A stretch of 64,000 nt of DNA from Gemmatimonas sp. (GTDB taxonomy: Bacteria; Gemmatimonadota; Gemmatimonadetes; Gemmatimonadales; Gemmatimonadaceae). This document shows, one piece after another, positions 1 to 64,000 of the stretch. How positions within the stretch are numbered: position 1 is the first letter of the stretch; every line of letters begins with the position of its first letter. Below the pieces are notes generated by a model. The model did not search any database. It saw nothing but the letters and a program-made list of their open reading frames with translations, and was not told where the DNA came from. The stretch lies in NCBI GenBank assembly GCA_011390885.1, contig JAABRO010000060.1, positions 1-64,000 on the forward strand. The letters are read 5' to 3'. The position numbers and the translations under genes are program-made.

Positions 1-2449
1 TGCGGATCTGGTCCATGCTGCGCACGTGCTTGTTGCCGTACCACTCGCCGCGGCGCGTGTTGTCACAGAGGTAGTTCGGGCCACTGAAGTAGCAGGTGCG
101 GCCGAACTCGCCGATGTAGTTGCGCGTGCGGTCACCGGTGAACAGCACCTCCCACTGGAGGCCGTCCGGGTTGGTGAGCAGCTGCGCCTGCACGGTGGCT
201 TCGAACGTGTTGCCGGTGATGCTGCCCACGTTCTGCCACTGGGTGTTGAAGCCGGCGAGCGCAGCCACCGGAATCTCGATCAGGTTGCCGTTGGTCTTGG
301 TGCTCACGTACACGACCGAGGCGGACACCCGCGAGCCGATGATCACGTCGAGGCCCATTTCCTGCTCGGTGGCGATCTCGGGCTCGATGAGCCGGTTGCC
401 GAGCGAGGTGCGCGTGACGGCGCCCTGCGAGAGCGACAGGTTCTCGTACTGGTCGGAGAAGCCCGGGCGCACGCCGGCCGAGCCGATCGTGTAGCGCAGC
501 TTGAAGAGGTCGAGCCAGCTCACGTTGAACCAGTCTTCCTCGCTCATGAGCCACGCGGCCGAGCCACGATAGAAGGTGTTCCAGCGGTTGTCGGGGCCGA
601 AGAGCGACGAGCCCTCCCGGCGGACGAGGCCGTCGGCGATGTACTTGCCGGCGTAGTCCACCGCCACGCTGGTGAAACCGGCGTTCGTGCGACGGTCGGT
701 GATGCTCGACGATCCGTTGCGGTTGACGGCCACACCCACGGACTTCACGCCCGTGACCGTGAACTCGGTGCCCGAAGCGCTGGTGAAGGGGTTCACCTCG
801 CGCTGCATTTCGCCGCGCGCGGTCCAGCGCACCGTCATGTCGCCGAGTGCCTTGGTGATCGTGGCGCCGACCTGGGCGTTCATGCCGTCCACATCGTCAT
901 CGACGATGCTGATGGCGCCCGTGGTGGTGCCGTCGCCGCTCTCGTTGGTCTGTCCACGCGCCGTGAAGCTGGTCTGTTGCCGGTCACCGCGATCGTACGA
1001 CACGAAGCCGTCGAACGACAGCCACTGCACCGGGCGATACGACGCGTTCATGTTGAACAGCGTGCGCATGCGCTGCGTCTCGTTCTGCTGGAAGGCCTGC
1101 GTGTAGAACGGGCTGGTGTAACCGGAGAGCGAGTCGGGAATGATGTTGTACTTGAAGCGACCGAGCGGATCGGGCGCGAGCAGGTCGACGTCCGGGTTCT
1201 GCCGGAAGAGGTTCACCCACGAGATGCGGGCCGGGTCTTCCTTGGCGCGCGTGTGCGACACGGAGAGGCCGACGTTGAGCTTCTCCTTGATGCGGTGGTC
1301 CACGTTCAGGCGCATGAGCTGGCGCAGGTAGCCGTTCGACCCCTCCACCACGCCGGGCTGCTGGTTGCGCGTGTACGAGATGGTGAAGTTCGTGGACGCG
1401 CTGTTCTGCTGCAGCGTGAGCGTCTGGGCGTTGAAGGTGCCCGGCTTGAAGAACTGGTTTGCGTGGTCGAACGTGGGATCGATGTAGTCGTTCTCCATGA
1501 TGCCCGTGGGCGACACGATGCGCGAGTTGCGCGGCACCACGTTGTCGTTCAGGTCCACGTACTGGCCTGCCGCATTCACCCGGAAGTTGTGAGCCAGCGG
1601 CTTCTCCGGAAAGCGCGAGAACTGGTCGAAGCCGGCTTCGTTGCGCAGGGTGAACTGCGTCTGCCCGAGCGCCAGGTTGTTGCCGCGCGCCGTGGTGATG
1701 GAGATGACACCGCCGGCCGCGCGCGAACCGTATAGCGCCGCGGCGGCCGCACCCTTGATGACCTCGATGCTCTCGATGTCGAGCGCCTCGATGTCCTGCG
1801 TGGTCACCGACTGCTCCGAGTTGAGGAACACGCCGTCCACCACATACAGCGGGCCGTTGGACCGGAACTGCGACACGGGCGAGCGCAGCTGCACGAACAC
1901 GCCGGAGCCCGGCGCACCGCTCGCGCGCACGATGTTCGCACCGGCCACCTTGCCGATGAGCGCACCGGCGGCCGACGTGGTCGTCGGCACCGGCAGGTCG
2001 GCAGCGGTGAGCTTGTCCACCGTGTAGGGCGTCTTGCGGCCGGAGGTCGGATCGACCGCGGCCGACACCGTGACCTGGTTCAGGCGCAGCTGGTTCTGCG
2101 ACAGCTGGAAGTTGATCGTCTGCACCGAGTCGAGCACGAGGCGGACGTTGTCCACCGAGCGCTCGCCGTAGCCGATGCGGCGCGCGATCACGCCGTACAC
2201 GCCGGTGAAGTTGGCCGTGAGGATGTAGCGGCCGTCCTCACCGGAGGTGGCGGCCACGGTCGTGCCGACCAGGCGGACGGTCACGCCCGGGATCGGCAGC
2301 TTGGTGTCGACATCGGTGACCGTGCCCGTGATGCGCGCCGAGCGCACGGTCTGTGCCTCGGCCTCGGTGCCGGGCGCCGCGAGGGCGAGGCCGGCGAGTG
2401 CGGAGAGAAGCCAACCCAATGGCCGGCGGGAGGTACCACGACGCGGCAT
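1..2449 (-). CDS. SusC/RagA-family TonB-linked outer membrane receptor (3' end outside window)
   Basis: This is the first 816 codons of a minus-strand gene that runs off the left edge. The start at 2449 has GGAG five bases upstream and gives a Sec signal peptide of about 33 residues (MPRRGTSRRPLGWLLSALAG, then an AEAQT cleavage region). Next comes a carboxypeptidase-regulatory-like beta-sandwich (RITGTVTDVDTKLPIPGVTV), then a TonB plug with the SusC signature VIKGAAAAALYGSRAAGGVI. The remainder reads as aromatic-rich beta-barrel strands. The family sits in the outer membrane and imports glycans, peptides or other ligands with TonB energy; the substrate cannot be told. No SusD partner is visible because the downstream side is outside the window. 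The neighbouring secreted peptidases make peptide uptake possible, but this is only inference. Confidence 0.93.
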   Translation of the reverse strand, partial: MPRRGTSRRPLGWLLSALAGLALAAPGTEAEAQTVRSARITGTVTDVDTKLPIPGVTVRLVGTTVAATSGEDGRYILTANFTGVYGVIARRIGYGERSVDNVRLVLDSVQTINFQLSQNQLRLNQVTVSAAVDPTSGRKTPYTVDKLTAADLPVPTTTSAAGALIGKVAGANIVRASGAPGSGVFVQLRSPVSQFRSNGPLYVVDGVFLNSEQSVTTQDIEALDIESIEVIKGAAAAALYGSRAAGGVISITTARGNNLALGQTQFTLRNEAGFDQFSRFPEKPLAHNFRVNAAGQYVDLNDNVVPRNSRIVSPTGIMENDYIDPTFDHANQFFKPGTFNAQTLTLQQNSASTNFTISYTRNQQPGVVEGSNGYLRQLMRLNVDHRIKEKLNVGLSVSHTRAKEDPARISWVNLFRQNPDVDLLAPDPLGRFKYNIIPDSLSGYTSPFYTQAFQQNETQRMRTLFNMNASYRPVQWLSFDGFVSYDRGDRQQTSFTARGQTNESGDGTTTGAISIVDDDVDGMNAQVGATITKALGDMTVRWTARGEMQREVNPFTSASGTEFTVTGVKSVGVAVNRNGSSSITDRRTNAGFTSVAVDYAGKYIADGLVRREGSSLFGPDNRWNTFYRGSAAWLMSEEDWFNVSWLDLFKLRYTIGSAGVRPGFSDQYENLSLSQGAVTRTSLGNRLIEPEIATEQEMGLDVIIGSRVSASVVYVSTKTNGNLIEIPVAALAGFNTQWQNVGSITGNTFEATVQAQLLTNPDGLQWEVLFTGDRTRNYIGEFGRTCYFSGPNYLCDNTRRGEWYGNKHVRSMDQIR

Positions 2450-2678
2450 GCGCGCTCCAACGAAAGGATGGGGATGTAGTCGGTTCGGGAAGGCGAGCAG
2501 TGGGCAATCGTTGCACGCGTTCCGAGAACCGGGAGGGATAACGAGACGCAATCTTGACGGTGGCCGCCGTTGCGCAAGAGTGAAAACGCGCTTTGTCCGC
2601 GCGTCGCGCGGTCACATATTTCGCCGTCGTGCACGGCGCAATGCGCCGACTTTTTCGAACCGTTCAGACCGGCTTCAA

Positions 2679-3704
2679 ATGGGCGCTGTCCGTCCCGTCC
2701 CCGTTCGTTTCGTCCCACACGCTCTGGTCCGGACCCGCATCGTGGCGGTCGCAACCTTCGTGCTCGCCGCGAGCGGGTTTTCTGCGGTGCGACTTCACGC
2801 GCAGGCCGCTGCGACGCCTCCCGCGGTGCGTCCGATCACGCCCGACCGCCTCATGCCGCGGCTGCAGGCGCTCGCGCACGATTCCATGGAAGGGCGCGGC
2901 GCCGGCACGCGCGGCGGCATGCGAGGCCGCACCTACATCGAACGTGAACTGCGCGCCATGGGCGTCGCGCCGGCCGGCGATCGCTACCAGGTGCCCGTGC
3001 GCGTGCGTGCGCGCCCCGGTGCCGACTCGCTCGGCGCCAACGTGGTGGCCCGCATTCCGGGGCGCACGACCGGCGGTCCCGTGCTCGTGCTCAGCGCGCA
3101 CCACGATCACCTCGGCATTCGCAACGACACCGTCTACAACGGTGCCGACGACGATGCCTCCGGCTCCGTCGCGCTGCTGGCGCTCGCCGAACGGTTCAAG
3201 GCCGAGCCGCTCGAGCATGACGTGATCCTCGCGTGGTTCGAGGCCGAGGAGAGCGGCATGCTCGGCTCGCGCGCCTTCGTGGCGGCGCCGCCGGTGCCTA
3301 TCGAGCGCATCGCGCTCAACGTGAACCTCGACATGGTGTCACGGCACGAAGGGGGCGGCGCGCTCTGGGTGGCGGGCACGGCGCACTACCCGTTCCTGCG
3401 CCCGATCGCCGAGGCGGCCGTGCCGCGCGCCACGATCCCGATCCGATTCGGCCACGACACGGCCAGCGCGCGGCGGAGCGACGACTGGACGAACTCCTCC
3501 GACCACGCGTCGTTCCACCGCGTCGGCGTGCCGTTCCTGTACCTGGGCGTGGAGGACCACCCGGATTACCACAAGCCGGGTGACGACGCCGACAAGGTGG
3601 ACCCGGCGTTCTACTCGGCGACCGTTTCGTTCACCGAGGCACTGGTGCGCGCGCTGGACGCGCAGCTCGGGGCAGTACACGCGGCGCGACCGGCGAAGCC
3701 CTGA
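2679..3704 (+). CDS. Secreted M28-family zinc aminopeptidase
   Basis: A 341-residue M28 peptidase, predicted to be exported and to release N-terminal amino acids from peptides. An N-terminal hydrophobic stretch (IVAVATFVLAASGFSAVRLHAQA) is a signal peptide. The M28 zinc-site series is present in order: HHDHLG, GADDDASGS, FEAEESG (catalytic Glu), NLDM and a late HKPGDD. The length suits the compact M28 form without a PA insert. ATG 2679 was chosen; an in-frame GTG at 2742 would still leave a usable signal sequence. It is divergent from the SusC-type receptor and is followed by a strong hairpin terminator. The fold call is secure; the substrate is not. Confidence 0.9.
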   Translation: MGAVRPVPVRFVPHALVRTRIVAVATFVLAASGFSAVRLHAQAAATPPAVRPITPDRLMPRLQALAHDSMEGRGAGTRGGMRGRTYIERELRAMGVAPAGDRYQVPVRVRARPGADSLGANVVARIPGRTTGGPVLVLSAHHDHLGIRNDTVYNGADDDASGSVALLALAERFKAEPLEHDVILAWFEAEESGMLGSRAFVAAPPVPIERIALNVNLDMVSRHEGGGALWVAGTAHYPFLRPIAEAAVPRATIPIRFGHDTASARRSDDWTNSSDHASFHRVGVPFLYLGVEDHPDYHKPGDDADKVDPAFYSATVSFTEALVRALDAQLGAVHAARPAKP

Positions 3705-3731
3705 GCGCGAGGGGGCAGGGACGATACGACA

Positions 3732-3762
3732 AACGGCCGCCGCGGACTCCGCGACGGCCGTT
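3732..3762. terminator. Bidirectional hairpin terminator
   Basis: A 14-bp stem with one mismatch (AACGGCCGCCGCGG pairs with CCGCGACGGCCGTT) closes on a 3-base loop. It is flanked by A residues on the left and TTCTTGT on the right. It lies 27 bases after the M28 peptidase stop on the plus strand. It is also 48 bases after the stop of the possible small minus-strand gene at 3811-3876, so it could serve both. Confidence 0.7.
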
Positions 3763-3810
3763 CTTGTCCTGAGCCGGCTCGTGGTGGTTACCCGAACCGG
3801 GACCCCGTAC

Positions 3811-3876
3811 TTAACGGGCGAGGATCAGGCGACCACCTGCCCAGTACGAGCCGGCCGAGGGACTATGACTAGACAA
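3811..3876 (-). CDS. Possible 21-codon small protein with a 12-nt perfect Shine-Dalgarno
   Basis: On the minus strand the 12-mer AGGAGGTGATCC (3878-3889) is fully complementary to the universal 16S rRNA 3' end. Seven bases after its AGGAGG core lies TTG at 3876. This opens a 21-codon frame ending in AGSYWAGGRLILAR and a TAA at 3811-3813. The frame is followed by the hairpin at 3732-3762. The layout (divergent from the S9 peptidase gene, ideal ribosome site, short frame, terminator) is that of a real small gene. No family was recognised. The start codon TTG is weak and the frame is too short for coding statistics, so the call rests on the ribosome site. A regulatory or leader-peptide role is possible. 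Confidence 0.42.
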   Translation of the reverse strand: MSSHSPSAGSYWAGGRLILAR

Positions 3877-3889
3877 TGGATCACCTCCT

Positions 3890-4118
3890 GCGTTGCGGGT
3901 GGAACTGCGGGCGGAACGAGACAACGCCGAACGTCCGCTTCACGTCGGGCTGCCTGCCGACTGCACGGTATGATCGGCCCGCGGATTCGGCAACCCTCAA
4001 TTTTCCGGGCTGCGTCCGGTATCGTGATAGGGGCGCCAACGCTCGCGCTGGCGGCTTCGTTGTCCTTTCGTCCCGCAGTCCGTTCGCGGTCCCTTCCGCC
4101 ACTCGGCTCTGTCCCGCC
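3890..4118. other. Divergent intergenic region upstream of the S9 peptidase
   Basis: This 229-base gap separates the possible small minus-strand gene from the S9 peptidase start. Apart from the weak minus-strand promoter candidate at 3965-3993, nothing was recognised. It is somewhat richer in A and T around 3998-4005 (CTCAATTTTCC) than the neighbouring genes, as expected for a region holding divergent promoters. Confidence 0.4.
3965..3993 (-). promoter_or_regulatory. Weak candidate promoter for the small minus-strand gene
   Basis: On the minus strand TTGCCG (3988-3993) is separated by exactly 17 bases from TACCGT (3965-3970). The two elements match the sigma-70 consensus at 4/6 and 3/6 positions. 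Transcription from here would give a leader of about 80 bases before the possible small gene at 3876. The match is poor and is offered only as the best candidate in the interval. Confidence 0.18.
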
Positions 4119-6338
4119 ATGTCCTCTCTGCTCTCGACTCCCCCCACGGTCACCGCGCGCGGGTTTGCCCTGCGCGCCGCCACCGTCCTGCTCATCCCCT
4201 CGATCCTGTCGGCGCAGGGCGCCCAGCCGCGCGCCATGCAGCCCAACGACTGGTACCGCGTCACCCAGGTGTCCCAGCCCGCGATGTCCCCCGACGGGCG
4301 GCACGTGGCCATGACCGTGACCACCATCCCCACCGGCAAGAACGAGCGCCACCAGGAAGTGTGGGTGGTGCCCACCGCCGGCGGCGAGCCGCAGCGCTAC
4401 ACGTCGCCGGGCACGGAGAGCTCGAGCCCGCGCTGGACCCCGGACGGCAAGTACCTGCTGTTCTCCTCCAACCGGCCAGGCGGACGCGGCAACACGTGGG
4501 CGCTGCGCATGGATGCGCCCGGCGGCGAGGCCACCCAGCCCGAGGGGATCCCGACCGGCAGCATGCCGAAGAGCGGCGCCTTCGCGATCTTCACCGGGCC
4601 GGCGCGCGGCGACACGGCCCCCACGCGCGGCGCCGATCCGTACGCCCGCATGCAGCCCAACGCGCGCCCGCCCTTTGGCGCCATCACGCGTCCCACCGAC
4701 CCGGCGCGCTTCGATGGGCGGCACTACGTGGAGACGCCCATCAAGTCCAACGGGCGCGACTACATCGCCAACCCGCGCGACGCGCGCGTGATCCGCACGC
4801 AGCAGCTGTGGCGGCAGGACATGGGCGACACGGCGCGCACCATGCTCACCAGCACCAGCTATTCGCACCGGAGCCCGGTCGTGTCGCCCGACGGGCGCTT
4901 CATCGCCTTCGTGGCCGATGCGGCGCTGCGCTCCGATTCGATCGTGCAGGCGGAGCAGGATTCGCTGCGCAAGCTGCCGTTCAGCATTGAGCGCGATCGC
5001 GAAGTGCGGAATGACGCCGACATCTACATCGTGCCGGTGGCCGGCGGCGCGCCGCGCAAGCTCGCCGAGTGGGTGGGCAGCGAGTCGAACGTCACCTGGT
5101 CGCCCGATGGCAAGCGCATCGCCTTCGTGGGCCGCGCGGGACGCACGAGCTCGGCGCGTCTCTACGTGGTGAACGCCGAGGGCGGCACGCCGCTCAACGT
5201 GATCGGGGACTTCCAGTTCGAGCCGGAGGACATGGAGTGGCTGCCCAACGGCACGCTGCAGTTCTCCGCGTCGAAGGGGGGCAGCACCGCCGTCTACCGC
5301 GTGGATCTCACCGGCAGGACCGCGCCGCGTGAAGTGCTCGGCGGGCGCCGCCGCATCAACGGCGTGTCGTACGATGCGGCCGGCAAGGCCATGGCCTTCG
5401 TGGCCACGAGCCTCGCCAAGCCGACCGAGCTCTTCATCGCCAACGCCGACGGCACCGGCGAGCGTCAGCTCACGCGCTTCAACGAGGCGCTCAACAAGGA
5501 AGTTGCCTGGAGCGATGGCGAGCGCTTCACCTACAAGGGCATCGGCGATCTCGAGATCGAAGGCTGGCTCATGAAGCCGTACGGCTACGAGCCCGGCAAG
5601 AAGTATCCGCTCGTGCTCTACATTCACGGCGGCCCGCACTCGGCCTACGGCGAAAACTGGTTCGACGAGTTCCAGAACCTCACCGCGCAGGGCATGTGGG
5701 TGCTGTTCACCAACCCGCGCGGCTCGAGCGGCTACGGCGCCGATTTCACCTACAGCACGCGTGGTCGCTGGTTCGCCGAGGACTACGACGACCTCATGCG
5801 CGCGGTGGACATCGCCGCCAAGCGCCCCGACGTGGATTCCACGCGCATGGGCGTGACCGGCGGCTCGTACGGCGGCGTGATGACGGCGTGGGTCACGGCC
5901 AAGACCAACCGCTTCAAGGCCGCGCAGGCCGATCGCATGATCTCCAACTGGTGGTCGTGGTACGGCAGCTCGGACGCACAGGGGCTCACGGAGTTCGAGT
6001 TCTACGGCACGCCGTGGGAGAACCCGGCCATGTACGACACGCTCTCGCCGATCCGCTACCTGCCGAAGGTGAAGACGCCCACGCTCATCGTGCAGTCGGA
6101 AGAGGATCACCGCACGCCGATGACCGACGCCGAGCAGTGGTTCCTCGGCCTCAAGAAGTACGGCGTGCCGGCGGAACTGGTGCGGTACCCGCGCAGCACG
6201 CACGACTTGTCCCGCACGGGAGAGCCCTGGCTGCTCGTCGATCGCCTCGGGCGCCTGCGGCAGTGGTTTGCGTATTGGCTGCAGGATGTGAAGCCGGTGG
6301 ATCCCGCGCCGGTGCGGGCGGCGGGGGGCGGGCGGTAA
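4119..6338 (+). CDS. Secreted S9-family prolyl oligopeptidase/dipeptidyl aminopeptidase
   Basis: A 739-residue serine peptidase of the S9 (DPP/acylaminoacyl-peptidase) type. It opens with a signal peptide (RGFALRAATVLLIPSILSAQ). TolB/WD40-like beta-propeller repeats follow (MSPDGRHVAM, SPRWTPDGKYLLFSSN, VTWSPDGKRIAFVGRAG) to about residue 480. The C-terminal alpha/beta-hydrolase domain begins near LEIEGWLMKPYGYEPGKKYP. The nucleophile elbow is GGSYGG, the Asp lies in QSEEDHRTP and the His in PRSTHDLS. Such enzymes cut short peptides after small or proline residues. ATG 4119 was chosen because it gives the signal peptide directly; upstream in-frame sequence is unlike coding sequence. It likely works with the nearby M28 peptidase on imported or external peptides (inference). 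Confidence 0.93.
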   Translation: MSSLLSTPPTVTARGFALRAATVLLIPSILSAQGAQPRAMQPNDWYRVTQVSQPAMSPDGRHVAMTVTTIPTGKNERHQEVWVVPTAGGEPQRYTSPGTESSSPRWTPDGKYLLFSSNRPGGRGNTWALRMDAPGGEATQPEGIPTGSMPKSGAFAIFTGPARGDTAPTRGADPYARMQPNARPPFGAITRPTDPARFDGRHYVETPIKSNGRDYIANPRDARVIRTQQLWRQDMGDTARTMLTSTSYSHRSPVVSPDGRFIAFVADAALRSDSIVQAEQDSLRKLPFSIERDREVRNDADIYIVPVAGGAPRKLAEWVGSESNVTWSPDGKRIAFVGRAGRTSSARLYVVNAEGGTPLNVIGDFQFEPEDMEWLPNGTLQFSASKGGSTAVYRVDLTGRTAPREVLGGRRRINGVSYDAAGKAMAFVATSLAKPTELFIANADGTGERQLTRFNEALNKEVAWSDGERFTYKGIGDLEIEGWLMKPYGYEPGKKYPLVLYIHGGPHSAYGENWFDEFQNLTAQGMWVLFTNPRGSSGYGADFTYSTRGRWFAEDYDDLMRAVDIAAKRPDVDSTRMGVTGGSYGGVMTAWVTAKTNRFKAAQADRMISNWWSWYGSSDAQGLTEFEFYGTPWENPAMYDTLSPIRYLPKVKTPTLIVQSEEDHRTPMTDAEQWFLGLKKYGVPAELVRYPRSTHDLSRTGEPWLLVDRLGRLRQWFAYWLQDVKPVDPAPVRAAGGGR

Positions 6339-6355
6339 CTCAGGTTCGCGAGCGG

Positions 6356-6719
6356 TTGAAGCCCCGAGGCTCGCGCCTCGAGGCTTCCCGCTCGGGTCCG
6401 TGCTGCGCGATGTGTGTGGCGGGTGTGATGCCCGTCATCGTGATCACACTGCAGCAAGCAGGTCAAAGCCCCGAGGCTCGAGCCTCGCAGCTTCCCGCTC
6501 GGGTCCGTGCTGCGCGATATGTGCGGCGGGTGTGATGCCCGTATGCCCTGCAGGGTCTGCCACCAGAAGCGCCCATCGCGCGTGCCCGGACCCGAGATCG
6601 AAGCCTCGAGCCTCGAGCCTCGGGGCTTTGGAACCACTTCGGCCTGTCTGGAGACGCCGCCATCGCGCGTGCCCGGACCCGAGATCAAAGCCTCGAGGCT
6701 CGAGCCTCGGGGCTTTGGA
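6356..6719. repeat. Cluster of four REP-like palindromic repeats in inverted pairs
   Basis: Four related units of about 60-80 bases lie between the convergent S9 peptidase and nitronate monooxygenase genes. Two are in one orientation (about 6358-6438 and 6464-6544). Two are in the opposite orientation (6574-6632 and 6661-6719). Each carries the core GCCCCGAGGCTCG-type palindrome followed by CTCGGGTCCG and GCGCGAT. The spacer within each pair is about 28 bases. Unit 1 (6358-6387) and unit 4 (6687-6716) fold as 13-bp stems with one mismatch and 4-base loops. The last ten codons and the stop of the minus-strand gene lie inside unit 4. Paired opposite orientation in a 3'-3' junction is typical of REP/BIME elements mobilised by RAYT-type transposases; no such transposase is in the window. 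Confidence 0.85.
6358..6387. terminator. REP-unit hairpin that may terminate the S9 peptidase transcript
   Basis: The sequence GAAGCCCCGAGGC, loop TCGC, GCCTCGAGGCTTC forms a 13-bp stem with one mismatch, 20 bases after the S9 peptidase stop. No T-run follows (CCCGCTCGG). It may therefore protect the 3' end or act with Rho rather than be a classical intrinsic terminator. Confidence 0.35.
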
Positions 6720-7719
6720 CCAATCGCTGGCGTGCCGCGGATTCACACTCCCCAACCACCGCCGCCACCGACACGATCCCGGTGATCGTGCCCACGCTCT
6801 TCCCGGCCTGCCAGTAATCCGCACGCGCTGCCCCCTGCGCCGCGCGCTTGAGTTGCCGCAGCGACCGCAGCGCGTACCACGTGCGGATCCAGTGCTTGGT
6901 TTTCCGCCCGCGGAACATCGCGCGCGCGATCGGCCCCACGCCCGTGCCGAGCCGCTCCACGTACGGCGTGCGCAGCACCGACACCGGCACGCCCGTGAGC
7001 CGCTCCGTGAGCACGATGTCGCGCTCGCTCGCCTGCACGATGGCCTGCTTGTAGTGCGCGTCGGCGGTGCATTCGTGCGTGGCGATGAGCCGCGTGCCGA
7101 TCTGCACGCCGGCGTAGCCCATGGCGAGCATGTCCGCGAACTGCGCGCCGCTCCCCACGCCGCCCGCGGCCACCACGGGCAGCTCCAGGTCGCCGAGCTC
7201 CTCGAGCAGCGCGTGCGCCGAACGTCCGCCCGTGTGTCCGCCCGCGCGATCGTTCACCGCGATCAGTCCGTGCACACCGCCGTCGCGTCCCTTGAGCGCC
7301 CACTTCCGCTCGGTCACGTCGTGGTACACCACGCCGCCGTGTGGCGCGACCGCGTCCACCACCCAGCGTGGATTGCCCAGGGACGTGACGAAGAAGCGCA
7401 CGCCCTCCTCGAGCGCGACCTGCACCCAGCGCACCATGCGCTCGTGGTACGTGCGTGACGACGCCTCGATGAGCGCGTTGAGACCCACCGGTGCGCCGCC
7501 GGCCGCGGCCACGATCTCGCGCACGCCGGCGCGGTACTCGCGCTTGTGCACGTACGTGAGCGCGATCGGCTGGATGATGCCGATGCCGCCCGCCTTCGAG
7601 ACCGCTGCGACCAGTTCGGGGTTGGAGCAGGGGTACATGGCCCCGCCAATGAGGGGCACGCGGATGCCGGCGTGGCGCGTGAGCGGCGTGGCCAGCCCGG
7701 ATGCGGGAACGGGATCCAT
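6685..7719 (-). CDS. Nitronate monooxygenase / 2-nitropropane dioxygenase-like flavoprotein
   Basis: A 344-residue FMN-dependent TIM-barrel protein of the NPD/FabK-like family, which oxidises nitronates or acts as an enoyl-ACP reductase-like enzyme. It opens with TRHAGIRVPLIGGAMYPCSN. It has the GGIGIIQP strand, the catalytic-His loop NDRAGGHTGG, the phosphate-binding AAGGVGSGAQFADMLAMG and the IGTRLIATHE strand; the tail contains WQAGKSVG. The start at 7719 (MDPVPASG) fits the family. An upstream ATG at 7791 overlaps the divergent gene's start codon and adds 24 atypical residues. The C-terminus is odd: the final QSPEARASRL and stop are encoded by a REP-like repeat unit, so the native end appears to have been replaced by repeat insertion. 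Confidence 0.88.
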   Translation of the reverse strand: MDPVPASGLATPLTRHAGIRVPLIGGAMYPCSNPELVAAVSKAGGIGIIQPIALTYVHKREYRAGVREIVAAAGGAPVGLNALIEASSRTYHERMVRWVQVALEEGVRFFVTSLGNPRWVVDAVAPHGGVVYHDVTERKWALKGRDGGVHGLIAVNDRAGGHTGGRSAHALLEELGDLELPVVAAGGVGSGAQFADMLAMGYAGVQIGTRLIATHECTADAHYKQAIVQASERDIVLTERLTGVPVSVLRTPYVERLGTGVGPIARAMFRGRKTKHWIRTWYALRSLRQLKRAAQGAARADYWQAGKSVGTITGIVSVAAVVGECESAARQRLVQSPEARASRL

Positions 7720-7789
7720 GCCCCCAAGCTTGGGGGAGAAGGGAAGGCGCGCCAGTGCGGCCAGGCTCGGGCGGAGGTAGACTCCACAC

Positions 7790-9325
7790 ATGACCGTACT
7801 GGTGACCGGGGCGACCGGCTACATCGGGGGGCGGCTCACGTCCCGACTCGTGGAGCGCGGGCTGCGCGTGCGGCTGCTCGTGCGCGACCCGCGGCGGCTG
7901 CGCGGGCGGTGGTGGGAGAACGACGTCGAGATGGTGCAGGGCGACCTCTTCGACTTCCCCTCGCTCGAGCGCGCGATGGACGGCGTGACCGAGGCGTACT
8001 ACCTCGTGCACTCCATGGCCGCCGGCGACGATTTCGAGGAGCGCGATCGCATTGCCGCCCGGAACTTCGTGCGCGCGGGGCAGGGGCTGCGGCACTGCAT
8101 CTACCTGGGCGGGCTCGTGCCGCCGGTCGACGATGTGTCGCGCCACCTGCAGAGCCGAGCCGACACGGGGGCCGTGCTGCGCGAGGGGCTGCCGGTCACG
8201 GAGTTCCGCGCCGGCCCGATCGTGGGCTCCGGCTCGGCCTCCTTCGAAATGGTCCGCTATCTCACCGAGCGACTGCCGTTCATGCTCGCGCCGCGGTGGA
8301 TCACGAACGAGGTGCAGCCCATCGCGGTGCGCGACGTGCTCACCTACCTGCTGGCGGCGCGCACACGCGAGGCGCTGGGCGTGGTGGAGATCGGCGGGGC
8401 CGACCGGCTCTCCTTTCGCGACATGCTGCGGCAGTACGGCGAGGTGCGTGGGCTCACACGCATCATCGTGGCGGCCCCGGTGCTGGCGCCGTCGCTGGCC
8501 GCGCTCTGGATCGACAAGATCACGCCCATTCCGCGCTCGGTCGTGGAGCCGCTCGTCGAGGGGATCGTGCACCCCGTGGTGGCCGACACGACCCGCGCGC
8601 GGGCGCTCTTCCCCGAGATCGAACCCATGGGGTACCGCACGGCGGTGCAACGGGCGCTCGCCCGCATGAGCGAGCGGGCCGTGGAGTCGCGCTGGAGCGA
8701 CGCGCTGGGCGCGGGCGAGTCGTACGAACTCACCGACCGCGAGGGGGTGCTCGAGGAGACGCGTGCGCAGTACGTGGACGCCACGCCGGAGCAGGTGTTC
8801 CGCGCCTTCTGCAAGCTGGGGGGGGACCAGGGGTGGCTGGCGTGGAACTTCCTCTGGCGCGTGCGCGGTTTCCTTGATCGGCTGGTGGGCGGGCCGGGGC
8901 TGCGACGGGGACGGCGCGACCCGGAGCAGCTGTTGCCGGGCGAGGTCGTGGACTTCTGGCGGGTGGACCTCGTGGAGGCCCCGCGCCTGCTGCGACTGCG
9001 CGCCGAGATGCGCGTTCCCGGCAAGGCGTGGTTACAGTTCACGGCGATTCCGGAAGGCGGCGGGACGCGCCTCCTCCAGACGGCGCTCTTCGCGCCGCGC
9101 GGGCTGCTCGGACTCCTCTATTGGTACGCCATGTATCCGGCTCACCTCTTCATTTTCGGCGACATGGTACGCGCCATTGCGAAGCTCGCGCGGTCGGAGC
9201 CGGCGTCGGCGCTGCCGTCCGCGCCCCGCATGTCGTCCGCGTCCCCGTCGGGCGCGTCCCCGTCGGGCGCGCGGGCCGGCGACGGCGCGCCCGCGGCGGC
9301 CGGGCTGCCGGAGTACCGCGCGTGA
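7790..9325 (+). CDS. NAD(P)-binding Rossmann protein with C-terminal DUF2867 domain
   Basis: A 511-residue two-domain protein. Residues 1 to about 300 are an extended/atypical SDR domain (MTVLVTGATGYIGGRL is the dinucleotide motif; AYYLVHSMAAG and CIYLGGLVP follow). From about residue 315 a DUF2867 domain follows (VDATPEQVFRAFCKLGG, WRVDLVEAPRLLRLRAEMRV), a START-like ligand-binding fold. The reaction is unknown; SDR-DUF2867 fusions are common but uncharacterised. GGAGG lies 12 bases before ATG 7790. The start codon shares bases with a minus-strand ATG in the opposite direction. It overlaps the downstream glycosyltransferase by 4 bases, so the two are coupled. A low-complexity Ser/Pro/Ala tail of about 40 residues ends the protein. 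Confidence 0.87.
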   Translation: MTVLVTGATGYIGGRLTSRLVERGLRVRLLVRDPRRLRGRWWENDVEMVQGDLFDFPSLERAMDGVTEAYYLVHSMAAGDDFEERDRIAARNFVRAGQGLRHCIYLGGLVPPVDDVSRHLQSRADTGAVLREGLPVTEFRAGPIVGSGSASFEMVRYLTERLPFMLAPRWITNEVQPIAVRDVLTYLLAARTREALGVVEIGGADRLSFRDMLRQYGEVRGLTRIIVAAPVLAPSLAALWIDKITPIPRSVVEPLVEGIVHPVVADTTRARALFPEIEPMGYRTAVQRALARMSERAVESRWSDALGAGESYELTDREGVLEETRAQYVDATPEQVFRAFCKLGGDQGWLAWNFLWRVRGFLDRLVGGPGLRRGRRDPEQLLPGEVVDFWRVDLVEAPRLLRLRAEMRVPGKAWLQFTAIPEGGGTRLLQTALFAPRGLLGLLYWYAMYPAHLFIFGDMVRAIAKLARSEPASALPSAPRMSSASPSGASPSGARAGDGAPAAAGLPEYRA

Positions 9326-10509
9326 GCCCCGCCGTGGTCGTCACCTGGCTGCTCGTGGCCATGCAGGGCGTACTCTTCGCGGCCCTCATCTGGCGGCTGC
9401 TGCCGGGGCGCACGCGTCGCCCCGCCGTGCCGCCGAGTGCGGCGCCGCGCACCGACACCTCGGTCTCGGTGATCGTGGCCACGCTCAACGAGGCGCGGCG
9501 CATCGGGCCGTGCCTCGAGGGGCTCATGCGCCAGACGGCGCCGCTCACCGAGATCCTCGTGGTGGACAGCCGCTCCACCGACGGCACGCGCGAACTCGTG
9601 GAGGCGGCCGCGGCGCGCGACCCGCGCATCCGCCTCATCACCGACGACCCGCTCCCCAGCGGGTGGGTGGGCAAGGTGTGGGCGCTCGAGACCGGTCTGC
9701 GCCACGCCAGCGGCGAGTGGGTGCTCGGCATCGACGCCGACACCGAGCCGCAGCCGGGCATGCTCCCCGCCATCGTGGATGCGGCCGAGGCGGAGCGCTA
9801 CGACGTGGTCTCGTTCGGGCCGCAGTTCGCGGGGCAGTCGGAGGCTGAGCGCTTCGTGCAGCCGGCCATGCTGCTCACGCTCGTGTACCGCTGCGGGGCG
9901 GCCGGTGCCGAGGATCCGCCGCCCGATCGCGTGATGGCCAACGGGCAGTGCTTTCTGGCGCGACGGTCGGTACTCGAGGAGAACGGCGGCTATGCACCGG
10001 CGCGCGCGTCGTTCTGCGACGACGTCACCCTCGCGCGCCACATCGCTGCGCGTGGTGGGCGCGTGGGGTTCATGGACGGTTCGCGCGTGATCCAGGTGCG
10101 CGCCTACACGTCGCTCGCGGAAATGTGGCGGGAGTGGGGGCGGTCGTTCGACCTCAAGGACGCCACCCCGATCTGGCGCCGCTGGTTCGACGTGGCGCTC
10201 GTGTGGAGCACGCAGGCGCTGCCGATTCCCGTGCTGGTCACCCTCGCGCTCCTCGGCGGGGCGCCGCAGCTGTTCGAACCGGGGGCCTGGGGCGCGGGCG
10301 AAGCGCTGGCCGCGGTGAACCTGACGGCACTCACGGCGCGCCTGCTCATGCTCGTGGCCCTGCGCGGGTCGTACGCCGAGCGCGGCTGGCCGTTCTGGTT
10401 GTCCTTCCTGGGCGACATCCCGGCCGCCGTGCGGCTCACGCTGAGCACCGCACGGCAGCCCAAGGCGTGGCGCGGCCGCGCCTACAGCGGACTCGAGCCC
10501 GCGACCTGA
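9322..10509 (+). CDS. Membrane glycosyltransferase, GT2 family
   Basis: A 395-residue GT2 glycosyltransferase with one N-terminal and about three C-terminal membrane segments (VVVTWLLVAMQGVLFAALIW; ALPIPVLVTLALLGG). The catalytic GT-A domain shows VSVIVATLNEARRIGPCLEG, the nucleotide-sugar region LVVDSRSTDGT, the DXD-type LGIDADTE and the acceptor motif CDDVTLAR. Its shape resembles carotenoid glycosyltransferases such as CruC, and Gemmatimonas makes glycosylated carotenoids, but the acceptor cannot be read from sequence. The start GTG 9322 overlaps the previous stop (GTGA), so it is translated with the SDR-DUF2867 protein. Its 3' end overlaps the convergent thioredoxin-like gene by 28 bases. 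Confidence 0.88.
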   Translation: MSPAVVVTWLLVAMQGVLFAALIWRLLPGRTRRPAVPPSAAPRTDTSVSVIVATLNEARRIGPCLEGLMRQTAPLTEILVVDSRSTDGTRELVEAAAARDPRIRLITDDPLPSGWVGKVWALETGLRHASGEWVLGIDADTEPQPGMLPAIVDAAEAERYDVVSFGPQFAGQSEAERFVQPAMLLTLVYRCGAAGAEDPPPDRVMANGQCFLARRSVLEENGGYAPARASFCDDVTLARHIAARGGRVGFMDGSRVIQVRAYTSLAEMWREWGRSFDLKDATPIWRRWFDVALVWSTQALPIPVLVTLALLGGAPQLFEPGAWGAGEALAAVNLTALTARLLMLVALRGSYAERGWPFWLSFLGDIPAAVRLTLSTARQPKAWRGRAYSGLEPAT

Positions 10510-11120
10510 GTCGTAGCTGATCCAGGGGTGCCGCTCGCGGCGGCGCCAACCTGGGCGGCGGCGGCCTCGGCGCCGTCGGCCTGCGTGAGTACCTCAGCCG
10601 CCGCGCACTGCTCGAGCAGCGTGAGCATCTCGTCGGCGATCGTCGCGCCGCGGTCGCGCACGTACCAGGTGCGCACCTGCTTGTAGCGCTCATCCTTGTC
10701 CAGCTGCAGGCCGTGCTCCAGCACCCACTGCTGCAGCGGCGCCGGCCGCGAGCCCCACTGGCCGCGTTCATTGAACTCGGCGTCGTACAGGATCACGAGG
10801 GGAATCGCGCGCGCGCCGTTGGTGAGGTGCGCGTCCATGAGGTCGAGGTTCCGGTCGCGTTCGAGCACGCGCAGCTCGATGCCGGGGTTCGCGTCGGCAA
10901 TGCGCTGGATCACCGGCACGCTGTTCACGGCGTCCCCGCACCAGTCCTCGAGCAGCACGAGCAGGTGCCAGCGGCACGGGATGGCCGCCGCGCGCGCCTC
11001 GGCCTCGGGGGAGAGCGCGGCGCGCTTGTCGGTCATGACCCAGAGGTCATGGTTGGCGACGGTGCGCGCAACGAAGTCGGACAGCGGCTCGGCGGCCGCG
11101 AAACGGGAACGCATGGACAT
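10482..11120 (-). CDS. Thioredoxin-family protein with single active-site cysteine (WCGDA)
   Basis: A 212-residue cytoplasmic protein with a thioredoxin-like core. The site is LLVLLEDWCGDAVNSVPVI, in which the second Cys of the usual CxxC is Ala. The cis-Pro region is ARAIPLVILYD. This matches a bacterial thioredoxin-like family with a lone Cys. Disulfide exchange by a monothiol mechanism or a non-redox role are both possible. ATG 11120 was chosen because GGAG lies about 11 bases upstream; ATG 11114 is an alternative. The last 30 residues are Ala/Gly-rich and overlap the end of the convergent glycosyltransferase gene. Confidence 0.85.
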   Translation of the reverse strand: MSMRSRFAAAEPLSDFVARTVANHDLWVMTDKRAALSPEAEARAAAIPCRWHLLVLLEDWCGDAVNSVPVIQRIADANPGIELRVLERDRNLDLMDAHLTNGARAIPLVILYDAEFNERGQWGSRPAPLQQWVLEHGLQLDKDERYKQVRTWYVRDRGATIADEMLTLLEQCAAAEVLTQADGAEAAAAQVGAAASGTPGSATTQVAGSSPL

Positions 11121-11186
11121 GACGAACGACACTCCGTGATGAAGAGGACTGCGGCACATAGTCCTGCGTCGGACATGCGGTTCCCC

Positions 11187-11224
11187 CCGCCGGCATCGCC
11201 TGCTCGGGACGCCGGCGGAGCAGG
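11187..11224. promoter_or_regulatory. Mutually exclusive hairpins between two minus-strand genes
   Basis: CCGCCGGC (11187-11194) can pair with GCCGGCGG (11211-11218). Alternatively CCTGCTC (11199-11205) can pair with GAGCAGG (11218-11224). The two structures exclude each other. They lie downstream of the DJ-1/PfpI stop and about 67 bases before the thioredoxin-like start, where a terminator or a leader switch would sit. No T-run is present, and high GC content makes chance pairing easy. Confidence 0.25.
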
Positions 11225-11258
11225 GGCGGACCGCGATCGGTTCGCTACCTCGGGCGCA

Positions 11259-11771
11259 TCATCGCGCGAGCCACTCCGTGATCGCCGCGCCGAAGGCCGG
11301 CAGGTCGGAGGGGACTCGGCTCGAGACGATGTTCCTGTCGGTGACCACAGCGCGGTCCACCCACGTCGCGCCCGCGTTCTCGATGTCGTCCCGAATGCCT
11401 ACGGTGCTCGTGAGCGTGCGTCCCTTCACGATGCGCGCCGAGATGAGCACCCACGGGCCGTGGCAGATGGTAGCCACGAGCTTGCCGGCGTCGTGCACGC
11501 GGCGCACGCAGTCGAGCACCTCGGGCACGCGACGGAGCTTGTCGGGCGCCCAGCCCCCGGGCACCACGACGCCAGCGAGCGCGTCCACGTCCACATCGCG
11601 GATGTGCACGTCCACGGCGGCGGGGTAGCCCCACTTGCCGAGGTAGCGCTCGCTGCCGATGCCGGCGATCGGGGCGTGGAATCCGGCCTCCTCGAGGCGG
11701 AGCTTCGGATACCACAGCTCGAGATCCTCGTACTCCGGTCCGGCCAGCACGAGCACGGTGGGCTTGGTCAT
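11259..11771 (-). CDS. DJ-1/PfpI-family protein
   Basis: A 170-residue class I glutamine amidotransferase-like protein of the DJ-1/PfpI group, whose members are proteases, deglycases or stress proteins in the cytoplasm. It starts MTKPTVLVLAGPEYEDLEL, with the conserved Glu in YEDLE. The nucleophile elbow is LVATICHGPWVLISA with the reactive Cys, preceded by GVVVPGGWAPDKLR. The length is normal for PfpI. It is transcribed away from the PII-Amt pair and towards the thioredoxin-like gene, so both could answer to oxidative or carbonyl stress (inference). The actual activity is uncertain, as for most of the family. Confidence 0.9.
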   Translation of the reverse strand: MTKPTVLVLAGPEYEDLELWYPKLRLEEAGFHAPIAGIGSERYLGKWGYPAAVDVHIRDVDVDALAGVVVPGGWAPDKLRRVPEVLDCVRRVHDAGKLVATICHGPWVLISARIVKGRTLTSTVGIRDDIENAGATWVDRAVVTDRNIVSSRVPSDLPAFGAAITEWLAR

Positions 11772-11957
11772 TGCGGGGCTCCCAGGTGTAGGCACATCGT
11801 GAGAAGCGCCGCTGCCAGCAGGACGGCGCTGTCGCGCCACCGGCGGAGGAACTGTCGGTGGCGCGCTCGTGTTCGGTCTCAATATAGGCGACGCCGCCCT
11901 CCCGCCCGGCCGCATCCTCCCGCGGTCCCTCTCCGACGTCCCCAGCCCGCGCTGCGC

Positions 11958-12371
11958 ATGAAGCTGATCACGGCCATCATCCGTCCCGAGCGTCTGTCCG
12001 AGGTGAAGCTGGCGCTCTTCCGCATCGGGGTCACCGGCATCACGCTCTCTCGCGTGAGCGGACACGGCGGCGAACGCGACGTGGTGCAGCAGTATCGAGG
12101 CGACACGGTGGTGCTCGAGTTCCACGAGAAGGTGCGCCTCGAGATGGCGTGCTCGGACAACTTCGTGGAGATGTGCATCGAGGCCATCCTCGAGGGAGCG
12201 CGCACCGGCGAGGTGGGGGACGGGAAGATCTTCGTGCAACCGCTCGATCAGGTGGTGCGCATTCGCACCGGGGAGCGCGACGGGGCGGCGCTCACGCCGG
12301 TCACGGCGGAGCTCGTGCAGCGCGAGACGGCGCAGTACGCGGTGCCCACGCGCGAATCGCTGGGGCGCTGA
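11958..12371 (+). CDS. glnK: PII-type nitrogen regulatory protein
   Basis: A 137-residue PII signal protein. It opens MKLITAIIRPERLSEVKLAL. The T-loop carries the uridylylation-type Tyr (VVQQYRG, near residue 51). The B and C loops are ARTGEVGDGKIFV and DQVVRIRTGERD. PII trimers bind ATP/ADP and 2-oxoglutarate and plug or release Amt transporters. This gene lies two bases before amt, the classic glnK-amtB arrangement, so control of ammonium uptake is the likely job. About 25 residues extend beyond the usual PII end. The 186-base gap upstream is shared with the divergent DJ-1 gene; no clear sigma-54 or sigma-70 promoter was found in it. Confidence 0.93.
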   Translation: MKLITAIIRPERLSEVKLALFRIGVTGITLSRVSGHGGERDVVQQYRGDTVVLEFHEKVRLEMACSDNFVEMCIEAILEGARTGEVGDGKIFVQPLDQVVRIRTGERDGAALTPVTAELVQRETAQYAVPTRESLGR

Positions 12372-12373
12372 CC

Positions 12374-13729
12374 ATGACGCCGCTCCTCCTCTCGCAGGCC
12401 GCCGAGGCGTCCATCTCGGCGGGTGACACGGCCTGGGTGCTCGTGTCCACCGCGCTCGTGCTCGTGATGGTGCCGGGGCTCGCCTTCTTCTACGGCGGGC
12501 TCGTGCGCGGCAAGAGCGCGCTCAACACCATGCTCATGAGCATCGGGGCGCTCGCCGTCATCACCGTGCAGTGGGTGCTGGTGGGGTACAGCCTCGCCTT
12601 CGGTGAGGGCACGCGATGGATCGGCGATTTCTCCTTCTTCGGCCTGATGGGCGTGGGGGCCGAGGGCGGACCGTATGCGAGCGGGATTCCGCACGTGCTG
12701 TTCGCGGCGTTTCAGGGGATGTTCGCCGGCATCGCGGTGGCGCTCTTCTCCGGCGCCGTGGTGGAGCGCATGCGTTTCACGGCGTATCTGCTGTTCGGCG
12801 TGCTGTGGTCCACGTTCGTGTACGATCCGCTCGCGCATTGGGTGTGGGGTGAGGGCGGGTGGCTGCGCGAGCTCGGCGCGCTCGACTTCGCGGGTGGCAC
12901 GGTGGTGCACATCAGCGCGGGCGTGACGGCGCTGGTGCTCGCGCGCCAGCTCGGTCCGCGCCGCGACTTCGGGCGCATGGCCACGGTGCCGCACAACGTG
13001 CCGTTCACGCTGCTGGGCGCGGGGCTGCTCTGGTTCGGCTGGTTCGGCTTCAACGCGGGCTCGGCGCTCGGCGCGAGCGGGGTGGCCGCCAACGCGCTGC
13101 TCACCACGCACGCGGGCGCGGCGGCGGGCATCGTGGGCTGGCTCGTGTGCGAGATATGGCGGAGCGGTCGCGCGACGGCCGTGGGTGCGGCCACCGGCGC
13201 CGTCGTCGGACTCGTGGCGATCACCCCCGCCGCCGGCTTCGTCACGCCGCTCGGTGCGCTCGCGATCGGCGCGCTGTCGGCGCCGCTGTCGTTCCTCGCG
13301 CTGCATGCGCGCGCGAAGTCGCAGCTGGACGACACGCTCGACGTGTTCGCCTGCCACGGCGTGGCCGGCATTTCCGGTGCGCTGCTCACGGGTGTGTTCG
13401 CGACCACCACGGTGAACCCCGATGGCGCGAACGGCGCGCTCTACGGCAACGTCGGGCTGCTCTGGGTGCAGGCGGTGGCCGTGGTGGCCACGATGCTGTT
13501 CGCCGCCGCCGCCAGCGTGGCGATCCTCGCGATTGTGCGCGCGATCATGCCGGCGCGCGTGCCGGTGAGCGCCGAGGTGGTGGGCATCGACCTCAGCGAG
13601 CACGGCGAGGAGGCGTACCATGGCAGCGACCTGAGCGATCTCACGGGCAAGCGCGTGTCGCTGGGCGAGCCGGTGCTGCTCCCGGCGCGTGACCTCGCCC
13701 TCGAGCCGTCGGGGGCGCTGGGGCGATAG
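12374..13729 (+). CDS. amtB: Ammonium transporter (Amt/MEP/Rh family)
   Basis: A 451-residue inner-membrane ammonium channel/transporter with about eleven membrane helices. Diagnostic pieces are PGLAFFYGGLVRGKSALNTM, MFAGIAVALFSGAVVERM, the signature DFAGGTVVHISAG with the first pore His, and DVFACHGVAGISGALL with the second pore His. The N-terminus lies outside the membrane core and needs no cleaved signal. The C-terminal tail (KRVSLGEPVLLPARDLALEP) is cytoplasmic. It follows the PII gene by two bases and ends before a strong terminator. Function is secure from the twin-His site and the PII partner. Confidence 0.95.
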   Translation: MTPLLLSQAAEASISAGDTAWVLVSTALVLVMVPGLAFFYGGLVRGKSALNTMLMSIGALAVITVQWVLVGYSLAFGEGTRWIGDFSFFGLMGVGAEGGPYASGIPHVLFAAFQGMFAGIAVALFSGAVVERMRFTAYLLFGVLWSTFVYDPLAHWVWGEGGWLRELGALDFAGGTVVHISAGVTALVLARQLGPRRDFGRMATVPHNVPFTLLGAGLLWFGWFGFNAGSALGASGVAANALLTTHAGAAAGIVGWLVCEIWRSGRATAVGAATGAVVGLVAITPAAGFVTPLGALAIGALSAPLSFLALHARAKSQLDDTLDVFACHGVAGISGALLTGVFATTTVNPDGANGALYGNVGLLWVQAVAVVATMLFAAAASVAILAIVRAIMPARVPVSAEVVGIDLSEHGEEAYHGSDLSDLTGKRVSLGEPVLLPARDLALEPSGALGR

Positions 13730-13772
13730 GTCGCCTTGGCGCTCCCCGCCGGACATGGGTGCCGCATACACG

Positions 13773-13800
13773 AAAGCCCCGATCGCGAGATCGGGGCTTT
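13773..13800. terminator. Strong bidirectional intrinsic terminator
   Basis: AAAGCCCCGATC, loop GCGA, GATCGGGGCTTT makes a perfect 12-bp stem with A/T ends. It lies 43 bases after the amt stop and 29 bases from the stop of the convergent small membrane-protein gene, so it can end both transcripts. Confidence 0.88.
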
Positions 13801-13829
13801 CTCTTGCCGCACCAGGTCCTGCCGAGCGG

Positions 13830-13994
13830 TCAGTTCTCCTGACCGCCCTGACGGCTCTTCAGCCAGCTGAGCGGAATCATGAACAGCGGCGTGAGGAACA
13901 GGCCGAGCAGGATGTTGATCCAGGTGAGGGCCATGAAATAGGCCGTCAGCCCGAGCGATGCCCACAGCGTTCCGAACGTGCCAGCGTTTTCCAC
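13830..13994 (-). CDS. Small hypothetical membrane protein (54 residues)
   Basis: A 54-residue protein beginning at GTG 13994, with GGAG eight bases upstream. It consists largely of two hydrophobic stretches (TLWASLGLTAYFMALTWINI and LLGLFLTPLFMIPLSW) and ends in a short charged tail (LKSRQGGQEN). This shape suggests a small inner-membrane protein. A facing terminator shared with amt supports an expressed unit. No family or function was recognised. The long leader upstream contains a CCGTCGGG/CCCGACGG hairpin (14087-14108) and one arm of a 38-bp inverted repeat. Confidence 0.65.
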   Translation of the reverse strand: MENAGTFGTLWASLGLTAYFMALTWINILLGLFLTPLFMIPLSWLKSRQGGQEN

Positions 13995-14128
13995 TCTTCC
14001 GTCTCCGTTGGTGAAGGACCGCGGGGAAGGTAAACCGGGACTCGGCAGGAGGGTAGTCCCTGCCACACCACAGTGAACTCGCATGGCCGTCGGGCCGGTT
14101 CCCGACGGGCAGCTCGGGGGAACTGCGA

Positions 14129-14269
14129 AAGACGCGATGGCGCGATAGGCGCGATGGCGCGAACACAGCATGCATGGGCGGCGACGGTGCGAGGGCTCGG
14201 CGATCGGAGACGCCGCCGGCTTCGGCAGGCAGTGTTCGCGCCATCGCGCCTATCGCGCCATCGCGTCTT
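14129..14269. repeat. Perfect 38-bp inverted repeat with 65-base spacer
   Basis: The left arm (14129-14166) begins AAGACGCGATGGCGCGATAG and the right arm (14232-14269) is its exact reverse complement over 38 bases. Each arm is itself built of GCGCGAT-type subrepeats. The element sits in the 351-base gap between the small minus-strand membrane-protein gene and tilS. It contains no plausible gene. A short hairpin lies just beside it (14087-14108). The rest of the gap holds the tilS promoter candidate and nothing else recognised. It could be a miniature mobile element, a large RNA hairpin or a protein-binding site. Confidence 0.8.
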
Positions 14270-14331
14270 CCGCAGTACCGATTCCGAGGCCACAGCTCTG
14301 CTTCGCCGTGCGTCGTGCGCTCGCCCTCGTC

Positions 14332-14337
14332 TATACT
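14332..14337 (+). promoter_or_regulatory. Candidate -10 box for a leaderless tilS transcript
   Basis: TATACT stands out in GC-rich surroundings, eight bases before the tilS ATG at 14346. A start of transcription about seven bases after it would coincide with the ATG and make the message leaderless. No good -35 hexamer was found at 16-18 bases upstream. A downstream in-frame ATG at 14373 lacks a ribosome site and would be the alternative start. Confidence 0.35.
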
Positions 14338-14345
14338 ACGTCCGC

Positions 14346-15737
14346 ATGCCGTCGACCGACCGAACGCCCGCCATGGCGCACGACCCACCGAGCGACACGC
14401 TGCACTTCTCGCTGCGTGACGCGTTGCGCGCATCGCTGCGCGCGCTCGGCCCCGAGGACGTGCGGCTCGTGCTTGCCGTCTCCGGTGGCGCCGACAGCAT
14501 GGCGTTGCTGTTCGCCATGGCCCGCTGGGCGCCGGAACGCATCGCGGTCGTTGCGACGTACGACCACGGCACCGGGGCGCACGCCCGTGAGGCGGCGTCG
14601 CTCGTGGCGGCGGAGGCGCGCCGGCTCGGCCTGAATGTCGTGCGCGAACGCGCGTGGCGGCCGGCGAGCACGGAGGCTGGCTGGCGCGAGGCACGGTGGC
14701 GCTTCCTCTGGCGCATTGCGCGCGCCTACGGCGCCCGGGTGGCCACGGCGCACACCGCCGACGACCAGCTCGAGACCATGGTGCAGCGCATCGCGCGGGG
14801 CACGGGGGCGCGCGGGCTCGCGGCGCTCGCGGCGCCGGGGCCGGTGGTGCGCCCGTGGCTGCAGCTGTCGCGTGCCGACCTGCGCGCGTGGGTCGTCGCC
14901 GAGGGGGTGCCGTATCTGGACGACCCGGCCAACGCGGACCGGCGGCATCAGCGGGTGCGCCTGCGCATCGACCTCCTGCCGGCGATCGAGCGCGTCGATC
15001 CCGGCTTCGGGGCGGCCATGCGCGACCTCGGTGAACGGGCCGCCGCGTGGCGACGCGACGCCGATGCGCTCGCGGCACGACTGCCGTGGCGGCAGGTGGC
15101 TGCCGGCACCTGGCAGCTGCCCCGCGACGCCGTCGCCGGCTGGACGGAGGAGATGCTCGCGGTGGTGTGGCCGGCGCTGCTCGCGCCGCTCGGTGTCACG
15201 CTCACCGGGGACGGAACGCGGCGGCTGCTTCGGTTTACCATCGGCCATGCGCGCGCGGGCGAGTTGCGCCTGCCGGGCGGGGTGGTGGTGGTGCGGGCGG
15301 GTGCCGTGTTCGAAGTGCGCCTGCCCGAGGCGACGGCGGTGCGCGATGCGGCGCGCCGCGCCGCCGCGCGGTCGTGCGTCGCGGGTGCCACGCTCGCGTG
15401 GCCCGGATGGCGATTCCATCGCGTGGCCGCACCAGCGTGCGACGCGACATCGTTGGCGGACTGCTCACTTGCCGCGTTTCCAGAGGGCGCGGCGCTCGAG
15501 GTGCGGTCGTGGCAGCCGGGCGACCGCATCGCGACGCCACGCATGGAGGCGGGACGGCGCATCAGTCGGTATCTTTCGGAAGCTGGGGTGCCTCGACGTG
15601 ATCGGAGTGGTTGGCCGGTCGTCCTCGCCGATGGGGAGGTCGCGTGGGTACCCGGAATCTGTCGCGGCCTCGCCGCGCCGCACCGATCCGGCAGGTCGGA
15701 CCTCATCTGGTATCGCAGTGAGCGCGAGTTCGGTTGA
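14346..15737 (+). CDS. tilS: tRNA(Ile)-lysidine synthase
   Basis: A 463-residue enzyme that converts C34 of tRNA-Ile(CAU) to lysidine using ATP and lysine, so that the tRNA reads AUA. The N-terminal PP-loop ATPase carries LAVSGGADSMALLFAMA. The family pieces TYDHGTGAHARE, TAHTADDQLETMVQRIARGTG, RPWLQLSRADLRAW and DPANADRRHQRVRLR follow. The C-terminal tRNA-binding region has SWQPGDRI and ISRYLSEAGVPRRDR. ATG 14346 was taken; 14373 is possible. The next gene, hpt, begins inside the last 20 bases. The order tilS-hpt-ftsH is the one found in Bacillus. Confidence 0.93.
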   Translation: MPSTDRTPAMAHDPPSDTLHFSLRDALRASLRALGPEDVRLVLAVSGGADSMALLFAMARWAPERIAVVATYDHGTGAHAREAASLVAAEARRLGLNVVRERAWRPASTEAGWREARWRFLWRIARAYGARVATAHTADDQLETMVQRIARGTGARGLAALAAPGPVVRPWLQLSRADLRAWVVAEGVPYLDDPANADRRHQRVRLRIDLLPAIERVDPGFGAAMRDLGERAAAWRRDADALAARLPWRQVAAGTWQLPRDAVAGWTEEMLAVVWPALLAPLGVTLTGDGTRRLLRFTIGHARAGELRLPGGVVVVRAGAVFEVRLPEATAVRDAARRAAARSCVAGATLAWPGWRFHRVAAPACDATSLADCSLAAFPEGAALEVRSWQPGDRIATPRMEAGRRISRYLSEAGVPRRDRSGWPVVLADGEVAWVPGICRGLAAPHRSGRSDLIWYRSEREFG

Positions 15738-16269
15738 TCCGCGCCTCGACGGCCGAGCCGTCCGGCGCATTGTGTACGACGAAGCAGCGATCCAGGCGCG
15801 GGTGCGCGAACTCGGTGAGCAGATCACCGCCGCCTACCCCGATGGCGACCTGCTGGTGCTCGGGCTGCTCAAGGGCAGCTTCATCTTCCTCAGTGACCTC
15901 GTGCGCCACATCGCGCGACCGCTGCAGGTCGATTTTCTGGTTGCCTCGAGCTACGGGGACGCCATGGAAAGCAGCGGCGTGGTGCGGTTGCTCTACGATC
16001 CGGAAACGGAACTGCAGGGCAAGCACATTCTGCTAGTTGAAGACATCGTGGATTCCGGGCGCACGCTCGCGCGCCTCATGGATCTGCTGTCCGCGCGCCG
16101 GCCGGCCTCGCTGGAGATCTGTGCGCTGCTGCACAAGCACATTGCCGAGCACCTCGCCTCCCCTGTCCGGTTCGTCGGCTTCGACGCGCCCCATGAGTTT
16201 CTCGTCGGCTACGGTCTCGACCACGCCGAGCATTTTCGGCACCTGCCGTACGTCGCCAGCCTGGAATAA
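15718..16269 (+). CDS. hpt: Hypoxanthine phosphoribosyltransferase
   Basis: A 183-residue purine-salvage enzyme that makes IMP (and GMP) from the free base and PRPP. The type I PRTase PRPP motif is HILLVEDIVDSGRTLARL. The flexible loop region is VASSYGDAMESSG and the base-binding end is FVGFDAPHEFLVGYGLDHAE. The length is normal. The start must be the GTG at 15718, which overlaps tilS by 20 bases; no other in-frame start precedes the conserved core. It is followed six bases later by ftsH, so tilS, hpt and ftsH are likely co-transcribed. Confidence 0.93.
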   Translation: MSASSVDPRLDGRAVRRIVYDEAAIQARVRELGEQITAAYPDGDLLVLGLLKGSFIFLSDLVRHIARPLQVDFLVASSYGDAMESSGVVRLLYDPETELQGKHILLVEDIVDSGRTLARLMDLLSARRPASLEICALLHKHIAEHLASPVRFVGFDAPHEFLVGYGLDHAEHFRHLPYVASLE

Positions 16270-16275
16270 GGTCTT

Positions 16276-18264
<1,989 letters not shown>

Positions 18265-18307
18265 CCTGCAGCGAGCGGCCACCGGCCACCTCACGCGAGG
18301 TCCGTAC

Positions 18308-18343
18308 ACGGGCGGCATCGGGAAGTATCCCGAGGCCGCCCGT
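18308..18343 (+). terminator. Hairpin after ftsH with CGTGCATCTTTCCG tail
   Basis: ACGGGCGGC pairs with GCCGCCCGT, with an inner CGGGA/TCCCG stem and loop AGTA. It lies 44 bases after the ftsH stop. The downstream bases CGTGCATCTTTCCG include a short T-tract and are shared with the terminator at 46022-46057. It separates ftsH from cdaA. Confidence 0.6.
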
Positions 18344-18397
18344 CGTGCATCTTTCCGCAGCCCCCGCGCGACACTCCCGCCCTTTCACTCCCCCCGC

Positions 18398-19201
18398 GTG
18401 CCCGAACTCGTGCTGCTGCAGGCGCTCCGTGTGACGTGGCGCGACCTCCTCGAGATCCTCGTGGTGGCCGCGCTCACGTATCGCGTGCTGCTGCTCATTC
18501 GCGGCACGCGGGCGCTGCAGATGCTGGGAGGCATCGGCGTGCTGGCGCTCGCCTACGCGCTGGCGTGGCTGCTCGATCTCACGATGATCAGCTACCTGCT
18601 CGGCGCGGCCTTCACGTACGGCGCCTTCGCGCTGCTCGTGATCTTCCAGCCCGAGCTGCGGGCCGCGCTCGCGCACCTGGGGCCCGCGCGCATGGCGCGC
18701 GTGGTGCGACGGCTCGAGAGCGGGGAAGTGCTCGACGAAGTGGTGGACGCCGTCGAGCGGCTCTCGCGCTCGGGCGTGGGCGCGATCATCGTGATCGAGC
18801 GCGAGGTGCCGCTCACCGACTTCGTGGAGAGCGGCACGTCGCTCGACGCGAAGGTGTCGGCCGACCTGCTCACCACGATCTTCACGCCGTACTCGCCGCT
18901 GCACGACGGCGCGGTGATCATTCGCGGCGACATGATCGTGGGCGCGAGCTGCATCCTGCCGCTGTCGCAGTCCGTCACGCTCGACCGCTCGTTGGGCACG
19001 CGCCACCGGGCGGCGCTCGGCCTCACCGAGGAGTCGGACGCGGCGGTCGTGGTGATCAGCGAGGAGCGCGCGTCGATCAGCCTCGCCGAAGGCGGGCGGC
19101 TGCGCCAGGATCTCACGCCGTTGCAGGTCCGTGACCTGCTCGACGGCCGCGAACCGCGGGCGACCGCCGAGTATTCGGTGCCGACGCTCGGGCGCCGGTG
19201 A
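18398..19201 (+). CDS. cdaA: Diadenylate cyclase CdaA (c-di-AMP synthase)
   Basis: A 267-residue membrane protein that condenses two ATP into the second messenger c-di-AMP, which governs potassium, osmotic and cell-wall balance. Three N-terminal membrane segments are visible (LLEILVVAALTYRVLLLI; LGGIGVLALAYALAWLL; ISYLLGAAFTYGAFALLVIF). The cyclase domain has PLHDGAVIIRG (DGA near residues 170-172) and GTRHRAALGLTEESDAAVVVISEE. Start GTG 18398 gives the normal CdaA N-terminus. The usual partners cdaR and glmM are not adjacent. It follows the hairpin after ftsH, so it may have its own promoter in the 133-base gap, though none was identified. Confidence 0.95.
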   Translation: MPELVLLQALRVTWRDLLEILVVAALTYRVLLLIRGTRALQMLGGIGVLALAYALAWLLDLTMISYLLGAAFTYGAFALLVIFQPELRAALAHLGPARMARVVRRLESGEVLDEVVDAVERLSRSGVGAIIVIEREVPLTDFVESGTSLDAKVSADLLTTIFTPYSPLHDGAVIIRGDMIVGASCILPLSQSVTLDRSLGTRHRAALGLTEESDAAVVVISEERASISLAEGGRLRQDLTPLQVRDLLDGREPRATAEYSVPTLGRR

Positions 19202-19222
19202 CGGGGCGCGCCACCGCGTCCC

Positions 19223-19251
19223 TTGTCGCCCTCTTGGCCTGTTTCTAACTT
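19223..19251 (+). promoter_or_regulatory. Candidate promoter for the yggS-divIVA-ileS run
   Basis: TTGTCG (19223-19228) is followed after 17 bases by TAACTT (19246-19251), matching sigma-70 hexamers at 4/6 and 3/6. The -10 side overlaps an inverted repeat, CTAACT-TCATG-AGTTAG (19245-19261), the most AT-rich spot in the gap after cdaA. The repeat could be an operator. Support is modest. Confidence 0.3.
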
Positions 19252-19339
19252 CATGAGTTAGGCCAATTTCGGCCTCGTTCGCGCGGGGCGCGTGCCTCGC
19301 GCGCGCGTCGGCGCCACGCCCTCACGCCCTTCGTCCTTC

Positions 19340-20062
19340 GTGTCCGACTCCCTCCCCACGATTCCAGTCGCGTCGGCCTTCGCCGACGAGGTGGCGCAGC
19401 GCGTGCGCGAGGTGCGCGATCGCATCGCGGCCGCGCACGCGCGTGGCGGGCACGGACAGGAGGTCACGCTGGTGGCGGTCACCAAGACGCACGGGCCGGA
19501 GGCGGTGCTCGCGGCCCACGCGGCCGGTGTGCTCGACGTGGGGGAGAATCGCATCCAGGAGGCGGAGCAGAAGCGCGCCGCGCTCCCCGACCTGCCGGTG
19601 CGCTGGCATCTCATCGGGCACGTGCAGCGCAACAAGGCGAAGTCGGCGGTCTCCTTCGACCTCGTGCATGGCCTCGATTCGCTGCGTCTCGCCGAGGCGC
19701 TGCACGACGCCACGCAGGCGGCGTCGCGCACGTGCGATGTGCTCGTGCAGGTGAACGTGAGCGGCGAGGCCAGCAAGTTCGGCCTGCCGGCCGCCGAGGT
19801 GCCCGCGTTCGCCGAACAGCTGCGCGCGTTCCATTCGTTGCGTGTGCGCGGCGTGATGACGATGGCGCCGTTCGATGCCGAGGAGGCGATGCTGCGCCGC
19901 GTGTTCGCCGGTGCGCGCGCCTGTGCGCAGGACGTGCGCGCCGCCGGCCATGCCGCCGACGTGCTCTCCATGGGCATGTCGGGCGACTTCGAGATCGCGA
20001 TCGAGGAAGGCGCCACGCACGTGCGGCTCGGTACGATCCTCTTCGGCGCGCGCGAGGGGTGA
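19340..20062 (+). CDS. yggS: YggS-family pyridoxal-phosphate homeostasis protein
   Basis: A 240-residue PLP-binding TIM-barrel protein that buffers pyridoxal phosphate and affects amino-acid pools; no catalytic reaction is established for the family. PLP Lys lies in VTLVAVTKTHGPEAV. Other conserved pieces are GENRIQEAEQKR, RWHLIGHVQRNKAK, VNVSGEASKFGL, LSMGMSGDFEIAIEEGATHVRLGTILFG. The start was taken at GTG 19340 because it gives the usual family length; an in-frame GTG at 19292 would add 16 residues. The Bacillus orthologue ylmE stands in the same position upstream of divIVA and ileS. Confidence 0.92.
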   Translation: MSDSLPTIPVASAFADEVAQRVREVRDRIAAAHARGGHGQEVTLVAVTKTHGPEAVLAAHAAGVLDVGENRIQEAEQKRAALPDLPVRWHLIGHVQRNKAKSAVSFDLVHGLDSLRLAEALHDATQAASRTCDVLVQVNVSGEASKFGLPAAEVPAFAEQLRAFHSLRVRGVMTMAPFDAEEAMLRRVFAGARACAQDVRAAGHAADVLSMGMSGDFEIAIEEGATHVRLGTILFGAREG

Positions 20063-20115
20063 TCGCGTGACGACGCATCAGGGACATTCGCTCACCTTCC
20101 GCCGCGGGAGCTGGC

Positions 20116-20865
20116 ATGAGTGACGATCGGTTTCGGTTGACGGCGCTCGACGCGCGTCGGTGGGACTTCGGCAACGCGCTGCGCGGTTACGATCGCGCGC
20201 GCGTGGACGAGTTCCGCGAGCAGGTGGCGGAGGAGCTCGAGCGCATGGCGCGCACGAACCAGGAGCTCGAGACGAAGGTGAGCAACTTCCTCGAGCAGCT
20301 GCGTGTGTTCCGCGATCGCGACAAGGCGCTCAACGAGGCGCTCGTCTCGGCGCAGCAGCTGCGCGGCGAGATTCGTGCGCAGGCCGAGCGCGAGGCGCAG
20401 CTCATCGTGCGCGAGGCGCAGGGCGAGGCCGAGCGCATCGTGTCGAGCGTGCAGGGCGAGGTGAAGCGCGCCGAGGAGGAGCTGCAGCAGCTCTGGCGGG
20501 CGCGCAAGTCGTTCCTCGCGCAGATGCGGACGCTGCTCGAGCGTCAGGGCACCGAGCTCGACGCCGCCGAGAGTGCCGCGCCCCCTGGCATCGCCGGCGC
20601 GGAGCCGTCGACTCGTCCGGCGCTCAATGCCACGCAGGCGTTCCAGGTGCCGGCCACCGCGTCGCTCAATCCCACGCAGGCGTTCCCGATCCCCGCCATT
20701 CCCGCGCCCAAGCCGGTGGCGGAGGGCGAGAGCTTCCGGATCTCCATCGACACCACGCTGCCGAGCGCGCCGCGCCTCGACGAGGCGTCGCCCGAGCCGC
20801 GGGTCCGTCCCTCCATGCCGACCCCGTCGTGGCTCGACGCGGTCGAGGAAGAAGACCAGTCATGA
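20116..20865 (+). CDS. divIVA: DivIVA-family cell-division/polarity protein
   Basis: A 249-residue coiled-coil protein of the DivIVA type, which senses curved membrane at poles and septa and recruits partners. The N-terminal lipid-binding module is [21 protein letters not shown] long heptad-rich coiled coil runs to about residue 150 ([27 protein letters not shown]). The C-terminal part is low-complexity, with a repeated LNATQAF / LNPTQAF motif, and ends in an acidic tail. Its placement between yggS and ileS matches Gram-positive division clusters. Its stop overlaps the punA start by four bases. Confidence 0.87.
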
Positions 20866-21761
20866 CTACGCCGCACGGCTTCCCGCAGCTGCAGTACACG
20901 CAGGAGCACACCGCCGTCGGCCTCGCGCACCCTGCGCTCGGCCTGCACGCGCGCGAGCGCATCGAGGCCGCCGCGTACGCGGTGCGCCAGCGCTTCGCCC
21001 GGCCCATCGACGTGGCCATCATCCTCGGCACCGGGCTCGGCGCGCTCGCAAACGAGATGGACGTCGAGGTGGCGATCGGCTACGAGGAGTTGCCCAACTT
21101 CCCGCTCTCCACGGTGGAGTCGCACCGCGGCCGCCTGCTGTGCGGCACGCTCGGCGGCAAGACGGTGATGGCCATGCAGGGGCGATTCCATCGCTACGAG
21201 GGCTACTCGCTGCAGCAGGTCACCTTCCCGGTGCGCGTGCTGCGCGCGCTGGGCGCGGAGACGCTCGTGGTGTCCAACGCCTGCGGCGGCATGCACCCGT
21301 TGTGGCAGGCGGGCGACCTCATGCTGATCGCCGATCACCTCAACCTGCTGGGCGACAATCCGCTCATCGGGCCGAACGACGACGCGCTCGGGCCTCGCTT
21401 CCCCGACATGTCCGTGCCGTACGACGCCGCGCTGCGCACGCTCGCGCGCAAGGTGGCGGCCGAGCGTGGCGTGACGCTGCGCGAAGGCGTGTACGTGGCG
21501 GTGCAGGGGCCGAACCTCGAAACGCGCGCCGAGTATCGCTTCCTGCGCACGATCGGCGCCGACGTGGTGGGCATGAGCACGGTGCCCGAAGTGATCGTGG
21601 CGCGGCACGGCGGCATGCGCGTGCTCGGCCTGTCGATCATCACCGACCTGTGCCTGCCCGATGCGCTCGAGCCCACCAACCTCGACGACATCCTGCGCGT
21701 GGCGCGCGAGGCGGAGCCGAAGCTCACCGCCGTGGTCCGCGGCGTGGTGGAGCGCCTGTGA
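20862..21761 (+). CDS. punA: Purine-nucleoside phosphorylase
   Basis: A 299-residue trimeric-type PNP that phosphorolyses inosine and guanosine to the base plus ribose-1-phosphate. Motifs in order: phosphate loop [89 protein letters not shown] and LSIITDLC. It provides bases for the Hpt enzyme encoded upstream. ATG 20862 overlaps the divIVA stop (ATGA). It is an insertion relative to the Bacillus divIVA-ileS order. Confidence 0.94.
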
Positions 21762-21772
21762 GCGAGGCCGGC

Positions 21773-24700
21773 ATGACGACGGCGGCGTTCCCGCTGCCGC
21801 CGGCCGAGCAGCGGCCGCACGACCTCGAGCAGCAGCTGCTCACGACGTGGAAGGAGGAGTCCCTCTTCGCCGCGGTGCAGGCCGCGCGCGCCGGCGCGAC
21901 GCCGTGGGTGTTCTTCGAAGGGCCGCCCACGGCCAACGGCCGTCCGGGCATCCATCATGTGTTCGCGCGCGCGATCAAGGACCTCTTCTGCCGCCACCGG
22001 GCGATGAAGGGGTACTTCGTGCCGCGCAAGGCCGGATGGGACACGCACGGCCTGCCGGTGGAGATCGAGGTCGAGAAGGCGCTGCAGCGCGAGAAGGCGG
22101 AGCGCGAGGGGCTCGACCTGGCCGACGTCGCCAAGCTGGGCGGCAAGCAGCTCATCGAGGAGACGGGCGTGGCGGAGTTCAACCGCCGCTGCCGCGAGAG
22201 TGTGTGGCGCTACCGCGGCGACTGGGAGTCGCTGTCGGAGCGCATCGGCTACTGGCTCGACTACGACACGCCGTACGTCACCTATCACAACGACTACGTG
22301 GAATCGGTGTGGTGGGCGCTCGCCACGCTGCACGAGAAGTCGTTGCTGGTGAAGGGGCACAAGATCCTGCCGTACTGCGCGCGGTGCGGCACGGCGCTCT
22401 CGAGCCACGAAGTCGCGCAGGGCTACGAGGACGTCGAGGACCCGAGCGTGTACGTGGCGCTCGACCTGGTGCCCGAGGAGGGCGAGACGCTGCGTCGCCG
22501 CATTCTGGTGTGGACGACCACGCCGTGGACGCTCGTGTCGAACACGGCGCTCGCGGTGCACCCTTCGCTCGCGTACGCAGAGCTGCGCAAGAAGGCCGCG
22601 CCCGACTGGACGATCATCCTCGCGGAAGCGCGCGTGCCCGGCGTGCTCGGCGCCGACTGGGCCGATCGCTGGGACGTGGTGGCCACGCACACGGGCGCCG
22701 ATTTCGTGGGGCGGCGCTACACGCGGCCGCTCGACTGGGTGGCGTATCCCGAGCAGGGCGCGCACGAGATCATCGTGGGCGAGGAGTTTGTCACGGCCGA
22801 GGATGGCAGCGGCGTGGTGCACATGGCGCCGGCGTTCGGCGCCGACGACTACGCGGCCGGCCAGCGGCACGGGCTCGCGTTCCTGCAGCCGGTGACCTCG
22901 CGCGGCGAGTTCGCCGACGACATCCCGCTCGTGGCGGGCAAGTTCGTGAAGGATGCCGACCCGCTCATCGTGCAGGAGCTCGAGCGGCTGGGCGTGCTGT
23001 GGAAGGCGCAGAAGTTCCTGCACGCCTACCCGCACTGCTGGCGGTGCGACACGCCGCTGCTGTACTACGCGCGCGAGGGGTGGTTCATCCGCACGACGGC
23101 GGTGCGTGAGCAGATGCTCGCGCGCAACGCGGCCGTGAACTGGAACCCGTCCGAGATCGGCGCGGGCCGCTTCGGCGAGTGGCTGTCGAACAACGTGGAC
23201 TGGGCGATTTCGCGCGACCGCTACTGGGGCACGCCGCTGCCCGTGTGGGTGAACGACGCCGATCCGAGCGAGTACGAAGTGATCGGCAGCTTCGCGCAAC
23301 TCGCCGAGAAGGTGGGGCGTGCGCTCGGCGACGACTTCGACCCGCACAAGCCGTATGTGGACCAGTACACGTGGCCCGCGCCGAGCGGCACGGGCACGAT
23401 GCGCCGCGTGAACGAGGTGATCGACACCTGGTTCGACTCCGGCTCGATGCCGTTCGCGCAGTGGCACTATCCGTTCGAGCACCGCGACGTGGTGGCGGCG
23501 CAGTATCCGGCCGACTTCATCGCCGAGGGGGTGGACCAGACGCGCGGGTGGTTCTATTCGCTGCTCGCGATCGCCACCGGACTCGGCGATGCGCTGCCGA
23601 ACAACACGGGCGGTGCGGCACCGTACAAGGCCGTGGTGGTCAACGACCTCGTGCTCGACGCCACCGGGCAGAAGATGTCGAAGAGCCGTGGCAATGTCGT
23701 GGACCCGTGGCAGGTGCTCGAGCGCCACGGGGCCGACGCGGTGCGCCTCTTCCTCGTGGCGTCGAGCCAGGTGTGGACGCCGCGTCGCTTCGACGAGGAG
23801 GCGATCCGCGAGACGGCGGGGCGCTTCCTGCTCACGCTGCGCAACGTGTACGGCGGCATCTTCGCGCAGTACGCGAACTTCGGCTGGTCGCCGTCGGCGC
23901 TCGATCCGGCGGTGGCCGATCGCGCGGCGCTCGACCGCTGGATCCTGTCGCGACTGGCGCGCGTGGAGGCGGAGGTCGATGCGCTGCTCGAGGGCTTCGA
24001 CGCCACGGGCGCGGCGCGTCGCGTCATGCAGTTCGTGGACGATGACGTGTCGAAGTGGTACGTGCGACTGTCGCGCGCGCGCTTCTACGACGTGGACGGC
24101 GCCGACAACCGCGCCGCGTTCGCCACGCTGCACGAGGTGCTGGTGGTCACGTCGCGCCTGCTGGCCCCGTTCGCACCGTTCATCAGCGACTGGCTGCACC
24201 GCGCGCTCACGGGCGGCTCGGTGCACCTCGCGCCGTACGTGCGCGAGGCGTCGGCGCGCGCGACCGACGACGCGCTCGAGCAGGCCATGGCGTCCATTCG
24301 CACACTGGCCGGCCTCGGCCACGCGGCGCGTGACACCGCCGACGTGCGCGTGCGCCAGCCGCTGCCGTCCATGCAGTGCGTGGTGCCGGGCGACTCGGCG
24401 CCGCTCGAGGCGCTCGCGCCGCTGCTGGCCACGGAACTGAACGTGAAGCGGATCGAGTTCGTGACAAGCACGGATGCGCTGGTCTCGCTCGAGGCCAAGG
24501 CGAACTTCCGCGTGCTCGGCAAGAAGTTCGGGGGCATCACGCCGCAGGTCGCGGCGGCGGTCGGCACGCTCGACGACGCGGCGCTGCGCGTGCTCGCGCA
24601 CGGCGGCGAGGTGCAGGTGGAGGTGGCCGGCGAGCCGCGCACGATCACGCCGGAGGATGTGACCATCCTGCGGCGCGCGGCCGGTGCGGCCGTGGTGCAG

Positions 24701-25051
24701 GAGGACGGCGGCTACGGCGTGGCGCTCGATCCGTCGATCACCCCCGAGCTGCGCGCGGAAGGGTTGGCACGCGAGATCGTGAGCCGGGTACAGCGTCTTC
24801 GGCGCGACGCCGCGCTCGCGGTCAGCGATCGCATCCGGCTCGCGGTGGCCGGCGACGCGGAGATCGAGGCGGTGGCGCGGGAGTTCGCGGCGCACATCGC
24901 CGGGGAAGTGCTGGCCACGGACGTGGTGGTGGGAGTCGACGAAGGGTCCCCGTTCCGCGACGGAGCGGACGCATCTACATGGACTGCGACGCAGGATGGT
25001 GACGTCGATGGACGTGCCGTTCGGCTCGCGCTGACCAAGGACGGAGCCTGA
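21773..25051 (+). CDS. ileS: Isoleucyl-tRNA synthetase (type 2, Thermus-like)
   Basis: A 1092-residue class I aminoacyl-tRNA synthetase charging tRNA-Ile, with an editing domain against valine. The HIGH-type motif is PPTANGRPGIHHV (residues 51-63), in which the tetrad reads GIHH. KMSKS is at 634-638 (GQKMSKSRGN). WDTHGLPVEIEVEKAL and YCARCGTALSSHEV mark the type 2 form, known from Thermus and Bacteroidetes and often mupirocin-tolerant. The anticodon-binding region and a C-terminal extension complete it. ATG 21773 is preferred, with GAGG six bases upstream; GTG 21758 would overlap the punA stop and is an alternative. It overlaps the next gene by one base (TGATG). Confidence 0.96.
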   Translation: MTTAAFPLPPAEQRPHDLEQQLLTTWKEESLFAAVQAARAGATPWVFFEGPPTANGRPGIHHVFARAIKDLFCRHRAMKGYFVPRKAGWDTHGLPVEIEVEKALQREKAEREGLDLADVAKLGGKQLIEETGVAEFNRRCRESVWRYRGDWESLSERIGYWLDYDTPYVTYHNDYVESVWWALATLHEKSLLVKGHKILPYCARCGTALSSHEVAQGYEDVEDPSVYVALDLVPEEGETLRRRILVWTTTPWTLVSNTALAVHPSLAYAELRKKAAPDWTIILAEARVPGVLGADWADRWDVVATHTGADFVGRRYTRPLDWVAYPEQGAHEIIVGEEFVTAEDGSGVVHMAPAFGADDYAAGQRHGLAFLQPVTSRGEFADDIPLVAGKFVKDADPLIVQELERLGVLWKAQKFLHAYPHCWRCDTPLLYYAREGWFIRTTAVREQMLARNAAVNWNPSEIGAGRFGEWLSNNVDWAISRDRYWGTPLPVWVNDADPSEYEVIGSFAQLAEKVGRALGDDFDPHKPYVDQYTWPAPSGTGTMRRVNEVIDTWFDSGSMPFAQWHYPFEHRDVVAAQYPADFIAEGVDQTRGWFYSLLAIATGLGDALPNNTGGAAPYKAVVVNDLVLDATGQKMSKSRGNVVDPWQVLERHGADAVRLFLVASSQVWTPRRFDEEAIRETAGRFLLTLRNVYGGIFAQYANFGWSPSALDPAVADRAALDRWILSRLARVEAEVDALLEGFDATGAARRVMQFVDDDVSKWYVRLSRARFYDVDGADNRAAFATLHEVLVVTSRLLAPFAPFISDWLHRALTGGSVHLAPYVREASARATDDALEQAMASIRTLAGLGHAARDTADVRVRQPLPSMQCVVPGDSAPLEALAPLLATELNVKRIEFVTSTDALVSLEAKANFRVLGKKFGGITPQVAAAVGTLDDAALRVLAHGGEVQVEVAGEPRTITPEDVTILRRAAGAAVVQEDGGYGVALDPSITPELRAEGLAREIVSRVQRLRRDAALAVSDRIRLAVAGDAEIEAVAREFAAHIAGEVLATDVVVGVDEGSPFRDGADASTWTATQDGDVDGRAVRLALTKDGA

Positions 25052-25470
25052 TGGTTGGTTCGAACGCGCCCAAGAAGCCGAAGTCGATGTCGAAGAAGCA
25101 CCTCGCGTATTTCGAGGCGCGGCTGCTCGAGGAACGGCGTCGGGTGATGAAGGACCTTGGTCACCACGGCGAGGGCTTCGGGGCCAATGCCGATGGCGAG
25201 GGGCAGGACGCGTCCTCGTACTCGTTCCACATGGCCGACCAGGGCACCGACGCGATGGAGCGCGAGAAGGCGTTCCTGTTCGCGAGCAAGGAAGGGCGCT
25301 TCCTGTGGCACATCGACCAGGCGCTGCGCCGGCTGTATCGCTCCCCGGAAACGTTCGGCAAGTGTCACCAGTGCGGCCAGGACGTGGCCTTCGAGCGGCT
25401 CGATGCACTGCCGCATGCGCGCTACTGCATCGAATGCAAGCAGCGCGAAGAAGACGCCAAGAAGGGGTGA
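25051..25470 (+). CDS. TraR/DksA-type zinc-finger protein
   Basis: A 139-residue protein of the DksA/TraR class, which acts in the RNA polymerase secondary channel, often with ppGpp. An N-terminal coiled coil (HLAYFEARLLEERRRVMKDLG) leads to an acidic tip and a second helix (FLFASKEGRFLWHIDQALRRL). A C-terminal C4 zinc finger follows: CHQCGQ ... YCIECKQRE. GGAG lies just ahead of ATG 25051, which overlaps the ileS stop. The Bacillus counterpart in this slot is ylyA, a DksA-like RNA-polymerase-binding protein. Whether this copy acts like DksA or YlyA cannot be decided here. Confidence 0.88.
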   Translation: MVGSNAPKKPKSMSKKHLAYFEARLLEERRRVMKDLGHHGEGFGANADGEGQDASSYSFHMADQGTDAMEREKAFLFASKEGRFLWHIDQALRRLYRSPETFGKCHQCGQDVAFERLDALPHARYCIECKQREEDAKKG

Positions 25471-25471
25471 C

Positions 25472-25999
25472 GTGAACGCCTTGATCTACTGGCCGGTCAT
25501 GGTCGTGGTGATCCTGGCCGACCTGCTCACCAAGGCCGTGGCCGTAGCCACGCTCTCGCCGTCGGGCATTCCGCGCCCGGTGGTGGGGGAGTGGCTGCGC
25601 TGGACGCTCGTCTACAATCCGGGGGCGGCCTTCGGGCTGTACCTCGGGCAGTACTCGCGCTGGATCTTCCTGACGCTGAGCGTCTCCGCGCTCATCATCC
25701 TGTGGCGCATGTACCGCGAGACGGTGTCGGGCGACTACATCCGGACGACGGCGATCGCGCTGGTGAGTTCGGGCGCGTTCGGCAACCTCATCGACCGCGT
25801 GCGGCACGAGTACGGCGTCGTGGACTTCATCGACGTCGGCATCGGTGCGTCGCGGTGGCCCACGTTCAACATCGCCGACATGGCGGTGAGCACCGGCGCG
25901 TTCATGCTCGCGTGGGTGCTGTGGAACGAGGGGGCCGAGGAGCCGGCACCGGCCGAGGCCCAATCGGCCACGGGCACGTCGGCCGACCGGTCGAAGTGA
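25472..25999 (+). CDS. lspA: Lipoprotein signal peptidase (first of two tandem copies)
   Basis: A 175-residue inner-membrane aspartic peptidase that cuts prolipoprotein signal peptides ahead of the lipid-modified Cys. Four membrane segments are visible. Family blocks: VVVILADLLTK, LVYNPGAAFGLYLG, SSGAFGNLIDRV (catalytic Asp) and GVVDFIDVG...TFNIADMAVSTG (second catalytic Asp). All key residues are intact. It starts at GTG 25472 one base after the preceding stop and overlaps the second lspA by one base. The tail of about 20 residues is Ala/Pro/Glu-rich. Confidence 0.93.
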   Translation: MNALIYWPVMVVVILADLLTKAVAVATLSPSGIPRPVVGEWLRWTLVYNPGAAFGLYLGQYSRWIFLTLSVSALIILWRMYRETVSGDYIRTTAIALVSSGAFGNLIDRVRHEYGVVDFIDVGIGASRWPTFNIADMAVSTGAFMLAWVLWNEGAEEPAPAEAQSATGTSADRSK

Positions 26000-26511
26000 T
26001 GGACGCTGCGCCGCTGCGCGCACTGCGACCGGGCGGGCCGACCTTCTGGGCCCTGCTGCTCGCGGTGCTCGTGTCCGACGTGCTCACGAAGGCGTGGGCG
26101 GAGCGAGCGCTCGTGCCACGCCATGTGCCGCACGAGGTGATCGGCGACGTGCTGCGCTTCACGCTGTCGTACAATCCCGGCGCGGCGTTCGGCATGTCGG
26201 TCGGGTCGATGTCGCGCGTCTTCTTCGGTGTGCTCGCGGTGCTGGTGATCGGCCTCATGCTGTACGTGACGCGGGACCTCGTGCGCGAGTCGCGGCTCGC
26301 GGCGCTGGGCCTGCCGCTGGTGATCGGTGGCGCGATCGGCAACCTGCTCGACCGCGTGCGGAGCAACGCCGGCGTGGTCGACTTCATCGACATCGGGGTG
26401 GGCGACGTGCGGTTCTGGACCTTCAACGTGGCCGACATGGGCGTGACCGTCGGCGCGGCGTGCCTCGTGCTCGCGCTGTGGCAGGCGGACGGCGCGGACA
26501 CGCGCGCATGA
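25999..26511 (+). CDS. lspA: Lipoprotein signal peptidase (second tandem copy)
   Basis: A 170-residue paralogue of the gene just upstream, with the same four-helix layout and all LspA blocks. These are LVSDVLTKAWAE, LSYNPGAAFGMSVG, IGGAIGNLLDRVRS and GVVDFIDIG...FNVADMGVTVG, so both catalytic Asp residues are kept. Identity to its neighbour is concentrated in these blocks and low elsewhere, so the duplication is old or one copy was acquired. ATG 25999 overlaps the preceding stop (TGATG), and its own stop overlaps the pseudouridine synthase start (ATGA). The two may differ in substrate range; this is inference. Confidence 0.92.
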   Translation: MDAAPLRALRPGGPTFWALLLAVLVSDVLTKAWAERALVPRHVPHEVIGDVLRFTLSYNPGAAFGMSVGSMSRVFFGVLAVLVIGLMLYVTRDLVRESRLAALGLPLVIGGAIGNLLDRVRSNAGVVDFIDIGVGDVRFWTFNVADMGVTVGAACLVLALWQADGADTRA

Positions 26512-27515
26512 CGGACCACGCCGGCGCGGGCACCCGCTCGTCGCACACGGTGGGCGCGCGGGCCGGCGAGCGGCTCGACCTGTTCGTGGCGAATGCCTGC
26601 GCGCTCTCGCGCACGCAGGCCGCCACGCTCATTGCGGGCGCGCACGTCACGGTGAACGGTGGCGCCGAAAAGGCGGGCTATCGCACCGCCGCGCGTGACG
26701 TGGTCGAGGTGTTCATTCCGCCGCCGCCCGGGCGCGACATCGTGCCCGAGGACATCCCGCTCGCGGTCGTGTACGAAGACGACGACCTGCTGGTGGTGGA
26801 CAAACCGGCGGGCATGGTCGTGCATCCGGCGCCCGGCAACTGGAGCGGCACGCTCGTGAACGCGCTCGTGGGGCGCGGCGGGGCACTGGCCACCGGCGGC
26901 GGCGACGAGCGTCCGGGACTCGTGCACCGGCTCGACAAGGAGACATCGGGGCTGCTCGTGGTCGCGAAGACCGAGCAGGCGCATCGCACGCTGAGCGCCG
27001 CGCTCGCCGCGCGCACCATCCGGCGCGTGTACGCGGCCCTCTGCTGGGGGCACCTCCCGCAGGAGCGCGTGGGCGTGGATGCGCCACTCGCGCGCGATCC
27101 GCGTGACCGGCAGCGCATGGCAATCGTTCCGGGAGGGAAGGTTGCGCGCACCACGCTGGTGCGTGTCGCGCGCTTCGACAGCGTGGACCTCGTGCGCGCG
27201 CACCTGCACACCGGACGCACGCACCAGATTCGCGTGCACCTGGCCTCGCTCGGACATCCGGTGGTGGGCGACGACACGTACGGGGGCGGGGGCGGACGTC
27301 GCCTGGCGGCGCTGCCGCCGCGTCGTCACTTCCTGCACGCGGCGTGGCTGCGGCTGCCGCATCCGGTCACGGGCGCGCTGCTCGAGCTGCGCAGTCCGCT
27401 CCCCGACGACCTTCGCGCGTCGCTGCTCGCCGTGGCGCGGTTGCCCGACCTGCAGCATCACCCGGACCCGCTCGACGCCCTTGGATTCTTCAACGCCGAC
27501 CCCGACGATCCCTGA
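26508..27515 (+). CDS. rluD: RluA-family RNA pseudouridine synthase (RluD/YlyB-like)
   Basis: A 335-residue enzyme that isomerises uridine to pseudouridine, in the large-subunit rRNA for the RluD type. The N-terminal S4 domain is GERLDLFVANACALSRTQAATLI with VTVNG. The catalytic domain has VVYEDDDLLVVDKPAGMVVHP, the active-site loop GLVHRLDKETSGLLVVAKT (Asp), HTGRTHQIRVHLASLGHPVVGD and a FLHAAWL strand. The exact target is not certain. It is coupled to lspA by a 4-base overlap, the Bacillus lspA-ylyB arrangement. The cheW frame starts inside its last 35 bases, so the chemosensory genes may share this transcript. Confidence 0.92.
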   Translation: MTDHAGAGTRSSHTVGARAGERLDLFVANACALSRTQAATLIAGAHVTVNGGAEKAGYRTAARDVVEVFIPPPPGRDIVPEDIPLAVVYEDDDLLVVDKPAGMVVHPAPGNWSGTLVNALVGRGGALATGGGDERPGLVHRLDKETSGLLVVAKTEQAHRTLSAALAARTIRRVYAALCWGHLPQERVGVDAPLARDPRDRQRMAIVPGGKVARTTLVRVARFDSVDLVRAHLHTGRTHQIRVHLASLGHPVVGDDTYGGGGGRRLAALPPRRHFLHAAWLRLPHPVTGALLELRSPLPDDLRASLLAVARLPDLQHHPDPLDALGFFNADPDDP

Positions 27516-27996
27516 GGACGCCGACCTCGAGGACGAGCGCCCACGCGCGCTCGTCGTCGAGGTCGAGGCGCGCGCGTACGCGCTGCCGATCGCGTCGGTG
27601 CGGGGCGTCATCCGGGCCAGCCAGCTCACGCCGATCCCTGGCGCGCCGCCGTTCGTGCTGGGGTTGGTGAACGTGCGCGGTCTCGTGGTCACCGTGCTCG
27701 CGCTTGGCGCGCTGTTGCGTGACGAAGCGGGCGCGCCGCGTGACGCGATCGCGCCGCTGGCGCGTGCCGTTCCCGTCGTGTCGGTCGTCCTGCTGGAGTA
27801 TCGGGGGCGCGCCGTGGGCGTGGCCGTCGATGCGGTGCTCGGCGTGCGCCCGCTCGATGCGGGTGACGACACGCCGGCGCAGGGCGGAGCGGCACCGGAC
27901 GAGGCGGCGGTCGCGCGCGACGCGACGCCGGTCACGGTGCTCGATCCGACGGCCCTGCTCGCGCACGTGATGCTCTCTGCGGAGGACGGACGGTGA
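27481..27996 (+). CDS. cheW: CheW-like coupling protein
   Basis: A 171-residue CheW-domain adaptor, of the type that links CheA to receptors. Conserved pieces are RALVVEVEARAYALPIASVR, LTPIPGAPPFVLGLVNVRG and VPVVSVVLLEYRGRAVGVAVDAVLGV. TTG 27481 is the only sensible in-frame start before the domain and overlaps the pseudouridine synthase by 35 bases. The middle loop is long and Ala/Asp/Gly-rich. It is coupled to cheY by a GTGA overlap. No chemoreceptor gene is in the window for it to serve. Confidence 0.85.
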   Translation: MDSSTPTPTIPEDADLEDERPRALVVEVEARAYALPIASVRGVIRASQLTPIPGAPPFVLGLVNVRGLVVTVLALGALLRDEAGAPRDAIAPLARAVPVVSVVLLEYRGRAVGVAVDAVLGVRPLDAGDDTPAQGGAAPDEAAVARDATPVTVLDPTALLAHVMLSAEDGR

Positions 27997-28358
27997 GTCG
28001 GACAGTACTGATCTGCGATGATGCGATCTTCATGCGCACCATGGTCGGCGACATCCTGCAGCAGGCGGGCTTCGAGATCGTGGGCGAGGCCGAGACGGGC
28101 GTGCAGGCGGTCGAGAAGTACAAGCAGCTGCAGCCTGACCTCGTGACGATGGACATCGTGATGCCCGACATGGGCGGCATCGACGCGGTCCGGGAGATCA
28201 CGAAGTCGCATCCGGGCGCGCGCATCCTCATGTGCAGCGCGATGGGGCAGCAGGCGCTCGTGGTCGAGGCCATCCAGGCCGGCGCGAAGGACTTCGTCGT
28301 CAAGCCGTTCCAGCCCAGCCGCGTGCTGGAAGCGGTGCAGCGCGTGCTCGCGGCGTAA
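27993..28358 (+). CDS. cheY: CheY-type single-domain response regulator
   Basis: A 121-residue receiver domain without an output domain. The acidic pair is CDD (residues 8-10). The phosphoacceptor Asp is in LVTMDIVMPDMGG (Asp54). The switch residue region is ILMCSAMGQQ and the conserved Lys is in AKDFVVKPF. Phospho-CheY would carry the signal from the adjacent CheA to an output protein. No flagellar switch is present, so the target could be one of the operon's TPR, PATAN or GTPase proteins (inference). The GTG start overlaps the cheW stop. Confidence 0.93.
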   Translation: MSRTVLICDDAIFMRTMVGDILQQAGFEIVGEAETGVQAVEKYKQLQPDLVTMDIVMPDMGGIDAVREITKSHPGARILMCSAMGQQALVVEAIQAGAKDFVVKPFQPSRVLEAVQRVLAA

Positions 28359-28370
28359 GCCGCTCGGCCC

Positions 28371-30014
28371 GTGGACCTCGCCCGCTACGCGGAGCTGTTC
28401 CGCACCGAGGCACGAGAGCATCTCGCGGGCATCGACGAGTCGCTGACGCAGCTCGCCGACGGTGGGGGACGCGCAGCGATCGACGCGCTCTTCCGTCACG
28501 TGCACACGATCAAGGGCATGGCGGGCGCCATGGGCTACGGCTCGGTCGAGACGCTCGCGCACGCGTGGGAGTCGCGGCTCGGCGCGCTGCGCGACGGCGA
28601 CGGCACGACCGATGCGCGGGTGATCGCGCTCCTGTACGACGCCGCGGATGCGCTCGCACAGCACGTGGACGACGCGGTCGATGGCCGCGAGGACGCGCCG
28701 GTGGCGGCGTCGCTGCTGGCGCGGCTGGCGGCGGAGCCGGGCGAGGCCTCCGACGTCTCGGTGGAGGTGCACGAGCAGGCGCCGTCCACTGACGCCCCCG
28801 CGGGCGAGTCCGCGCCGGACGGGCGGCGTGAGGGACTGCGCGATGCGCGCGTGGAGTTGCGGCATCTCGACGCGCTGCTCGAGCTCACGGGCGAGCTCGT
28901 GATCGCGCGCGACCGCCTGCTGCAACTGCACGAGGGCACTGCCGACCGGCCGATCCGCACGGCCGTGCAGGATCTCGCGCGGCTCGTGGGCGCGCTGCAG
29001 CAGGAGGTGCTCGCCGCGCGCATGGTGCCGGTCGGGCAGGTGTTCGACCGGTTCCCGCGTCTCGTGCGCGATCTGGCGCGAACGCTCGACAAGCCCGTGG
29101 CGTTCGAGATGGCCGGCCGCGAGCTCGCGCTCGACCGCTCGATGCTCGAGGCGATCGGCGATCCGCTCGTGCACCTGCTGCGCAACGCCGTCGATCATGG
29201 CCTCGAGCCGGCCGAGGAGCGCCTCGCCGCAGGCAAGCCAGCGGCGGGTCGCGTGCGCCTGAGCGCCGCGCGCGAGCGCGACGCCATCGTGATCGCGGTC
29301 TCCGACGACGGACGCGGCATCGACCGCGCGCGCGTGCGCGACCGCGCGCTGGCTGCCGGACGCCTCGACGGCGCGTCCGGCGGGCTGTCGGCCGACGTCC
29401 TGTCGGCCGACGTCCTGTCGGACGACGCCCTGTCGGACGACGCGCTCATGGCGCTGCTGGCGCAGCCCGGCTTCTCCACCGCCGACCAGGTCACGGCCGT
29501 GTCGGGGCGTGGCGTGGGCATCGACGCGGTCGCGAGCCGCGTGCGCGCGATGGGGGGGCGGCTCGAGATGTCCACCTCGCCGGGAACGGGCACCACCTTC
29601 GCGCTGCGGCTGCCGCTCACGTTGGCGATCGTGCGGGCACTGCTCGTCGAGGTGGCCGAGCGCACCTACGCGGTGCCGGCGGCGCATGTGGTCGAAGCGG
29701 TGGAGTTCGACGACGTCGACCGGCTGGAGGAGGAGGGCACGGAACGGGTGATCGTGCGGTCGGAGGCACTGCCCGTGGTGCGCCTGCGCCGGCGCTTCGG
29801 CGAGCCGATCCGTGAGGACGCGGGCACGCAGCTGCTCGTGGTGGAGGCGGCCGGCCGCCGGGTGGCGTGCGCCGTCGACGCCGTGCTCGGCCAGCAGGAG
29901 ATCGTGGTCAAGCGCCTCGACAGCGTGCGGGGCGCGGCCGCGCTCTTCAGCGGCGCCACGATCCTCGGTGACGGCAGCCCGGCGCTCATCGTCGATGTGG
30001 GTAGCCTCGCCTGA
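28371..30014 (+). CDS. cheA: Chemotaxis-type histidine kinase CheA (short form)
   Basis: A 547-residue CheA. The P1/HPt domain carries the phospho-His in FRHVHTIKGMAG (His45). After an Ala/Glu-rich linker without an evident P2 domain come dimerisation helices (LDALLELTGELVIARDRLL). The HATPase has N box HLLRNAVDHGLE, G1 SDDGRGID and G2 SGRGVGIDAV. The C-terminal CheW-like P5 domain (ALLVEVAERTYAVPAAHVVEAV) ends the protein. An unusual insert, four tandem 5-residue units LSADV/LSDDA, lies in the ATP-lid region between G1 and G2. The GTG 28371 start is 12 bases after cheY. It should phosphorylate the CheY and CheB proteins encoded here. Confidence 0.93.
   Translation: MDLARYAELFRTEAREHLAGIDESLTQLADGGGRAAIDALFRHVHTIKGMAGAMGYGSVETLAHAWESRLGALRDGDGTTDARVIALLYDAADALAQHVDDAVDGREDAPVAASLLARLAAEPGEASDVSVEVHEQAPSTDAPAGESAPDGRREGLRDARVELRHLDALLELTGELVIARDRLLQLHEGTADRPIRTAVQDLARLVGALQQEVLAARMVPVGQVFDRFPRLVRDLARTLDKPVAFEMAGRELALDRSMLEAIGDPLVHLLRNAVDHGLEPAEERLAAGKPAAGRVRLSAARERDAIVIAVSDDGRGIDRARVRDRALAAGRLDGASGGLSADVLSADVLSDDALSDDALMALLAQPGFSTADQVTAVSGRGVGIDAVASRVRAMGGRLEMSTSPGTGTTFALRLPLTLAIVRALLVEVAERTYAVPAAHVVEAVEFDDVDRLEEEGTERVIVRSEALPVVRLRRRFGEPIREDAGTQLLVVEAAGRRVACAVDAVLGQQEIVVKRLDSVRGAAALFSGATILGDGSPALIVDVGSLA
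29385..29444 (+). repeat. Four tandem 15-bp repeats inside cheA
   Basis: The unit CTGTCGGCCGACGTC occurs twice exactly and then twice as CTGTCGGACGACGCC/G. It is in frame and encodes LSADV, LSADV, LSDDA, LSDDA. It lies between the G1 and G2 boxes of the CheA ATPase, where the ATP lid is. Copy number could change by slippage without shifting the frame. Confidence 0.92.
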
Positions 30015-30051
30015 CCGCGGCGCGGCGCGCGACTTCCCCCGGAGTGCACAC

Positions 30052-30672
30052 ATGGAGGCGATCACCTCCCTCAAGTCCATCCAGCTCGACGCACTGCGCG
30101 AGACGGCGAACATCGGGGCCGGACACGCCGCGACGGCGCTGTCCCAGATGACCGGCAGCACGATCATGATCAACGTGCCCGCGATCAACGTCGTGCGCAT
30201 GGAGGCGATCCCGTCGCAGTTCGGTGACGAGGAGGAGCCGGTCGCCGCCGTCATGATGCACATGCTCGGCGACCTGAGCGGCCGCACGCTGCTGGTGTTC
30301 CCGAAGCCCGCCGTGATGCGCCTGGCCGAGCTCATGCTGCGGCGGCCGCTCGGCTCGTCCACGGCGCTCGGCGAGCTCGAGACGTCGGCGATCAAGGAAG
30401 CCGGCAACATCCTGAGCGGCGCGTACATGAACGCCCTCTCGGACTTCCTCGGCATGCTGCTGCTGCCGTCGCCGCCGTCGCTGGTGATCGACATGTCGCG
30501 CGCCGTGCTGAGCAGCGCCTACGCGCAGTTCGCCAGCGACCCGGACTGCATTCTCTGCGTGGAGAGCGAGTTCATGCTCACCGACCGCGCGCAGTCGCTG
30601 CGCGGGTTCTTCCTGCTGCTGCCCGACCCGGCGTCGCTGCAGGTGATGCTGCGGGCCCTTCGCCTCGCCTGA
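30052..30672 (+). CDS. cheC: CheC-type CheY-phosphate phosphatase
   Basis: A 206-residue CheC/CheX/FliY-family protein that removes phosphate from CheY-P. Both pseudo-symmetric active-site motifs are present: LRETANIGAGHAATALS near the N-terminus and SAIKEAGNILSGAYMNAL near residue 120, each with the Glu and Asn pair. CheC usually works with CheD, which is encoded further down this run, as in Bacillus and Thermotoga. ATG 30052 has GGAG seven bases upstream. Confidence 0.92.
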   Translation: MEAITSLKSIQLDALRETANIGAGHAATALSQMTGSTIMINVPAINVVRMEAIPSQFGDEEEPVAAVMMHMLGDLSGRTLLVFPKPAVMRLAELMLRRPLGSSTALGELETSAIKEAGNILSGAYMNALSDFLGMLLLPSPPSLVIDMSRAVLSSAYAQFASDPDCILCVESEFMLTDRAQSLRGFFLLLPDPASLQVMLRALRLA

Positions 30673-30695
30673 CGGCGGGTCGCCGGAACGCCGCC

Positions 30696-33527
30696 ATGTC
30701 CATCACGCCGGAGCCCGATCGCAACGTCGCGCTGCTGCGCGCGCTCGCCGATCGCATCGACGCCACCGATCCCGGCGCGTGCAACAACCTCGGGGTGCTG
30801 TACTACTCCAAGGGGCTGCACGCCGAGGCGGTGTCGGCGTTCCTGCGCGCGCTCGCGCTCGCGCCGCGCATGCGTGTGGCCGCGCGGAATCTCGAGGTCG
30901 CGGCCTCGCACGCCGGTGCCTGCGACGCGCCGATCGCCGTGCTGCAGGCGCGACTCGATGCGAACGCCGCCGACCATGGGGCGCGACGCGAGCTCGCGCG
31001 GCTCCATCGTCTGCTGGGCAGGCCGGCGGACGCGGCCGCGCATCTCGACGCGCTGCTGCAGGCCGATCCGGACGACATGGTCGCGCTGCGCGAGCTCGGC
31101 CTGCTCGAGCAGGCCGGCGGCGACCTGCGCAAGGCGCAGCGCTGGCTCGAGCGCGCGCTGGCCGTGGCGCCGGACGACAGCTGGGCGCGCCTGCATCTCG
31201 CGGAGGTGTACTACCATCGCGGCGCCAACGAACAGGCGCTCGCCGAGCTCGACGAACTGCTGCGGCGCGACGACGGCATCGCCGATGCGCACCTGCTGCG
31301 CAGCTTCGTGCTCGGTGACATGGGGCGTCCCGAGGCGGCGCTGGAGGCGTCACGTCGCGCCAACGCGCTCGACCCGGCGCTCGCCGCGCTGCAGCCCGAT
31401 CTCTCGCTCGACCCGCGCATGGCCCCCACGGCCGGCGCGCCGGCGGGCAGCGTGCCGGCCATCCCGATCACGCGCGGGCTCATGGAAACGCCGGCGATCG
31501 CCGGCATCATCAGCAACGAGTCGCTGGCCCGCTACAGCCTCGGTCTCGCGTTCCGCCAGCGTGGCTACTTCGTCGAGGCGCGTCGCGAGTTCGAGCGCGC
31601 CGACGCGCAGGGCGAGGACCCGCTGCTCGTGCAGCACGCGCTCGCCGAGCTCGACCTGGTGCAGGGTGGGCATCGCGCGGCGCGGCAGCGCTACGAGCAG
31701 CTGCTCGCGGATCGCGGTGACGATGCGCGCCTCTGGAACGAGCACGGCGTCGCGCTGCACCAGGGGGGCGACGTCGCGGCGGCCGCCGACAGCTATCGGC
31801 GCGCGCTGCGTGTGGACCCGCGCCATGCGCTCGCGTACAACAACCTCGGCGTGGCGCTCGCCGATCTCGGCGAGGCGGTGCCGGCGCGCGAGGCGCTGCA
31901 GCGCGCCGCGCAGCTCGATCCGTCGCTGCTGCGCGCGAGGCTCAACCTCTCGCGCTGGCACCTGCGGCAGCGGGACCCGCTCATGGCGCTCACCGTGCTG
32001 CGCGACCTCGTCTCGTTCCACCCCACGCTGGCCGACGCGTGGCACGAGATGGGACTCGCGCTGCTCGCGCTCGACCGCACCGACGAGGCGCGGCAGGCGG
32101 TGACCACGGCGATCGAGCATCGACCGGACCACGCCGAGGCGCGCTACACGCTGGCGGAGGTGCTCGGCTCGCTGGGCGATCATGACGGCGCCTTGCGCGA
32201 GACGCAGCATGCGCTCGGTCTTGCGCCCGTGCGCGTCGATCCGCGCCTCACGGTGGGCATCGCGCTGCACGACGAGTGCCCCGAATCGGTGGGGCGCCTC
32301 GACCTGCTGTCGGTGGTGGAGGCAGAGCCGCTGCTCGGCGCCGAGGTGTCGGAGGCCGACATCGGGGCGCTGCTGCCGGAGCGCATCGCGACGGTGGAGC
32401 CGGACGCCTCACCCACGGACATTGCCGCGCAGCTCAACACGCGACTGCACGATGCCGATGCGGCGCTCGTGCAGGGCGAGTCCGCCCACGCGCTGCGCGA
32501 GGCGCAGGAGATCCTCACGCGGTGCACCCCGGAGCTGCGGCGCGACGCGCCCGCGCTCGAGGCCGAGGCCCTGCGGCTCGCGGGTGACGCGTGGGCGTCG
32601 CTGGGCGTGCACGGCGAGGCGCACGAGCGGTACGCGCAGGTGCGTCAGGCGATGGCGTCGGGCGAGGGCTGGACGCGTGATGAGGCGGTGCAGGTGACCG
32701 CGCGCCGCGCGCTGCTCGGCGAGGTGCGCACGGCCTGCCTGCTCGGTCGCGGCGCGGAGGTCGTGCCGCTCGTGGAACGGTTCGGCTCGCACGACACCGC
32801 CGATCCCGACGTGCTGGCGCTGCTCGCGGCCGCGCATGCCGCGCTCGGCGATGCGTACGGCGTGCGCGTGGCGAAGGAAGCGCTCGCGCGGCTCCTGCGG
32901 CTCGAGCCGCGCAGCGCAGCGCTGCTGCACTTCGCCGGCGATGCGGCGGTGCAGCTCGGTGAGGGCACGCTGGCGCTGGTGCTGTATCGGCGCGCGCTGG
33001 CGCTCGACCCGACGCGCCCCTCGCCGCGACTCGCGATCGCGCGGCTGCTGCAGGCGCGCGGCGACCTGCTGGCCGCCCACCTCGAGCTGGTGGCCGCGCT
33101 CGCGTCCGTGCCGTCGTGGCGCGAGGCGCGGCTGGCGCTCGCCGCGCTGCACCAGACGGCCGGTCGTTCGCAGGAGGCCGTGCGCGTGCTCGCGGCGCAC
33201 GTCGACCAGTCGCCCACCGACACCGACGCCCTTGCGCTGCTCGCCGAGGCGCTGCTTGCGGCTGGCCGCGATGGCGATGCCCGCCTCGCGATCCAGCGCG
33301 TGCGCCGCGTCGAGCCGGATCACCCGACGGGACTCTGGCTGGACGGTCGCCTGCTCGCCGAGCAGGGACGCGCGCGCGAGGCGCGCTCGCGCTGGGGACG
33401 ACTGATCGCGACGTCGCCCGGGTCGGCCCCCGCGTCGCGCGCGCGTGACGCCCTCGCGGCGCTCGATCGGTCGTTCGACGACGGCTCGGCATTCGCTGCC
33501 GTGTCCGAACAGCGGAGGGCGGGATGA
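30696..33527 (+). CDS. Large TPR-repeat protein (943 residues)
   Basis: A 943-residue cytoplasmic protein made mainly of tetratricopeptide repeats. Clear units include LGVLYYSKGLHAEAVSAFLRALAL near the N-terminus, YNNLGVALADLGEAVPAREALQRAAQ in the middle and LLHFAGDAAVQLGEGTLALVLYRRAL near the C-terminus. A non-repeat stretch of about 60 residues around position 250 (GAPAGSVPAIPITRGLMETP) and another near 550 split the array into blocks. No signal peptide or enzyme motif is seen. It lies between cheC and a PATAN protein and overlaps the latter by four bases, so it is probably a scaffold or output adaptor of this signalling unit (inference). Confidence 0.85.
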   Translation: MSITPEPDRNVALLRALADRIDATDPGACNNLGVLYYSKGLHAEAVSAFLRALALAPRMRVAARNLEVAASHAGACDAPIAVLQARLDANAADHGARRELARLHRLLGRPADAAAHLDALLQADPDDMVALRELGLLEQAGGDLRKAQRWLERALAVAPDDSWARLHLAEVYYHRGANEQALAELDELLRRDDGIADAHLLRSFVLGDMGRPEAALEASRRANALDPALAALQPDLSLDPRMAPTAGAPAGSVPAIPITRGLMETPAIAGIISNESLARYSLGLAFRQRGYFVEARREFERADAQGEDPLLVQHALAELDLVQGGHRAARQRYEQLLADRGDDARLWNEHGVALHQGGDVAAAADSYRRALRVDPRHALAYNNLGVALADLGEAVPAREALQRAAQLDPSLLRARLNLSRWHLRQRDPLMALTVLRDLVSFHPTLADAWHEMGLALLALDRTDEARQAVTTAIEHRPDHAEARYTLAEVLGSLGDHDGALRETQHALGLAPVRVDPRLTVGIALHDECPESVGRLDLLSVVEAEPLLGAEVSEADIGALLPERIATVEPDASPTDIAAQLNTRLHDADAALVQGESAHALREAQEILTRCTPELRRDAPALEAEALRLAGDAWASLGVHGEAHERYAQVRQAMASGEGWTRDEAVQVTARRALLGEVRTACLLGRGAEVVPLVERFGSHDTADPDVLALLAAAHAALGDAYGVRVAKEALARLLRLEPRSAALLHFAGDAAVQLGEGTLALVLYRRALALDPTRPSPRLAIARLLQARGDLLAAHLELVAALASVPSWREARLALAALHQTAGRSQEAVRVLAAHVDQSPTDTDALALLAEALLAAGRDGDARLAIQRVRRVEPDHPTGLWLDGRLLAEQGRAREARSRWGRLIATSPGSAPASRARDALAALDRSFDDGSAFAAVSEQRRAG

Positions 33528-34705
33528 GTCTCGAGGGCACGATCCGCGATCTCGGGCTGCAGGAGGTGGGGCAGCTGCTGTCGCTGAGTCGCAAGAGTGG
33601 CGTGCTCTCCGTGCGCTCCGCGCTGCGCGGCGCGCGCGCGTGGATCCGGTTCGCCGAGGGCGCGATCGTGGATGCCGGCGAAGGGGACGCGCTCGATGGC
33701 GGCGCGTGCTCCGCGCCCGCGATGGCGGGCGACCGGCCGGCCGTCGAGGAGGTAGTGCTCGACGTGCTCGCGTGGCGTGAGGGCACGTTCGCGTTCACGC
33801 CGGCCACCGCGCCGGGCGCCGGTGCGAGTCGCGTGCGCATCCCGACCGACGCGATGCTGGTGGAGTCGGCGCGCCGCGAGGATGCGTGGAGCCGCATCCG
33901 CGACCGGGTTCCGTCGGCGGCGGCGATTCCGTCCTTCGTGGACGTGGAGCCCAAGTCGCTGCCGCTGCTGCACCTCGTGCCGCAGGAGTGGGAGGTGCTC
34001 ACGCGCGTGGACGGGGATCGCGACCTGCGCACGCTGGCCGGCCTGCTGCAGCGCGATGTGGTGGAGGTGGGGGAGATCGTGCACGGGCTGGTGGGCACCG
34101 GACTGCTCACCGTGCGCGACGGGCAGACGCCGGTGCGCGCGACGGTGCCACGCGGCATCACGCCGGTGGGCGTGGGCGCGCTCGACGACCTCGATGGTGC
34201 GCCGCGGCAGCCGTTCATGTCCGAGGCCGTCTTCGATTCGGACGGGGATGACCTCTGGATTCCCGCGCCGTCGGAGCTTGCCGAGTTCGGGGCGCTCGGG
34301 GCGGACGAGGTGTTCGATCCACAGCGCGCGGGCCTGCTGTCGCACCGTGGCACGCCGCTCGCCGCGCCCCGCATCGCCGACGATGACGTCGCGCCGCGCC
34401 CGCTCGCGTCAGGCGCACCGGCCACCGTCACGGTGCCGGCCCCAGGGCCCGTTGCCTCCGGCCCCTCCGAGCCGTCATCCCACGACGGCCGGAACGAACC
34501 GGTGCCCGACCCGGCACCGGAAGCGATCGCGTTGCGCGAGGCGGGAGACGCCGCGGCGCGGCGCGGGGACTTCGAGACGGCCCTCACCTGTTGGAGCCGG
34601 TATCTGCGCGTGCAGGAGCGCGCCGCCGATGCCGACCGTGTGCGTGAGGCACTCGGACTCGCAGCGCGCCTCCAGGCGTTGCTGCATCCGGAGCCGCGCG
34701 CCTGA
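33524..34705 (+). CDS. PATAN (DUF4388) domain protein with C-terminal helical repeat
   Basis: A 393-residue protein. Residues 1 to about 100 are a DUF4388/PATAN domain (MSLEGTIRDLGLQEVGQLLS, SRKSGVLSVRSALRGARAWI, FAEGAIVDAGEGDAL). PATAN domains are found in response-regulator outputs, such as cyanobacterial phototaxis regulators, and in myxobacterial regulatory proteins. A second conserved part near 145-200 (KSLPLLHLVPQEWEVLTRVDG, LAGLLQRDVVEVGEIVHGLV) looks like the winged-helix-like module often following DUF4388. A Pro-rich linker and a TPR-like end (AIALREAGDAAARRGDFETA) finish it. A paralogous start recurs in the gene at 37542. Confidence 0.83.
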   Translation: MSLEGTIRDLGLQEVGQLLSLSRKSGVLSVRSALRGARAWIRFAEGAIVDAGEGDALDGGACSAPAMAGDRPAVEEVVLDVLAWREGTFAFTPATAPGAGASRVRIPTDAMLVESARREDAWSRIRDRVPSAAAIPSFVDVEPKSLPLLHLVPQEWEVLTRVDGDRDLRTLAGLLQRDVVEVGEIVHGLVGTGLLTVRDGQTPVRATVPRGITPVGVGALDDLDGAPRQPFMSEAVFDSDGDDLWIPAPSELAEFGALGADEVFDPQRAGLLSHRGTPLAAPRIADDDVAPRPLASGAPATVTVPAPGPVASGPSEPSSHDGRNEPVPDPAPEAIALREAGDAAARRGDFETALTCWSRYLRVQERAADADRVREALGLAARLQALLHPEPRA

Positions 34706-34777
34706 CGCACCCGCCGTTCGGCGGGACGGCGGGGACCAGACTGATGCGCGCCCAGCGCATCGCCGAGGAGCGGGCGC

Positions 34778-35560
34778 ATGCCCATCGTGGATCACGCAAC
34801 CCGACTGATCACCTGCAAGCTCGTCTTCTGCGGGCCCGGTCGATCGGGGAAGACGACGAACCTGTCCTACCTGCACTCCGCGCTGCCGGGTGAGCAGGTC
34901 GGTCACCTGACCTCGCTCGCCACACGCCGCGACCGCACGCTCTTCTTCGACTACATGCCCGTGGACCTCGGCACCGTCGGGGCGTACAAGGTGCGCTTCC
35001 AGCTCTATACGGTGCCCGGCCAGCCGTACTACAAGGCCATCCGCCAGCTCGTGCTGCAGGGTGCCGACGGCGTGGCCTTCGTCGCCGACAGCCAGCGCCA
35101 CCGCTGGGATGACAACATCGAGAGCCTGCAGGACATGCACGTCAACCTCGCCGAGCACGGCGTGGACGCGCGCAGCCTGCCCATGGTGCTGCAATACAAC
35201 AAGCAGGATCTCCCCGAGTCGCTGGTCGCCTCGGTGTCCGAGCTGTCGGCCTCGCTCAACTTTCGCGCGCGTCCCGAGTTCGCCGCCGACGCGCTGCGCG
35301 GGCGCGGGGTCTTCGACACGCTGCGCTCGCTCGGCGTGCAGGTGCTCCGGCGCCTCGGCGCGGAGGACGGCACCGCGGCCGGCGCGCGCGCGCAGCAGGC
35401 GCTCCGCACACCGAGCTCGGCACCGGTAACCACGCCGGAGCCGGTGGGCATCGAGTCGCGCGGTGAGGGCATCTTCCCGATGGCGGCGCACCGGAAGGTG
35501 GCCCGACCCTCTGCCGTCACGACGCCGGCGCTCGCGATGGCTGGAGGAGTCGGCGTGTGA
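34778..35560 (+). CDS. mglA: MglA-type small Ras-like GTPase with C-terminal extension
   Basis: A 260-residue GTPase closely resembling Myxococcus MglA, the polarity switch of gliding and pilus motility. G1 is FCGPGRSGKTTNLSYLHSAL. The switch region has SLATRRDRTLFFDYMPVDLG. G3 is the MglA-typical LYTVPGQPYY in place of DxxG. FVADSQ and LQYNKQDLP (G4) follow, then the MglA-type end GVFDTLRSLGVQVLRRLG. About 65 residues extend beyond the usual MglA length and are Ala/Thr-rich. GGAG precedes ATG 34778. No mglB (Roadblock GTPase-activating partner) is seen nearby. Its stop overlaps the tandem-DnaA gene start. Confidence 0.9.
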   Translation: MPIVDHATRLITCKLVFCGPGRSGKTTNLSYLHSALPGEQVGHLTSLATRRDRTLFFDYMPVDLGTVGAYKVRFQLYTVPGQPYYKAIRQLVLQGADGVAFVADSQRHRWDDNIESLQDMHVNLAEHGVDARSLPMVLQYNKQDLPESLVASVSELSASLNFRARPEFAADALRGRGVFDTLRSLGVQVLRRLGAEDGTAAGARAQQALRTPSSAPVTTPEPVGIESRGEGIFPMAAHRKVARPSAVTTPALAMAGGVGV

Positions 35561-37542
35561 CGGGACGGGTCCTCGACGGCGGGTATCGCTTCGAGAACTT
35601 CGTGGTGGGAGCCTCCAATCGCCTGGCGCACTCGGCGGCCCAGCGCGTGGCGGACGCTCCCGGCGCGGCGTACAACCCGCTCGTCATCTACGGCGGCTCC
35701 GGGCTCGGCAAGACACACCTCGCGGCGGCCATCGCGTATCACGCGCGGCAGGCGCATCCCGCGCTGCGCGTCGAACTCGCCAGCGCGGAAGACATCGTGG
35801 AGCGGCTGCATCGCGCGATCGCCTCCGGGCAGCGCGAGCAGTACGCGGCGCACTTTCAGCAGGTGGACCTGCTGCTGCTCGACGACATGCAGTTCCTCAC
35901 CGGCCAGCGCGAGACGCAGACCGAGCTGCTGCGCCTCTTCAACCTGATGCAGGGCAGCGGCCGGCAGCTCGTGATGACGAGCGATCGTCCTCCCACGGAA
36001 ATTCCCGACGTCGACCAGCGGCTCGCGTCGCGGCTCGCGGGCGGCCTCGTGGTGGATGTGGGCGCGCCCGACTTCGAAATGCGCCTGGCGATCCTGCGCA
36101 ACAGCGCCCATGAGCGCGACCTGGAGTTCGGCGAGGGCGTGCTCGACGAGGTCGCACGCCTCGCGCTCGGCAACGTGCGGGAGCTCAAGGGCGCCCTCAA
36201 CCGGCTGGCTGCGTACCAGCAGCTCGAAGGGGCGCCCATCGCGCCCGCCGATGTGCGCGCGGTGCTCGGCGAGCGCCGCATCTCCGCGGCCAGCGGCATA
36301 CCGGCCGTGCGCGAGTCCGCGCCCGCCGGCGCAGTCACGCCAACGGGCCCTGAGCGTCCCGCCGAATATGCGGGCTTCCTCGCCGATGTGACGCAGGAAG
36401 TGGAAACGCGCGTGGAGCGCTGGCGGGTGACGATCGGGGAGGCGTGCGCGTTCTGGCGTGCGGAGGGATACGACACGCGCGTGCTCGAGCGCGCCATGCA
36501 GCTGCCCGCCGCGCCCGACGTGAACGGACTGCTGGCCACCTACGCCGCCGCGATCGAACACCTGCGCGGCCTCGAGATGCAGGCGGTGACGCTCGATCCG
36601 GGGGTGCGCGGCAATCCCGCGTTCCGCAACCCGGAGCGGGTGGCCGAAGCGCAGCGGCTGCTCGATCGCGCACTGGCGTCGGCGATGCCGCTGCCCGCGC
36701 CCAATCCGGCGTTCGCGCGCAGCGGACTCGAGGTCGGGCTGGCCAACCAGCTCGCGCTCAAGGCGGCGGACGCCGTGATCGAGCACCCCGGCCAGCGCTA
36801 CAATCCGCTGTTCATCCACGGCGCGAGCGGCACCGGCAAGACGCACCTCGCGCACGCGATCGCGTCGGCGCTGCAGGCCATGTGCCCGCGCACGGCGGTG
36901 GCGTGCCTGTCGGCGGGCGCGTTCGTGGAGGAGTTCGTGGCCGCGATGCAGGAGGGCGGGGTGGAGCGCTGGCGCGCGCGCTATCGGGCCGCCGAAGTGT
37001 TCGTGCTCGACGATGTGCAGCAGCTCGCGGACAAGGAGCGCACGCAGGAGGAGCTGTTCCACCTCTTCAACGTCCTGCATGATCGGGGCGCGCAGATCGT
37101 GCTCACGAGCGACCGGTCGCCGCGCGAGGTGCGCGGCCTCGCCGACCGACTGCGGTCGCGGTTCGAGGGAGGACTCGTCGTGGCCCTGCAGGCGCCCGAC
37201 CGCGCGCTCAAGGAGCGCCTCGTGCGCCGCTGGCTGCTCGAGGCGGGGCACCGTGCCGAGGGGGCGCTGGTGTCGTATCTCGCCGATCGCGAGGCGCGGA
37301 GTGCCCGCGAACTCGGCGGCATGATCACCCGGCTCGCCGCCGCCGCCGACCTGCTTGCCGTTCCGCTCGACCTGCCGCTGGCGCGCCGTGAACTCGAAGG
37401 CACGGCGCCCGTCGCGGCGGCCACACCGCGCATCGGCGTACCGCTCGCCGACGGGTCGCACGATGCCTTCTTCCTCGACGAGGAAAAGGTGCGCTGGGAG
37501 TGGCCCGAGCTGTCCGACCGCATTCTCGAGGAGTGGCGCTGA
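35557..37542 (+). CDS. Tandem double DnaA-like AAA+ ATPase without DNA-binding domain
   Basis: A 661-residue protein with two DnaA/Hda-type AAA+ modules. Module 1 (residues 10-240) starts YRFENFVVGASNRLAHSAAQ, nearly the DnaA domain III consensus. It has Walker A YGGSGLGKTH (46-54), Walker B LLLLDD (109-110), sensor 1 VMTSDR and the arginine stretch QRLASRL. Module 2 (about 385-615) repeats these: NPLFIHGASGTGKTH (421-430), VFVLDDVQQL, VLTSDRSP and DRLRSRFEGGL. The linker (270-375) is helical, with a WRAEGYDTRVLERAM motif. DnaA domain IV (DNA-box helix-turn-helix) is absent; an acidic-aromatic tail replaces it. Both ATP sites look intact. The MglA/PATAN/Che context argues against a replication role; an ATP-dependent assembly or localisation role is inference. 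Confidence 0.88.
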   Translation: MTGRVLDGGYRFENFVVGASNRLAHSAAQRVADAPGAAYNPLVIYGGSGLGKTHLAAAIAYHARQAHPALRVELASAEDIVERLHRAIASGQREQYAAHFQQVDLLLLDDMQFLTGQRETQTELLRLFNLMQGSGRQLVMTSDRPPTEIPDVDQRLASRLAGGLVVDVGAPDFEMRLAILRNSAHERDLEFGEGVLDEVARLALGNVRELKGALNRLAAYQQLEGAPIAPADVRAVLGERRISAASGIPAVRESAPAGAVTPTGPERPAEYAGFLADVTQEVETRVERWRVTIGEACAFWRAEGYDTRVLERAMQLPAAPDVNGLLATYAAAIEHLRGLEMQAVTLDPGVRGNPAFRNPERVAEAQRLLDRALASAMPLPAPNPAFARSGLEVGLANQLALKAADAVIEHPGQRYNPLFIHGASGTGKTHLAHAIASALQAMCPRTAVACLSAGAFVEEFVAAMQEGGVERWRARYRAAEVFVLDDVQQLADKERTQEELFHLFNVLHDRGAQIVLTSDRSPREVRGLADRLRSRFEGGLVVALQAPDRALKERLVRRWLLEAGHRAEGALVSYLADREARSARELGGMITRLAAAADLLAVPLDLPLARRELEGTAPVAAATPRIGVPLADGSHDAFFLDEEKVRWEWPELSDRILEEWR

Positions 37543-39230
37543 TGGCGATTCGCGGCAGCCTGAGCGAGGCGAGCCTCGCCGATGTCCTGCAGCTCCTCGC
37601 GCTTGGCCAGAAGACGGGCGTGCTGAGCCTCGCGCGGGAGGACAGCTTCGGCGCCGTATGCTTCGATCGCGGGGCCGTGTGGCACGCGGCCATCGTGAAC
37701 CGACGCGACCGGCTCGGTGACCGGCTGGTGCGCGCGGGAGTGCTCGACGCCGACCAGCTGGCGACGACGGCGGCCCAGCTTCCGGACGACGACGACCGGC
37801 ACCTCGCGCAGGCGCTGCTCGAGGCCGGACTCGTGGAGCACGACCTGCTGGCGCGCGAGTATCGCGCGCTCGTGGAGGAGGCCGTCTGCCAGCTGTTCAC
37901 GTGGAATACGGGCACCTTCGCCTTCGAGGCGCAGCCCTCGCCCGCCGAACCGCCGGTCGTCATGCTCCCTGCGGACTCGCTGCTCATGGAGGCGGCACGG
38001 CGCGTGGACGAGTGGACGCAGATCGAAAAGAAGATCCCGTCGCTCGACCTGCTGTTCGAGCTCGACGGCGCACGGCTGCAGCAGAGCGGCATCACGCTCA
38101 CCGAGGAGCAGGCACGCATCGCGCCCTGGCTCGACGGCACGCACGACGTGGCGTCGATCATCGAGCGGTCCGGGCTCGGCGAGTTTGCGGTCGGCAAGGT
38201 GGTCTTCGGGCTGGTCACGGCGGGCTTCGCGCAGCGGGTGGGGCGCAGTGCGGCGCGCCGGCAGCCGGCACCCGAGAGTCGCGTGGCGGAGCATCGCAAC
38301 CTCGGCATCGCGTTCTATCGCACCGGCATGTTCGAGGAGGCGATCCGCGAGTTTCGCCGTGTGCTCGAACTGCGCCACGACGACATGGCCGCGCGCTTTC
38401 ACCTCGGCCTCGTGCACCTGCGCCGCCGCGCGTGGGCCGACGCCATCGAGGTGCTGCGCGAGCCGGCGCAGCAGCCCGACGCGCGGCCGGCGATGCTGCT
38501 CGCCCTCGCGCATGCGTACGAAGGCAGCGGGCAGCTCGACACCGCCGAGGCGCAGCTGGCCGAGGCCATCCGGCGCGGTGCGGGCCAGGAGCCGCGGATC
38601 GCGCTGTCGCAGGCGGTGATCGCCATGCGCCGCGGAGACCTGCCGCGCGCCGAGGAGCGGCTGGCCACGGCGCGCACCTGGTGGGGGGCGCGACTGCCGG
38701 CGGCCGTGTGGTTCCACTACGCCGGTCTGGCTGCGGCCATGCGCGGCGAACTCGACCGCGCGATCGCGCTGCTCGAGGAGGGCGTGACGGTGCATCCGCA
38801 TGTCGCCGCGCTGCACAACGACCTCGCCGTCGTGCAGGAGCGGCGCGGACTGCACGAGGCCGCGGCGCGCACGCTCGAGCACGCGCTGCTCGAGGAAAGC
38901 ACCCTGCCGCACCTGCACAAGAACATCGGCGACTACTTCTACCGCGCGCAGCGGCATGACGAGGCGGCCGAGGCCTACGAACGTGTGGTCCGGCTCGCCC
39001 CGCGACACGGCCCCGATGTGTGGCTCAAGCTCGGCAACATCCGCTATCGACGCGGTGACGCCGACGGGGCGCGCGAAGCGTGGGAGGCGGCGCTCGAGAT
39101 CGCGCCCGGCCACGTGATCGCGCGCGGCAACCTCGGCATCCTCACGGGCGCCCGTCAGGACGACGCCACCACCTTGGAGGCGAAGCCCGCCGCCGAGGGT
39201 GCGCTCGCGGTGTCCGGGGCGGCCGCGTGA
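37542..39230 (+). CDS. PATAN (DUF4388)-TPR fusion protein
   Basis: A 562-residue protein. It opens with a DUF4388/PATAN domain (MAIRGSLSEASLADVLQLLA, LGQKTGVLSLAREDSFGAVC, FDRGAVWHAAIVNRRDRLGD), and the module continues to about residue 240 (WNTGTFAFEAQ, IAPWLDGTHDVASIIERSG). A run of TPR units fills the rest (NLGIAFYRTGMFEEAIREFR, GDYFYRAQRHDEAAEAYERV, LGNIRYRRGDADGAREAWEA). It shares its N-terminal architecture with the gene at 33524, so the two are diverged paralogues. It overlaps the tandem-DnaA gene by one base and cheR by four. The role is unknown; a CheY-responsive scaffold is one possibility. Confidence 0.85.
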   Translation: MAIRGSLSEASLADVLQLLALGQKTGVLSLAREDSFGAVCFDRGAVWHAAIVNRRDRLGDRLVRAGVLDADQLATTAAQLPDDDDRHLAQALLEAGLVEHDLLAREYRALVEEAVCQLFTWNTGTFAFEAQPSPAEPPVVMLPADSLLMEAARRVDEWTQIEKKIPSLDLLFELDGARLQQSGITLTEEQARIAPWLDGTHDVASIIERSGLGEFAVGKVVFGLVTAGFAQRVGRSAARRQPAPESRVAEHRNLGIAFYRTGMFEEAIREFRRVLELRHDDMAARFHLGLVHLRRRAWADAIEVLREPAQQPDARPAMLLALAHAYEGSGQLDTAEAQLAEAIRRGAGQEPRIALSQAVIAMRRGDLPRAEERLATARTWWGARLPAAVWFHYAGLAAAMRGELDRAIALLEEGVTVHPHVAALHNDLAVVQERRGLHEAAARTLEHALLEESTLPHLHKNIGDYFYRAQRHDEAAEAYERVVRLAPRHGPDVWLKLGNIRYRRGDADGAREAWEAALEIAPGHVIARGNLGILTGARQDDATTLEAKPAAEGALAVSGAAA

Positions 39231-40048
39231 TCGAGGCCGCGTCGCGCGATGGGGATCTGCGCGTCGAAGACGGGCTGGGTCGGCTGCTCGACAAGCTCGC
39301 GCGCGATGGTGACGTGTGCTGCGCGGGTTACAAGCCATCGTGCCTGCGACGGCGCATCGGCGTGCGGGTGCGGGCCACGGGGGCCGGCGACTTCGGGCGT
39401 TACGCACACGTGCTCGACGCCCACCCGGCGGAATGGACGGCGCTTCGCGATACGCTCACCGTGAATGTCACCGGATTCTTTCGGGATGCGGCGGTCTTCG
39501 CGCAGCTGCGCGAGCAGGTGCTGCCGGCGCTGGCGCGACAGGTCGAGGGCCCCGTGCGCGCCTGGAGCGCCGGCTGCGCGAGTGGCGAGGAACCGTGGGC
39601 GCTCGCGATGCTGCTGGCCGAGTGCGCCGGCGTGGAGCGAACGGCAGTGCTCGCCACCGATGTCGATGAGCGCTCGCTCGCCCGCGCGCGCGCTGCGGTG
39701 TACGCGGCGCACGCCGTGTCGCCGGTGCCGGCGTCGCTGCGCGCCCGGTGGTTCGCGGGCGTCGACCCGGTGCACGTCGTGCCGGCGCTGCGCGGTCTCG
39801 TGACCGTGCAGCGGCACGATCTGCTGCGCGATGCGGTGCCTGCAACCGGCCTGCACCTCGTCACCTGTCGCTACGTGGTCATCTATTTCACGCGCCAGGC
39901 GCAGGAGGCGCTCTACGCGCGCTTCGCCGACGCGCTCGCGCCCGGCGGTGTGCTCGTGCTCGGCAAGTCGGAGCTGCTCACCGGTCCGGCGCGGCGCAGC
40001 TTCGTGCCGATCGACGCACGCGAGCGCATCTACCGCCGCGTCGCGTGA
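39227..40048 (+). CDS. cheR: CheR receptor methyltransferase
   Basis: A 273-residue S-adenosylmethionine-dependent methyltransferase that esterifies glutamates on chemoreceptors. An N-terminal helical CheR_N domain (KPSCLRRRIGVRVRATG) precedes TLTVNVTGFFRDAAVF. SAM motif I is WSAGCASGEEPWALAML. The acidic loop is LATDVDERSLARARAAVY and the late motif is LVTCRYVVIYF, where most CheR have CRNVLIYF. Its presence implies receptors with methylation sites elsewhere in the genome. GTG 39227 overlaps the preceding stop. Confidence 0.93.
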   Translation: MIEAASRDGDLRVEDGLGRLLDKLARDGDVCCAGYKPSCLRRRIGVRVRATGAGDFGRYAHVLDAHPAEWTALRDTLTVNVTGFFRDAAVFAQLREQVLPALARQVEGPVRAWSAGCASGEEPWALAMLLAECAGVERTAVLATDVDERSLARARAAVYAAHAVSPVPASLRARWFAGVDPVHVVPALRGLVTVQRHDLLRDAVPATGLHLVTCRYVVIYFTRQAQEALYARFADALAPGGVLVLGKSELLTGPARRSFVPIDARERIYRRVA

Positions 40049-40524
40049 CGGACATTCAGGTGTCCATTTCCGACTACGCCGTCGCGCGCGCCGGCACGCG
40101 CCTCGTGACGGTGGGGCTCGGGTCCTGTGTGGCGATCGCGCTGCACGCGCCGGCCCATCGGGCCGGTGGGCTCGCGCACATCATGCTGCCGCACGCGGCC
40201 CTGTCGAACGATCGGTCGAGTCCGGGCAAGTTCGCCGGCACGGCGGTGCCGCACATGGTCGAACAGCTGCGCGCGCTCGGCGTGACGGGGCGCCTCGAAG
40301 CGCGGCTCGTGGGGGGCGCGTCCATGTTCGAGCAGCTGCTGCCGCCGGGCGGCGTGCCGCTGGGATCGCGCAACGTGGTGGCGGCGCGCGCGGCGTGTGC
40401 CGATGCGGGCATCGCGGTCGTGGCCGAGGACACCGGTGGTGGACATGGGCGCAGCGTGTACTTCGACGTGGAGGCCGGATGCGTGCTCGTGCGCTCCGTG
40501 CTGCACGGTGATCGCACGCTCTGA
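40045..40524 (+). CDS. cheD: CheD chemoreceptor deamidase
   Basis: A 159-residue CheD, which deamidates glutamines on receptors and in CheC-containing organisms also binds and stimulates CheC. The catalytic Cys is in VTVGLGSCVAIALH. The His is in GGLAHIMLPHA. LEARLVGGASMF and GSRNVVAARAACADAGI follow, and the end carries EDTGGGHGRSVYFDVEAG. It starts at GTG 40045, overlapping the cheR stop. Co-occurrence with cheC in this run supports a Bacillus-like adaptation module. Confidence 0.92.
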   Translation: MTDIQVSISDYAVARAGTRLVTVGLGSCVAIALHAPAHRAGGLAHIMLPHAALSNDRSSPGKFAGTAVPHMVEQLRALGVTGRLEARLVGGASMFEQLLPPGGVPLGSRNVVAARAACADAGIAVVAEDTGGGHGRSVYFDVEAGCVLVRSVLHGDRTL

Positions 40525-40534
40525 GCCGGCGCGC

Positions 40535-41689
40535 GTGCGCCGCGTGCTCGTGGTGGATGACAGCGCCTTCATGCGCCGACTGGTGCGTGACCTCGTCATG
40601 GCGAGCGGTGAGTTCGAGGTGGTCGGCACCGCGCGCGACGGCGACGATGCGATCCGCCAGGTGCATGCGCTCGATCCGGACATCGTCACGCTGGACATCG
40701 ACATGCCCGGCCTCGACGGCCTCGAGGTGCTCGGCTACATCATGAGCGAGGCGCCGCGACCGGTGATCATGCTCAGTGCCGGCGGGGAGGATCGCGGTGC
40801 GCGAGCCACGCTGCGCGCGCTCGAACTCGGTGCTGTGGATTTCGTGCGCAAGCCGTCGGGGCCGATCAGTCTCGATCTCGCGTCCGTGGGTGACCAGCTG
40901 CTCGACGCGCTGCGCGCGGCGAGCGTGATGCAGGTCCATCGCGTGCAGGTGTTGGCGCGTCGGCCGGTCGCGCCCGGCATGATCTCGGCACACGGCGAGG
41001 CGTCACGGGCGACCAGCCCCACGCCGGCTTCCGCGTGCGCCACCCCGGACATCGCGGCCACGCGCGTCGTCGTGGTGGCCGCGTCCACCGGGGGGCCGGC
41101 CGCCCTCAGCCAGCTGCTGCCCGCGCTCCCCGCACCGCTCGGGGCGGCCGTGCTCGTCGTGCAGCACATGCCCGAAGGGTTCACGGCCAGTCTCGCCCAG
41201 CGGTTGGACGGCAGCTGCGCGTTGCGCGTGCGCGAGGCGAGCGACGGGGACCTCGTCCTGACCGACACCGTGTACATCGCGCCCGGCGGCCAGCATCTGC
41301 GGATCATGGCCACCGTGGACGGACCTCGCATCGCCCTCGATCGCAGCCCGTCGCTGTGGGGCGTGCGGCCGGCCGCCGATCCGCTGTTCGCATCGGCGGC
41401 CGAGGCGTTCGGGGCGGCGGTGGTGGGCGTCGTACTCACCGGCATGGGGCGCGACGGCGCGGAGGGGCTGCGCCGCGTGCGCGGCGCGGGTGGCATGGCG
41501 CTCGTGCAGGACCCGGCCGAGGCCGTGATCCCGGGCATGCCGGAGTCGGCGCTGCGTCTGGCGGGGGCGGATGGTATCGTGTCCCTCGCCACCGCGCCGG
41601 CCGCCGTGGAGGCCGCCGTGCGCCGCCTCGCGTCGGGGGCGACGCCGCTCGTCGCGGTCGCCGAGCCGGTTCCTTCGCTGACCCCCTGA
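40535..41689 (+). CDS. cheB: CheB receptor methylesterase/response regulator
   Basis: A 384-residue two-domain protein reversing CheR methylation. The receiver domain begins RRVLVVDDSAFMRRLVRDLV, with phospho-Asp54 in VTLDIDMPGLDGLEVL and Lys in VDFVRKPSG. After a linker the esterase domain has the catalytic Ser in VVAASTGGPAALSQLLPAL, His in VVQHMPEGFT and Asp in GMGRDGAEGLR. GTG 40535 is preferred because it gives the family N-terminus; GTG 40508 would overlap cheD by 17 bases. CheA is the expected phosphate donor. Confidence 0.93.
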   Translation: MRRVLVVDDSAFMRRLVRDLVMASGEFEVVGTARDGDDAIRQVHALDPDIVTLDIDMPGLDGLEVLGYIMSEAPRPVIMLSAGGEDRGARATLRALELGAVDFVRKPSGPISLDLASVGDQLLDALRAASVMQVHRVQVLARRPVAPGMISAHGEASRATSPTPASACATPDIAATRVVVVAASTGGPAALSQLLPALPAPLGAAVLVVQHMPEGFTASLAQRLDGSCALRVREASDGDLVLTDTVYIAPGGQHLRIMATVDGPRIALDRSPSLWGVRPAADPLFASAAEAFGAAVVGVVLTGMGRDGAEGLRRVRGAGGMALVQDPAEAVIPGMPESALRLAGADGIVSLATAPAAVEAAVRRLASGATPLVAVAEPVPSLTP

Positions 41690-41699
41690 GGCGTTCCCC

Positions 41700-42587
41700 G
41701 TGACCTCCCCAACTCCGGTGTCCGATGTGACGGTCGAGGCGCCCGACCTCGCGGCGCTCGCCGCGACCGAACGCGATCTGCGCGCGCGACTCGCCGTGAC
41801 CCGCGATCCGGCCGACCGGGCGCGCCTCAAGGACGAGATCGTGGCGCTGTTTCGCGCCGTCGAAAGCGCGGAGCGCGAGGTCGCGTCGCTCAAGGACGCG
41901 GTGAAGGCGCTGGCCAGCCAGTGGCGCACCGGGGACGCCGCGCCGTCCGGCGGCATGGCGCGGGCCGGCCAGAGCGCGCGCGTGGACCACCTCGGCGCCT
42001 CCACGTTCGTGGAGAAGGGGTGGTCGCGCATCGCGCTGGGGGACGGGGCGGCGGCGGAGCAGGCGCTGCTCAAGGCGCTCGCGCTCGCCCCCGGCGACAG
42101 CGAGGCGGAAGCCATGCTCGGCTGGGCGCTGCTGCTGCAGGGGCGCGACGACGAGGCCCTGCTCCGCTTTCACCACGTGCTGCTGCGTGATCCCCAGCAC
42201 GCCCTCGCGCGGGCGCACGTGGGGTTCATCTGCCTGCGGCGCAAGAGCTACGGCGAAGCGATCGAGCACTTGTCGCGCGCCATCCGCGTGGACAATGATG
42301 CGAAGGCCAGCCTGTACGCGCACCTCTATCTCGGGCTGGTGTATTTCGACCGGGAGATGTTCGACGACGCGAAGCTGTTCTTCCGGAAGGCGCTCGCGCT
42401 CGGTCCGAACCTGCTCCAGGCGTGGTACGAGCTCGGGCGGGCGCACTGGTTCGCGCACGAGCGGGAGGCGGCGCGCACCGCGTGGCGCGAGGGCGCCGCG
42501 GCGAACACGTTCAATCCATGGGGCAAGCGGTGCGCGGAGCAGCTGGCAGCCGTCGATCGGGGGGAAGGGCCACCGCGCGAGGTGTGA
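41700..42587 (+). CDS. Coiled-coil/TPR protein
   Basis: A 295-residue cytoplasmic protein. The first 85 residues are helical and charged (RDLRARLAVTRDPADRARLK, VESAEREVASLKDAVKALAS), like a coiled coil. Then come about four TPR units: FVEKGWSRIALGDGAAAEQA, AMLGWALLLQGRDDEALLRF, AHVGFICLRRKSYGEAIEHL and AHLYLGLVYFDREMFDDAKL. No signal peptide. GTG 41700 follows cheB by ten bases and its stop overlaps the next start. It is the third TPR protein in the chemosensory run. Function unknown. Confidence 0.82.
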   Translation: MTSPTPVSDVTVEAPDLAALAATERDLRARLAVTRDPADRARLKDEIVALFRAVESAEREVASLKDAVKALASQWRTGDAAPSGGMARAGQSARVDHLGASTFVEKGWSRIALGDGAAAEQALLKALALAPGDSEAEAMLGWALLLQGRDDEALLRFHHVLLRDPQHALARAHVGFICLRRKSYGEAIEHLSRAIRVDNDAKASLYAHLYLGLVYFDREMFDDAKLFFRKALALGPNLLQAWYELGRAHWFAHEREAARTAWREGAAANTFNPWGKRCAEQLAAVDRGEGPPREV

Positions 42588-43738
42588 CGCGAGGGCGGGG
42601 TATCGCGCACGCTGCGCGCCGTCGGCTGCTGTCGATCGCCCTCCTGCTGGTGGCGGCCTTCGCCGTGCATCCGACGACACTCGAGGCGCAGCGCGACGTG
42701 GTGCGCTCGGGGCGCGGCGCGACCGACGACTCGGTACTCCGCGGTGCCCTGCGCTTCGACGCGGGGCGATTCACCGTGGTGGCCTATCCGGGCGACGAGC
42801 GGCTGGCGCGCAGCGTGCTGCAGGCGGCCGGCGCGGCCGACAGCTTTCCCGGCCTGCCGCGCCCGTCCGCGCCGGTCCTGATCGCGATCGCCCCCGACGC
42901 CGACCGCTTTCGCGCCTGGGCGGGCCCAGCGGCGCCTGCGTGGGGTGCGGCCGTGGCGTTCCCGGCGCGGCAGCGGGTGGTCATGCAGGGGCGCCGCGCC
43001 GGCAGCGACGCCGGCGATCCGCTCGTGACGCTGCGGCATGAGCTGGCGCATCTGGCACTGTACGAAGCCCTGGGCGACCTGCCGCCGCGCTGGTTCGACG
43101 AGGGGTACGCCAGCGTCGCCGCCGGGGAGTGGGGGCGCGAGGAGGCGCTGGCGGCGAGCATCGGGCTGGCCGTACGCGGCACGCCCACCCTCGACGAGTT
43201 GGAGCTGCTGTTCTATCGCGGTGCGGGCGACGCCGAAATGGCGTACGCGCTGGCGCACCGGGCGGTGGCCGACCTGATGACGCTCGATCCGCAGCGCGGG
43301 CTCACGCTGTTCTTCCGGAACTGGAAGGCGACCCAGTCGTTCGAGGGGGCGGTGCGCCAGTCGTTCGGCGTGACCTCGCTCGGCTTCGAGCAGCAGTGGC
43401 AGCGTCAAACGCGGCGCCGGTACGGCGCGCTCGCGCTGCTGGCGAATCTGACGCTCGGCTTCGGCGTCTTTGCGGTGGTCCTGGGACCGTTCCTCTGGAA
43501 TCGGCGTCGGCGGGACAAGCGGCGCCTGGAGGCGCTGCGGGTGGCGGACGCCGCGCAGGAGGCGGCGCAGCGGGCGAGCGCGATCGAGGCGATGCTGGCG
43601 GCAGGGGTGCCGTCGGACGTGGCCGCGTCGCTGGCCGAGGACGTGGTGTCGGTGCTGCCGCAGGGACGGGGGGAGCCGGAGGGGCCGGTGGACGTCACCA
43701 GGTCGTCGACGCCGCCGCGCGTTGACAGCCCGACGTGA
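42584..43738 (+). CDS. Membrane-anchored HExxH peptidase (peptidase MA-like)
   Basis: A 384-residue putative zinc peptidase of the gluzincin/peptidase MA type. A signal peptide (RRRLLSIALLLVAAFAVHPT) leads an exported domain with the zinc motif LRHELAHLALYEALGD. The third-ligand Glu follows in PPRWFDEGYASVAAGEW, the spacing typical of the peptidase MA family. A C-terminal membrane segment (ALLANLTLGFGVFAVVLGPF) is followed by a cytoplasmic tail of about 80 residues. The catalytic site should therefore face the periplasm. GTG 42584 overlaps the TPR gene stop, tying it to the chemosensory run. Substrate unknown. Confidence 0.83.
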   Translation: MTRGRGIAHAARRRLLSIALLLVAAFAVHPTTLEAQRDVVRSGRGATDDSVLRGALRFDAGRFTVVAYPGDERLARSVLQAAGAADSFPGLPRPSAPVLIAIAPDADRFRAWAGPAAPAWGAAVAFPARQRVVMQGRRAGSDAGDPLVTLRHELAHLALYEALGDLPPRWFDEGYASVAAGEWGREEALAASIGLAVRGTPTLDELELLFYRGAGDAEMAYALAHRAVADLMTLDPQRGLTLFFRNWKATQSFEGAVRQSFGVTSLGFEQQWQRQTRRRYGALALLANLTLGFGVFAVVLGPFLWNRRRRDKRRLEALRVADAAQEAAQRASAIEAMLAAGVPSDVAASLAEDVVSVLPQGRGEPEGPVDVTRSSTPPRVDSPT

Positions 43739-43756
43739 GTCCCGTAGGGTGAGCGC

Positions 43757-43939
43757 GTGACAACGGAGCCTCTCGATCGCGAACGCCCACCGCGCCGTCC
43801 CCTGGTCTGGTGGGGGGCGTGTGTGCTGCTGCTCGCCATCGGGTACGCCGATCTCTGGCGGGGCGGGGTGACGATCGGCCCCGTGTGCCTCGTGCTGGCC
43901 TACGGGGCGGCGGTGCCGATCGCGATCCTTCGGGGTTGA
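43757..43939 (+). CDS. Small hypothetical membrane protein (60 residues)
   Basis: A 60-residue protein starting at GTG 43757, with a charged N-terminus (MTTEPLDRERPPRRP) and two short hydrophobic stretches (LVWWGACVLLLAIGYADLW and IGPVCLVLAYGAAVPIAIL). It follows the HExxH peptidase by 18 bases on the same strand and is the last gene before the tRNA. Such small two-helix proteins are common beside larger membrane proteins. No family was recognised, and coding status rests on composition and context. Confidence 0.55.
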   Translation: MTTEPLDRERPPRRPLVWWGACVLLLAIGYADLWRGGVTIGPVCLVLAYGAAVPIAILRG

Positions 43940-44007
43940 GTCGCACCGGGAACAGTCCGAACCGCTCAACGGTATGAGAGAGGTAGCCGTTGGAGGGTGG
44001 TCCCGCC

Positions 44008-44081
44008 GGGCGAATAGCTCAGTTGGTTAGAGCGCCTGTCTTACACACAGGATGTCGGGGGTTCGAGTCCCTCTTCGCCCA
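44008..44081 (+). tRNA. tRNA-Val (anticodon TAC)
   Basis: A complete cloverleaf. The acceptor stem is GGGCGAA/TTCGCCC, the D-arm includes AGCTCAGTTGGTTAGAGC, and the anticodon stem-loop is CCTGT-CTTACAC-ACAGG with anticodon TAC. The T-arm is GGGGGTTCGAGTCCCTC-like, with discriminator A at 44081. The CCA end is not encoded (ACT follows). It decodes GTA valine codons, with wobble at other GTN codons. Confidence 0.97.
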
Positions 44082-44291
44082 CTGGTCGGTGCATCGAACG
44101 CGCAGTTCGGTCCCGATCCCTCACAACGAGACGATAGCGCAGGATGGCTTGCCATGCGTGTCGTGACGAGGCAACTTCCCCAGTTCTATGAGAACAGCCG
44201 GTCGATCGTCGGTCGGCGTTCCGCTCGTCCTGCCCATGCATTCGCGCGGCTGGGCATCTCGAACCGGATTCACGGTGCGGAGGCTACGACT

Positions 44292-45998
44292 TTGATCGCT
44301 CGGTCATTCCATTCGCTGCTCGCTGGTGTCAGCACGCTGGCACTCCTTGGCGTCTCCGCCACGTTGTCCGCGCAGGCGGCGCCGCGTCCGGCCCACCCGG
44401 ACGCCAAGTGGATGCTCGTCGAGGTGTTCAAGGCGGGCGGGCTGCCGGAGAAGGAACTCGGCAGCAAGGCGGCGGATGCGATGCGGCGCCGCATCGGTCG
44501 CGAGATCCCGTCCAAGGAGGTCTATCTCGTCCCCAAGGAAGAGATGAAGGCCATCCTCGAGGCCTCGGGCTTCCCGGCCGACGTGCCCCTCGAGCCGCAC
44601 GATGCGCGCGCCCTCGCGTCGCAGCTGCGCGCCGACGAGTACATCACCGGCGAGGTGATCAAGAACGACACCAGCTACACGGTGGCCGCCAACCTCGTGC
44701 TCACCCGCGACAACTCGCTGGTGCAGCCGCTCGGTGAGTTCACGACCAAGAAGTACGACCAGGCGATCGAGCAGCTCGCCGCGGAACTCGAGCTGGCCCG
44801 CGCCCAGCTCGCCTTCGAGCAGCGTTGCGTGAACTCGGCGCGCTCGCGGGAGTGGGATGCCGCCGCCGCCGCCGCGCGTGAGGGCATTGCCGCCTATCCG
44901 AAGGCCGTGCTGGCGCGCGTCTGCCTCGCCAACGTGATGGTCGAGCAGAAGGCGAGCAACGACGAGCTGCTCAAGATCTCGCGCGAGATCGTGGACATCA
45001 ATCCGAACAGCCGTCCGGGACTCGCCCTCAAGGCGCAGGCGCTGCGCGCGCTCGACATGCAGGACTCGGCGATCACCACGCTCACCACGCTGCTCGCCAC
45101 CAACCCGAATGACGCCCGCCTGCAGAAGGACGTGATCGACGCGATCACCGCCTTCGGCAACCCGCGCATCGCGCGCCCGATCGTGGAAGAGGCCGTGGCG
45201 CGGAACCCGGGCGACGCCGATCTGCTGCGCCTCCGCTGGCTGATCCTGCTCGCGGTGCGCGACTTCAAGGAAGCGTTCGAGGCCGGTGACGATCTCGTGC
45301 GGCTCGACACGGCGTTCGCCGACACCACGTACTTCATCCGCACGGCGGCGGCCTACGCGGCCGACAGCCAGCCGCAGAAGGCGGCCGAGACGGCGGCGCG
45401 CGGCGTGGCCAAGTTCGCCGACAATGGCTCGCTCAACTACACGCTCGTCGCAGCGCTGCGTTCGTCGGGGCAGCTGCAGCAGGCGCTCGAGGTGCTCAAC
45501 AAGGCCACGAGCAGCGGTGTCGCCATCGAGGACGCCGGCCTGCTGCGCGTCACGCTCATGAAGGACCTCGGCGACAATGACGGCGCGCTGGCCACGGCGC
45601 GCGAGCTCATCGCCAAGGGTGACTCGAGCCCGGCGATCGTGGTGCTGTCCATCGGCAACACGCTCTTCCAGGCGGCTTCGGCCGACTCCACGATCGGCTT
45701 TGCCAAGTCCATCGAGGTGCTCAAGTACGCCGATGAAGTGAACAAGGGCGAGCAGCGGGTGCAGGCCAAGTTCCTGTTCGGCGCCGCCAACGCGCTGGCC
45801 GCTCGCGCCCTCGTGCAGGAGGCGGCCGCCAAGCGGGATTGCGCCATGGCGCGCCAGTCCAAGGATTACCTCGTGGAGGCGCAGATCAACCTGCCGGCCG
45901 GCGGCTCCTTCGCGCCGCAGCAGGCCCAGCAGTACATCGCGCTGGCCATGCAGCTCGACGGATTCGCCGACCAGGTGATCGCGGCCGTCTGCAAGTAA
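44292..45998 (+). CDS. Secreted TPR protein with N-terminal CsgG/TolB-like region
   Basis: A 568-residue exported protein. TTG 44292 is chosen because GGAGG (44279-44283) lies eight bases upstream and a signal peptide begins at once (SFHSLLAGVSTLALLGVSAT, LSAQA). Residues 35-165 form an alpha/beta region (WMLVEVFKAGGLPEKELGSK, YLVPKEEMKAILEASG, DEYITGEVIKNDTSYTVAAN) that resembles the CsgG/FlgT/TolB-N style. The rest is a series of TPR-like helices (LALKAQALRALDMQDSAITT, YTLVAALRSSGQLQQALEVL). A Cys pair near the end (AAAKRDCAMARQ, IAAVCK) may form a disulfide. An in-frame ATG at 44154 is rejected for lack of a signal peptide. Function unknown. Confidence 0.85.
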   Translation: MIARSFHSLLAGVSTLALLGVSATLSAQAAPRPAHPDAKWMLVEVFKAGGLPEKELGSKAADAMRRRIGREIPSKEVYLVPKEEMKAILEASGFPADVPLEPHDARALASQLRADEYITGEVIKNDTSYTVAANLVLTRDNSLVQPLGEFTTKKYDQAIEQLAAELELARAQLAFEQRCVNSARSREWDAAAAAAREGIAAYPKAVLARVCLANVMVEQKASNDELLKISREIVDINPNSRPGLALKAQALRALDMQDSAITTLTTLLATNPNDARLQKDVIDAITAFGNPRIARPIVEEAVARNPGDADLLRLRWLILLAVRDFKEAFEAGDDLVRLDTAFADTTYFIRTAAAYAADSQPQKAAETAARGVAKFADNGSLNYTLVAALRSSGQLQQALEVLNKATSSGVAIEDAGLLRVTLMKDLGDNDGALATARELIAKGDSSPAIVVLSIGNTLFQAASADSTIGFAKSIEVLKYADEVNKGEQRVQAKFLFGAANALAARALVQEAAAKRDCAMARQSKDYLVEAQINLPAGGSFAPQQAQQYIALAMQLDGFADQVIAAVCK

Positions 45999-46021
45999 GG
46001 CAGTTTCCGCGCTTCGGCGCA

Positions 46022-46057
46022 CACGGGCCCGCCGTCGCTTTCGACGGCGGGCCCGTG
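46022..46057 (+). terminator. Strong hairpin terminator with CGTGCATCTTTCCG tail
   Basis: A perfect 16-bp stem (ACGGGCCCGCCGTCG core) with loop CTTT, 23 bases after the secreted TPR gene stop. The tail CGTGCATCTTTCCG is the same 14 bases that follow the hairpin at 18308-18343. It insulates the division cluster from upstream transcription. The rsmH promoter should lie in the 65 bases after it, but none was clear. Confidence 0.85.
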
Positions 46058-46122
46058 CATCTTTCCGGGGCCTGTCGTCGACCCCTGCTGCTCGTCCGAT
46101 TCCTCTGCCCGCTCCATCGCCC

Positions 46123-47073
46123 GTGACCCCGGTCCGTTCCGCATCTGCCGGCCGCCCCGGCGTCTACCACGTGCCCGTGCTGCTCGAGCCCGTGCTGACC
46201 CTGCTCGGCAATGCGGAGACGGTCCTCGACTGCACCCTCGGTGGCGGCGGGCACTCGGCCGCGCTCGTGGAGCACGGCGCGCGCGTCACGGGTGTGGATC
46301 GCGACCCACGAGCCCTCGCGGCCGCCCGCGAACGTCTGGTCGACGCCGAGCGCGCGGGCCGCTTCCGCGCCCTGCTCGGCAACTACGCCAACCTCGATGG
46401 TGCCGGGCTCGCCGCTGCCGAGCGCTTCGACGGCATCCTGCTCGATCTGGGCGTGTCGTCGCACCAGTTCGACGATCCCGGGCGCGGCTTCACGTTCCGC
46501 GAAGGCGCGCCGCTCGACATGCGCATGGGCGACGATGCGGCGCTCGACGCCGCGGGACTGCTCAACACCGTCGACGAAGTGGACCTGTCGGCGCTGCTGC
46601 GCAACTTCGCCGACGAACCGCGTGCCGCGCGGCTCGCGCGCGAGATCGTGCGTCGTCGCGAGCGCCGCGCGTTCGCCACGGCGGACGATCTCGTCGATGC
46701 GATCCGTGCCGTGCTCGGCCCGCGCAGCGGACCGCCCGATTTCGCGCGCATCTTCCAGGCGGTGCGCATCGCCGTGAACGACGAACTCGCCGGCCTCGAG
46801 CGCGCGCTGCCCGCCCTGCGCGACCGGCTCAACCCGGATGGGGTGCTGGCCGTGATCAGCTATCACTCGGGCGAAGATCGGCTGGTCAAGCACGCCTTTC
46901 GCGAGTGGAGCCGGGCCTGCACCTGTCCGCCGCGGCAGCCGATGTGCACCTGCGGCGGCGTGGCGCCGGGCGAGGTGCTCACGCGGCGTGCGATCGTGGC
47001 CGATGAGGCGGAGGTCGCGGACAACGCGCGGGCGCGCAGCGCAAAGCTGCGGGCGTGGCGGCGCGGGGCGTGA
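46123..47073 (+). CDS. rsmH: 16S rRNA (cytosine1402-N4)-methyltransferase RsmH
   Basis: A 316-residue SAM-dependent methyltransferase that modifies C1402 in the ribosomal P site; it is the usual head gene of division clusters (mraW). Motifs: YHVPVLLEPVLTLL, LDCTLGGGGHSAALVEHGA (SAM site), VDRDPRALAAARERL, ILLDLGVSSHQFDDPGRGFT, PLDMRMG and VISYHSGEDRLVKHAFREW. Four Cys residues cluster near the end (ACTCPPRQPMCTCGG). GTG 46123 was taken as start. mraZ is not present immediately upstream. It is coupled to ftsL by a GTGA overlap. Confidence 0.96.
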   Translation: MTPVRSASAGRPGVYHVPVLLEPVLTLLGNAETVLDCTLGGGGHSAALVEHGARVTGVDRDPRALAAARERLVDAERAGRFRALLGNYANLDGAGLAAAERFDGILLDLGVSSHQFDDPGRGFTFREGAPLDMRMGDDAALDAAGLLNTVDEVDLSALLRNFADEPRAARLAREIVRRRERRAFATADDLVDAIRAVLGPRSGPPDFARIFQAVRIAVNDELAGLERALPALRDRLNPDGVLAVISYHSGEDRLVKHAFREWSRACTCPPRQPMCTCGGVAPGEVLTRRAIVADEAEVADNARARSAKLRAWRRGA

Positions 47074-47402
47074 GCGCGCGCCGTTCCTCCACGTCCGCGT
47101 CGCGGGCGGGCCGGTGGCTCGCGATCGGCCTGCTTGCGTTCGTTGCGACGGCTGTTATCGTGGTCTGGCGTCGCGGGCGTGGCTTCGCGGAAGAGCAGCG
47201 GATCGTGGCCCTCGACCGTGAGCGGCGCGACCTCGACGCGCAGCGCATCTCGCTCGAGGGCGAGCTGCAGCGCGCGACGAGCGCCGATCGCATCGCGGCC
47301 GCGGCGTCGCGTCGCCTCGGCCTGCGCGCGCCTTCCGACTCGCAGATCATCACGTTGATCCGGGCGCGTGGTGCCGGAGCCACGGTCGCCGACACCCCGT
47401 AA
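47070..47402 (+). CDS. ftsL: FtsL-like cell-division protein
   Basis: A 110-residue bitopic protein with a short basic cytoplasmic N-terminus and one membrane helix (WLAIGLLAFVATAVIVVWRR). A periplasmic coiled coil follows (EEQRIVALDRERRDLDAQRI), with a short end (LGLRAPSDSQIITL). Sequence is typically poorly conserved in FtsL, so the call rests on size, topology, the LGLR..P motif and position between rsmH and ftsI. FtsL joins FtsQ and FtsB to activate FtsWI. GTG 47070 overlaps the rsmH stop; an in-frame GTG at 47055 is possible. Confidence 0.82.
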   Translation: MSARRSSTSASRAGRWLAIGLLAFVATAVIVVWRRGRGFAEEQRIVALDRERRDLDAQRISLEGELQRATSADRIAAAASRRLGLRAPSDSQIITLIRARGAGATVADTP

Positions 47403-47412
47403 CCCGTCGCTC

Positions 47413-49488
47413 GTGAGCGATTCGTCCACTCCGTCCGTCGCGGATAGCGTGCGGCCCTCTCGGCCGCGCGCCGTGCTGCTGCACCTCTCGCTCGTCGTCT
47501 TTGCGCTCGCCCTGCTCGGGAAGGCGGCGCGCGTGCAGCTGCTCGACGGCGACCGGTGGGCGGCGGAGGCGGAGAAGCAGCACATGGTCGTGGCCGCGCT
47601 GCCCGCCCCGCGCGGGACCATCGTGGACGACCGGGGGGAGCCCGTCGCGATCAGTCGCGAGGTGCTGCGCCTGACGATCGCGCCCAACCAGGTGCGGCCG
47701 CCCTCGGCGAAGCGCAACGATCGCGACTCGCTCGCCAAGGAGCTGCGTGCGCTCGGCGTGTCGCGCGCGGTCATCGCGAAGGCGCTCGATTCCACGCGCA
47801 AGTACGTGGCGGTGCCGGGGGTGTTCCTCCCCAGCGATGCGCGCAAGGTCATGGCGCTGCGCGGCGTGCGCGCCGACTGGACCATGCAGCGGCTCCCTTC
47901 CGGTTCCCACGGACTGCAGCGTCTCGTGGGCGCGCTCGACGCGACCGGCAAGGCGCAGAGCGGCCTCGAGCGGGCCCTCGATTCGCTGCTCACCGGCACG
48001 CAGGGCGAGCGGCGCGCGGTGCGCGATCGGCGTGGCCGCGCGCCGTGGGATTCGCCGTCCGGCTCCCGAGTGAACGCGCGCCCCGGCCACACCGTGCAGC
48101 TCACGGTGAATCGGCGATTGCAGGAACTCATCGAGCGCGAGCTGCTCGACGCCATGGAGCGCACGGGGGCATCCGGTGGTGACCTGGTCGTCATGGATCC
48201 CAATGACGGCGCCATCCTCGCACTCGCCGGTGCGCGCAAGGGGCGCATTGCGCCATCCGTCACGCCGCTCACGGAGCCCTACCAGCCGGGTTCGGTGCTC
48301 AAGCCCATGTTCGTGGCCTGGCTCATGGATCAGGGACGCACGCGGCCGTCGGAGATGCTGAACACGGAGAACGGCTCGTATCGCCTCAACGGCACGACCT
48401 TCTCCGACGAGCACAAGGAAGCGGCGATGTCCGTGTTCGACGTCGTACGCTGGTCGAGCAACGTGGGCACGGTGAAGCTGGTCACGGAGCGCATGGAGCC
48501 GAGCGAGGAGTACGAGCTGCTTCGCGACTACGGCTTCGGCGTGTCCACCGGCCTCCCGTATCCTTCGGAGTCGCGCGGCCAGCTGCGCGACCCCAGCCGA
48601 TGGAGTGCGCCCTCCGCCGCGTCGCTGTCCATTGGCTACGAGTTGCAGGTCACGCCGGTGCAGCTCGCGGCTGCCTACTCGGCGATCGCGAATGGCGGCG
48701 AAATGCTCGAGCCCGCGCTCGTGCGCGAGATCCGCACCGCCGACGGTCAGTCGGTGTTCCGGCACGAGCGGCGCGTGCTGCGCCGCGTCGCCACGAAGGA
48801 GAGTGCGGCCGAGGTGCGCGCCATGCTGAAGGCGGTGGTGGACAGCGGCACCGGACGCGCCGCCGGGCTCGCGGCCTTCGAGGTGGGGGGCAAGAGCGGC
48901 ACGGCGCGGCGCGTGGTGAACGGTCGGTACTCACGCGACGACTACGACGCCACCTTTGCCGGCATGTTTCCCATGTCCGATCCCCAGCTCGTGATCGTGG
49001 CGCGCCTCATCGAGCCGCGCACGCAGATCTTTGGCGGCCTCGTGGCTGGCCCGATGGTGCGGGAAGTGCTGCTCGGGGCCATGGCCGCGAGCGACGCGGC
49101 GCTCGACCTCAAGGTGTTGGCGCGCGTCGCCAAGGCGGTCGAGCTGCCGTCGGTCTCCGACTCCGCGCCTCCCGTGCGGGTGCTGTCGGCGCGCGACGAG
49201 CCGGCCCTCCCCGAGCTGGATGCGGTGCCGCCGCCGCGCGAGGTCGCGCCCTCCCCCGGGCGTGTGGTCGTCACCCTGCCGTTCGCCGCCGAGCAGGAGG
49301 CGGCCGGACCACGCGCGCTCACGCCGGTGCCCTCGGTGCGCGGCCTCTCGGTGCGCGAGGCGGTGCGCACGCTCCACGCGGCGGGCTTCCAGGTGAAACT
49401 CGCGCGCGGCGTGCGCGGCCGCACGCAACCCGCGGCGGGCGCCTCGGCGCGCGAAGGCTCCCTCGTGGTGTTGGAGCGCGGATCATGA
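47413..49488 (+). CDS. ftsI: Division-type class B penicillin-binding protein with PASTA domain
   Basis: A 691-residue septal transpeptidase. A single N-terminal membrane anchor (AVLLHLSLVVFALALLGKAA) is followed by the class B dimerisation domain (RGTIVDDRGEPVAISREVL). The transpeptidase motifs are SVLK (Ser294), SSN (348-350) and KSGT (494-497). At the C-terminus lies one PASTA domain (VPSVRGLSVREAVRTLHAAG), a module of Gram-positive and SpoVD-type PBPs that binds muropeptides or beta-lactams. GTG 47413 is preferred; GTG 47368 would overlap ftsL by 35 bases. It overlaps murE by ATGA. Confidence 0.94.
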   Translation: MSDSSTPSVADSVRPSRPRAVLLHLSLVVFALALLGKAARVQLLDGDRWAAEAEKQHMVVAALPAPRGTIVDDRGEPVAISREVLRLTIAPNQVRPPSAKRNDRDSLAKELRALGVSRAVIAKALDSTRKYVAVPGVFLPSDARKVMALRGVRADWTMQRLPSGSHGLQRLVGALDATGKAQSGLERALDSLLTGTQGERRAVRDRRGRAPWDSPSGSRVNARPGHTVQLTVNRRLQELIERELLDAMERTGASGGDLVVMDPNDGAILALAGARKGRIAPSVTPLTEPYQPGSVLKPMFVAWLMDQGRTRPSEMLNTENGSYRLNGTTFSDEHKEAAMSVFDVVRWSSNVGTVKLVTERMEPSEEYELLRDYGFGVSTGLPYPSESRGQLRDPSRWSAPSAASLSIGYELQVTPVQLAAAYSAIANGGEMLEPALVREIRTADGQSVFRHERRVLRRVATKESAAEVRAMLKAVVDSGTGRAAGLAAFEVGGKSGTARRVVNGRYSRDDYDATFAGMFPMSDPQLVIVARLIEPRTQIFGGLVAGPMVREVLLGAMAASDAALDLKVLARVAKAVELPSVSDSAPPVRVLSARDEPALPELDAVPPPREVAPSPGRVVVTLPFAAEQEAAGPRALTPVPSVRGLSVREAVRTLHAAGFQVKLARGVRGRTQPAAGASAREGSLVVLERGS

Positions 49489-51059
49489 GTGGCCGCGTCA
49501 TCGACACCGCCACCCTCGTCGAGGCGCTGCGCAGTGCCGAGCTGCTGGCCACCGAGCCGCCGCGGCTGCCGGAGCGCGTGACCGGTCTCGCCGACGACAG
49601 TCGCGCGGTGTCTCGCGGTGGTGCGTTCGTGGCCGTGCGCGGCTCCACCATCGATGGGCACGCCTTCGTGCGCGACGCCACGGGTCGAGGCGCCAGCGTG
49701 GTGTTCGCCGAGGACCACGTGCAGTGCGAGGTGCCCGTCGTGCGCGTGCGCGAGGGGCGCCGCGCGGCCGCGCTGCTGGCCGCCGCGTTCTACGACCGGC
49801 CGGCCGAGCGCTTGCGGCTCGTCGGGGTGACCGGCACCAACGGCAAGACGACCACGGTACACCTCGTGCGTGCCCTGCTGGCGCAGGCGGGCACGCCCAG
49901 CGCCTCCGTCGGCACGCTCGGGGTGCTGATCGGACGCGATGGTGAGGCCATGCCGGGCGGGCAGGGGCTCACCACGCCCGGTCCCATCGAAATGCAGCGC
50001 CTGCTGCGGGTGCTGGTCGACGCCGGCGTGCGCGTGGCCGCGCTCGAGGTGTCGTCGCATGCGCTCGACCAGTCGCGCGTGGAGGGCGTGGCCTTCGACG
50101 TGGCGGTGTTCACGAGCTTCTCGCGTGACCACCTCGACTATCATGCGACGATGCAAGCGTATTTCGACGCGAAGGCCCGCCTGGTTGGACTGCTCAAGCC
50201 CGACGGCGTCGCGGTGGTGAACGCCGCCGAGCCGGCCTGGCGCGCCCTTCCCACGCCGCCCCGCCTGCTGCGCTTTCATGCGGGCATCGGGGAGCGACCG
50301 GAGGCGGCGGCCGATGCCACGCTGCGCGCTGAGCAGGTGGTGTACGACGCGCGCGGCAGCCGGTTCGACCTGGTGGCGCGCGACGGCTCGCCTCACGGCC
50401 TGCACGCGACGGCGCGCCTCCCGCTGTTGGGTGACTTCAACGTGACCAACGCCACCGGGGCGGTGGCCACGGCGTGGGCGCTCGGCCTGCCGCTGCCGGT
50501 GCTCGCCGAGGCGTTGGCGCAGGTGCCGCAGGTGCCCGGGCGGCTGGAGCGGCTGCACGATGCGCCCACGGTGCTGCGCGACTACGCGCACACGCCGGAT
50601 GCGCTCGAGCGCGCGCTGCAGGCCGTGCGCCCCTTTGCGCGCACCGAGTCGGGCGCGAGCACGCGCGTGCACGTGGTGTTCGGCTGCGGCGGCGATCGCG
50701 ATCGTGGCAAGCGCCCGGAGATGGGCGCGATCGCCGAACGCCTCGCGGACGCCGTGATCCTCACGAGCGACAATCCGCGCACCGAGAATCCGGAGCGCAT
50801 TCTCGACGACATCGAGGCGGGCATGCATCGCGGCGCCGAGGCGCCGCCGATGGTGCGCATCGAGGACCGGCGCGACGCCATCGCCTTCGCGCTGCGCAGC
50901 GCCGCGCCGCACGACGTCGTGCTGCTCGCCGGCAAGGGGCACGAGACGTACCAGGTGCGCGGCACGGAGAAGCTGCCGTTCGATGAAGCGGAGATCGTGG
51001 CCGACCTCGTGCGCGAGGCCTCGGGCGGTCGTTCCCCTGGTGACGAGGTGGTGGCATGA
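49485..51059 (+). CDS. murE: UDP-MurNAc-Ala-Glu:meso-diaminopimelate ligase
   Basis: A 524-residue cytoplasmic Mur ligase adding the third residue of the stem peptide. The ATP loop is GVTGTNGKTTTVHLVRALL. LTTPGPIEMQRLLR and LEVSSHALDQSRVEG are MurE-specific. The carbamylated-Lys region is YFDAKARL. VLRDYAHTPDALERAL and VFGCGGDRDRGKRPEMG follow. The residues choosing the amino acid read TSDNPRTENP; DNPR is the meso-diaminopimelate form. The cell wall is thus of the DAP type. It overlaps ftsI and murF by four bases each. Confidence 0.96.
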   Translation: MSGRVIDTATLVEALRSAELLATEPPRLPERVTGLADDSRAVSRGGAFVAVRGSTIDGHAFVRDATGRGASVVFAEDHVQCEVPVVRVREGRRAAALLAAAFYDRPAERLRLVGVTGTNGKTTTVHLVRALLAQAGTPSASVGTLGVLIGRDGEAMPGGQGLTTPGPIEMQRLLRVLVDAGVRVAALEVSSHALDQSRVEGVAFDVAVFTSFSRDHLDYHATMQAYFDAKARLVGLLKPDGVAVVNAAEPAWRALPTPPRLLRFHAGIGERPEAAADATLRAEQVVYDARGSRFDLVARDGSPHGLHATARLPLLGDFNVTNATGAVATAWALGLPLPVLAEALAQVPQVPGRLERLHDAPTVLRDYAHTPDALERALQAVRPFARTESGASTRVHVVFGCGGDRDRGKRPEMGAIAERLADAVILTSDNPRTENPERILDDIEAGMHRGAEAPPMVRIEDRRDAIAFALRSAAPHDVVLLAGKGHETYQVRGTEKLPFDEAEIVADLVREASGGRSPGDEVVA

Positions 51060-52480
51060 GCACGATGGTCCGTCCGGGCATCGCGGTCGAAGGCACGCCA
51101 ATCGTGCGGCCGTCGGTGCCGCACGTGTGGTGGACGCTGCGCCGCGCGGCGGCCGCGCTCGAGGGGGCGCTCGTGTCGGGGCCGCGCCTCGACGATCGTG
51201 CGCTGTCCGGCGTGGCCACCGACACGCGCACGATGCCGCAGGGCGCGCTGTTCGTGGCGCTGCGCGGCGAGCGCTTCGATGCGCACGACCTGCTCGTGGG
51301 CGCGCGGGACGCGGGCGCGGCGGCCGTGGTGGTCGACGATCCGGCGCGTGCCGTCGGCCTCGGCATTCCGGCACTCGTCGTGCGCGACACGCGCGAGGCG
51401 CTCGGCCTGCTCGCGCGGGGCTGGCGCCGCGCGTGGCGCGGTACGGTGGTCGCCGTGGGCGGGTCGAACGGCAAGACGTCCACCAAGGAACTGCTGCGCG
51501 CCGCCCTCGGTGCGCGTCTGGTGGTGCACGCCACGAGTGCGAACGAGAACAACCTGGTGGGCGTGCCGCTCACCCTGCTCGCCGTGCCGGCGCACGCGGA
51601 CGTCGCGGTGGTGGAAGTCGGCACGAATGCGCCGGGGGAGATCGCGGCGCTGCGCGCCATCTGCGAGGCGGACCTCGCGGTGGTGACGTCGCTCGGCGAG
51701 GAGCACCTCGAGGGCCTCGGCGACCTGGCGGGTGTGCTGCGCGAGGAGGCGGCGATCTTCGCGCACGTCGGCCTCGCCATCGTGCCGGCCGGCGAGCCCG
51801 CGCTTGTCGACGCCGCGCGCGCGGCGGGAGCGCGGCTCGTCACGGCGGGGCTCGAGACGGGGGACGTCTCGCCCGACGCGTGGACGCTCGATGCGGAGGG
51901 GCGCGTGGTGCTCACGGTGCAGGGACACACCGTCACGTTGCCGCTGCGCGGCGCGCACCAGGGCGCCAATGCGACGCTCTCCCTGGCTGTGGCGCGGGCG
52001 CTTGGCGTGCCACTCGACGCGGCGTTGGCCGGCATGGCGGCGATGCCGGTGCCGCACATGCGCGGCGAGTTCAGCCGCGTCGGCGCGCTCACCGTGATCA
52101 ACGACGCGTACAACGCCAACCCGCCGTCCATGCGCGCGGCGATCGCGCTGCTGCGCGGCATGGCCGCGACGGGACGGCGCGTCGCGGTGCTCGGCACCAT
52201 GCGCGAGCTTGGCGCGCAGACGGCCGCGCTGCACGACGACATCGCGCGCGATGCGCTCGCGGCGGGATTCGATGCCATCGTGGCCGTCGGCGAGTTCGCC
52301 AGCGCCTTTGCGCGCGTGGCGCCCGAGGCCGCACACGTGCGCGCGGCCGCTGACGTGGACGCGGCGTGGCCGGTGCTCGCCTCCGTGCTCACACCCGATG
52401 CCACGGTGCTGCTCAAGGGATCGCGTGGCGTCCGCCTCGAACGACTGCTTCCCTCCCTCACCTCCTGGGCGACGTCCTGA
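51056..52480 (+). CDS. murF: UDP-MurNAc-tripeptide:D-Ala-D-Ala ligase
   Basis: A 474-residue Mur ligase completing the pentapeptide. The N-terminal UDP-binding domain has LSGVATDTRTMPQGALFVAL. The ATP loop is VVAVGGSNGKTSTKELLRAA. ATSANENNLVGVPLTLLAV, VVEVGTNAPGEIAALRAI and the C-terminal VINDAYNANPPSMRAAIALL are typical of MurF. The D-Ala-D-Ala it uses must come from a ddl gene elsewhere, as none is in the cluster. ATG 51056 overlaps murE; mraY starts directly after the stop. Confidence 0.96.
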   Translation: MSTMVRPGIAVEGTPIVRPSVPHVWWTLRRAAAALEGALVSGPRLDDRALSGVATDTRTMPQGALFVALRGERFDAHDLLVGARDAGAAAVVVDDPARAVGLGIPALVVRDTREALGLLARGWRRAWRGTVVAVGGSNGKTSTKELLRAALGARLVVHATSANENNLVGVPLTLLAVPAHADVAVVEVGTNAPGEIAALRAICEADLAVVTSLGEEHLEGLGDLAGVLREEAAIFAHVGLAIVPAGEPALVDAARAAGARLVTAGLETGDVSPDAWTLDAEGRVVLTVQGHTVTLPLRGAHQGANATLSLAVARALGVPLDAALAGMAAMPVPHMRGEFSRVGALTVINDAYNANPPSMRAAIALLRGMAATGRRVAVLGTMRELGAQTAALHDDIARDALAAGFDAIVAVGEFASAFARVAPEAAHVRAAADVDAAWPVLASVLTPDATVLLKGSRGVRLERLLPSLTSWATS

Positions 52481-53623
52481 GTGCTCTACCACCTGCTGCA
52501 GCCGCTGGCGAACGAGTTCCAGCTCTTCAACCTGCTCAACTACATCACGTTCCGCTCGGCTGCGGCCTTCGTGACGTCGTTGCTGGTCACGTTCCTCATC
52601 GGACCGCTGATCCTGGGCCGGTTGCGGCGCATGGCGGTGCATCAGGTCGTGCGCGAGGGCACACCGGACTCCCATCAGGGGAAGGGCTCGACGCCCACCA
52701 TGGGCGGGCTCATCGTGCTCGTGGCGGCGATCCTGCCCGCGCTGCTCTTCGCGCGGCTCGACAATCGCTACGTGCTGCTCGCCATGGGCGTCACCGTCTG
52801 GATGGGCGGCATCGGGTTTCTCGACGACTACCTCAAGCTCAAGCAGAAGCGTGAGGGGAAGAAGAACGAGGGACTGGTCGAGCGCTACAAGCTGGCCGGC
52901 CAGATCTCGTGCGGCCTCGCGCTCGCGCTGTACATCTGGCTCAATCCGCTCTCCGCGCTGCCGGGTGCGTCCACCACGGTCCCGTTCTTCAAGTACCTCC
53001 TCATCGTGCCCGTCGCCTCGTGGGCGGCGTGGCTGTACGTGCCCTTCGTCACGTTCATCCTCGCCGGCACCAGCAATGCGGTGAACTTCACCGACGGCCT
53101 CGACGGCCTCGCCACCGGACTCGTGGCGATCGCGATGCTCACGTTCGGGCTGTTCGCGTACGTACACGGACGCGTGGATACGAGCGCCTATCTGCAGCTG
53201 TTCTACCTGCGCGGGGCGGGCGAGCTCACGGTGTATTGTGCCGCACTGGTGGGCGCGTGCATCGGCTTCCTGTGGTACAACACGCATCCGGCGCAGGTCT
53301 TCATGGGCGACACCGGGTCGCTCGCGCTCGGCGGCGCCCTGGGCGCCATCGCGATCCTGCTGAAGTCGGAGTTCCTGCTGCCGATCGTGGGCGCGGTGTT
53401 CGTGGCCGAGACGCTCTCGGTCATCCTGCAGCGCTCGGTGTTCAAGTACCGGCGCAAGCGGTTCGGTCTCGAGTACGCGAAGACGCACCGGGTGTTCCGG
53501 CGCGCGCCGCTCCACCATCATTTCGAGATGCTCGGTTGGCCGGAGGCGCAGGTGGTGGTGCGCTTCTGGATCGTGGGCATCCTGTGCGCGATCGTCGCCC
53601 TGAGCACGCTCAAGCTGCGCTGA
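52481..53623 (+). CDS. mraY: Phospho-N-acetylmuramoyl-pentapeptide transferase MraY
   Basis: A 380-residue integral membrane enzyme with about ten helices that moves phospho-MurNAc-pentapeptide onto undecaprenyl phosphate to give lipid I. Signature pieces: LLVTFLIGPLILGRLRRM, SHQGKGSTPTMGGLIVLV, FLDDYLKLKQKREGKKNEGL (Asp-rich metal site), NAVNFTDGLDGLATGLVAIA, YNTHPAQVFMGDTGSLALGG and APLHHHFEMLGWPEAQVV. It starts at GTG 52481 immediately after murF. All catalytic Asp and the HHH motif are intact. Confidence 0.97.
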   Translation: MLYHLLQPLANEFQLFNLLNYITFRSAAAFVTSLLVTFLIGPLILGRLRRMAVHQVVREGTPDSHQGKGSTPTMGGLIVLVAAILPALLFARLDNRYVLLAMGVTVWMGGIGFLDDYLKLKQKREGKKNEGLVERYKLAGQISCGLALALYIWLNPLSALPGASTTVPFFKYLLIVPVASWAAWLYVPFVTFILAGTSNAVNFTDGLDGLATGLVAIAMLTFGLFAYVHGRVDTSAYLQLFYLRGAGELTVYCAALVGACIGFLWYNTHPAQVFMGDTGSLALGGALGAIAILLKSEFLLPIVGAVFVAETLSVILQRSVFKYRRKRFGLEYAKTHRVFRRAPLHHHFEMLGWPEAQVVVRFWIVGILCAIVALSTLKLR

Positions 53624-53627
53624 GACC

Positions 53628-55100
53628 ATGGCCGCCGAATCATCCGTCACGCCGGAACCCGCCCTCTACATCGCCGACGCTGCCCGCGACCGACAGGTGG
53701 CCGCGCAGGTGGCGCGCGCGCTGTCGCTGTGCGAGGGCGAGGTCGCGGTGCTCGGCCTGGGCGCGAGCGGCCGTTCGGCGGCGCGCCTGCTGCGCGGCAT
53801 CGCGTTTCGCGTGTACGCCTCGGAGGCGCTCGACGGCGCGGCGCAGCGCGAGAGCGCCGAGGCGCTGCGCGCGATCGGCATCGACGTCGATCTCGGCGCG
53901 CACGACCTCGCCCGCATCGGACGGGCCACGTTCGTGGTGGTGAGCCCCGGCATTCCCCCCGAGGCCGCGCCGATCGCGGCGGCACGCGCGGCGGGCGTGC
54001 CCGTGGTGAGCGAGGTGGAGGTGGCGCTCCGGCTCATGCCGGCGCTGCGCGTCATCGCGGTGACGGGCACCAACGGGAAGACCACCACCACGGCGCTCAT
54101 CGGCCACATGCTGCGCGCGCTCGGCCACGACGCCGTCGATGCGGGCAACATCGGCGTGCCCGTCACAGACCTCGTGCTGCGTGCGCCGCAGCCCACCTGG
54201 GGCGCGCTCGAGCTGTCGTCGTTTCAGCTGCACGATACGCCGGGGCTGCAGCCCGGCGTGGGCGTGCTCACCACGCTCAGTGCCGACCACCTCGATCGGT
54301 ATCCGTCGGTGGCCGCGTACTACGCCGACAAGGCGCGCCTCTTCGCCAATGCCGACGACCGCTCGCAGTGGGTGGTCAGCGCCGACTCCGACGACATCGC
54401 GCGCATGATGGACGGCGTGCCGGGCGCGATCGCGCGCTTCTCCACGCGCGCACGCGACGCGGCGGCGTGGTTCGACCGGGACGCCGACCTGCTCATGCTC
54501 GACGGGGCGCCGTTCATGCCGCGCGCCGATGTGCCGCTGCTCGGCGACCACAACGTGGCCAACGTGCTCGCCGCCGCGCTGGCGGTGACGCGGGCTGCGC
54601 CCGAGCACGGCATCGCCCCGTCGCGCGCGCGCATGGCCGATGCCGTGCGCGCGTTCGCCGCGTTGCCGCACCGGCTGGCGCCCGTGGTCACGCGTGATGG
54701 CGTGCTGTACATCGACGACTCCAAGGCCACCAACGTGGACTCCTCGCTCGTGGCGCTCGACGGGATGACGCGGCCCACCGTGCTGCTGCTCGGCGGCCGG
54801 CACAAGGGTGAACCGTACACCGCACTCGCGGCGCCGCTGGCGCGCTGCGGCCGCGCGGTGCTGTGCTACGGGGAGGCGGGGGAACTCGCGGCCTCGCAGC
54901 TCGGCCCGATGCTCGAGCCGTCCGTGCGGGTGGAGTGGATGCGCGAGGCGACGTTCCCCGAGGTCATGGCGCGCGCGGCCGAGCTCGCGCAGCCGGGCGA
55001 CGCGGTGCTGCTCTCGCCGGCCTGTTCGAGCTACGACATGTTCGCCAACTACATCGAACGCGGTCGCCGCTTCGCCGCGCTCGCGCGGGGGGAGGCATGA
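53628..55100 (+). CDS. murD: UDP-MurNAc-L-Ala:D-Glu ligase
   Basis: A 490-residue Mur ligase adding D-glutamate. The UDP-binding domain has VAVLGLGASGRSAARLLRGI and VVSPGIPPEAAPI. The ATP loop is AVTGTNGKTTTTALIGHMLR. ALELSSFQLHDTPGLQP, LSADHLDRYPSVAAYYADKA and YIDDSKATNVDSSLVALDGM follow, then LLLGGRHKGEPYTALAAPLA and LLSPACSSYDMFANYIERG. It is about 35 residues longer than usual, with an extra N-terminal segment (MAAESSVTPEPALYIADAAR). ATG 53628 is four bases after mraY. Its stop overlaps ftsW. Confidence 0.96.
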   Translation: MAAESSVTPEPALYIADAARDRQVAAQVARALSLCEGEVAVLGLGASGRSAARLLRGIAFRVYASEALDGAAQRESAEALRAIGIDVDLGAHDLARIGRATFVVVSPGIPPEAAPIAAARAAGVPVVSEVEVALRLMPALRVIAVTGTNGKTTTTALIGHMLRALGHDAVDAGNIGVPVTDLVLRAPQPTWGALELSSFQLHDTPGLQPGVGVLTTLSADHLDRYPSVAAYYADKARLFANADDRSQWVVSADSDDIARMMDGVPGAIARFSTRARDAAAWFDRDADLLMLDGAPFMPRADVPLLGDHNVANVLAAALAVTRAAPEHGIAPSRARMADAVRAFAALPHRLAPVVTRDGVLYIDDSKATNVDSSLVALDGMTRPTVLLLGGRHKGEPYTALAAPLARCGRAVLCYGEAGELAASQLGPMLEPSVRVEWMREATFPEVMARAAELAQPGDAVLLSPACSSYDMFANYIERGRRFAALARGEA

Positions 55101-56350
55101 CCGTCGGCGTGTTCGGCGGCTATGGCGGGGCGGTGGAGGACGCGCCGCGCGGTGCGGGCACGGCCTCGACCGTGCGCGGCGCACGGGAACGCTGGCGCAT
55201 GACCACCGAGGCGCGTGCGCTCGTGGCCGTGAGCTTTGCGCTGGCGGTGATCGGACTCGTGGTGCTGTACAGCGCGAGCGCGCTGCCGGCGATCGAGGCG
55301 GGCAACGCGCCGCACTTCTTCCTGCTGCGACAGGCGCAGGGGCTGCTTGTGGGCGTCGTGGCGTTCGCGTTCGCCGCCAAGGTGGACGCCGAGCGCTGGC
55401 GGGCGTGGGCGTGGCCGCTCATGGGGCTCAGCCTGCTGATGATGCTTGTCACCGTGCTGCCCTTTACGCGAAGCATCGCGCCGTCCATCGGCGGCGCGCG
55501 GCGCTTCCTCTTTGGCGGCTCGATCCAGCCCGCGGAGTTCGCCAAGCTCGCGGTGATCGTGTGGACGCCGATGCTGCTCGTGAAGAAGGGACCGGCGCTC
55601 CGGCGGCTGGGCAAGGGACTGGGGCCGTTCCTCGTCGTGATCGGATTCCTGTCGCTGATCGCGGTCCTGCAGCCCGACTTGTCGATGGCGCTGACCTTCT
55701 GCCTGCTCATGGCGATCATCCTGTTCGCCGGCGGCGCGCGCACGGCGCACTTCGTGTTCCTGGGCATGCTCGGCTTCCCGCTGCTCGTGCAGAAGATCCT
55801 CAACACGAAGTACCTGCGCGAGCGGGTGGAGAGCTGGTTCGCGGGTGATGCGGCCGGCGGTGCGTCGCAGGCGGTGGCGGCCGTGGCCGACCAGCAATAC
55901 CAGTCGCTGCTGGCCATGGGCAGCGGCCAGCTGTTCGGCGTGGGCTTTGGCGAGGGGAACCAGCAGCGGTGGGTGCCGCTCGCCTACAACGACTTCATCG
56001 CGAGCGTGGTCGGCGAGGAGTTCGGGTTCGTGGGCATTGCGCTGCTCATCCTCGCCTTCGCCGCCTACGCGTGGCTCGGCTTCCGCATCGCGCGCATGGC
56101 GCGCTCGCCGTTCCAGTCCCTGGTGGCGATCGGCCTGACGTACATCACCGTGCTCACCGCCTTCGTGCACGTGGGTGTGTCCCTCGACCTGCTGCCGAAC
56201 ACGGGGCTCACGTTGCCGTTCATCTCGTACGGGCGCTCGAACCTCGTGCTCACGATGCTCATGACGGGGATCCTCGTGAACATCGGCAGCGAGCGGGAGC
56301 GCCGATACGGCGTGAGCGCCACCGATCCGTTCGCATCCGGCACGCCCTGA
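55097..56350 (+). CDS. ftsW: FtsW, septal peptidoglycan glycosyltransferase (SEDS family)
   Basis: A 417-residue SEDS polymerase with about ten membrane helices that links lipid II at the septum with FtsI. Motifs: LVVLYSASALPAIEAG, IGGARRFLFGGSIQPAEFAK, VLQPDLSMALTFCLLMAIIL, WVPLAYNDFIASVVGEEFGF and LDLLPNTGLTLPFISYGRSN. The first 35 residues are a soluble Gly/Ala-rich extension before the first helix. A strong GGAGG ribosome site precedes ATG 55097, which overlaps the murD stop. Position next to murD and murG confirms FtsW over RodA. Confidence 0.95.
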   Translation: MTVGVFGGYGGAVEDAPRGAGTASTVRGARERWRMTTEARALVAVSFALAVIGLVVLYSASALPAIEAGNAPHFFLLRQAQGLLVGVVAFAFAAKVDAERWRAWAWPLMGLSLLMMLVTVLPFTRSIAPSIGGARRFLFGGSIQPAEFAKLAVIVWTPMLLVKKGPALRRLGKGLGPFLVVIGFLSLIAVLQPDLSMALTFCLLMAIILFAGGARTAHFVFLGMLGFPLLVQKILNTKYLRERVESWFAGDAAGGASQAVAAVADQQYQSLLAMGSGQLFGVGFGEGNQQRWVPLAYNDFIASVVGEEFGFVGIALLILAFAAYAWLGFRIARMARSPFQSLVAIGLTYITVLTAFVHVGVSLDLLPNTGLTLPFISYGRSNLVLTMLMTGILVNIGSERERRYGVSATDPFASGTP

Positions 56351-56354
56351 CCGC

Positions 56355-57452
56355 ATGCGCGTCTTCTTCGCGGGTGGCGGTACCGGCGGTCACCTCTATC
56401 CCGGCCTGGCGATCGCACGGGCGCTGGTCTCGCGGGTCCCGGCGGTGCAGCCGCACTTCATCGGTGCGAAGCGCGGCATCGAGCGCGACGTGCTGCCGGG
56501 CACGGAGTTTCCGCACACGCTGCTCGAACTGCATCCGCTCTACCGCTCGGCACCGTGGCGCAACTGGCGCACGCTCACCGGCGGCGTCGGCGCGCTGCGC
56601 ACGATCGGGCAGCTCGCTTCCCACGCGCGTCCGGCGTGCATCGTCGGCACGGGGGGGTACGCGGCGGCGGCGGCGCTCGCGTGGGGACGGTGGGCCGGCG
56701 TGCCCCTCGTCCTGCACGAATGCGACAGCTTCCCGGGCAAGGTGACGCGCCTGTTCGCGCCGCGTGCAGCGCTGCTCTCGCTCGGCTTTCCGGAAGCCGA
56801 GCAACGCCTTGCGCCCGGCCCATCCACGCGCGTGGCGCCGTTCGGCAATCCCATCGCCGTGCCGTCGATCACGGAGGCGCAGCGCGCCGCCGCGCGCGCC
56901 CGCTGGGGGCTGGACGCGGGCACGTTCACGGTGCTGGTGGTCGGTGGCAGCCAGGGATCGGCCGCGCTCAACGCGGCGGTCGCGGCGTGGGTCGCGGAGG
57001 GCATTCCCGACGGCATCACGCTCATCTGGGCGACCGGGCGCGCGCACCACGCGCAGTACGCCGCGCTGGCCTCGCCGCGCGTGCACGTGGAGGCCTACCT
57101 CTCGCCCATCGCCGAGGCCTATGCCGTAGCCGACGTCGCGCTCACGCGCGCGGGCGCGATGACGATCGCCGAGCTGTGCGCGTGGGGAGTTCCGGCGGTG
57201 CTCGTGCCGCTCCCGACCGCAGCGCAGGATCATCAGTCACACAACGCCCGCACCTTGGCCGAGGCGGGCGCCGCCATTCATCTTCCACAGTCCGGGCTCG
57301 ACGGCGCGGCGCTGCAGGCCACGTTCGGGGCGCTGCTGCAGCAGCCCGACACACGTCGCGCGATGTCCGAAGCCGCGCGCCGACGCGGTCGCCCCGATGC
57401 CGCCGCGCGCATTGCCGACGCCATCGCCACGCACGTTCTCCGACTTCCCTGA
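56355..57452 (+). CDS. murG: UDP-GlcNAc:lipid I N-acetylglucosaminyltransferase
   Basis: A 365-residue peripheral membrane GT28 enzyme converting lipid I to lipid II. The N-terminal acceptor domain has VFFAGGGTGGHLYPGLAIA and FIGAKRGIERDVLPGTEF. GTGGYAAAAALAWGRWAGVP and LHECDSFPGKVTRLFAPRAA follow. The donor domain has VVGGSQGSAALNAAV, YAVADVALTRAGAMTIAELC and PAVLVPLPTAAQDHQSHNAR. It begins four bases after ftsW and overlaps murC by one base. Confidence 0.96.
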   Translation: MRVFFAGGGTGGHLYPGLAIARALVSRVPAVQPHFIGAKRGIERDVLPGTEFPHTLLELHPLYRSAPWRNWRTLTGGVGALRTIGQLASHARPACIVGTGGYAAAAALAWGRWAGVPLVLHECDSFPGKVTRLFAPRAALLSLGFPEAEQRLAPGPSTRVAPFGNPIAVPSITEAQRAAARARWGLDAGTFTVLVVGGSQGSAALNAAVAAWVAEGIPDGITLIWATGRAHHAQYAALASPRVHVEAYLSPIAEAYAVADVALTRAGAMTIAELCAWGVPAVLVPLPTAAQDHQSHNARTLAEAGAAIHLPQSGLDGAALQATFGALLQQPDTRRAMSEAARRRGRPDAAARIADAIATHVLRLP

Positions 57453-58840
57453 TGCCGCTGCTCGACCCGTCCGATCCGCGTCCGATCCACTTCGTCGGCA
57501 TCGCCGGCGCCGGCATGAGCGGCCTCGCCGAGCTGCTGGCGCGCCGCGGTGCGCGCGTGCAGGGCACCGATGCGAACCCGTCGGGCGCGCCGGATCTCGT
57601 GGCGTTCGGCATCGCCGTGCACGCGCATGAGGCGGCGCTCGTGCGCGGCGCGCGCGCCGTGGTGTACTCGTCGGCCGTGCCGGCGTCGCACCCCGAGCTG
57701 GTGGCCGCGCGCGAGCTGGGGCTGCCGGTGATCCGTCGCGCCGAAGCGCTCGGCGAGGCCGTGCGCGGCGGCACGCTCGTGGCCGTGGCCGGCACGCACG
57801 GCAAGACGACCACCACCGTGATGACCACCGAGGCGCTCATCGCGGCCGGCCTCGAACCCACCGGGATCGCCGGCGGGCGTGTGGGCGCCTGGGGCGGCAA
57901 CCTGCGCGCTGGTGCGCACGACCTGTACGTGGTGGAGGCCGACGAATACGACCGGTCGTTCCTCGCACTCACGCCCACCGTGGCCGTCGTGCTCAACGTC
58001 GAGGCCGACCACCTCGACATCTACGCCGACGTGCAGGACATCACGCGCACCTTCACGCAGTTCATGCAGCCCGCGCGTTCGGTGGTGCTGTGCAACGACG
58101 ACGCGGGCGCGTCGGCGCTGCCGCAGGATGCCACGCGTGAACTCGTGCGCTACGCCGCCGATGTGGCCGGCGCGAGTGGTGTGGGCGATGCGCGCCTCGT
58201 GGCGCGCGACGTGGTGCTCGATGCGCATGGTGCCCGCGCGCTCGTGGAGTTCGACGGACGTCCTCAGGGCGAGCTCGTGCTGCAGGTGCCTGGGGTGCAC
58301 AACGTGCGCAACGCGCTCGCGGCGCTCGGCGCCGGCCTCATGGTCGGGGCGAAGGTGGCAGACATGCTGCCGGGCCTCGCGCGTTTCGCCGGCGTGGAGC
58401 GCCGCTTCCAGCGCATCGGTACGCATGGGGACGTGCTCGTCGTCGACGACTACGCGCATCACCCCACCGAAGTGGCCGCGACGATCGCGGCTGCGCGCGC
58501 CGCGCAACCGGCGCGCCGGCTCGTGGTGGCGTTCCAGCCGCATCTCTTCTCGCGCACCCGCGATTTCGCGGAGGCCTTCGGCGTGGCGCTCGCCGGCGCG
58601 GACGCCTGCTTCCTCTGCGACATCTATCCGGCGCGCGAGCAGCCGATCGCCGGCGTCACCTCGGCGCTCATCGCCGACGTCATGCGCGCGCAGGGACGCG
58701 CGCCGGTGTGGGCCGGACCGCGCGCCGTGTGCGCCGAGTCGCTGCGCGCGTTCGTGCGCGCAGGGGACCTCGTGGTCACGATGGGCGCCGGCGACATCAC
58801 GCGCACCGGCCCTGAGCTGCTCGAGGCACTCGGCGCGTGA
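57452..58840 (+). CDS. murC: UDP-MurNAc:L-alanine ligase
   Basis: A 462-residue Mur ligase starting the stem peptide. IHFVGIAGAGMSGLAELLAR marks the UDP-binding domain. VVYSSAVPASHPELVAAREL follows, the ATP loop is VAVAGTHGKTTTTVMTTEAL, and VVEADEYDRSFLALTPTVAV and NVEADHLDIYADVQDITRTF continue. The C-terminal domain has DDYAHHPTEVAATIAAARAA and FQPHLFSRTRDFAEAFGVAL. murB, which makes its substrate and usually follows, is absent from the cluster. Its stop overlaps the ftsQ start (GTGA). Confidence 0.96.
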   Translation: MPLLDPSDPRPIHFVGIAGAGMSGLAELLARRGARVQGTDANPSGAPDLVAFGIAVHAHEAALVRGARAVVYSSAVPASHPELVAARELGLPVIRRAEALGEAVRGGTLVAVAGTHGKTTTTVMTTEALIAAGLEPTGIAGGRVGAWGGNLRAGAHDLYVVEADEYDRSFLALTPTVAVVLNVEADHLDIYADVQDITRTFTQFMQPARSVVLCNDDAGASALPQDATRELVRYAADVAGASGVGDARLVARDVVLDAHGARALVEFDGRPQGELVLQVPGVHNVRNALAALGAGLMVGAKVADMLPGLARFAGVERRFQRIGTHGDVLVVDDYAHHPTEVAATIAAARAAQPARRLVVAFQPHLFSRTRDFAEAFGVALAGADACFLCDIYPAREQPIAGVTSALIADVMRAQGRAPVWAGPRAVCAESLRAFVRAGDLVVTMGAGDITRTGPELLEALGA

Positions 58841-59568
58841 CGCAGGACGAGGCGGTGCCGGAGGGTGAGCGGTCCCGGTGGCCGCAGTTGCCGCCGTGGC
58901 TGCGACGCGGCGCCATCGGCGCGGCGGCGGTGCTGGTGCTCGGGGCGCCGTGGTGGGGGCCGCCGGTGCTCGCGCAGCTCGACTTCTTCCACGTGCGCCG
59001 CGTGGAGTTCGAAGGGCTGCGCTACACCGATCCGTCGGAGCTCATGGCGCTGCTCGCCATCGACACGACGGCGTCGGTGTGGATGCCGTTCGCGCCGATC
59101 GAGGCGCGCGTGGCCGAGCACCCGATGATCACCGCGGCGCACGTGGAACGGCGGCTCCCGTCCACCCTGGTCATCGAGGTGGCCGAGCGGTTGCCGGTGG
59201 CGCTCGTGCCGAGTGAGCGCGGCCTCGTGGCCGTGGACGCCAGCGGCGAGCGGCTCCCGATCGATCCAGCGTCGGCCCCGGTCGACGTGCCGGTGGTCGC
59301 GGAGACGGACTCGGCGCTGCTGCAGCTGCTCGACCAGGTGCGCGCCGGTGCACCGTCGCTCTGGTCGCGGCTCTCCGAAGCGCGCCGTGACGGCACGCGC
59401 GAGGTGCGCCTCGTGCTGGACGGCGTCACCGTTCGGGCACGCCCCGACGTGACCGTGGCGCGTCTTGGCGACATATTTCCCGTTGAAGCGGATCTTGCGC
59501 GGCGTCGCCTGCGGGCGGTCGAGTTGGACCTGCGTTTCCGAGACCAGGTGATCGCCAGACTCCCATGA
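58837..59568 (+). CDS. ftsQ: FtsQ-type division protein with POTRA domain
   Basis: A 243-residue bitopic protein. A charged cytoplasmic start is followed by one membrane helix (GAIGAAAVLVLGAPWWGPPV). A POTRA-type domain (FFHVRRVEFEGLRYTDPSEL, VEHPMITAAHVERRLP-like strands, STLVIEVAERLPVALVPSE) comes next, then the FtsQ beta domain. FtsQ bridges early and late divisome parts through FtsL and FtsB. It overlaps murC and ftsA by four bases each. Low sequence conservation is normal for the family; position makes the call firm. Confidence 0.9.
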   Translation: MTQDEAVPEGERSRWPQLPPWLRRGAIGAAAVLVLGAPWWGPPVLAQLDFFHVRRVEFEGLRYTDPSELMALLAIDTTASVWMPFAPIEARVAEHPMITAAHVERRLPSTLVIEVAERLPVALVPSERGLVAVDASGERLPIDPASAPVDVPVVAETDSALLQLLDQVRAGAPSLWSRLSEARRDGTREVRLVLDGVTVRARPDVTVARLGDIFPVEADLARRRLRAVELDLRFRDQVIARLP

Positions 59569-60818
59569 CTACCGATCCTATCGTCGCCGCGCTCGACATC
59601 GGCACCGCGCATACCACCGCCCTCGTGGCCTCCGTCGGGGGCGACCTGCCGCGCGCCCCCATGCTGCGCGTCCTCGGCGTGGGGCACGCGCGCACGCAGG
59701 GGCTGCGGCGCGGCGTCGTGTCCGACATCGAAGAGGCCACCCGATCCATCCGCAAGGCGCTCGACGAGGCGCAGCGCCTCGCCGGCGTGCAGGCCGATGC
59801 GCTGTACGTCGGGATTGCCGGCGAGCACGTGCGCGCGATGTGCAGCGCCGGCGTGGTCGCCATCAGCGGCAACGAGATCGTGCGCGCCGATGTCGAGCGG
59901 GTGAACGAGGTGGCGCGCGCGCTCGCCATTCCGCAGGACCGCGAACTGCTGCACGCGATTCCGCAGGAGTACCGCGTGGACCAGACGCTGGGCATCCGCG
60001 ATCCGGTCGGCATGGTGGGCACGCGGCTCGAGACGGAGATGTACCTGGTGACGATCGGCAGCGCGCCGGCCATGAACCTGCGGCGCAGCGTGGAGCGCGC
60101 GGGGTTCAAGGTGAAGGAGCTCGTGCTCGAGCCGCTGGCCAGCGCGCTCGCCGTGCTCAACGAGGAGGAGAAGGAGCTGGGCGTCGCGCTCGTGGAGCTC
60201 GGGGCCGGCACCACCGACGTCGCCATCTTCCACGAGGGCAAGATCCGCCACATCGGGTCGCTGCCGTACGGCGGCAACAACGTGACCGGTGACATCGTGC
60301 ACGGCCTCGGAGTGACGCAGCAGGATGCCGAGCAGCTCAAGGAGGCGTACGGGTGCGCCTACGAGCCGCTCAGTGGCGGCGACGAGCTGATCGCCGTGCC
60401 GGCGACGGCCTCGCACGGCGAGCGGCATCTCTCGCGCGAGCTGATGACGCACATCATCCACCAGCGCATGGACGAGATCTTCGACCTCGTGCAGCGCGAG
60501 ATCGACACGGCGGGCTATCGGGGCAAGCTGAACGCGGGCGTGGTGCTCACCGGTGGCGGCGCGTCGCTCGAGGGGGTGGCCGACCTGGCCGCCGACGTGC
60601 TCGGCATGGGGGTGCGCGTGGGGCTGCCGGCGGGCCGCCTGTCGGGGCTGCGCGAGCTGGTGGACGAGCCGCGCTTCACGACGGTGACGGGGCTGGCGCT
60701 CTTCGGCGCGCACCGCATGGCGCTGGGCGGGGCGGTGGTGCGCCGCGCGGGGCTGTCGGGCACGAGCGTGGACAAGCTGGCGCAGCGGGTGAAGGACTGG
60801 CTGCAGGACTTCTTCTGA
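59565..60818 (+). CDS. ftsA: FtsA, actin-like divisome membrane tether
   Basis: A 417-residue actin-fold ATPase that anchors FtsZ to the membrane. Motifs: VAALDIGTAHTTALVASVGG (phosphate 1), GVVSDIEEATRSIRKALDEA, LEPLASALAVLNEEEKELGV, VELGAGTTDVAIFHEGKIRH (phosphate 2), GGNNVTGDIVHGLGVTQQDA and GVVLTGGGASLEGVADLAAD (adenosine). The C-terminal amphipathic membrane-targeting helix is LAQRVKDWLQDFF. It overlaps ftsQ, and a 306-base gap with promoter-like elements separates it from ftsZ. Confidence 0.96.
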   Translation: MTTDPIVAALDIGTAHTTALVASVGGDLPRAPMLRVLGVGHARTQGLRRGVVSDIEEATRSIRKALDEAQRLAGVQADALYVGIAGEHVRAMCSAGVVAISGNEIVRADVERVNEVARALAIPQDRELLHAIPQEYRVDQTLGIRDPVGMVGTRLETEMYLVTIGSAPAMNLRRSVERAGFKVKELVLEPLASALAVLNEEEKELGVALVELGAGTTDVAIFHEGKIRHIGSLPYGGNNVTGDIVHGLGVTQQDAEQLKEAYGCAYEPLSGGDELIAVPATASHGERHLSRELMTHIIHQRMDEIFDLVQREIDTAGYRGKLNAGVVLTGGGASLEGVADLAADVLGMGVRVGLPAGRLSGLRELVDEPRFTTVTGLALFGAHRMALGGAVVRRAGLSGTSVDKLAQRVKDWLQDFF

Positions 60819-61124
60819 GGGTCGTCACGCGGCGAGCGGTGGTGCCCGTCGCGTGATGGTGGGGGCGCGCCCGGTGTCGTTTCGGGGCTTGACACATCAC
60901 ATCGGTGAAGGCGCCGCAAGTTGTGTGGAGAAAAGGGCTTGACAGTTGTCGTACTTTGGTCGCCGGACGAGAAAACTTCCGTGTGCCGGTCGCGCAGTTC
61001 GCGCCGGAGACGTATATTCTCGGCGCTTCCCTGAGACCCGCCCGAGGTCGCCGCGACGCCGCGTGTCGCCGCCGGCCCGATGACTCACCCTTGCGTTTCG
61101 ATCGCCCCGATGGAGCTACCCCGC
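60819..61124 (+). promoter_or_regulatory. ftsA-ftsZ intergenic region with promoter-like elements
   Basis: This 306-base gap is the largest within the division cluster. It contains two copies of GGCTTGACA 50 bases apart, with perfect -35 hexamers TTGACA at 60889-60894 and 60939-60944. A TATATT lies at 61013-61018. No good -10 lies 16-18 bases after either TTGACA, so a non-standard sigma factor or an activator may be involved. A 10-bp hairpin (60825-60856, one G:T pair) follows ftsA but has no T-run. An independent promoter for ftsZ is the likely function. Confidence 0.5.
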
Positions 61125-62366
61125 ATGCCGTTCGAGTTGGAGGAGAGCGCGTCGCAGAATGCCCGCATGAAGGTGGTGGGCGTCGGCGGCGGTGGTGGGA
61201 ACGCGGTCAATCGCATGATCGAGGAGCATCTGGAGGGCGTGGAGTTCGTGTCGGTGAACACCGACGCGCAGGCGCTCATGCACTCGAAGGCCGACGTCAA
61301 GATCCAGATCGGCAAGAAGCTCACGCGCGGTCTCGGCGCCGGTGCCCGTCCCGACATCGGGCGGCAGGCGATCGAGGAGAGCAAGGATGAGATGTCGCGG
61401 GTGGTGCAGAACGCCGACCTGGTGTTCGTGACCTGCGGCATGGGCGGCGGCACCGGCACCGGTGCGGCGCCCGTCATCTGCCAGCTGGCGCGCGACGCGG
61501 GCGCGCTGACCGTGGGCATCGTGACGCGGCCGTTCCTCTTCGAGGGACGCAAGCGCATGCGGCAGGCGGAAGAAGGCATCGCCGAAATGCGCAAGCACGT
61601 GGACACGATGATCATCGTGCCCAACGAGCGGCTGCTCGCGGTGGTGGGCAAGGGCATTCCGTTCCACGAGGCGCTCAAGAAGGCCGACGAAGTGCTGCTG
61701 CACGCCACGCAGGGCATCTCGGTGCTCATCAGCGAGACGGGCCTGGTGAACGTCGACTTCGCCGACGTGCGCACGGTCATGCAGAACGGCGGCTCGGCGC
61801 TCATGGGCACCGGCATCGGGCGCGGCGAATCGCGCGCCACCGAGGCGGCGCAGCAGGCCATCGCCTCGCCGCTGCTCGACAACGTATCGATCTCCGGCGC
61901 CACGGGCGTCCTGGTCAACATCACCGGCGGCGAAGACCTCACGCTCGGCGAAGTGCACCAGATCAACGAGATCGTGCACGACGCCGTGGGCGACGAGGCC
62001 GAGATCATCTTCGGCGCCGTGCACGAGCCGGCGATGCAGGGGGAGATCCGGGTCACGGTCATCGCGACCGGCTTCGATCGGATCCTCCAGGGCGGGCTGG
62101 GCTCGGGGGGCATGGGGCAGGGCTTCGGCGGTGCCGCGGCGCAGCCGCAGTCGCCGCCGGCTCGACAGGCCGCCGTGCTGCCGTTTCCTGCGGCGCGTGA
62201 CCGTGGCGCGGCACCGGCTCCGAGACCCGCTGGCGCACCCGGTCGTCTGCCTCCCAGCGGCCCGGCACCAGTAGCCCGGCCGATCCGGCCGAACGTTCCG
62301 CCGCCCGCCAGCGTAGAACTGGACGACATGGAAATCCCGACCTTCATTCGGAGACAGATGGATTGA
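61125..62366 (+). CDS. ftsZ: FtsZ, tubulin-like division GTPase
   Basis: A 413-residue protein that polymerises into the Z ring. [20 protein letters not shown] opens the GTPase fold. The tubulin signature is [20 protein letters not shown] near residue 107. T7-loop residues are in [21 protein letters not shown] Pro/Ala-rich linker of about 70 residues leads to the conserved C-terminal peptide [11 protein letters not shown], which binds FtsA. ATG 61125 is chosen because GGAG lies nine bases upstream; in-frame ATGs at 61080 and 61110 would add atypical residues. Its stop overlaps the next start (TTGA). Confidence 0.97.
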
Positions 62367-63682
62367 GCCGGGCGCTAACCAAGGGACTGATCGTCGGGGG
62401 CCTCGTCGCCCTCGCCCTCGGAGCCCTCGCAATCGGGCGCCCTGTTCCCCAACGCGCCGCTGGTGAGCTCCTCGTCGTCGAGGCGCCGCCGGAGCCTGTC
62501 GTGGCGTTCCGCACGGACACGATCCACAGCGGCGAGCCGCTGCTCGCGGTCCTGCAGCGCCATGGCCTCGAGCACGACGACGCCAATCGTGCCGTCGCCG
62601 GACTCTCGCTGCTCGACGCGCGCAAGGTCCGCGCGGGCACGGAGGTCACGGCGGCCGTGCACCCCGATTCCGGCGTCACCAACGTGACCTTCCAGCTGGC
62701 CATCGATCGGGTCGTGCGCCTCATGCGGTCGCCCGACGGATGGGTCGAAGTCGAAGAGCGCCTGCCGTGGACGACGGACACCGTCGCTGTGGCAGGCGTC
62801 GTCACGTCCACCCTCACCGACGCCATCGCAAAGGCCGCCGAGGCGTTCCCTGCGGACGTGCGCACCGAAGTGGCCTATCGCATTGCCGACGTGCTCGAGT
62901 ATCGCGTGGACATGAGCCGCGACCTGCGCGTGGGCGATTCCATCGTGGCGCTCGTCGAGCGCGAGGCCACCGCCAAGGGGCACGTGCGGGCCGGGCGCAT
63001 GCTCGCCACGCGTGCGATGATCGGCGGCACCCGCTACGAGGCCGTGCGCTTCGACGGTGAGGACGGGGCCGAGCGCTTCTACGATGCCGAGGGGCGCAGC
63101 ATGAAGGCCGCGTTCCTGCGCTCGCCGCTCGAGTTCAGTCGCATCTCCAGCACCTTCGGGTCGCGCAAGCACCCCATCCTCAAGACGTGGCGCCAGCACA
63201 CGGGCGTCGACTACGCAGCGCGCACGGGCACTCCGGTACGCGCGATCGGTGACGGCAAGGTGATCTTCGCCGGGTGGAAAGGCGGCTACGGACGCACCGT
63301 CGAGCTGCGCCATCCCAATGGCATGGTCACGCGATACGCCCACCTGAGCGCCTTCGGTGCCGGCATCAAGGTCGGGGCCACGGTCAAGGTGGCCAGCACG
63401 ATCGGCAAGGTCGGCATGACGGGGCTGGCCACGGGTCCGCACCTGCATTTCGAGACGCTCATCGGCGGCACGCACCGGAATCCGAGCGTCGCGCTCAAGA
63501 ACGTGGGCGGTGAGCCGCTCCCCGCCGCACAGCGCTCCGCCTTCGCCATGCGCCGCAGCGCGCTGCTCGGCGACCTCGACACCCGCGTGCTCGCCATGCA
63601 GGCGCCTGCGATGGGCCCCGAGGGACTGCGCCCCGCCGGCATGCGTCCGGTCGAGTCGCGCGCCGCCGGCGCCACCAACTGA
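62363..63682 (+). CDS. M23-family LytM peptidase (murein hydrolase or regulator)
   Basis: A 439-residue exported protein. A signal/anchor helix ([17 protein letters not shown]) is followed by a LysM-like/OapA-type region ([20 protein letters not shown]) and a linker domain. The C-terminal LytM domain has [20 protein letters not shown] (His and Asp zinc ligands) and [13 protein letters not shown] (HxH). The zinc site appears complete, so it may cut peptide cross-links or act like EnvC at division. A trailing Met/Ala/Pro-rich tail follows. Start TTG 62363 overlaps the ftsZ stop, which ties its expression to ftsZ. Confidence 0.92.
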
Positions 63683-63685
63683 TTC

Positions 63686-63709
63686 CGTCGCCGCGCCCTC
63701 GCGGCGACG
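63686..63709. other. GC-rich hairpin between the M23 peptidase and the last gene
   Basis: CGTCGCCGCG, loop CCCT, CGCGGCGACG forms a perfect 10-bp stem four bases after the M23 peptidase stop and 11 bases before the next start. No T-run follows, so it may be an RNA-stability or Rho-assisted element rather than an intrinsic terminator. Confidence 0.35.
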
Positions 63710-63719
63710 CGTCCGCCTC

Positions 63720-64000
63720 ATGATTCCGTGGTTGCTCGCCCTCGCCGGCGCGGTGGTCGGCGCGTGGATCGCCTACGGCCCGCTCGCCTTGGCGCGTGCG
63801 CAGGAGCGGAGCGGCCTCGCCCTGCCCGTCGCGAACCGGGCGGCGCGTGTCGGCCTCGGCGCCCTGCGCGGCGCGGCGTATCTCCTGCTGCTGGCCATCC
63901 TGCTCGGTGCCCCCGCGGGACGCCCAAGTCCGCTCGCGCCCCTCGCCGTGCTCGACGTGTCGGCCAGCTGGCAGCGCGCGAACGACGGCTCCGCCTGGCG
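63720..64000 (+). CDS. Membrane protein with vWA-type MIDAS motif (5' part only)
   Basis: The first 93 codons of a gene running off the right edge. Two membrane segments are visible (WLLALAGAVVGAWIAYGPLA and GALRGAAYLLLLAILLGAPA). They are followed by LAVLDVSASWQRAND. The DVSAS string fits the DxSxS metal-ion-dependent adhesion site that opens a von Willebrand A domain, as in BatA/BatB-like or glutamine-amidotransferase-like membrane proteins. The short visible part does not allow a firm name. ATG 63720 is the first start after the hairpin. Confidence 0.6.
   Translation, partial: MIPWLLALAGAVVGAWIAYGPLALARAQERSGLALPVANRAARVGLGALRGAAYLLLLAILLGAPAGRPSPLAPLAVLDVSASWQRANDGSAW

Follow-up and report, generated by a model that had tools for sequence, protein, structure and literature searches.

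We analysed a 64,000-nucleotide stretch of Gemmatimonas sp. DNA (the window), in which a gene encoding a double DnaA-type AAA+ protein, here called DnaA2, lies between the gene of an MglA-type small GTPase and that of a PATAN (DUF4388)-TPR protein (Table 1). The DnaA2 gene starts with a GTG codon at 35557, with a GGAGGAG ribosome-binding site 7 nt upstream, and ends with TGA at 37540-37542. The end of the MglA gene overlaps the DnaA2 start by 4 nt (GTGA), and the DnaA2 stop codon is overlapped by the ATG of the PATAN-TPR gene (tgATG). These start/stop overlaps indicate translational coupling of the three genes.

Table 1 Features of the DnaA2 locus in the window.
Feature	Position	Strand	Evidence
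CheW; true start probably within ORF	27079..27996	+	profile search
CheY-type response regulator	27993..28358	+	Pfam
CheA histidine kinase	28371..30014	+	Pfam
CheC/CheX-type phosphatase; true start probably within ORF	29812..30672	+	Pfam
Large TPR protein, 943 aa	30696..33527	+	profile matches
Second PATAN (DUF4388) protein	33524..34705	+	profile matches
MglA-type small GTPase	34778..35560	+	profile matches
Double DnaA-type AAA+ protein (DnaA2), 661 aa	35557..37542	+	ORF call, Pfam and NCBIfam profile matches
AAA+ module 1, residues ~6-237	35572..36267	+	TIGR00362 261.9 bits; alignment
Walker A of module 1, GGSGLGKT, residues 46-53	35692..35715	+	sequence, alignment
Helical linker, residues ~268-376	36358..36684	+	alignment, profile searches, model
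AAA+ module 2, residues ~383-615	36703..37401	+	TIGR00362 224.9 bits; alignment
Walker A of module 2, GASGTGKT, residues 422-429	36820..36843	+	sequence, alignment
Conserved C-terminal tail (DAFFLDEEKVRWEWPELSDRILEEWR), ~26 residues	37462..37539	+	alignment, model
PATAN (DUF4388)-TPR protein	37542..39230	+	profile matches
MshEN-like helical insert (c-di-GMP-binding type) within the PATAN domain; window copy degenerate	37701..37877	+	profile score
CheR methyltransferase; true start probably within ORF	39080..40048	+	Pfam
CheD; domain lies in the C-terminal half of the ORF	39748..40524	+	profile search
CheB; true start probably within ORF	40397..41689	+	profile search

Domain content of DnaA2

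The Pfam family Bac_DnaA was matched twice in DnaA2 (345.7 bits summed, E 5e-104). Scored separately against the NCBIfam DnaA model TIGR00362, module 1 reached 261.9 bits and module 2 reached 224.9 bits. The Hda profile gave 92.3 and 89.5 bits, respectively, less than half of its curated cut-off of 194.8, and with the IstB, DnaC and DnaI profiles both modules scored lower still, far below the curated cut-offs. DnaA domain III is also the best PDB match of the protein, both by sequence and by fold, the model aligning to DnaA structures with Z 27-30 across module 2. The identity to domain III of the organism's own DnaA is 42% for module 1 and 39% for module 2, and 22-24% to E. coli Hda. In the window protein both modules carry Walker A, Walker B (DD), sensor 1, the box-VII arginine finger and the sensor-2 Arg. 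DnaA2 belongs to the same AAA+ clade as DnaA domain III, sharing with it the initiator-specific helices, the arginine finger of box VII and sensor 2.

In contrast to DnaA, the modules of DnaA2 stand in tandem, without domain I and without the DNA-box domain IV, and the gene is part of a chemosensory/GTPase operon. Each module aligns to positions ~104-335 only of the 437 of the DnaA model, the linker and the C-terminal segment have no NCBIfam match, and domain IV is not among the best 25 of the 36 Pfam families matching the whole protein. Domain I is absent because module 1 begins at about residue 6, which leaves no room for it. The true DnaA is encoded separately in the same genome, as a 495-aa open frame on another contig. 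Together with the two DnaA2 modules it makes up the three Bac_DnaA matches of the genome, among which no separate Hda was found. Hda and HdaA are likewise DnaA-like AAA+ proteins without domain IV, but Hda has a single module and a different operon, and the DnaA2 modules score below the Hda cut-off. The helicase-loader group of IstB, DnaC and DnaI shares the initiator-type AAA+ character, although the profile scores place both modules well outside it.

The helical linker between the modules has no significant Pfam match, and comparison of its model with the PDB gave no fold match better than E 4.8, which does not prove a new fold. Its first helix (FLADVTQEVETRVE) is recognisable even in the remnants of about 70 aa described below. 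In the AlphaFold model of DnaA2 the modules are mostly confident and the pTM is 0.45, so that the orientation of the modules, or a filament-like stacking, is not fixed by the whole-protein model. The tail is disordered, with low pLDDT, which fits a docking peptide.

These data bear out most of a sequence-only reading of the locus, which had proposed two DnaA-type modules without a DNA-box domain, an unfamiliar linker, and signalling rather than replication genes as surroundings. The module bounds given there, 10-240 and 385-615, are corrected to about 6-237 and 383-615, and the conserved C-terminal peptide of ~26 residues had been overlooked.

Asymmetry of the modules and origin of the family

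Residue conservation was counted over 44 relatives in E. coli DnaA numbering, and for the DNA-contact set also in B. subtilis numbering. In module 1, K178, D235 and D236 are kept in 44/44 relatives, from several families, while V211 is replaced by H in 30/44 and R245 by E in 37/44. Module 2 presents R285 and R245 in 43/44 relatives and I/V at position 211 in 42/44, K178 in 38 (lost in 6) and the sensor-2 R334 in 21/44. Its lid is missing in Gemmatimonas-like relatives and its P-loop is dead in family f5. These patterns suggest that module 1 contributes an ATP site that is indispensable, and module 2 an arginine finger with a DnaA-like surface; ATP hydrolysis by DnaA2 is predicted from the motifs. 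The earlier statement that both nucleotide sites look intact holds, therefore, for the window protein and not for the family, since the P-loop or lid of module 2 was lost in several lineages. Of the proposed built-in ATPase pair, the two modules stand, but they are unequal, and the residues that each has kept suggest separate tasks.

In B. subtilis DnaA, N187, I190, I193, R202 and E228 are initiator-motif residues that capture the ssDNA of the DnaA-trio, and alanine at any of them is severely deleterious (PMC10721633). Unlike in DnaA, the initiator-motif residues are lost in module 1 of DnaA2, where I190 is mostly H and N187 mostly E, and are partly kept in module 2, where R202, E223 and E228 are nearly always conserved, K222 and I/V190 mostly, and N187 is E/D in most copies. 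With residues lost in both modules, a normal DnaA-trio pocket is present in neither.

In a tree without Hda, the two modules together split from true DnaA (support 100/96), module 1 and the single-module forms make up one clade (100/99), and module 2 another. The phylogeny of module 1 versus module 2, suggested as a check by the sequence-only reading, thus gives two clades that together stand apart from true DnaA, and this pattern corresponds to one recruitment followed by one internal duplication. Module 2 appeared split in a tree rooted on Hda, probably through long-branch attraction, and became one clade once Hda was removed. Since the single-module forms adjoin the f5 module 1 in the Hda-rooted tree, module 2 was probably lost in family f9.

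At least 106 of 200 Gemmatimonadota genomes gave a match better than any that a plain DnaA gives; the genome and locus counts given here include related strains and overstate the number of independent observations. The nearest relatives of the window are Gemmatimonas/Gemmatimonadaceae MAGs at 82-83%. Outside Gemmatimonadota, contigs were scanned with peptide patterns drawn from DnaA2 alone, at close range only. One contig titled Candidatus Kuenenia stuttgartiensis (CALQGY020000027.1) carries a Gemmatimonadaceae-like cluster at 65% identity, which probably reflects contamination or mis-binning of the MAG. Among plasmid records there were 62 matches to DnaA2, of which 0/62 span 80% of the query; among the matches listed, all are annotated as DnaA or unannotated. 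In the open-access literature we found nothing on DnaA with MglA and Gemmatimonadota, nor on tandem DnaA-like AAA+ proteins.

Neighbouring genes, reduction series and MshEN-type insert

The usual gene order in relatives is CheW-CheY-CheA-CheC-TPR-PATAN-MglA-[DnaA2]-PATAN/TPR-CheR-CheD-CheB-TPR-Peptidase_MA. The DnaA2 gene, or its remnant, stands directly before the PATAN-TPR gene in 37/37 related loci. MglA directly precedes it in 28 of the 36 loci that show this end, but not in six f5 loci or in L081/L082. The adjacent MglA, to which the sequence-only reading had drawn attention, is present in the window, but only PATAN-TPR, on the downstream side, is a neighbour at every locus. In the six f5 loci the DnaA2 gene is retained with neither MglA nor a che cluster beside it; in one of them (L042) it comes, by translated sequence, after ileS, lspA and rluD, the same genes that stand before the che cluster in the window. 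Absence of the CheA marker PF02895 was not taken as proof, as this marker misses one genome (G013) whose locus contains CheA by tblastn.

No MglB (roadblock) gene lies next to the window MglA, which follows the upstream PATAN gene too closely to leave space for one, and the window cluster lacks roadblock-type genes. A roadblock domain protein is found beside MglA in the relative L050, and on C22 of the window genome (51777-52694) a roadblock gene adjoins a second MglA. The window MglA has 260 aa, against 199-202 aa in L050, L077, L078 and L079. A Peptidase_MA-like gene (window 42422-43738) scores below the Pfam cut-off in the window and above it in L042; such a gene is close to PATAN-TPR at most of the related loci, among them f5 loci that have no che genes next to them.

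DnaA2 itself is found in several reduced forms. One AAA+ module with linker and tail is present in L036-L039 and, in divergent form, in L077, linker and tail without AAA+ in L078, and remnants of 65-75 aa comprising the first helix of the linker and the tail in L079-L082. The remnant of L079 (L079:4427-4648) is a 73-aa protein between MglA and PATAN-TPR that consists of linker helix and tail only. The tail consensus, EKVVWxWPDxxxRLIEELR-like, is recognisable in all loci except L055, where a 1002-aa ORF (L055:1609-4614) at first resembled an AAA+/PATAN-TPR fusion; its middle is out of frame and joined to Peptidase_MA, and it was discarded as a chimaera produced by deletion or by assembly. In the phylogeny of PATAN-TPR the remnant loci form one clade and L077/L078 another, so that there were two or more losses of the AAA+ part.

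The PATAN domain of the downstream neighbour contains a helical insert related to the MshEN motif, for which we used the profile NF053729 (MshE-related c-di-GMP motif, curated cut-off 38 bits). Of four inserts scored singly, three, all from relatives, are above the cut-off (56.4, 55.1 and 39.2 bits), and that of the window, at 23.1 bits, is below it. At E 0.001 the motif was matched by 19/22 PATAN inserts. The insert may bind c-di-GMP. The insert is missing from the four remnant loci (L079-L082), and in ten genomes of a wider set, where the match to PATAN-TPR begins past the insert, only a DnaA-level match is seen. A link between the loss of the ATPase modules and that of the insert is suggestive only; as the four remnant loci are a single clade, the joint loss was possibly one event.

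Possible role of DnaA2

DnaA domain III is a replication machine, the oligomers of which open DNA. We propose, tentatively and at slightly less than an even chance, that DnaA2 is instead an ATP-switched adaptor, docked on the PATAN-TPR protein within an MglA/chemosensory system that controls polarity or pili. Such a signalling adaptor would consist of two diverged copies of domain III without a replication role of its own, and its linker helix and C-terminal tail would dock onto the co-translated PATAN-TPR protein. Module 1 would act as the switch, binding and probably hydrolysing ATP, and module 2 would pack on it in the head-to-tail manner of DnaA, providing a contact surface and an arginine finger that may act between the modules. 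The ATP state would then set the conformation or the oligomerisation of the PATAN-TPR/MglA assembly, which, together with the chemosensory genes and probably c-di-GMP via the PATAN insert, may direct polarity or type IV pilus activity. In favour of the adaptor are the DnaA-clade modules beside a separate dnaA, the asymmetric conservation, the overlapping start and stop codons, the fixed place before PATAN-TPR, the reduced forms that retain linker helix and tail, and the MshEN-type insert; these are observed, whereas docking, switching and output are inferred from them.

The polarity or pilus output is our best guess, by analogy, because in other bacteria pilus motors are under the control of MglA with TPR proteins, and of PATAN proteins. 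In Myxococcus, MglA and the TPR protein SgmX drive polar PilB localisation and pilus formation (PMC11580455, PMC7519303). The locus has in common with the Myxococcus MglA-MglB/SgmX system an MglA-family GTPase, TPR proteins and chemosensory genes, and in L050 the adjacent roadblock protein. In contrast, the network described there uses SgmX, FrzS and SopA (PMC11580455), and the window has a DnaA-type AAA+ gene between MglA and PATAN-TPR. In Synechocystis, PATAN proteins bind the pilus motor PilB1 (work cited in PMC9090330), and regulators such as PixE place the PATAN domain in a taxis and pilus setting (PMC9090330). Unlike these, the PATAN domain of the window is joined to TPR, has an MshEN-type insert and follows an AAA+ gene. 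As the f5 loci keep the DnaA2 gene without adjacent MglA or che genes, the output need not depend on MglA.

The retention in module 2 of part of the DnaA DNA-contact surface, which is not obviously needed for pure protein binding, speaks against the adaptor, as does the score of the window's own PATAN insert, which falls short of the c-di-GMP motif cut-off. Such a surface would be expected of a regulator coupled to replication or to the nucleoid, in which DnaA2 contacts DnaA, or DNA through module 2, and connects chemosensory/polarity signalling with the chromosome. Hda contacts DnaA domain III to domain III, and the lack of a separate Hda among the Bac_DnaA matches of this genome agrees with such a regulator, as does the conservation of I/V190, R202, K222, E223, E228 and the arginine finger of module 2 in most relatives. 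However, position 187 is acidic in nearly all module 2 copies, the surface of module 1 is lost, domain IV is missing, the Hda scores are low, and the gene lies in a signalling operon, where the AAA+ modules could be lost while helix and tail were kept; we consider this regulator unlikely. The same reduction, in which two or more lineages have shed the AAA+ part and others show a decaying module 2 while helix and tail stay, could be taken to mean that the ATPase modules are evolutionary baggage on a structural scaffold in which linker helix and tail alone matter. The catalytic residues of module 1, invariant across all relatives, contradict this and indicate selection on ATP binding, and the chance that DnaA2 is such a scaffold appears small.

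DnaC, IstB and DnaA, AAA+ proteins of the initiator clade, work on partners that are rings or filaments, and DnaA2 may be a loader of this type, its module pair capping or remodelling a ring-shaped motor such as PilB after recruitment by PATAN-TPR. MglA/TPR and PATAN proteins act on PilB elsewhere (PMC11580455, PMC9090330), and the operon encodes both types. The PilB contact is, however, proposed by analogy, and remnants survive that lack AAA+ sequence altogether. PilT-family pilus motors occur in 35/36 genomes, including that of the window, and are equally common with and without the DnaA2 gene; being near-universal, their co-occurrence with DnaA2 does not discriminate. We regard such a loader as unlikely. 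Improbable, and more doubtful than the adaptor, is a reading in which a replication-initiator AAA+, once duplicated, came to serve a polarity or pilus machine as its ATP-driven switch or loader, while chemosensory signals and c-di-GMP reach it through PATAN(MshEN)-TPR.

The DnaA2 family has kept and doubled the ATPase of an initiator, dropped the DNA-reading domain, and travels with chemosensory and GTPase genes. Thanks to the natural reduction series and the features split between the modules, the part that each piece plays is open to direct testing, in particular which ATP site is served by which arginine finger and what partner the tail binds. If the adaptor reading is true, initiator AAA+ chemistry can serve signalling, and DnaA-type assembly mechanics would operate outside DNA replication.
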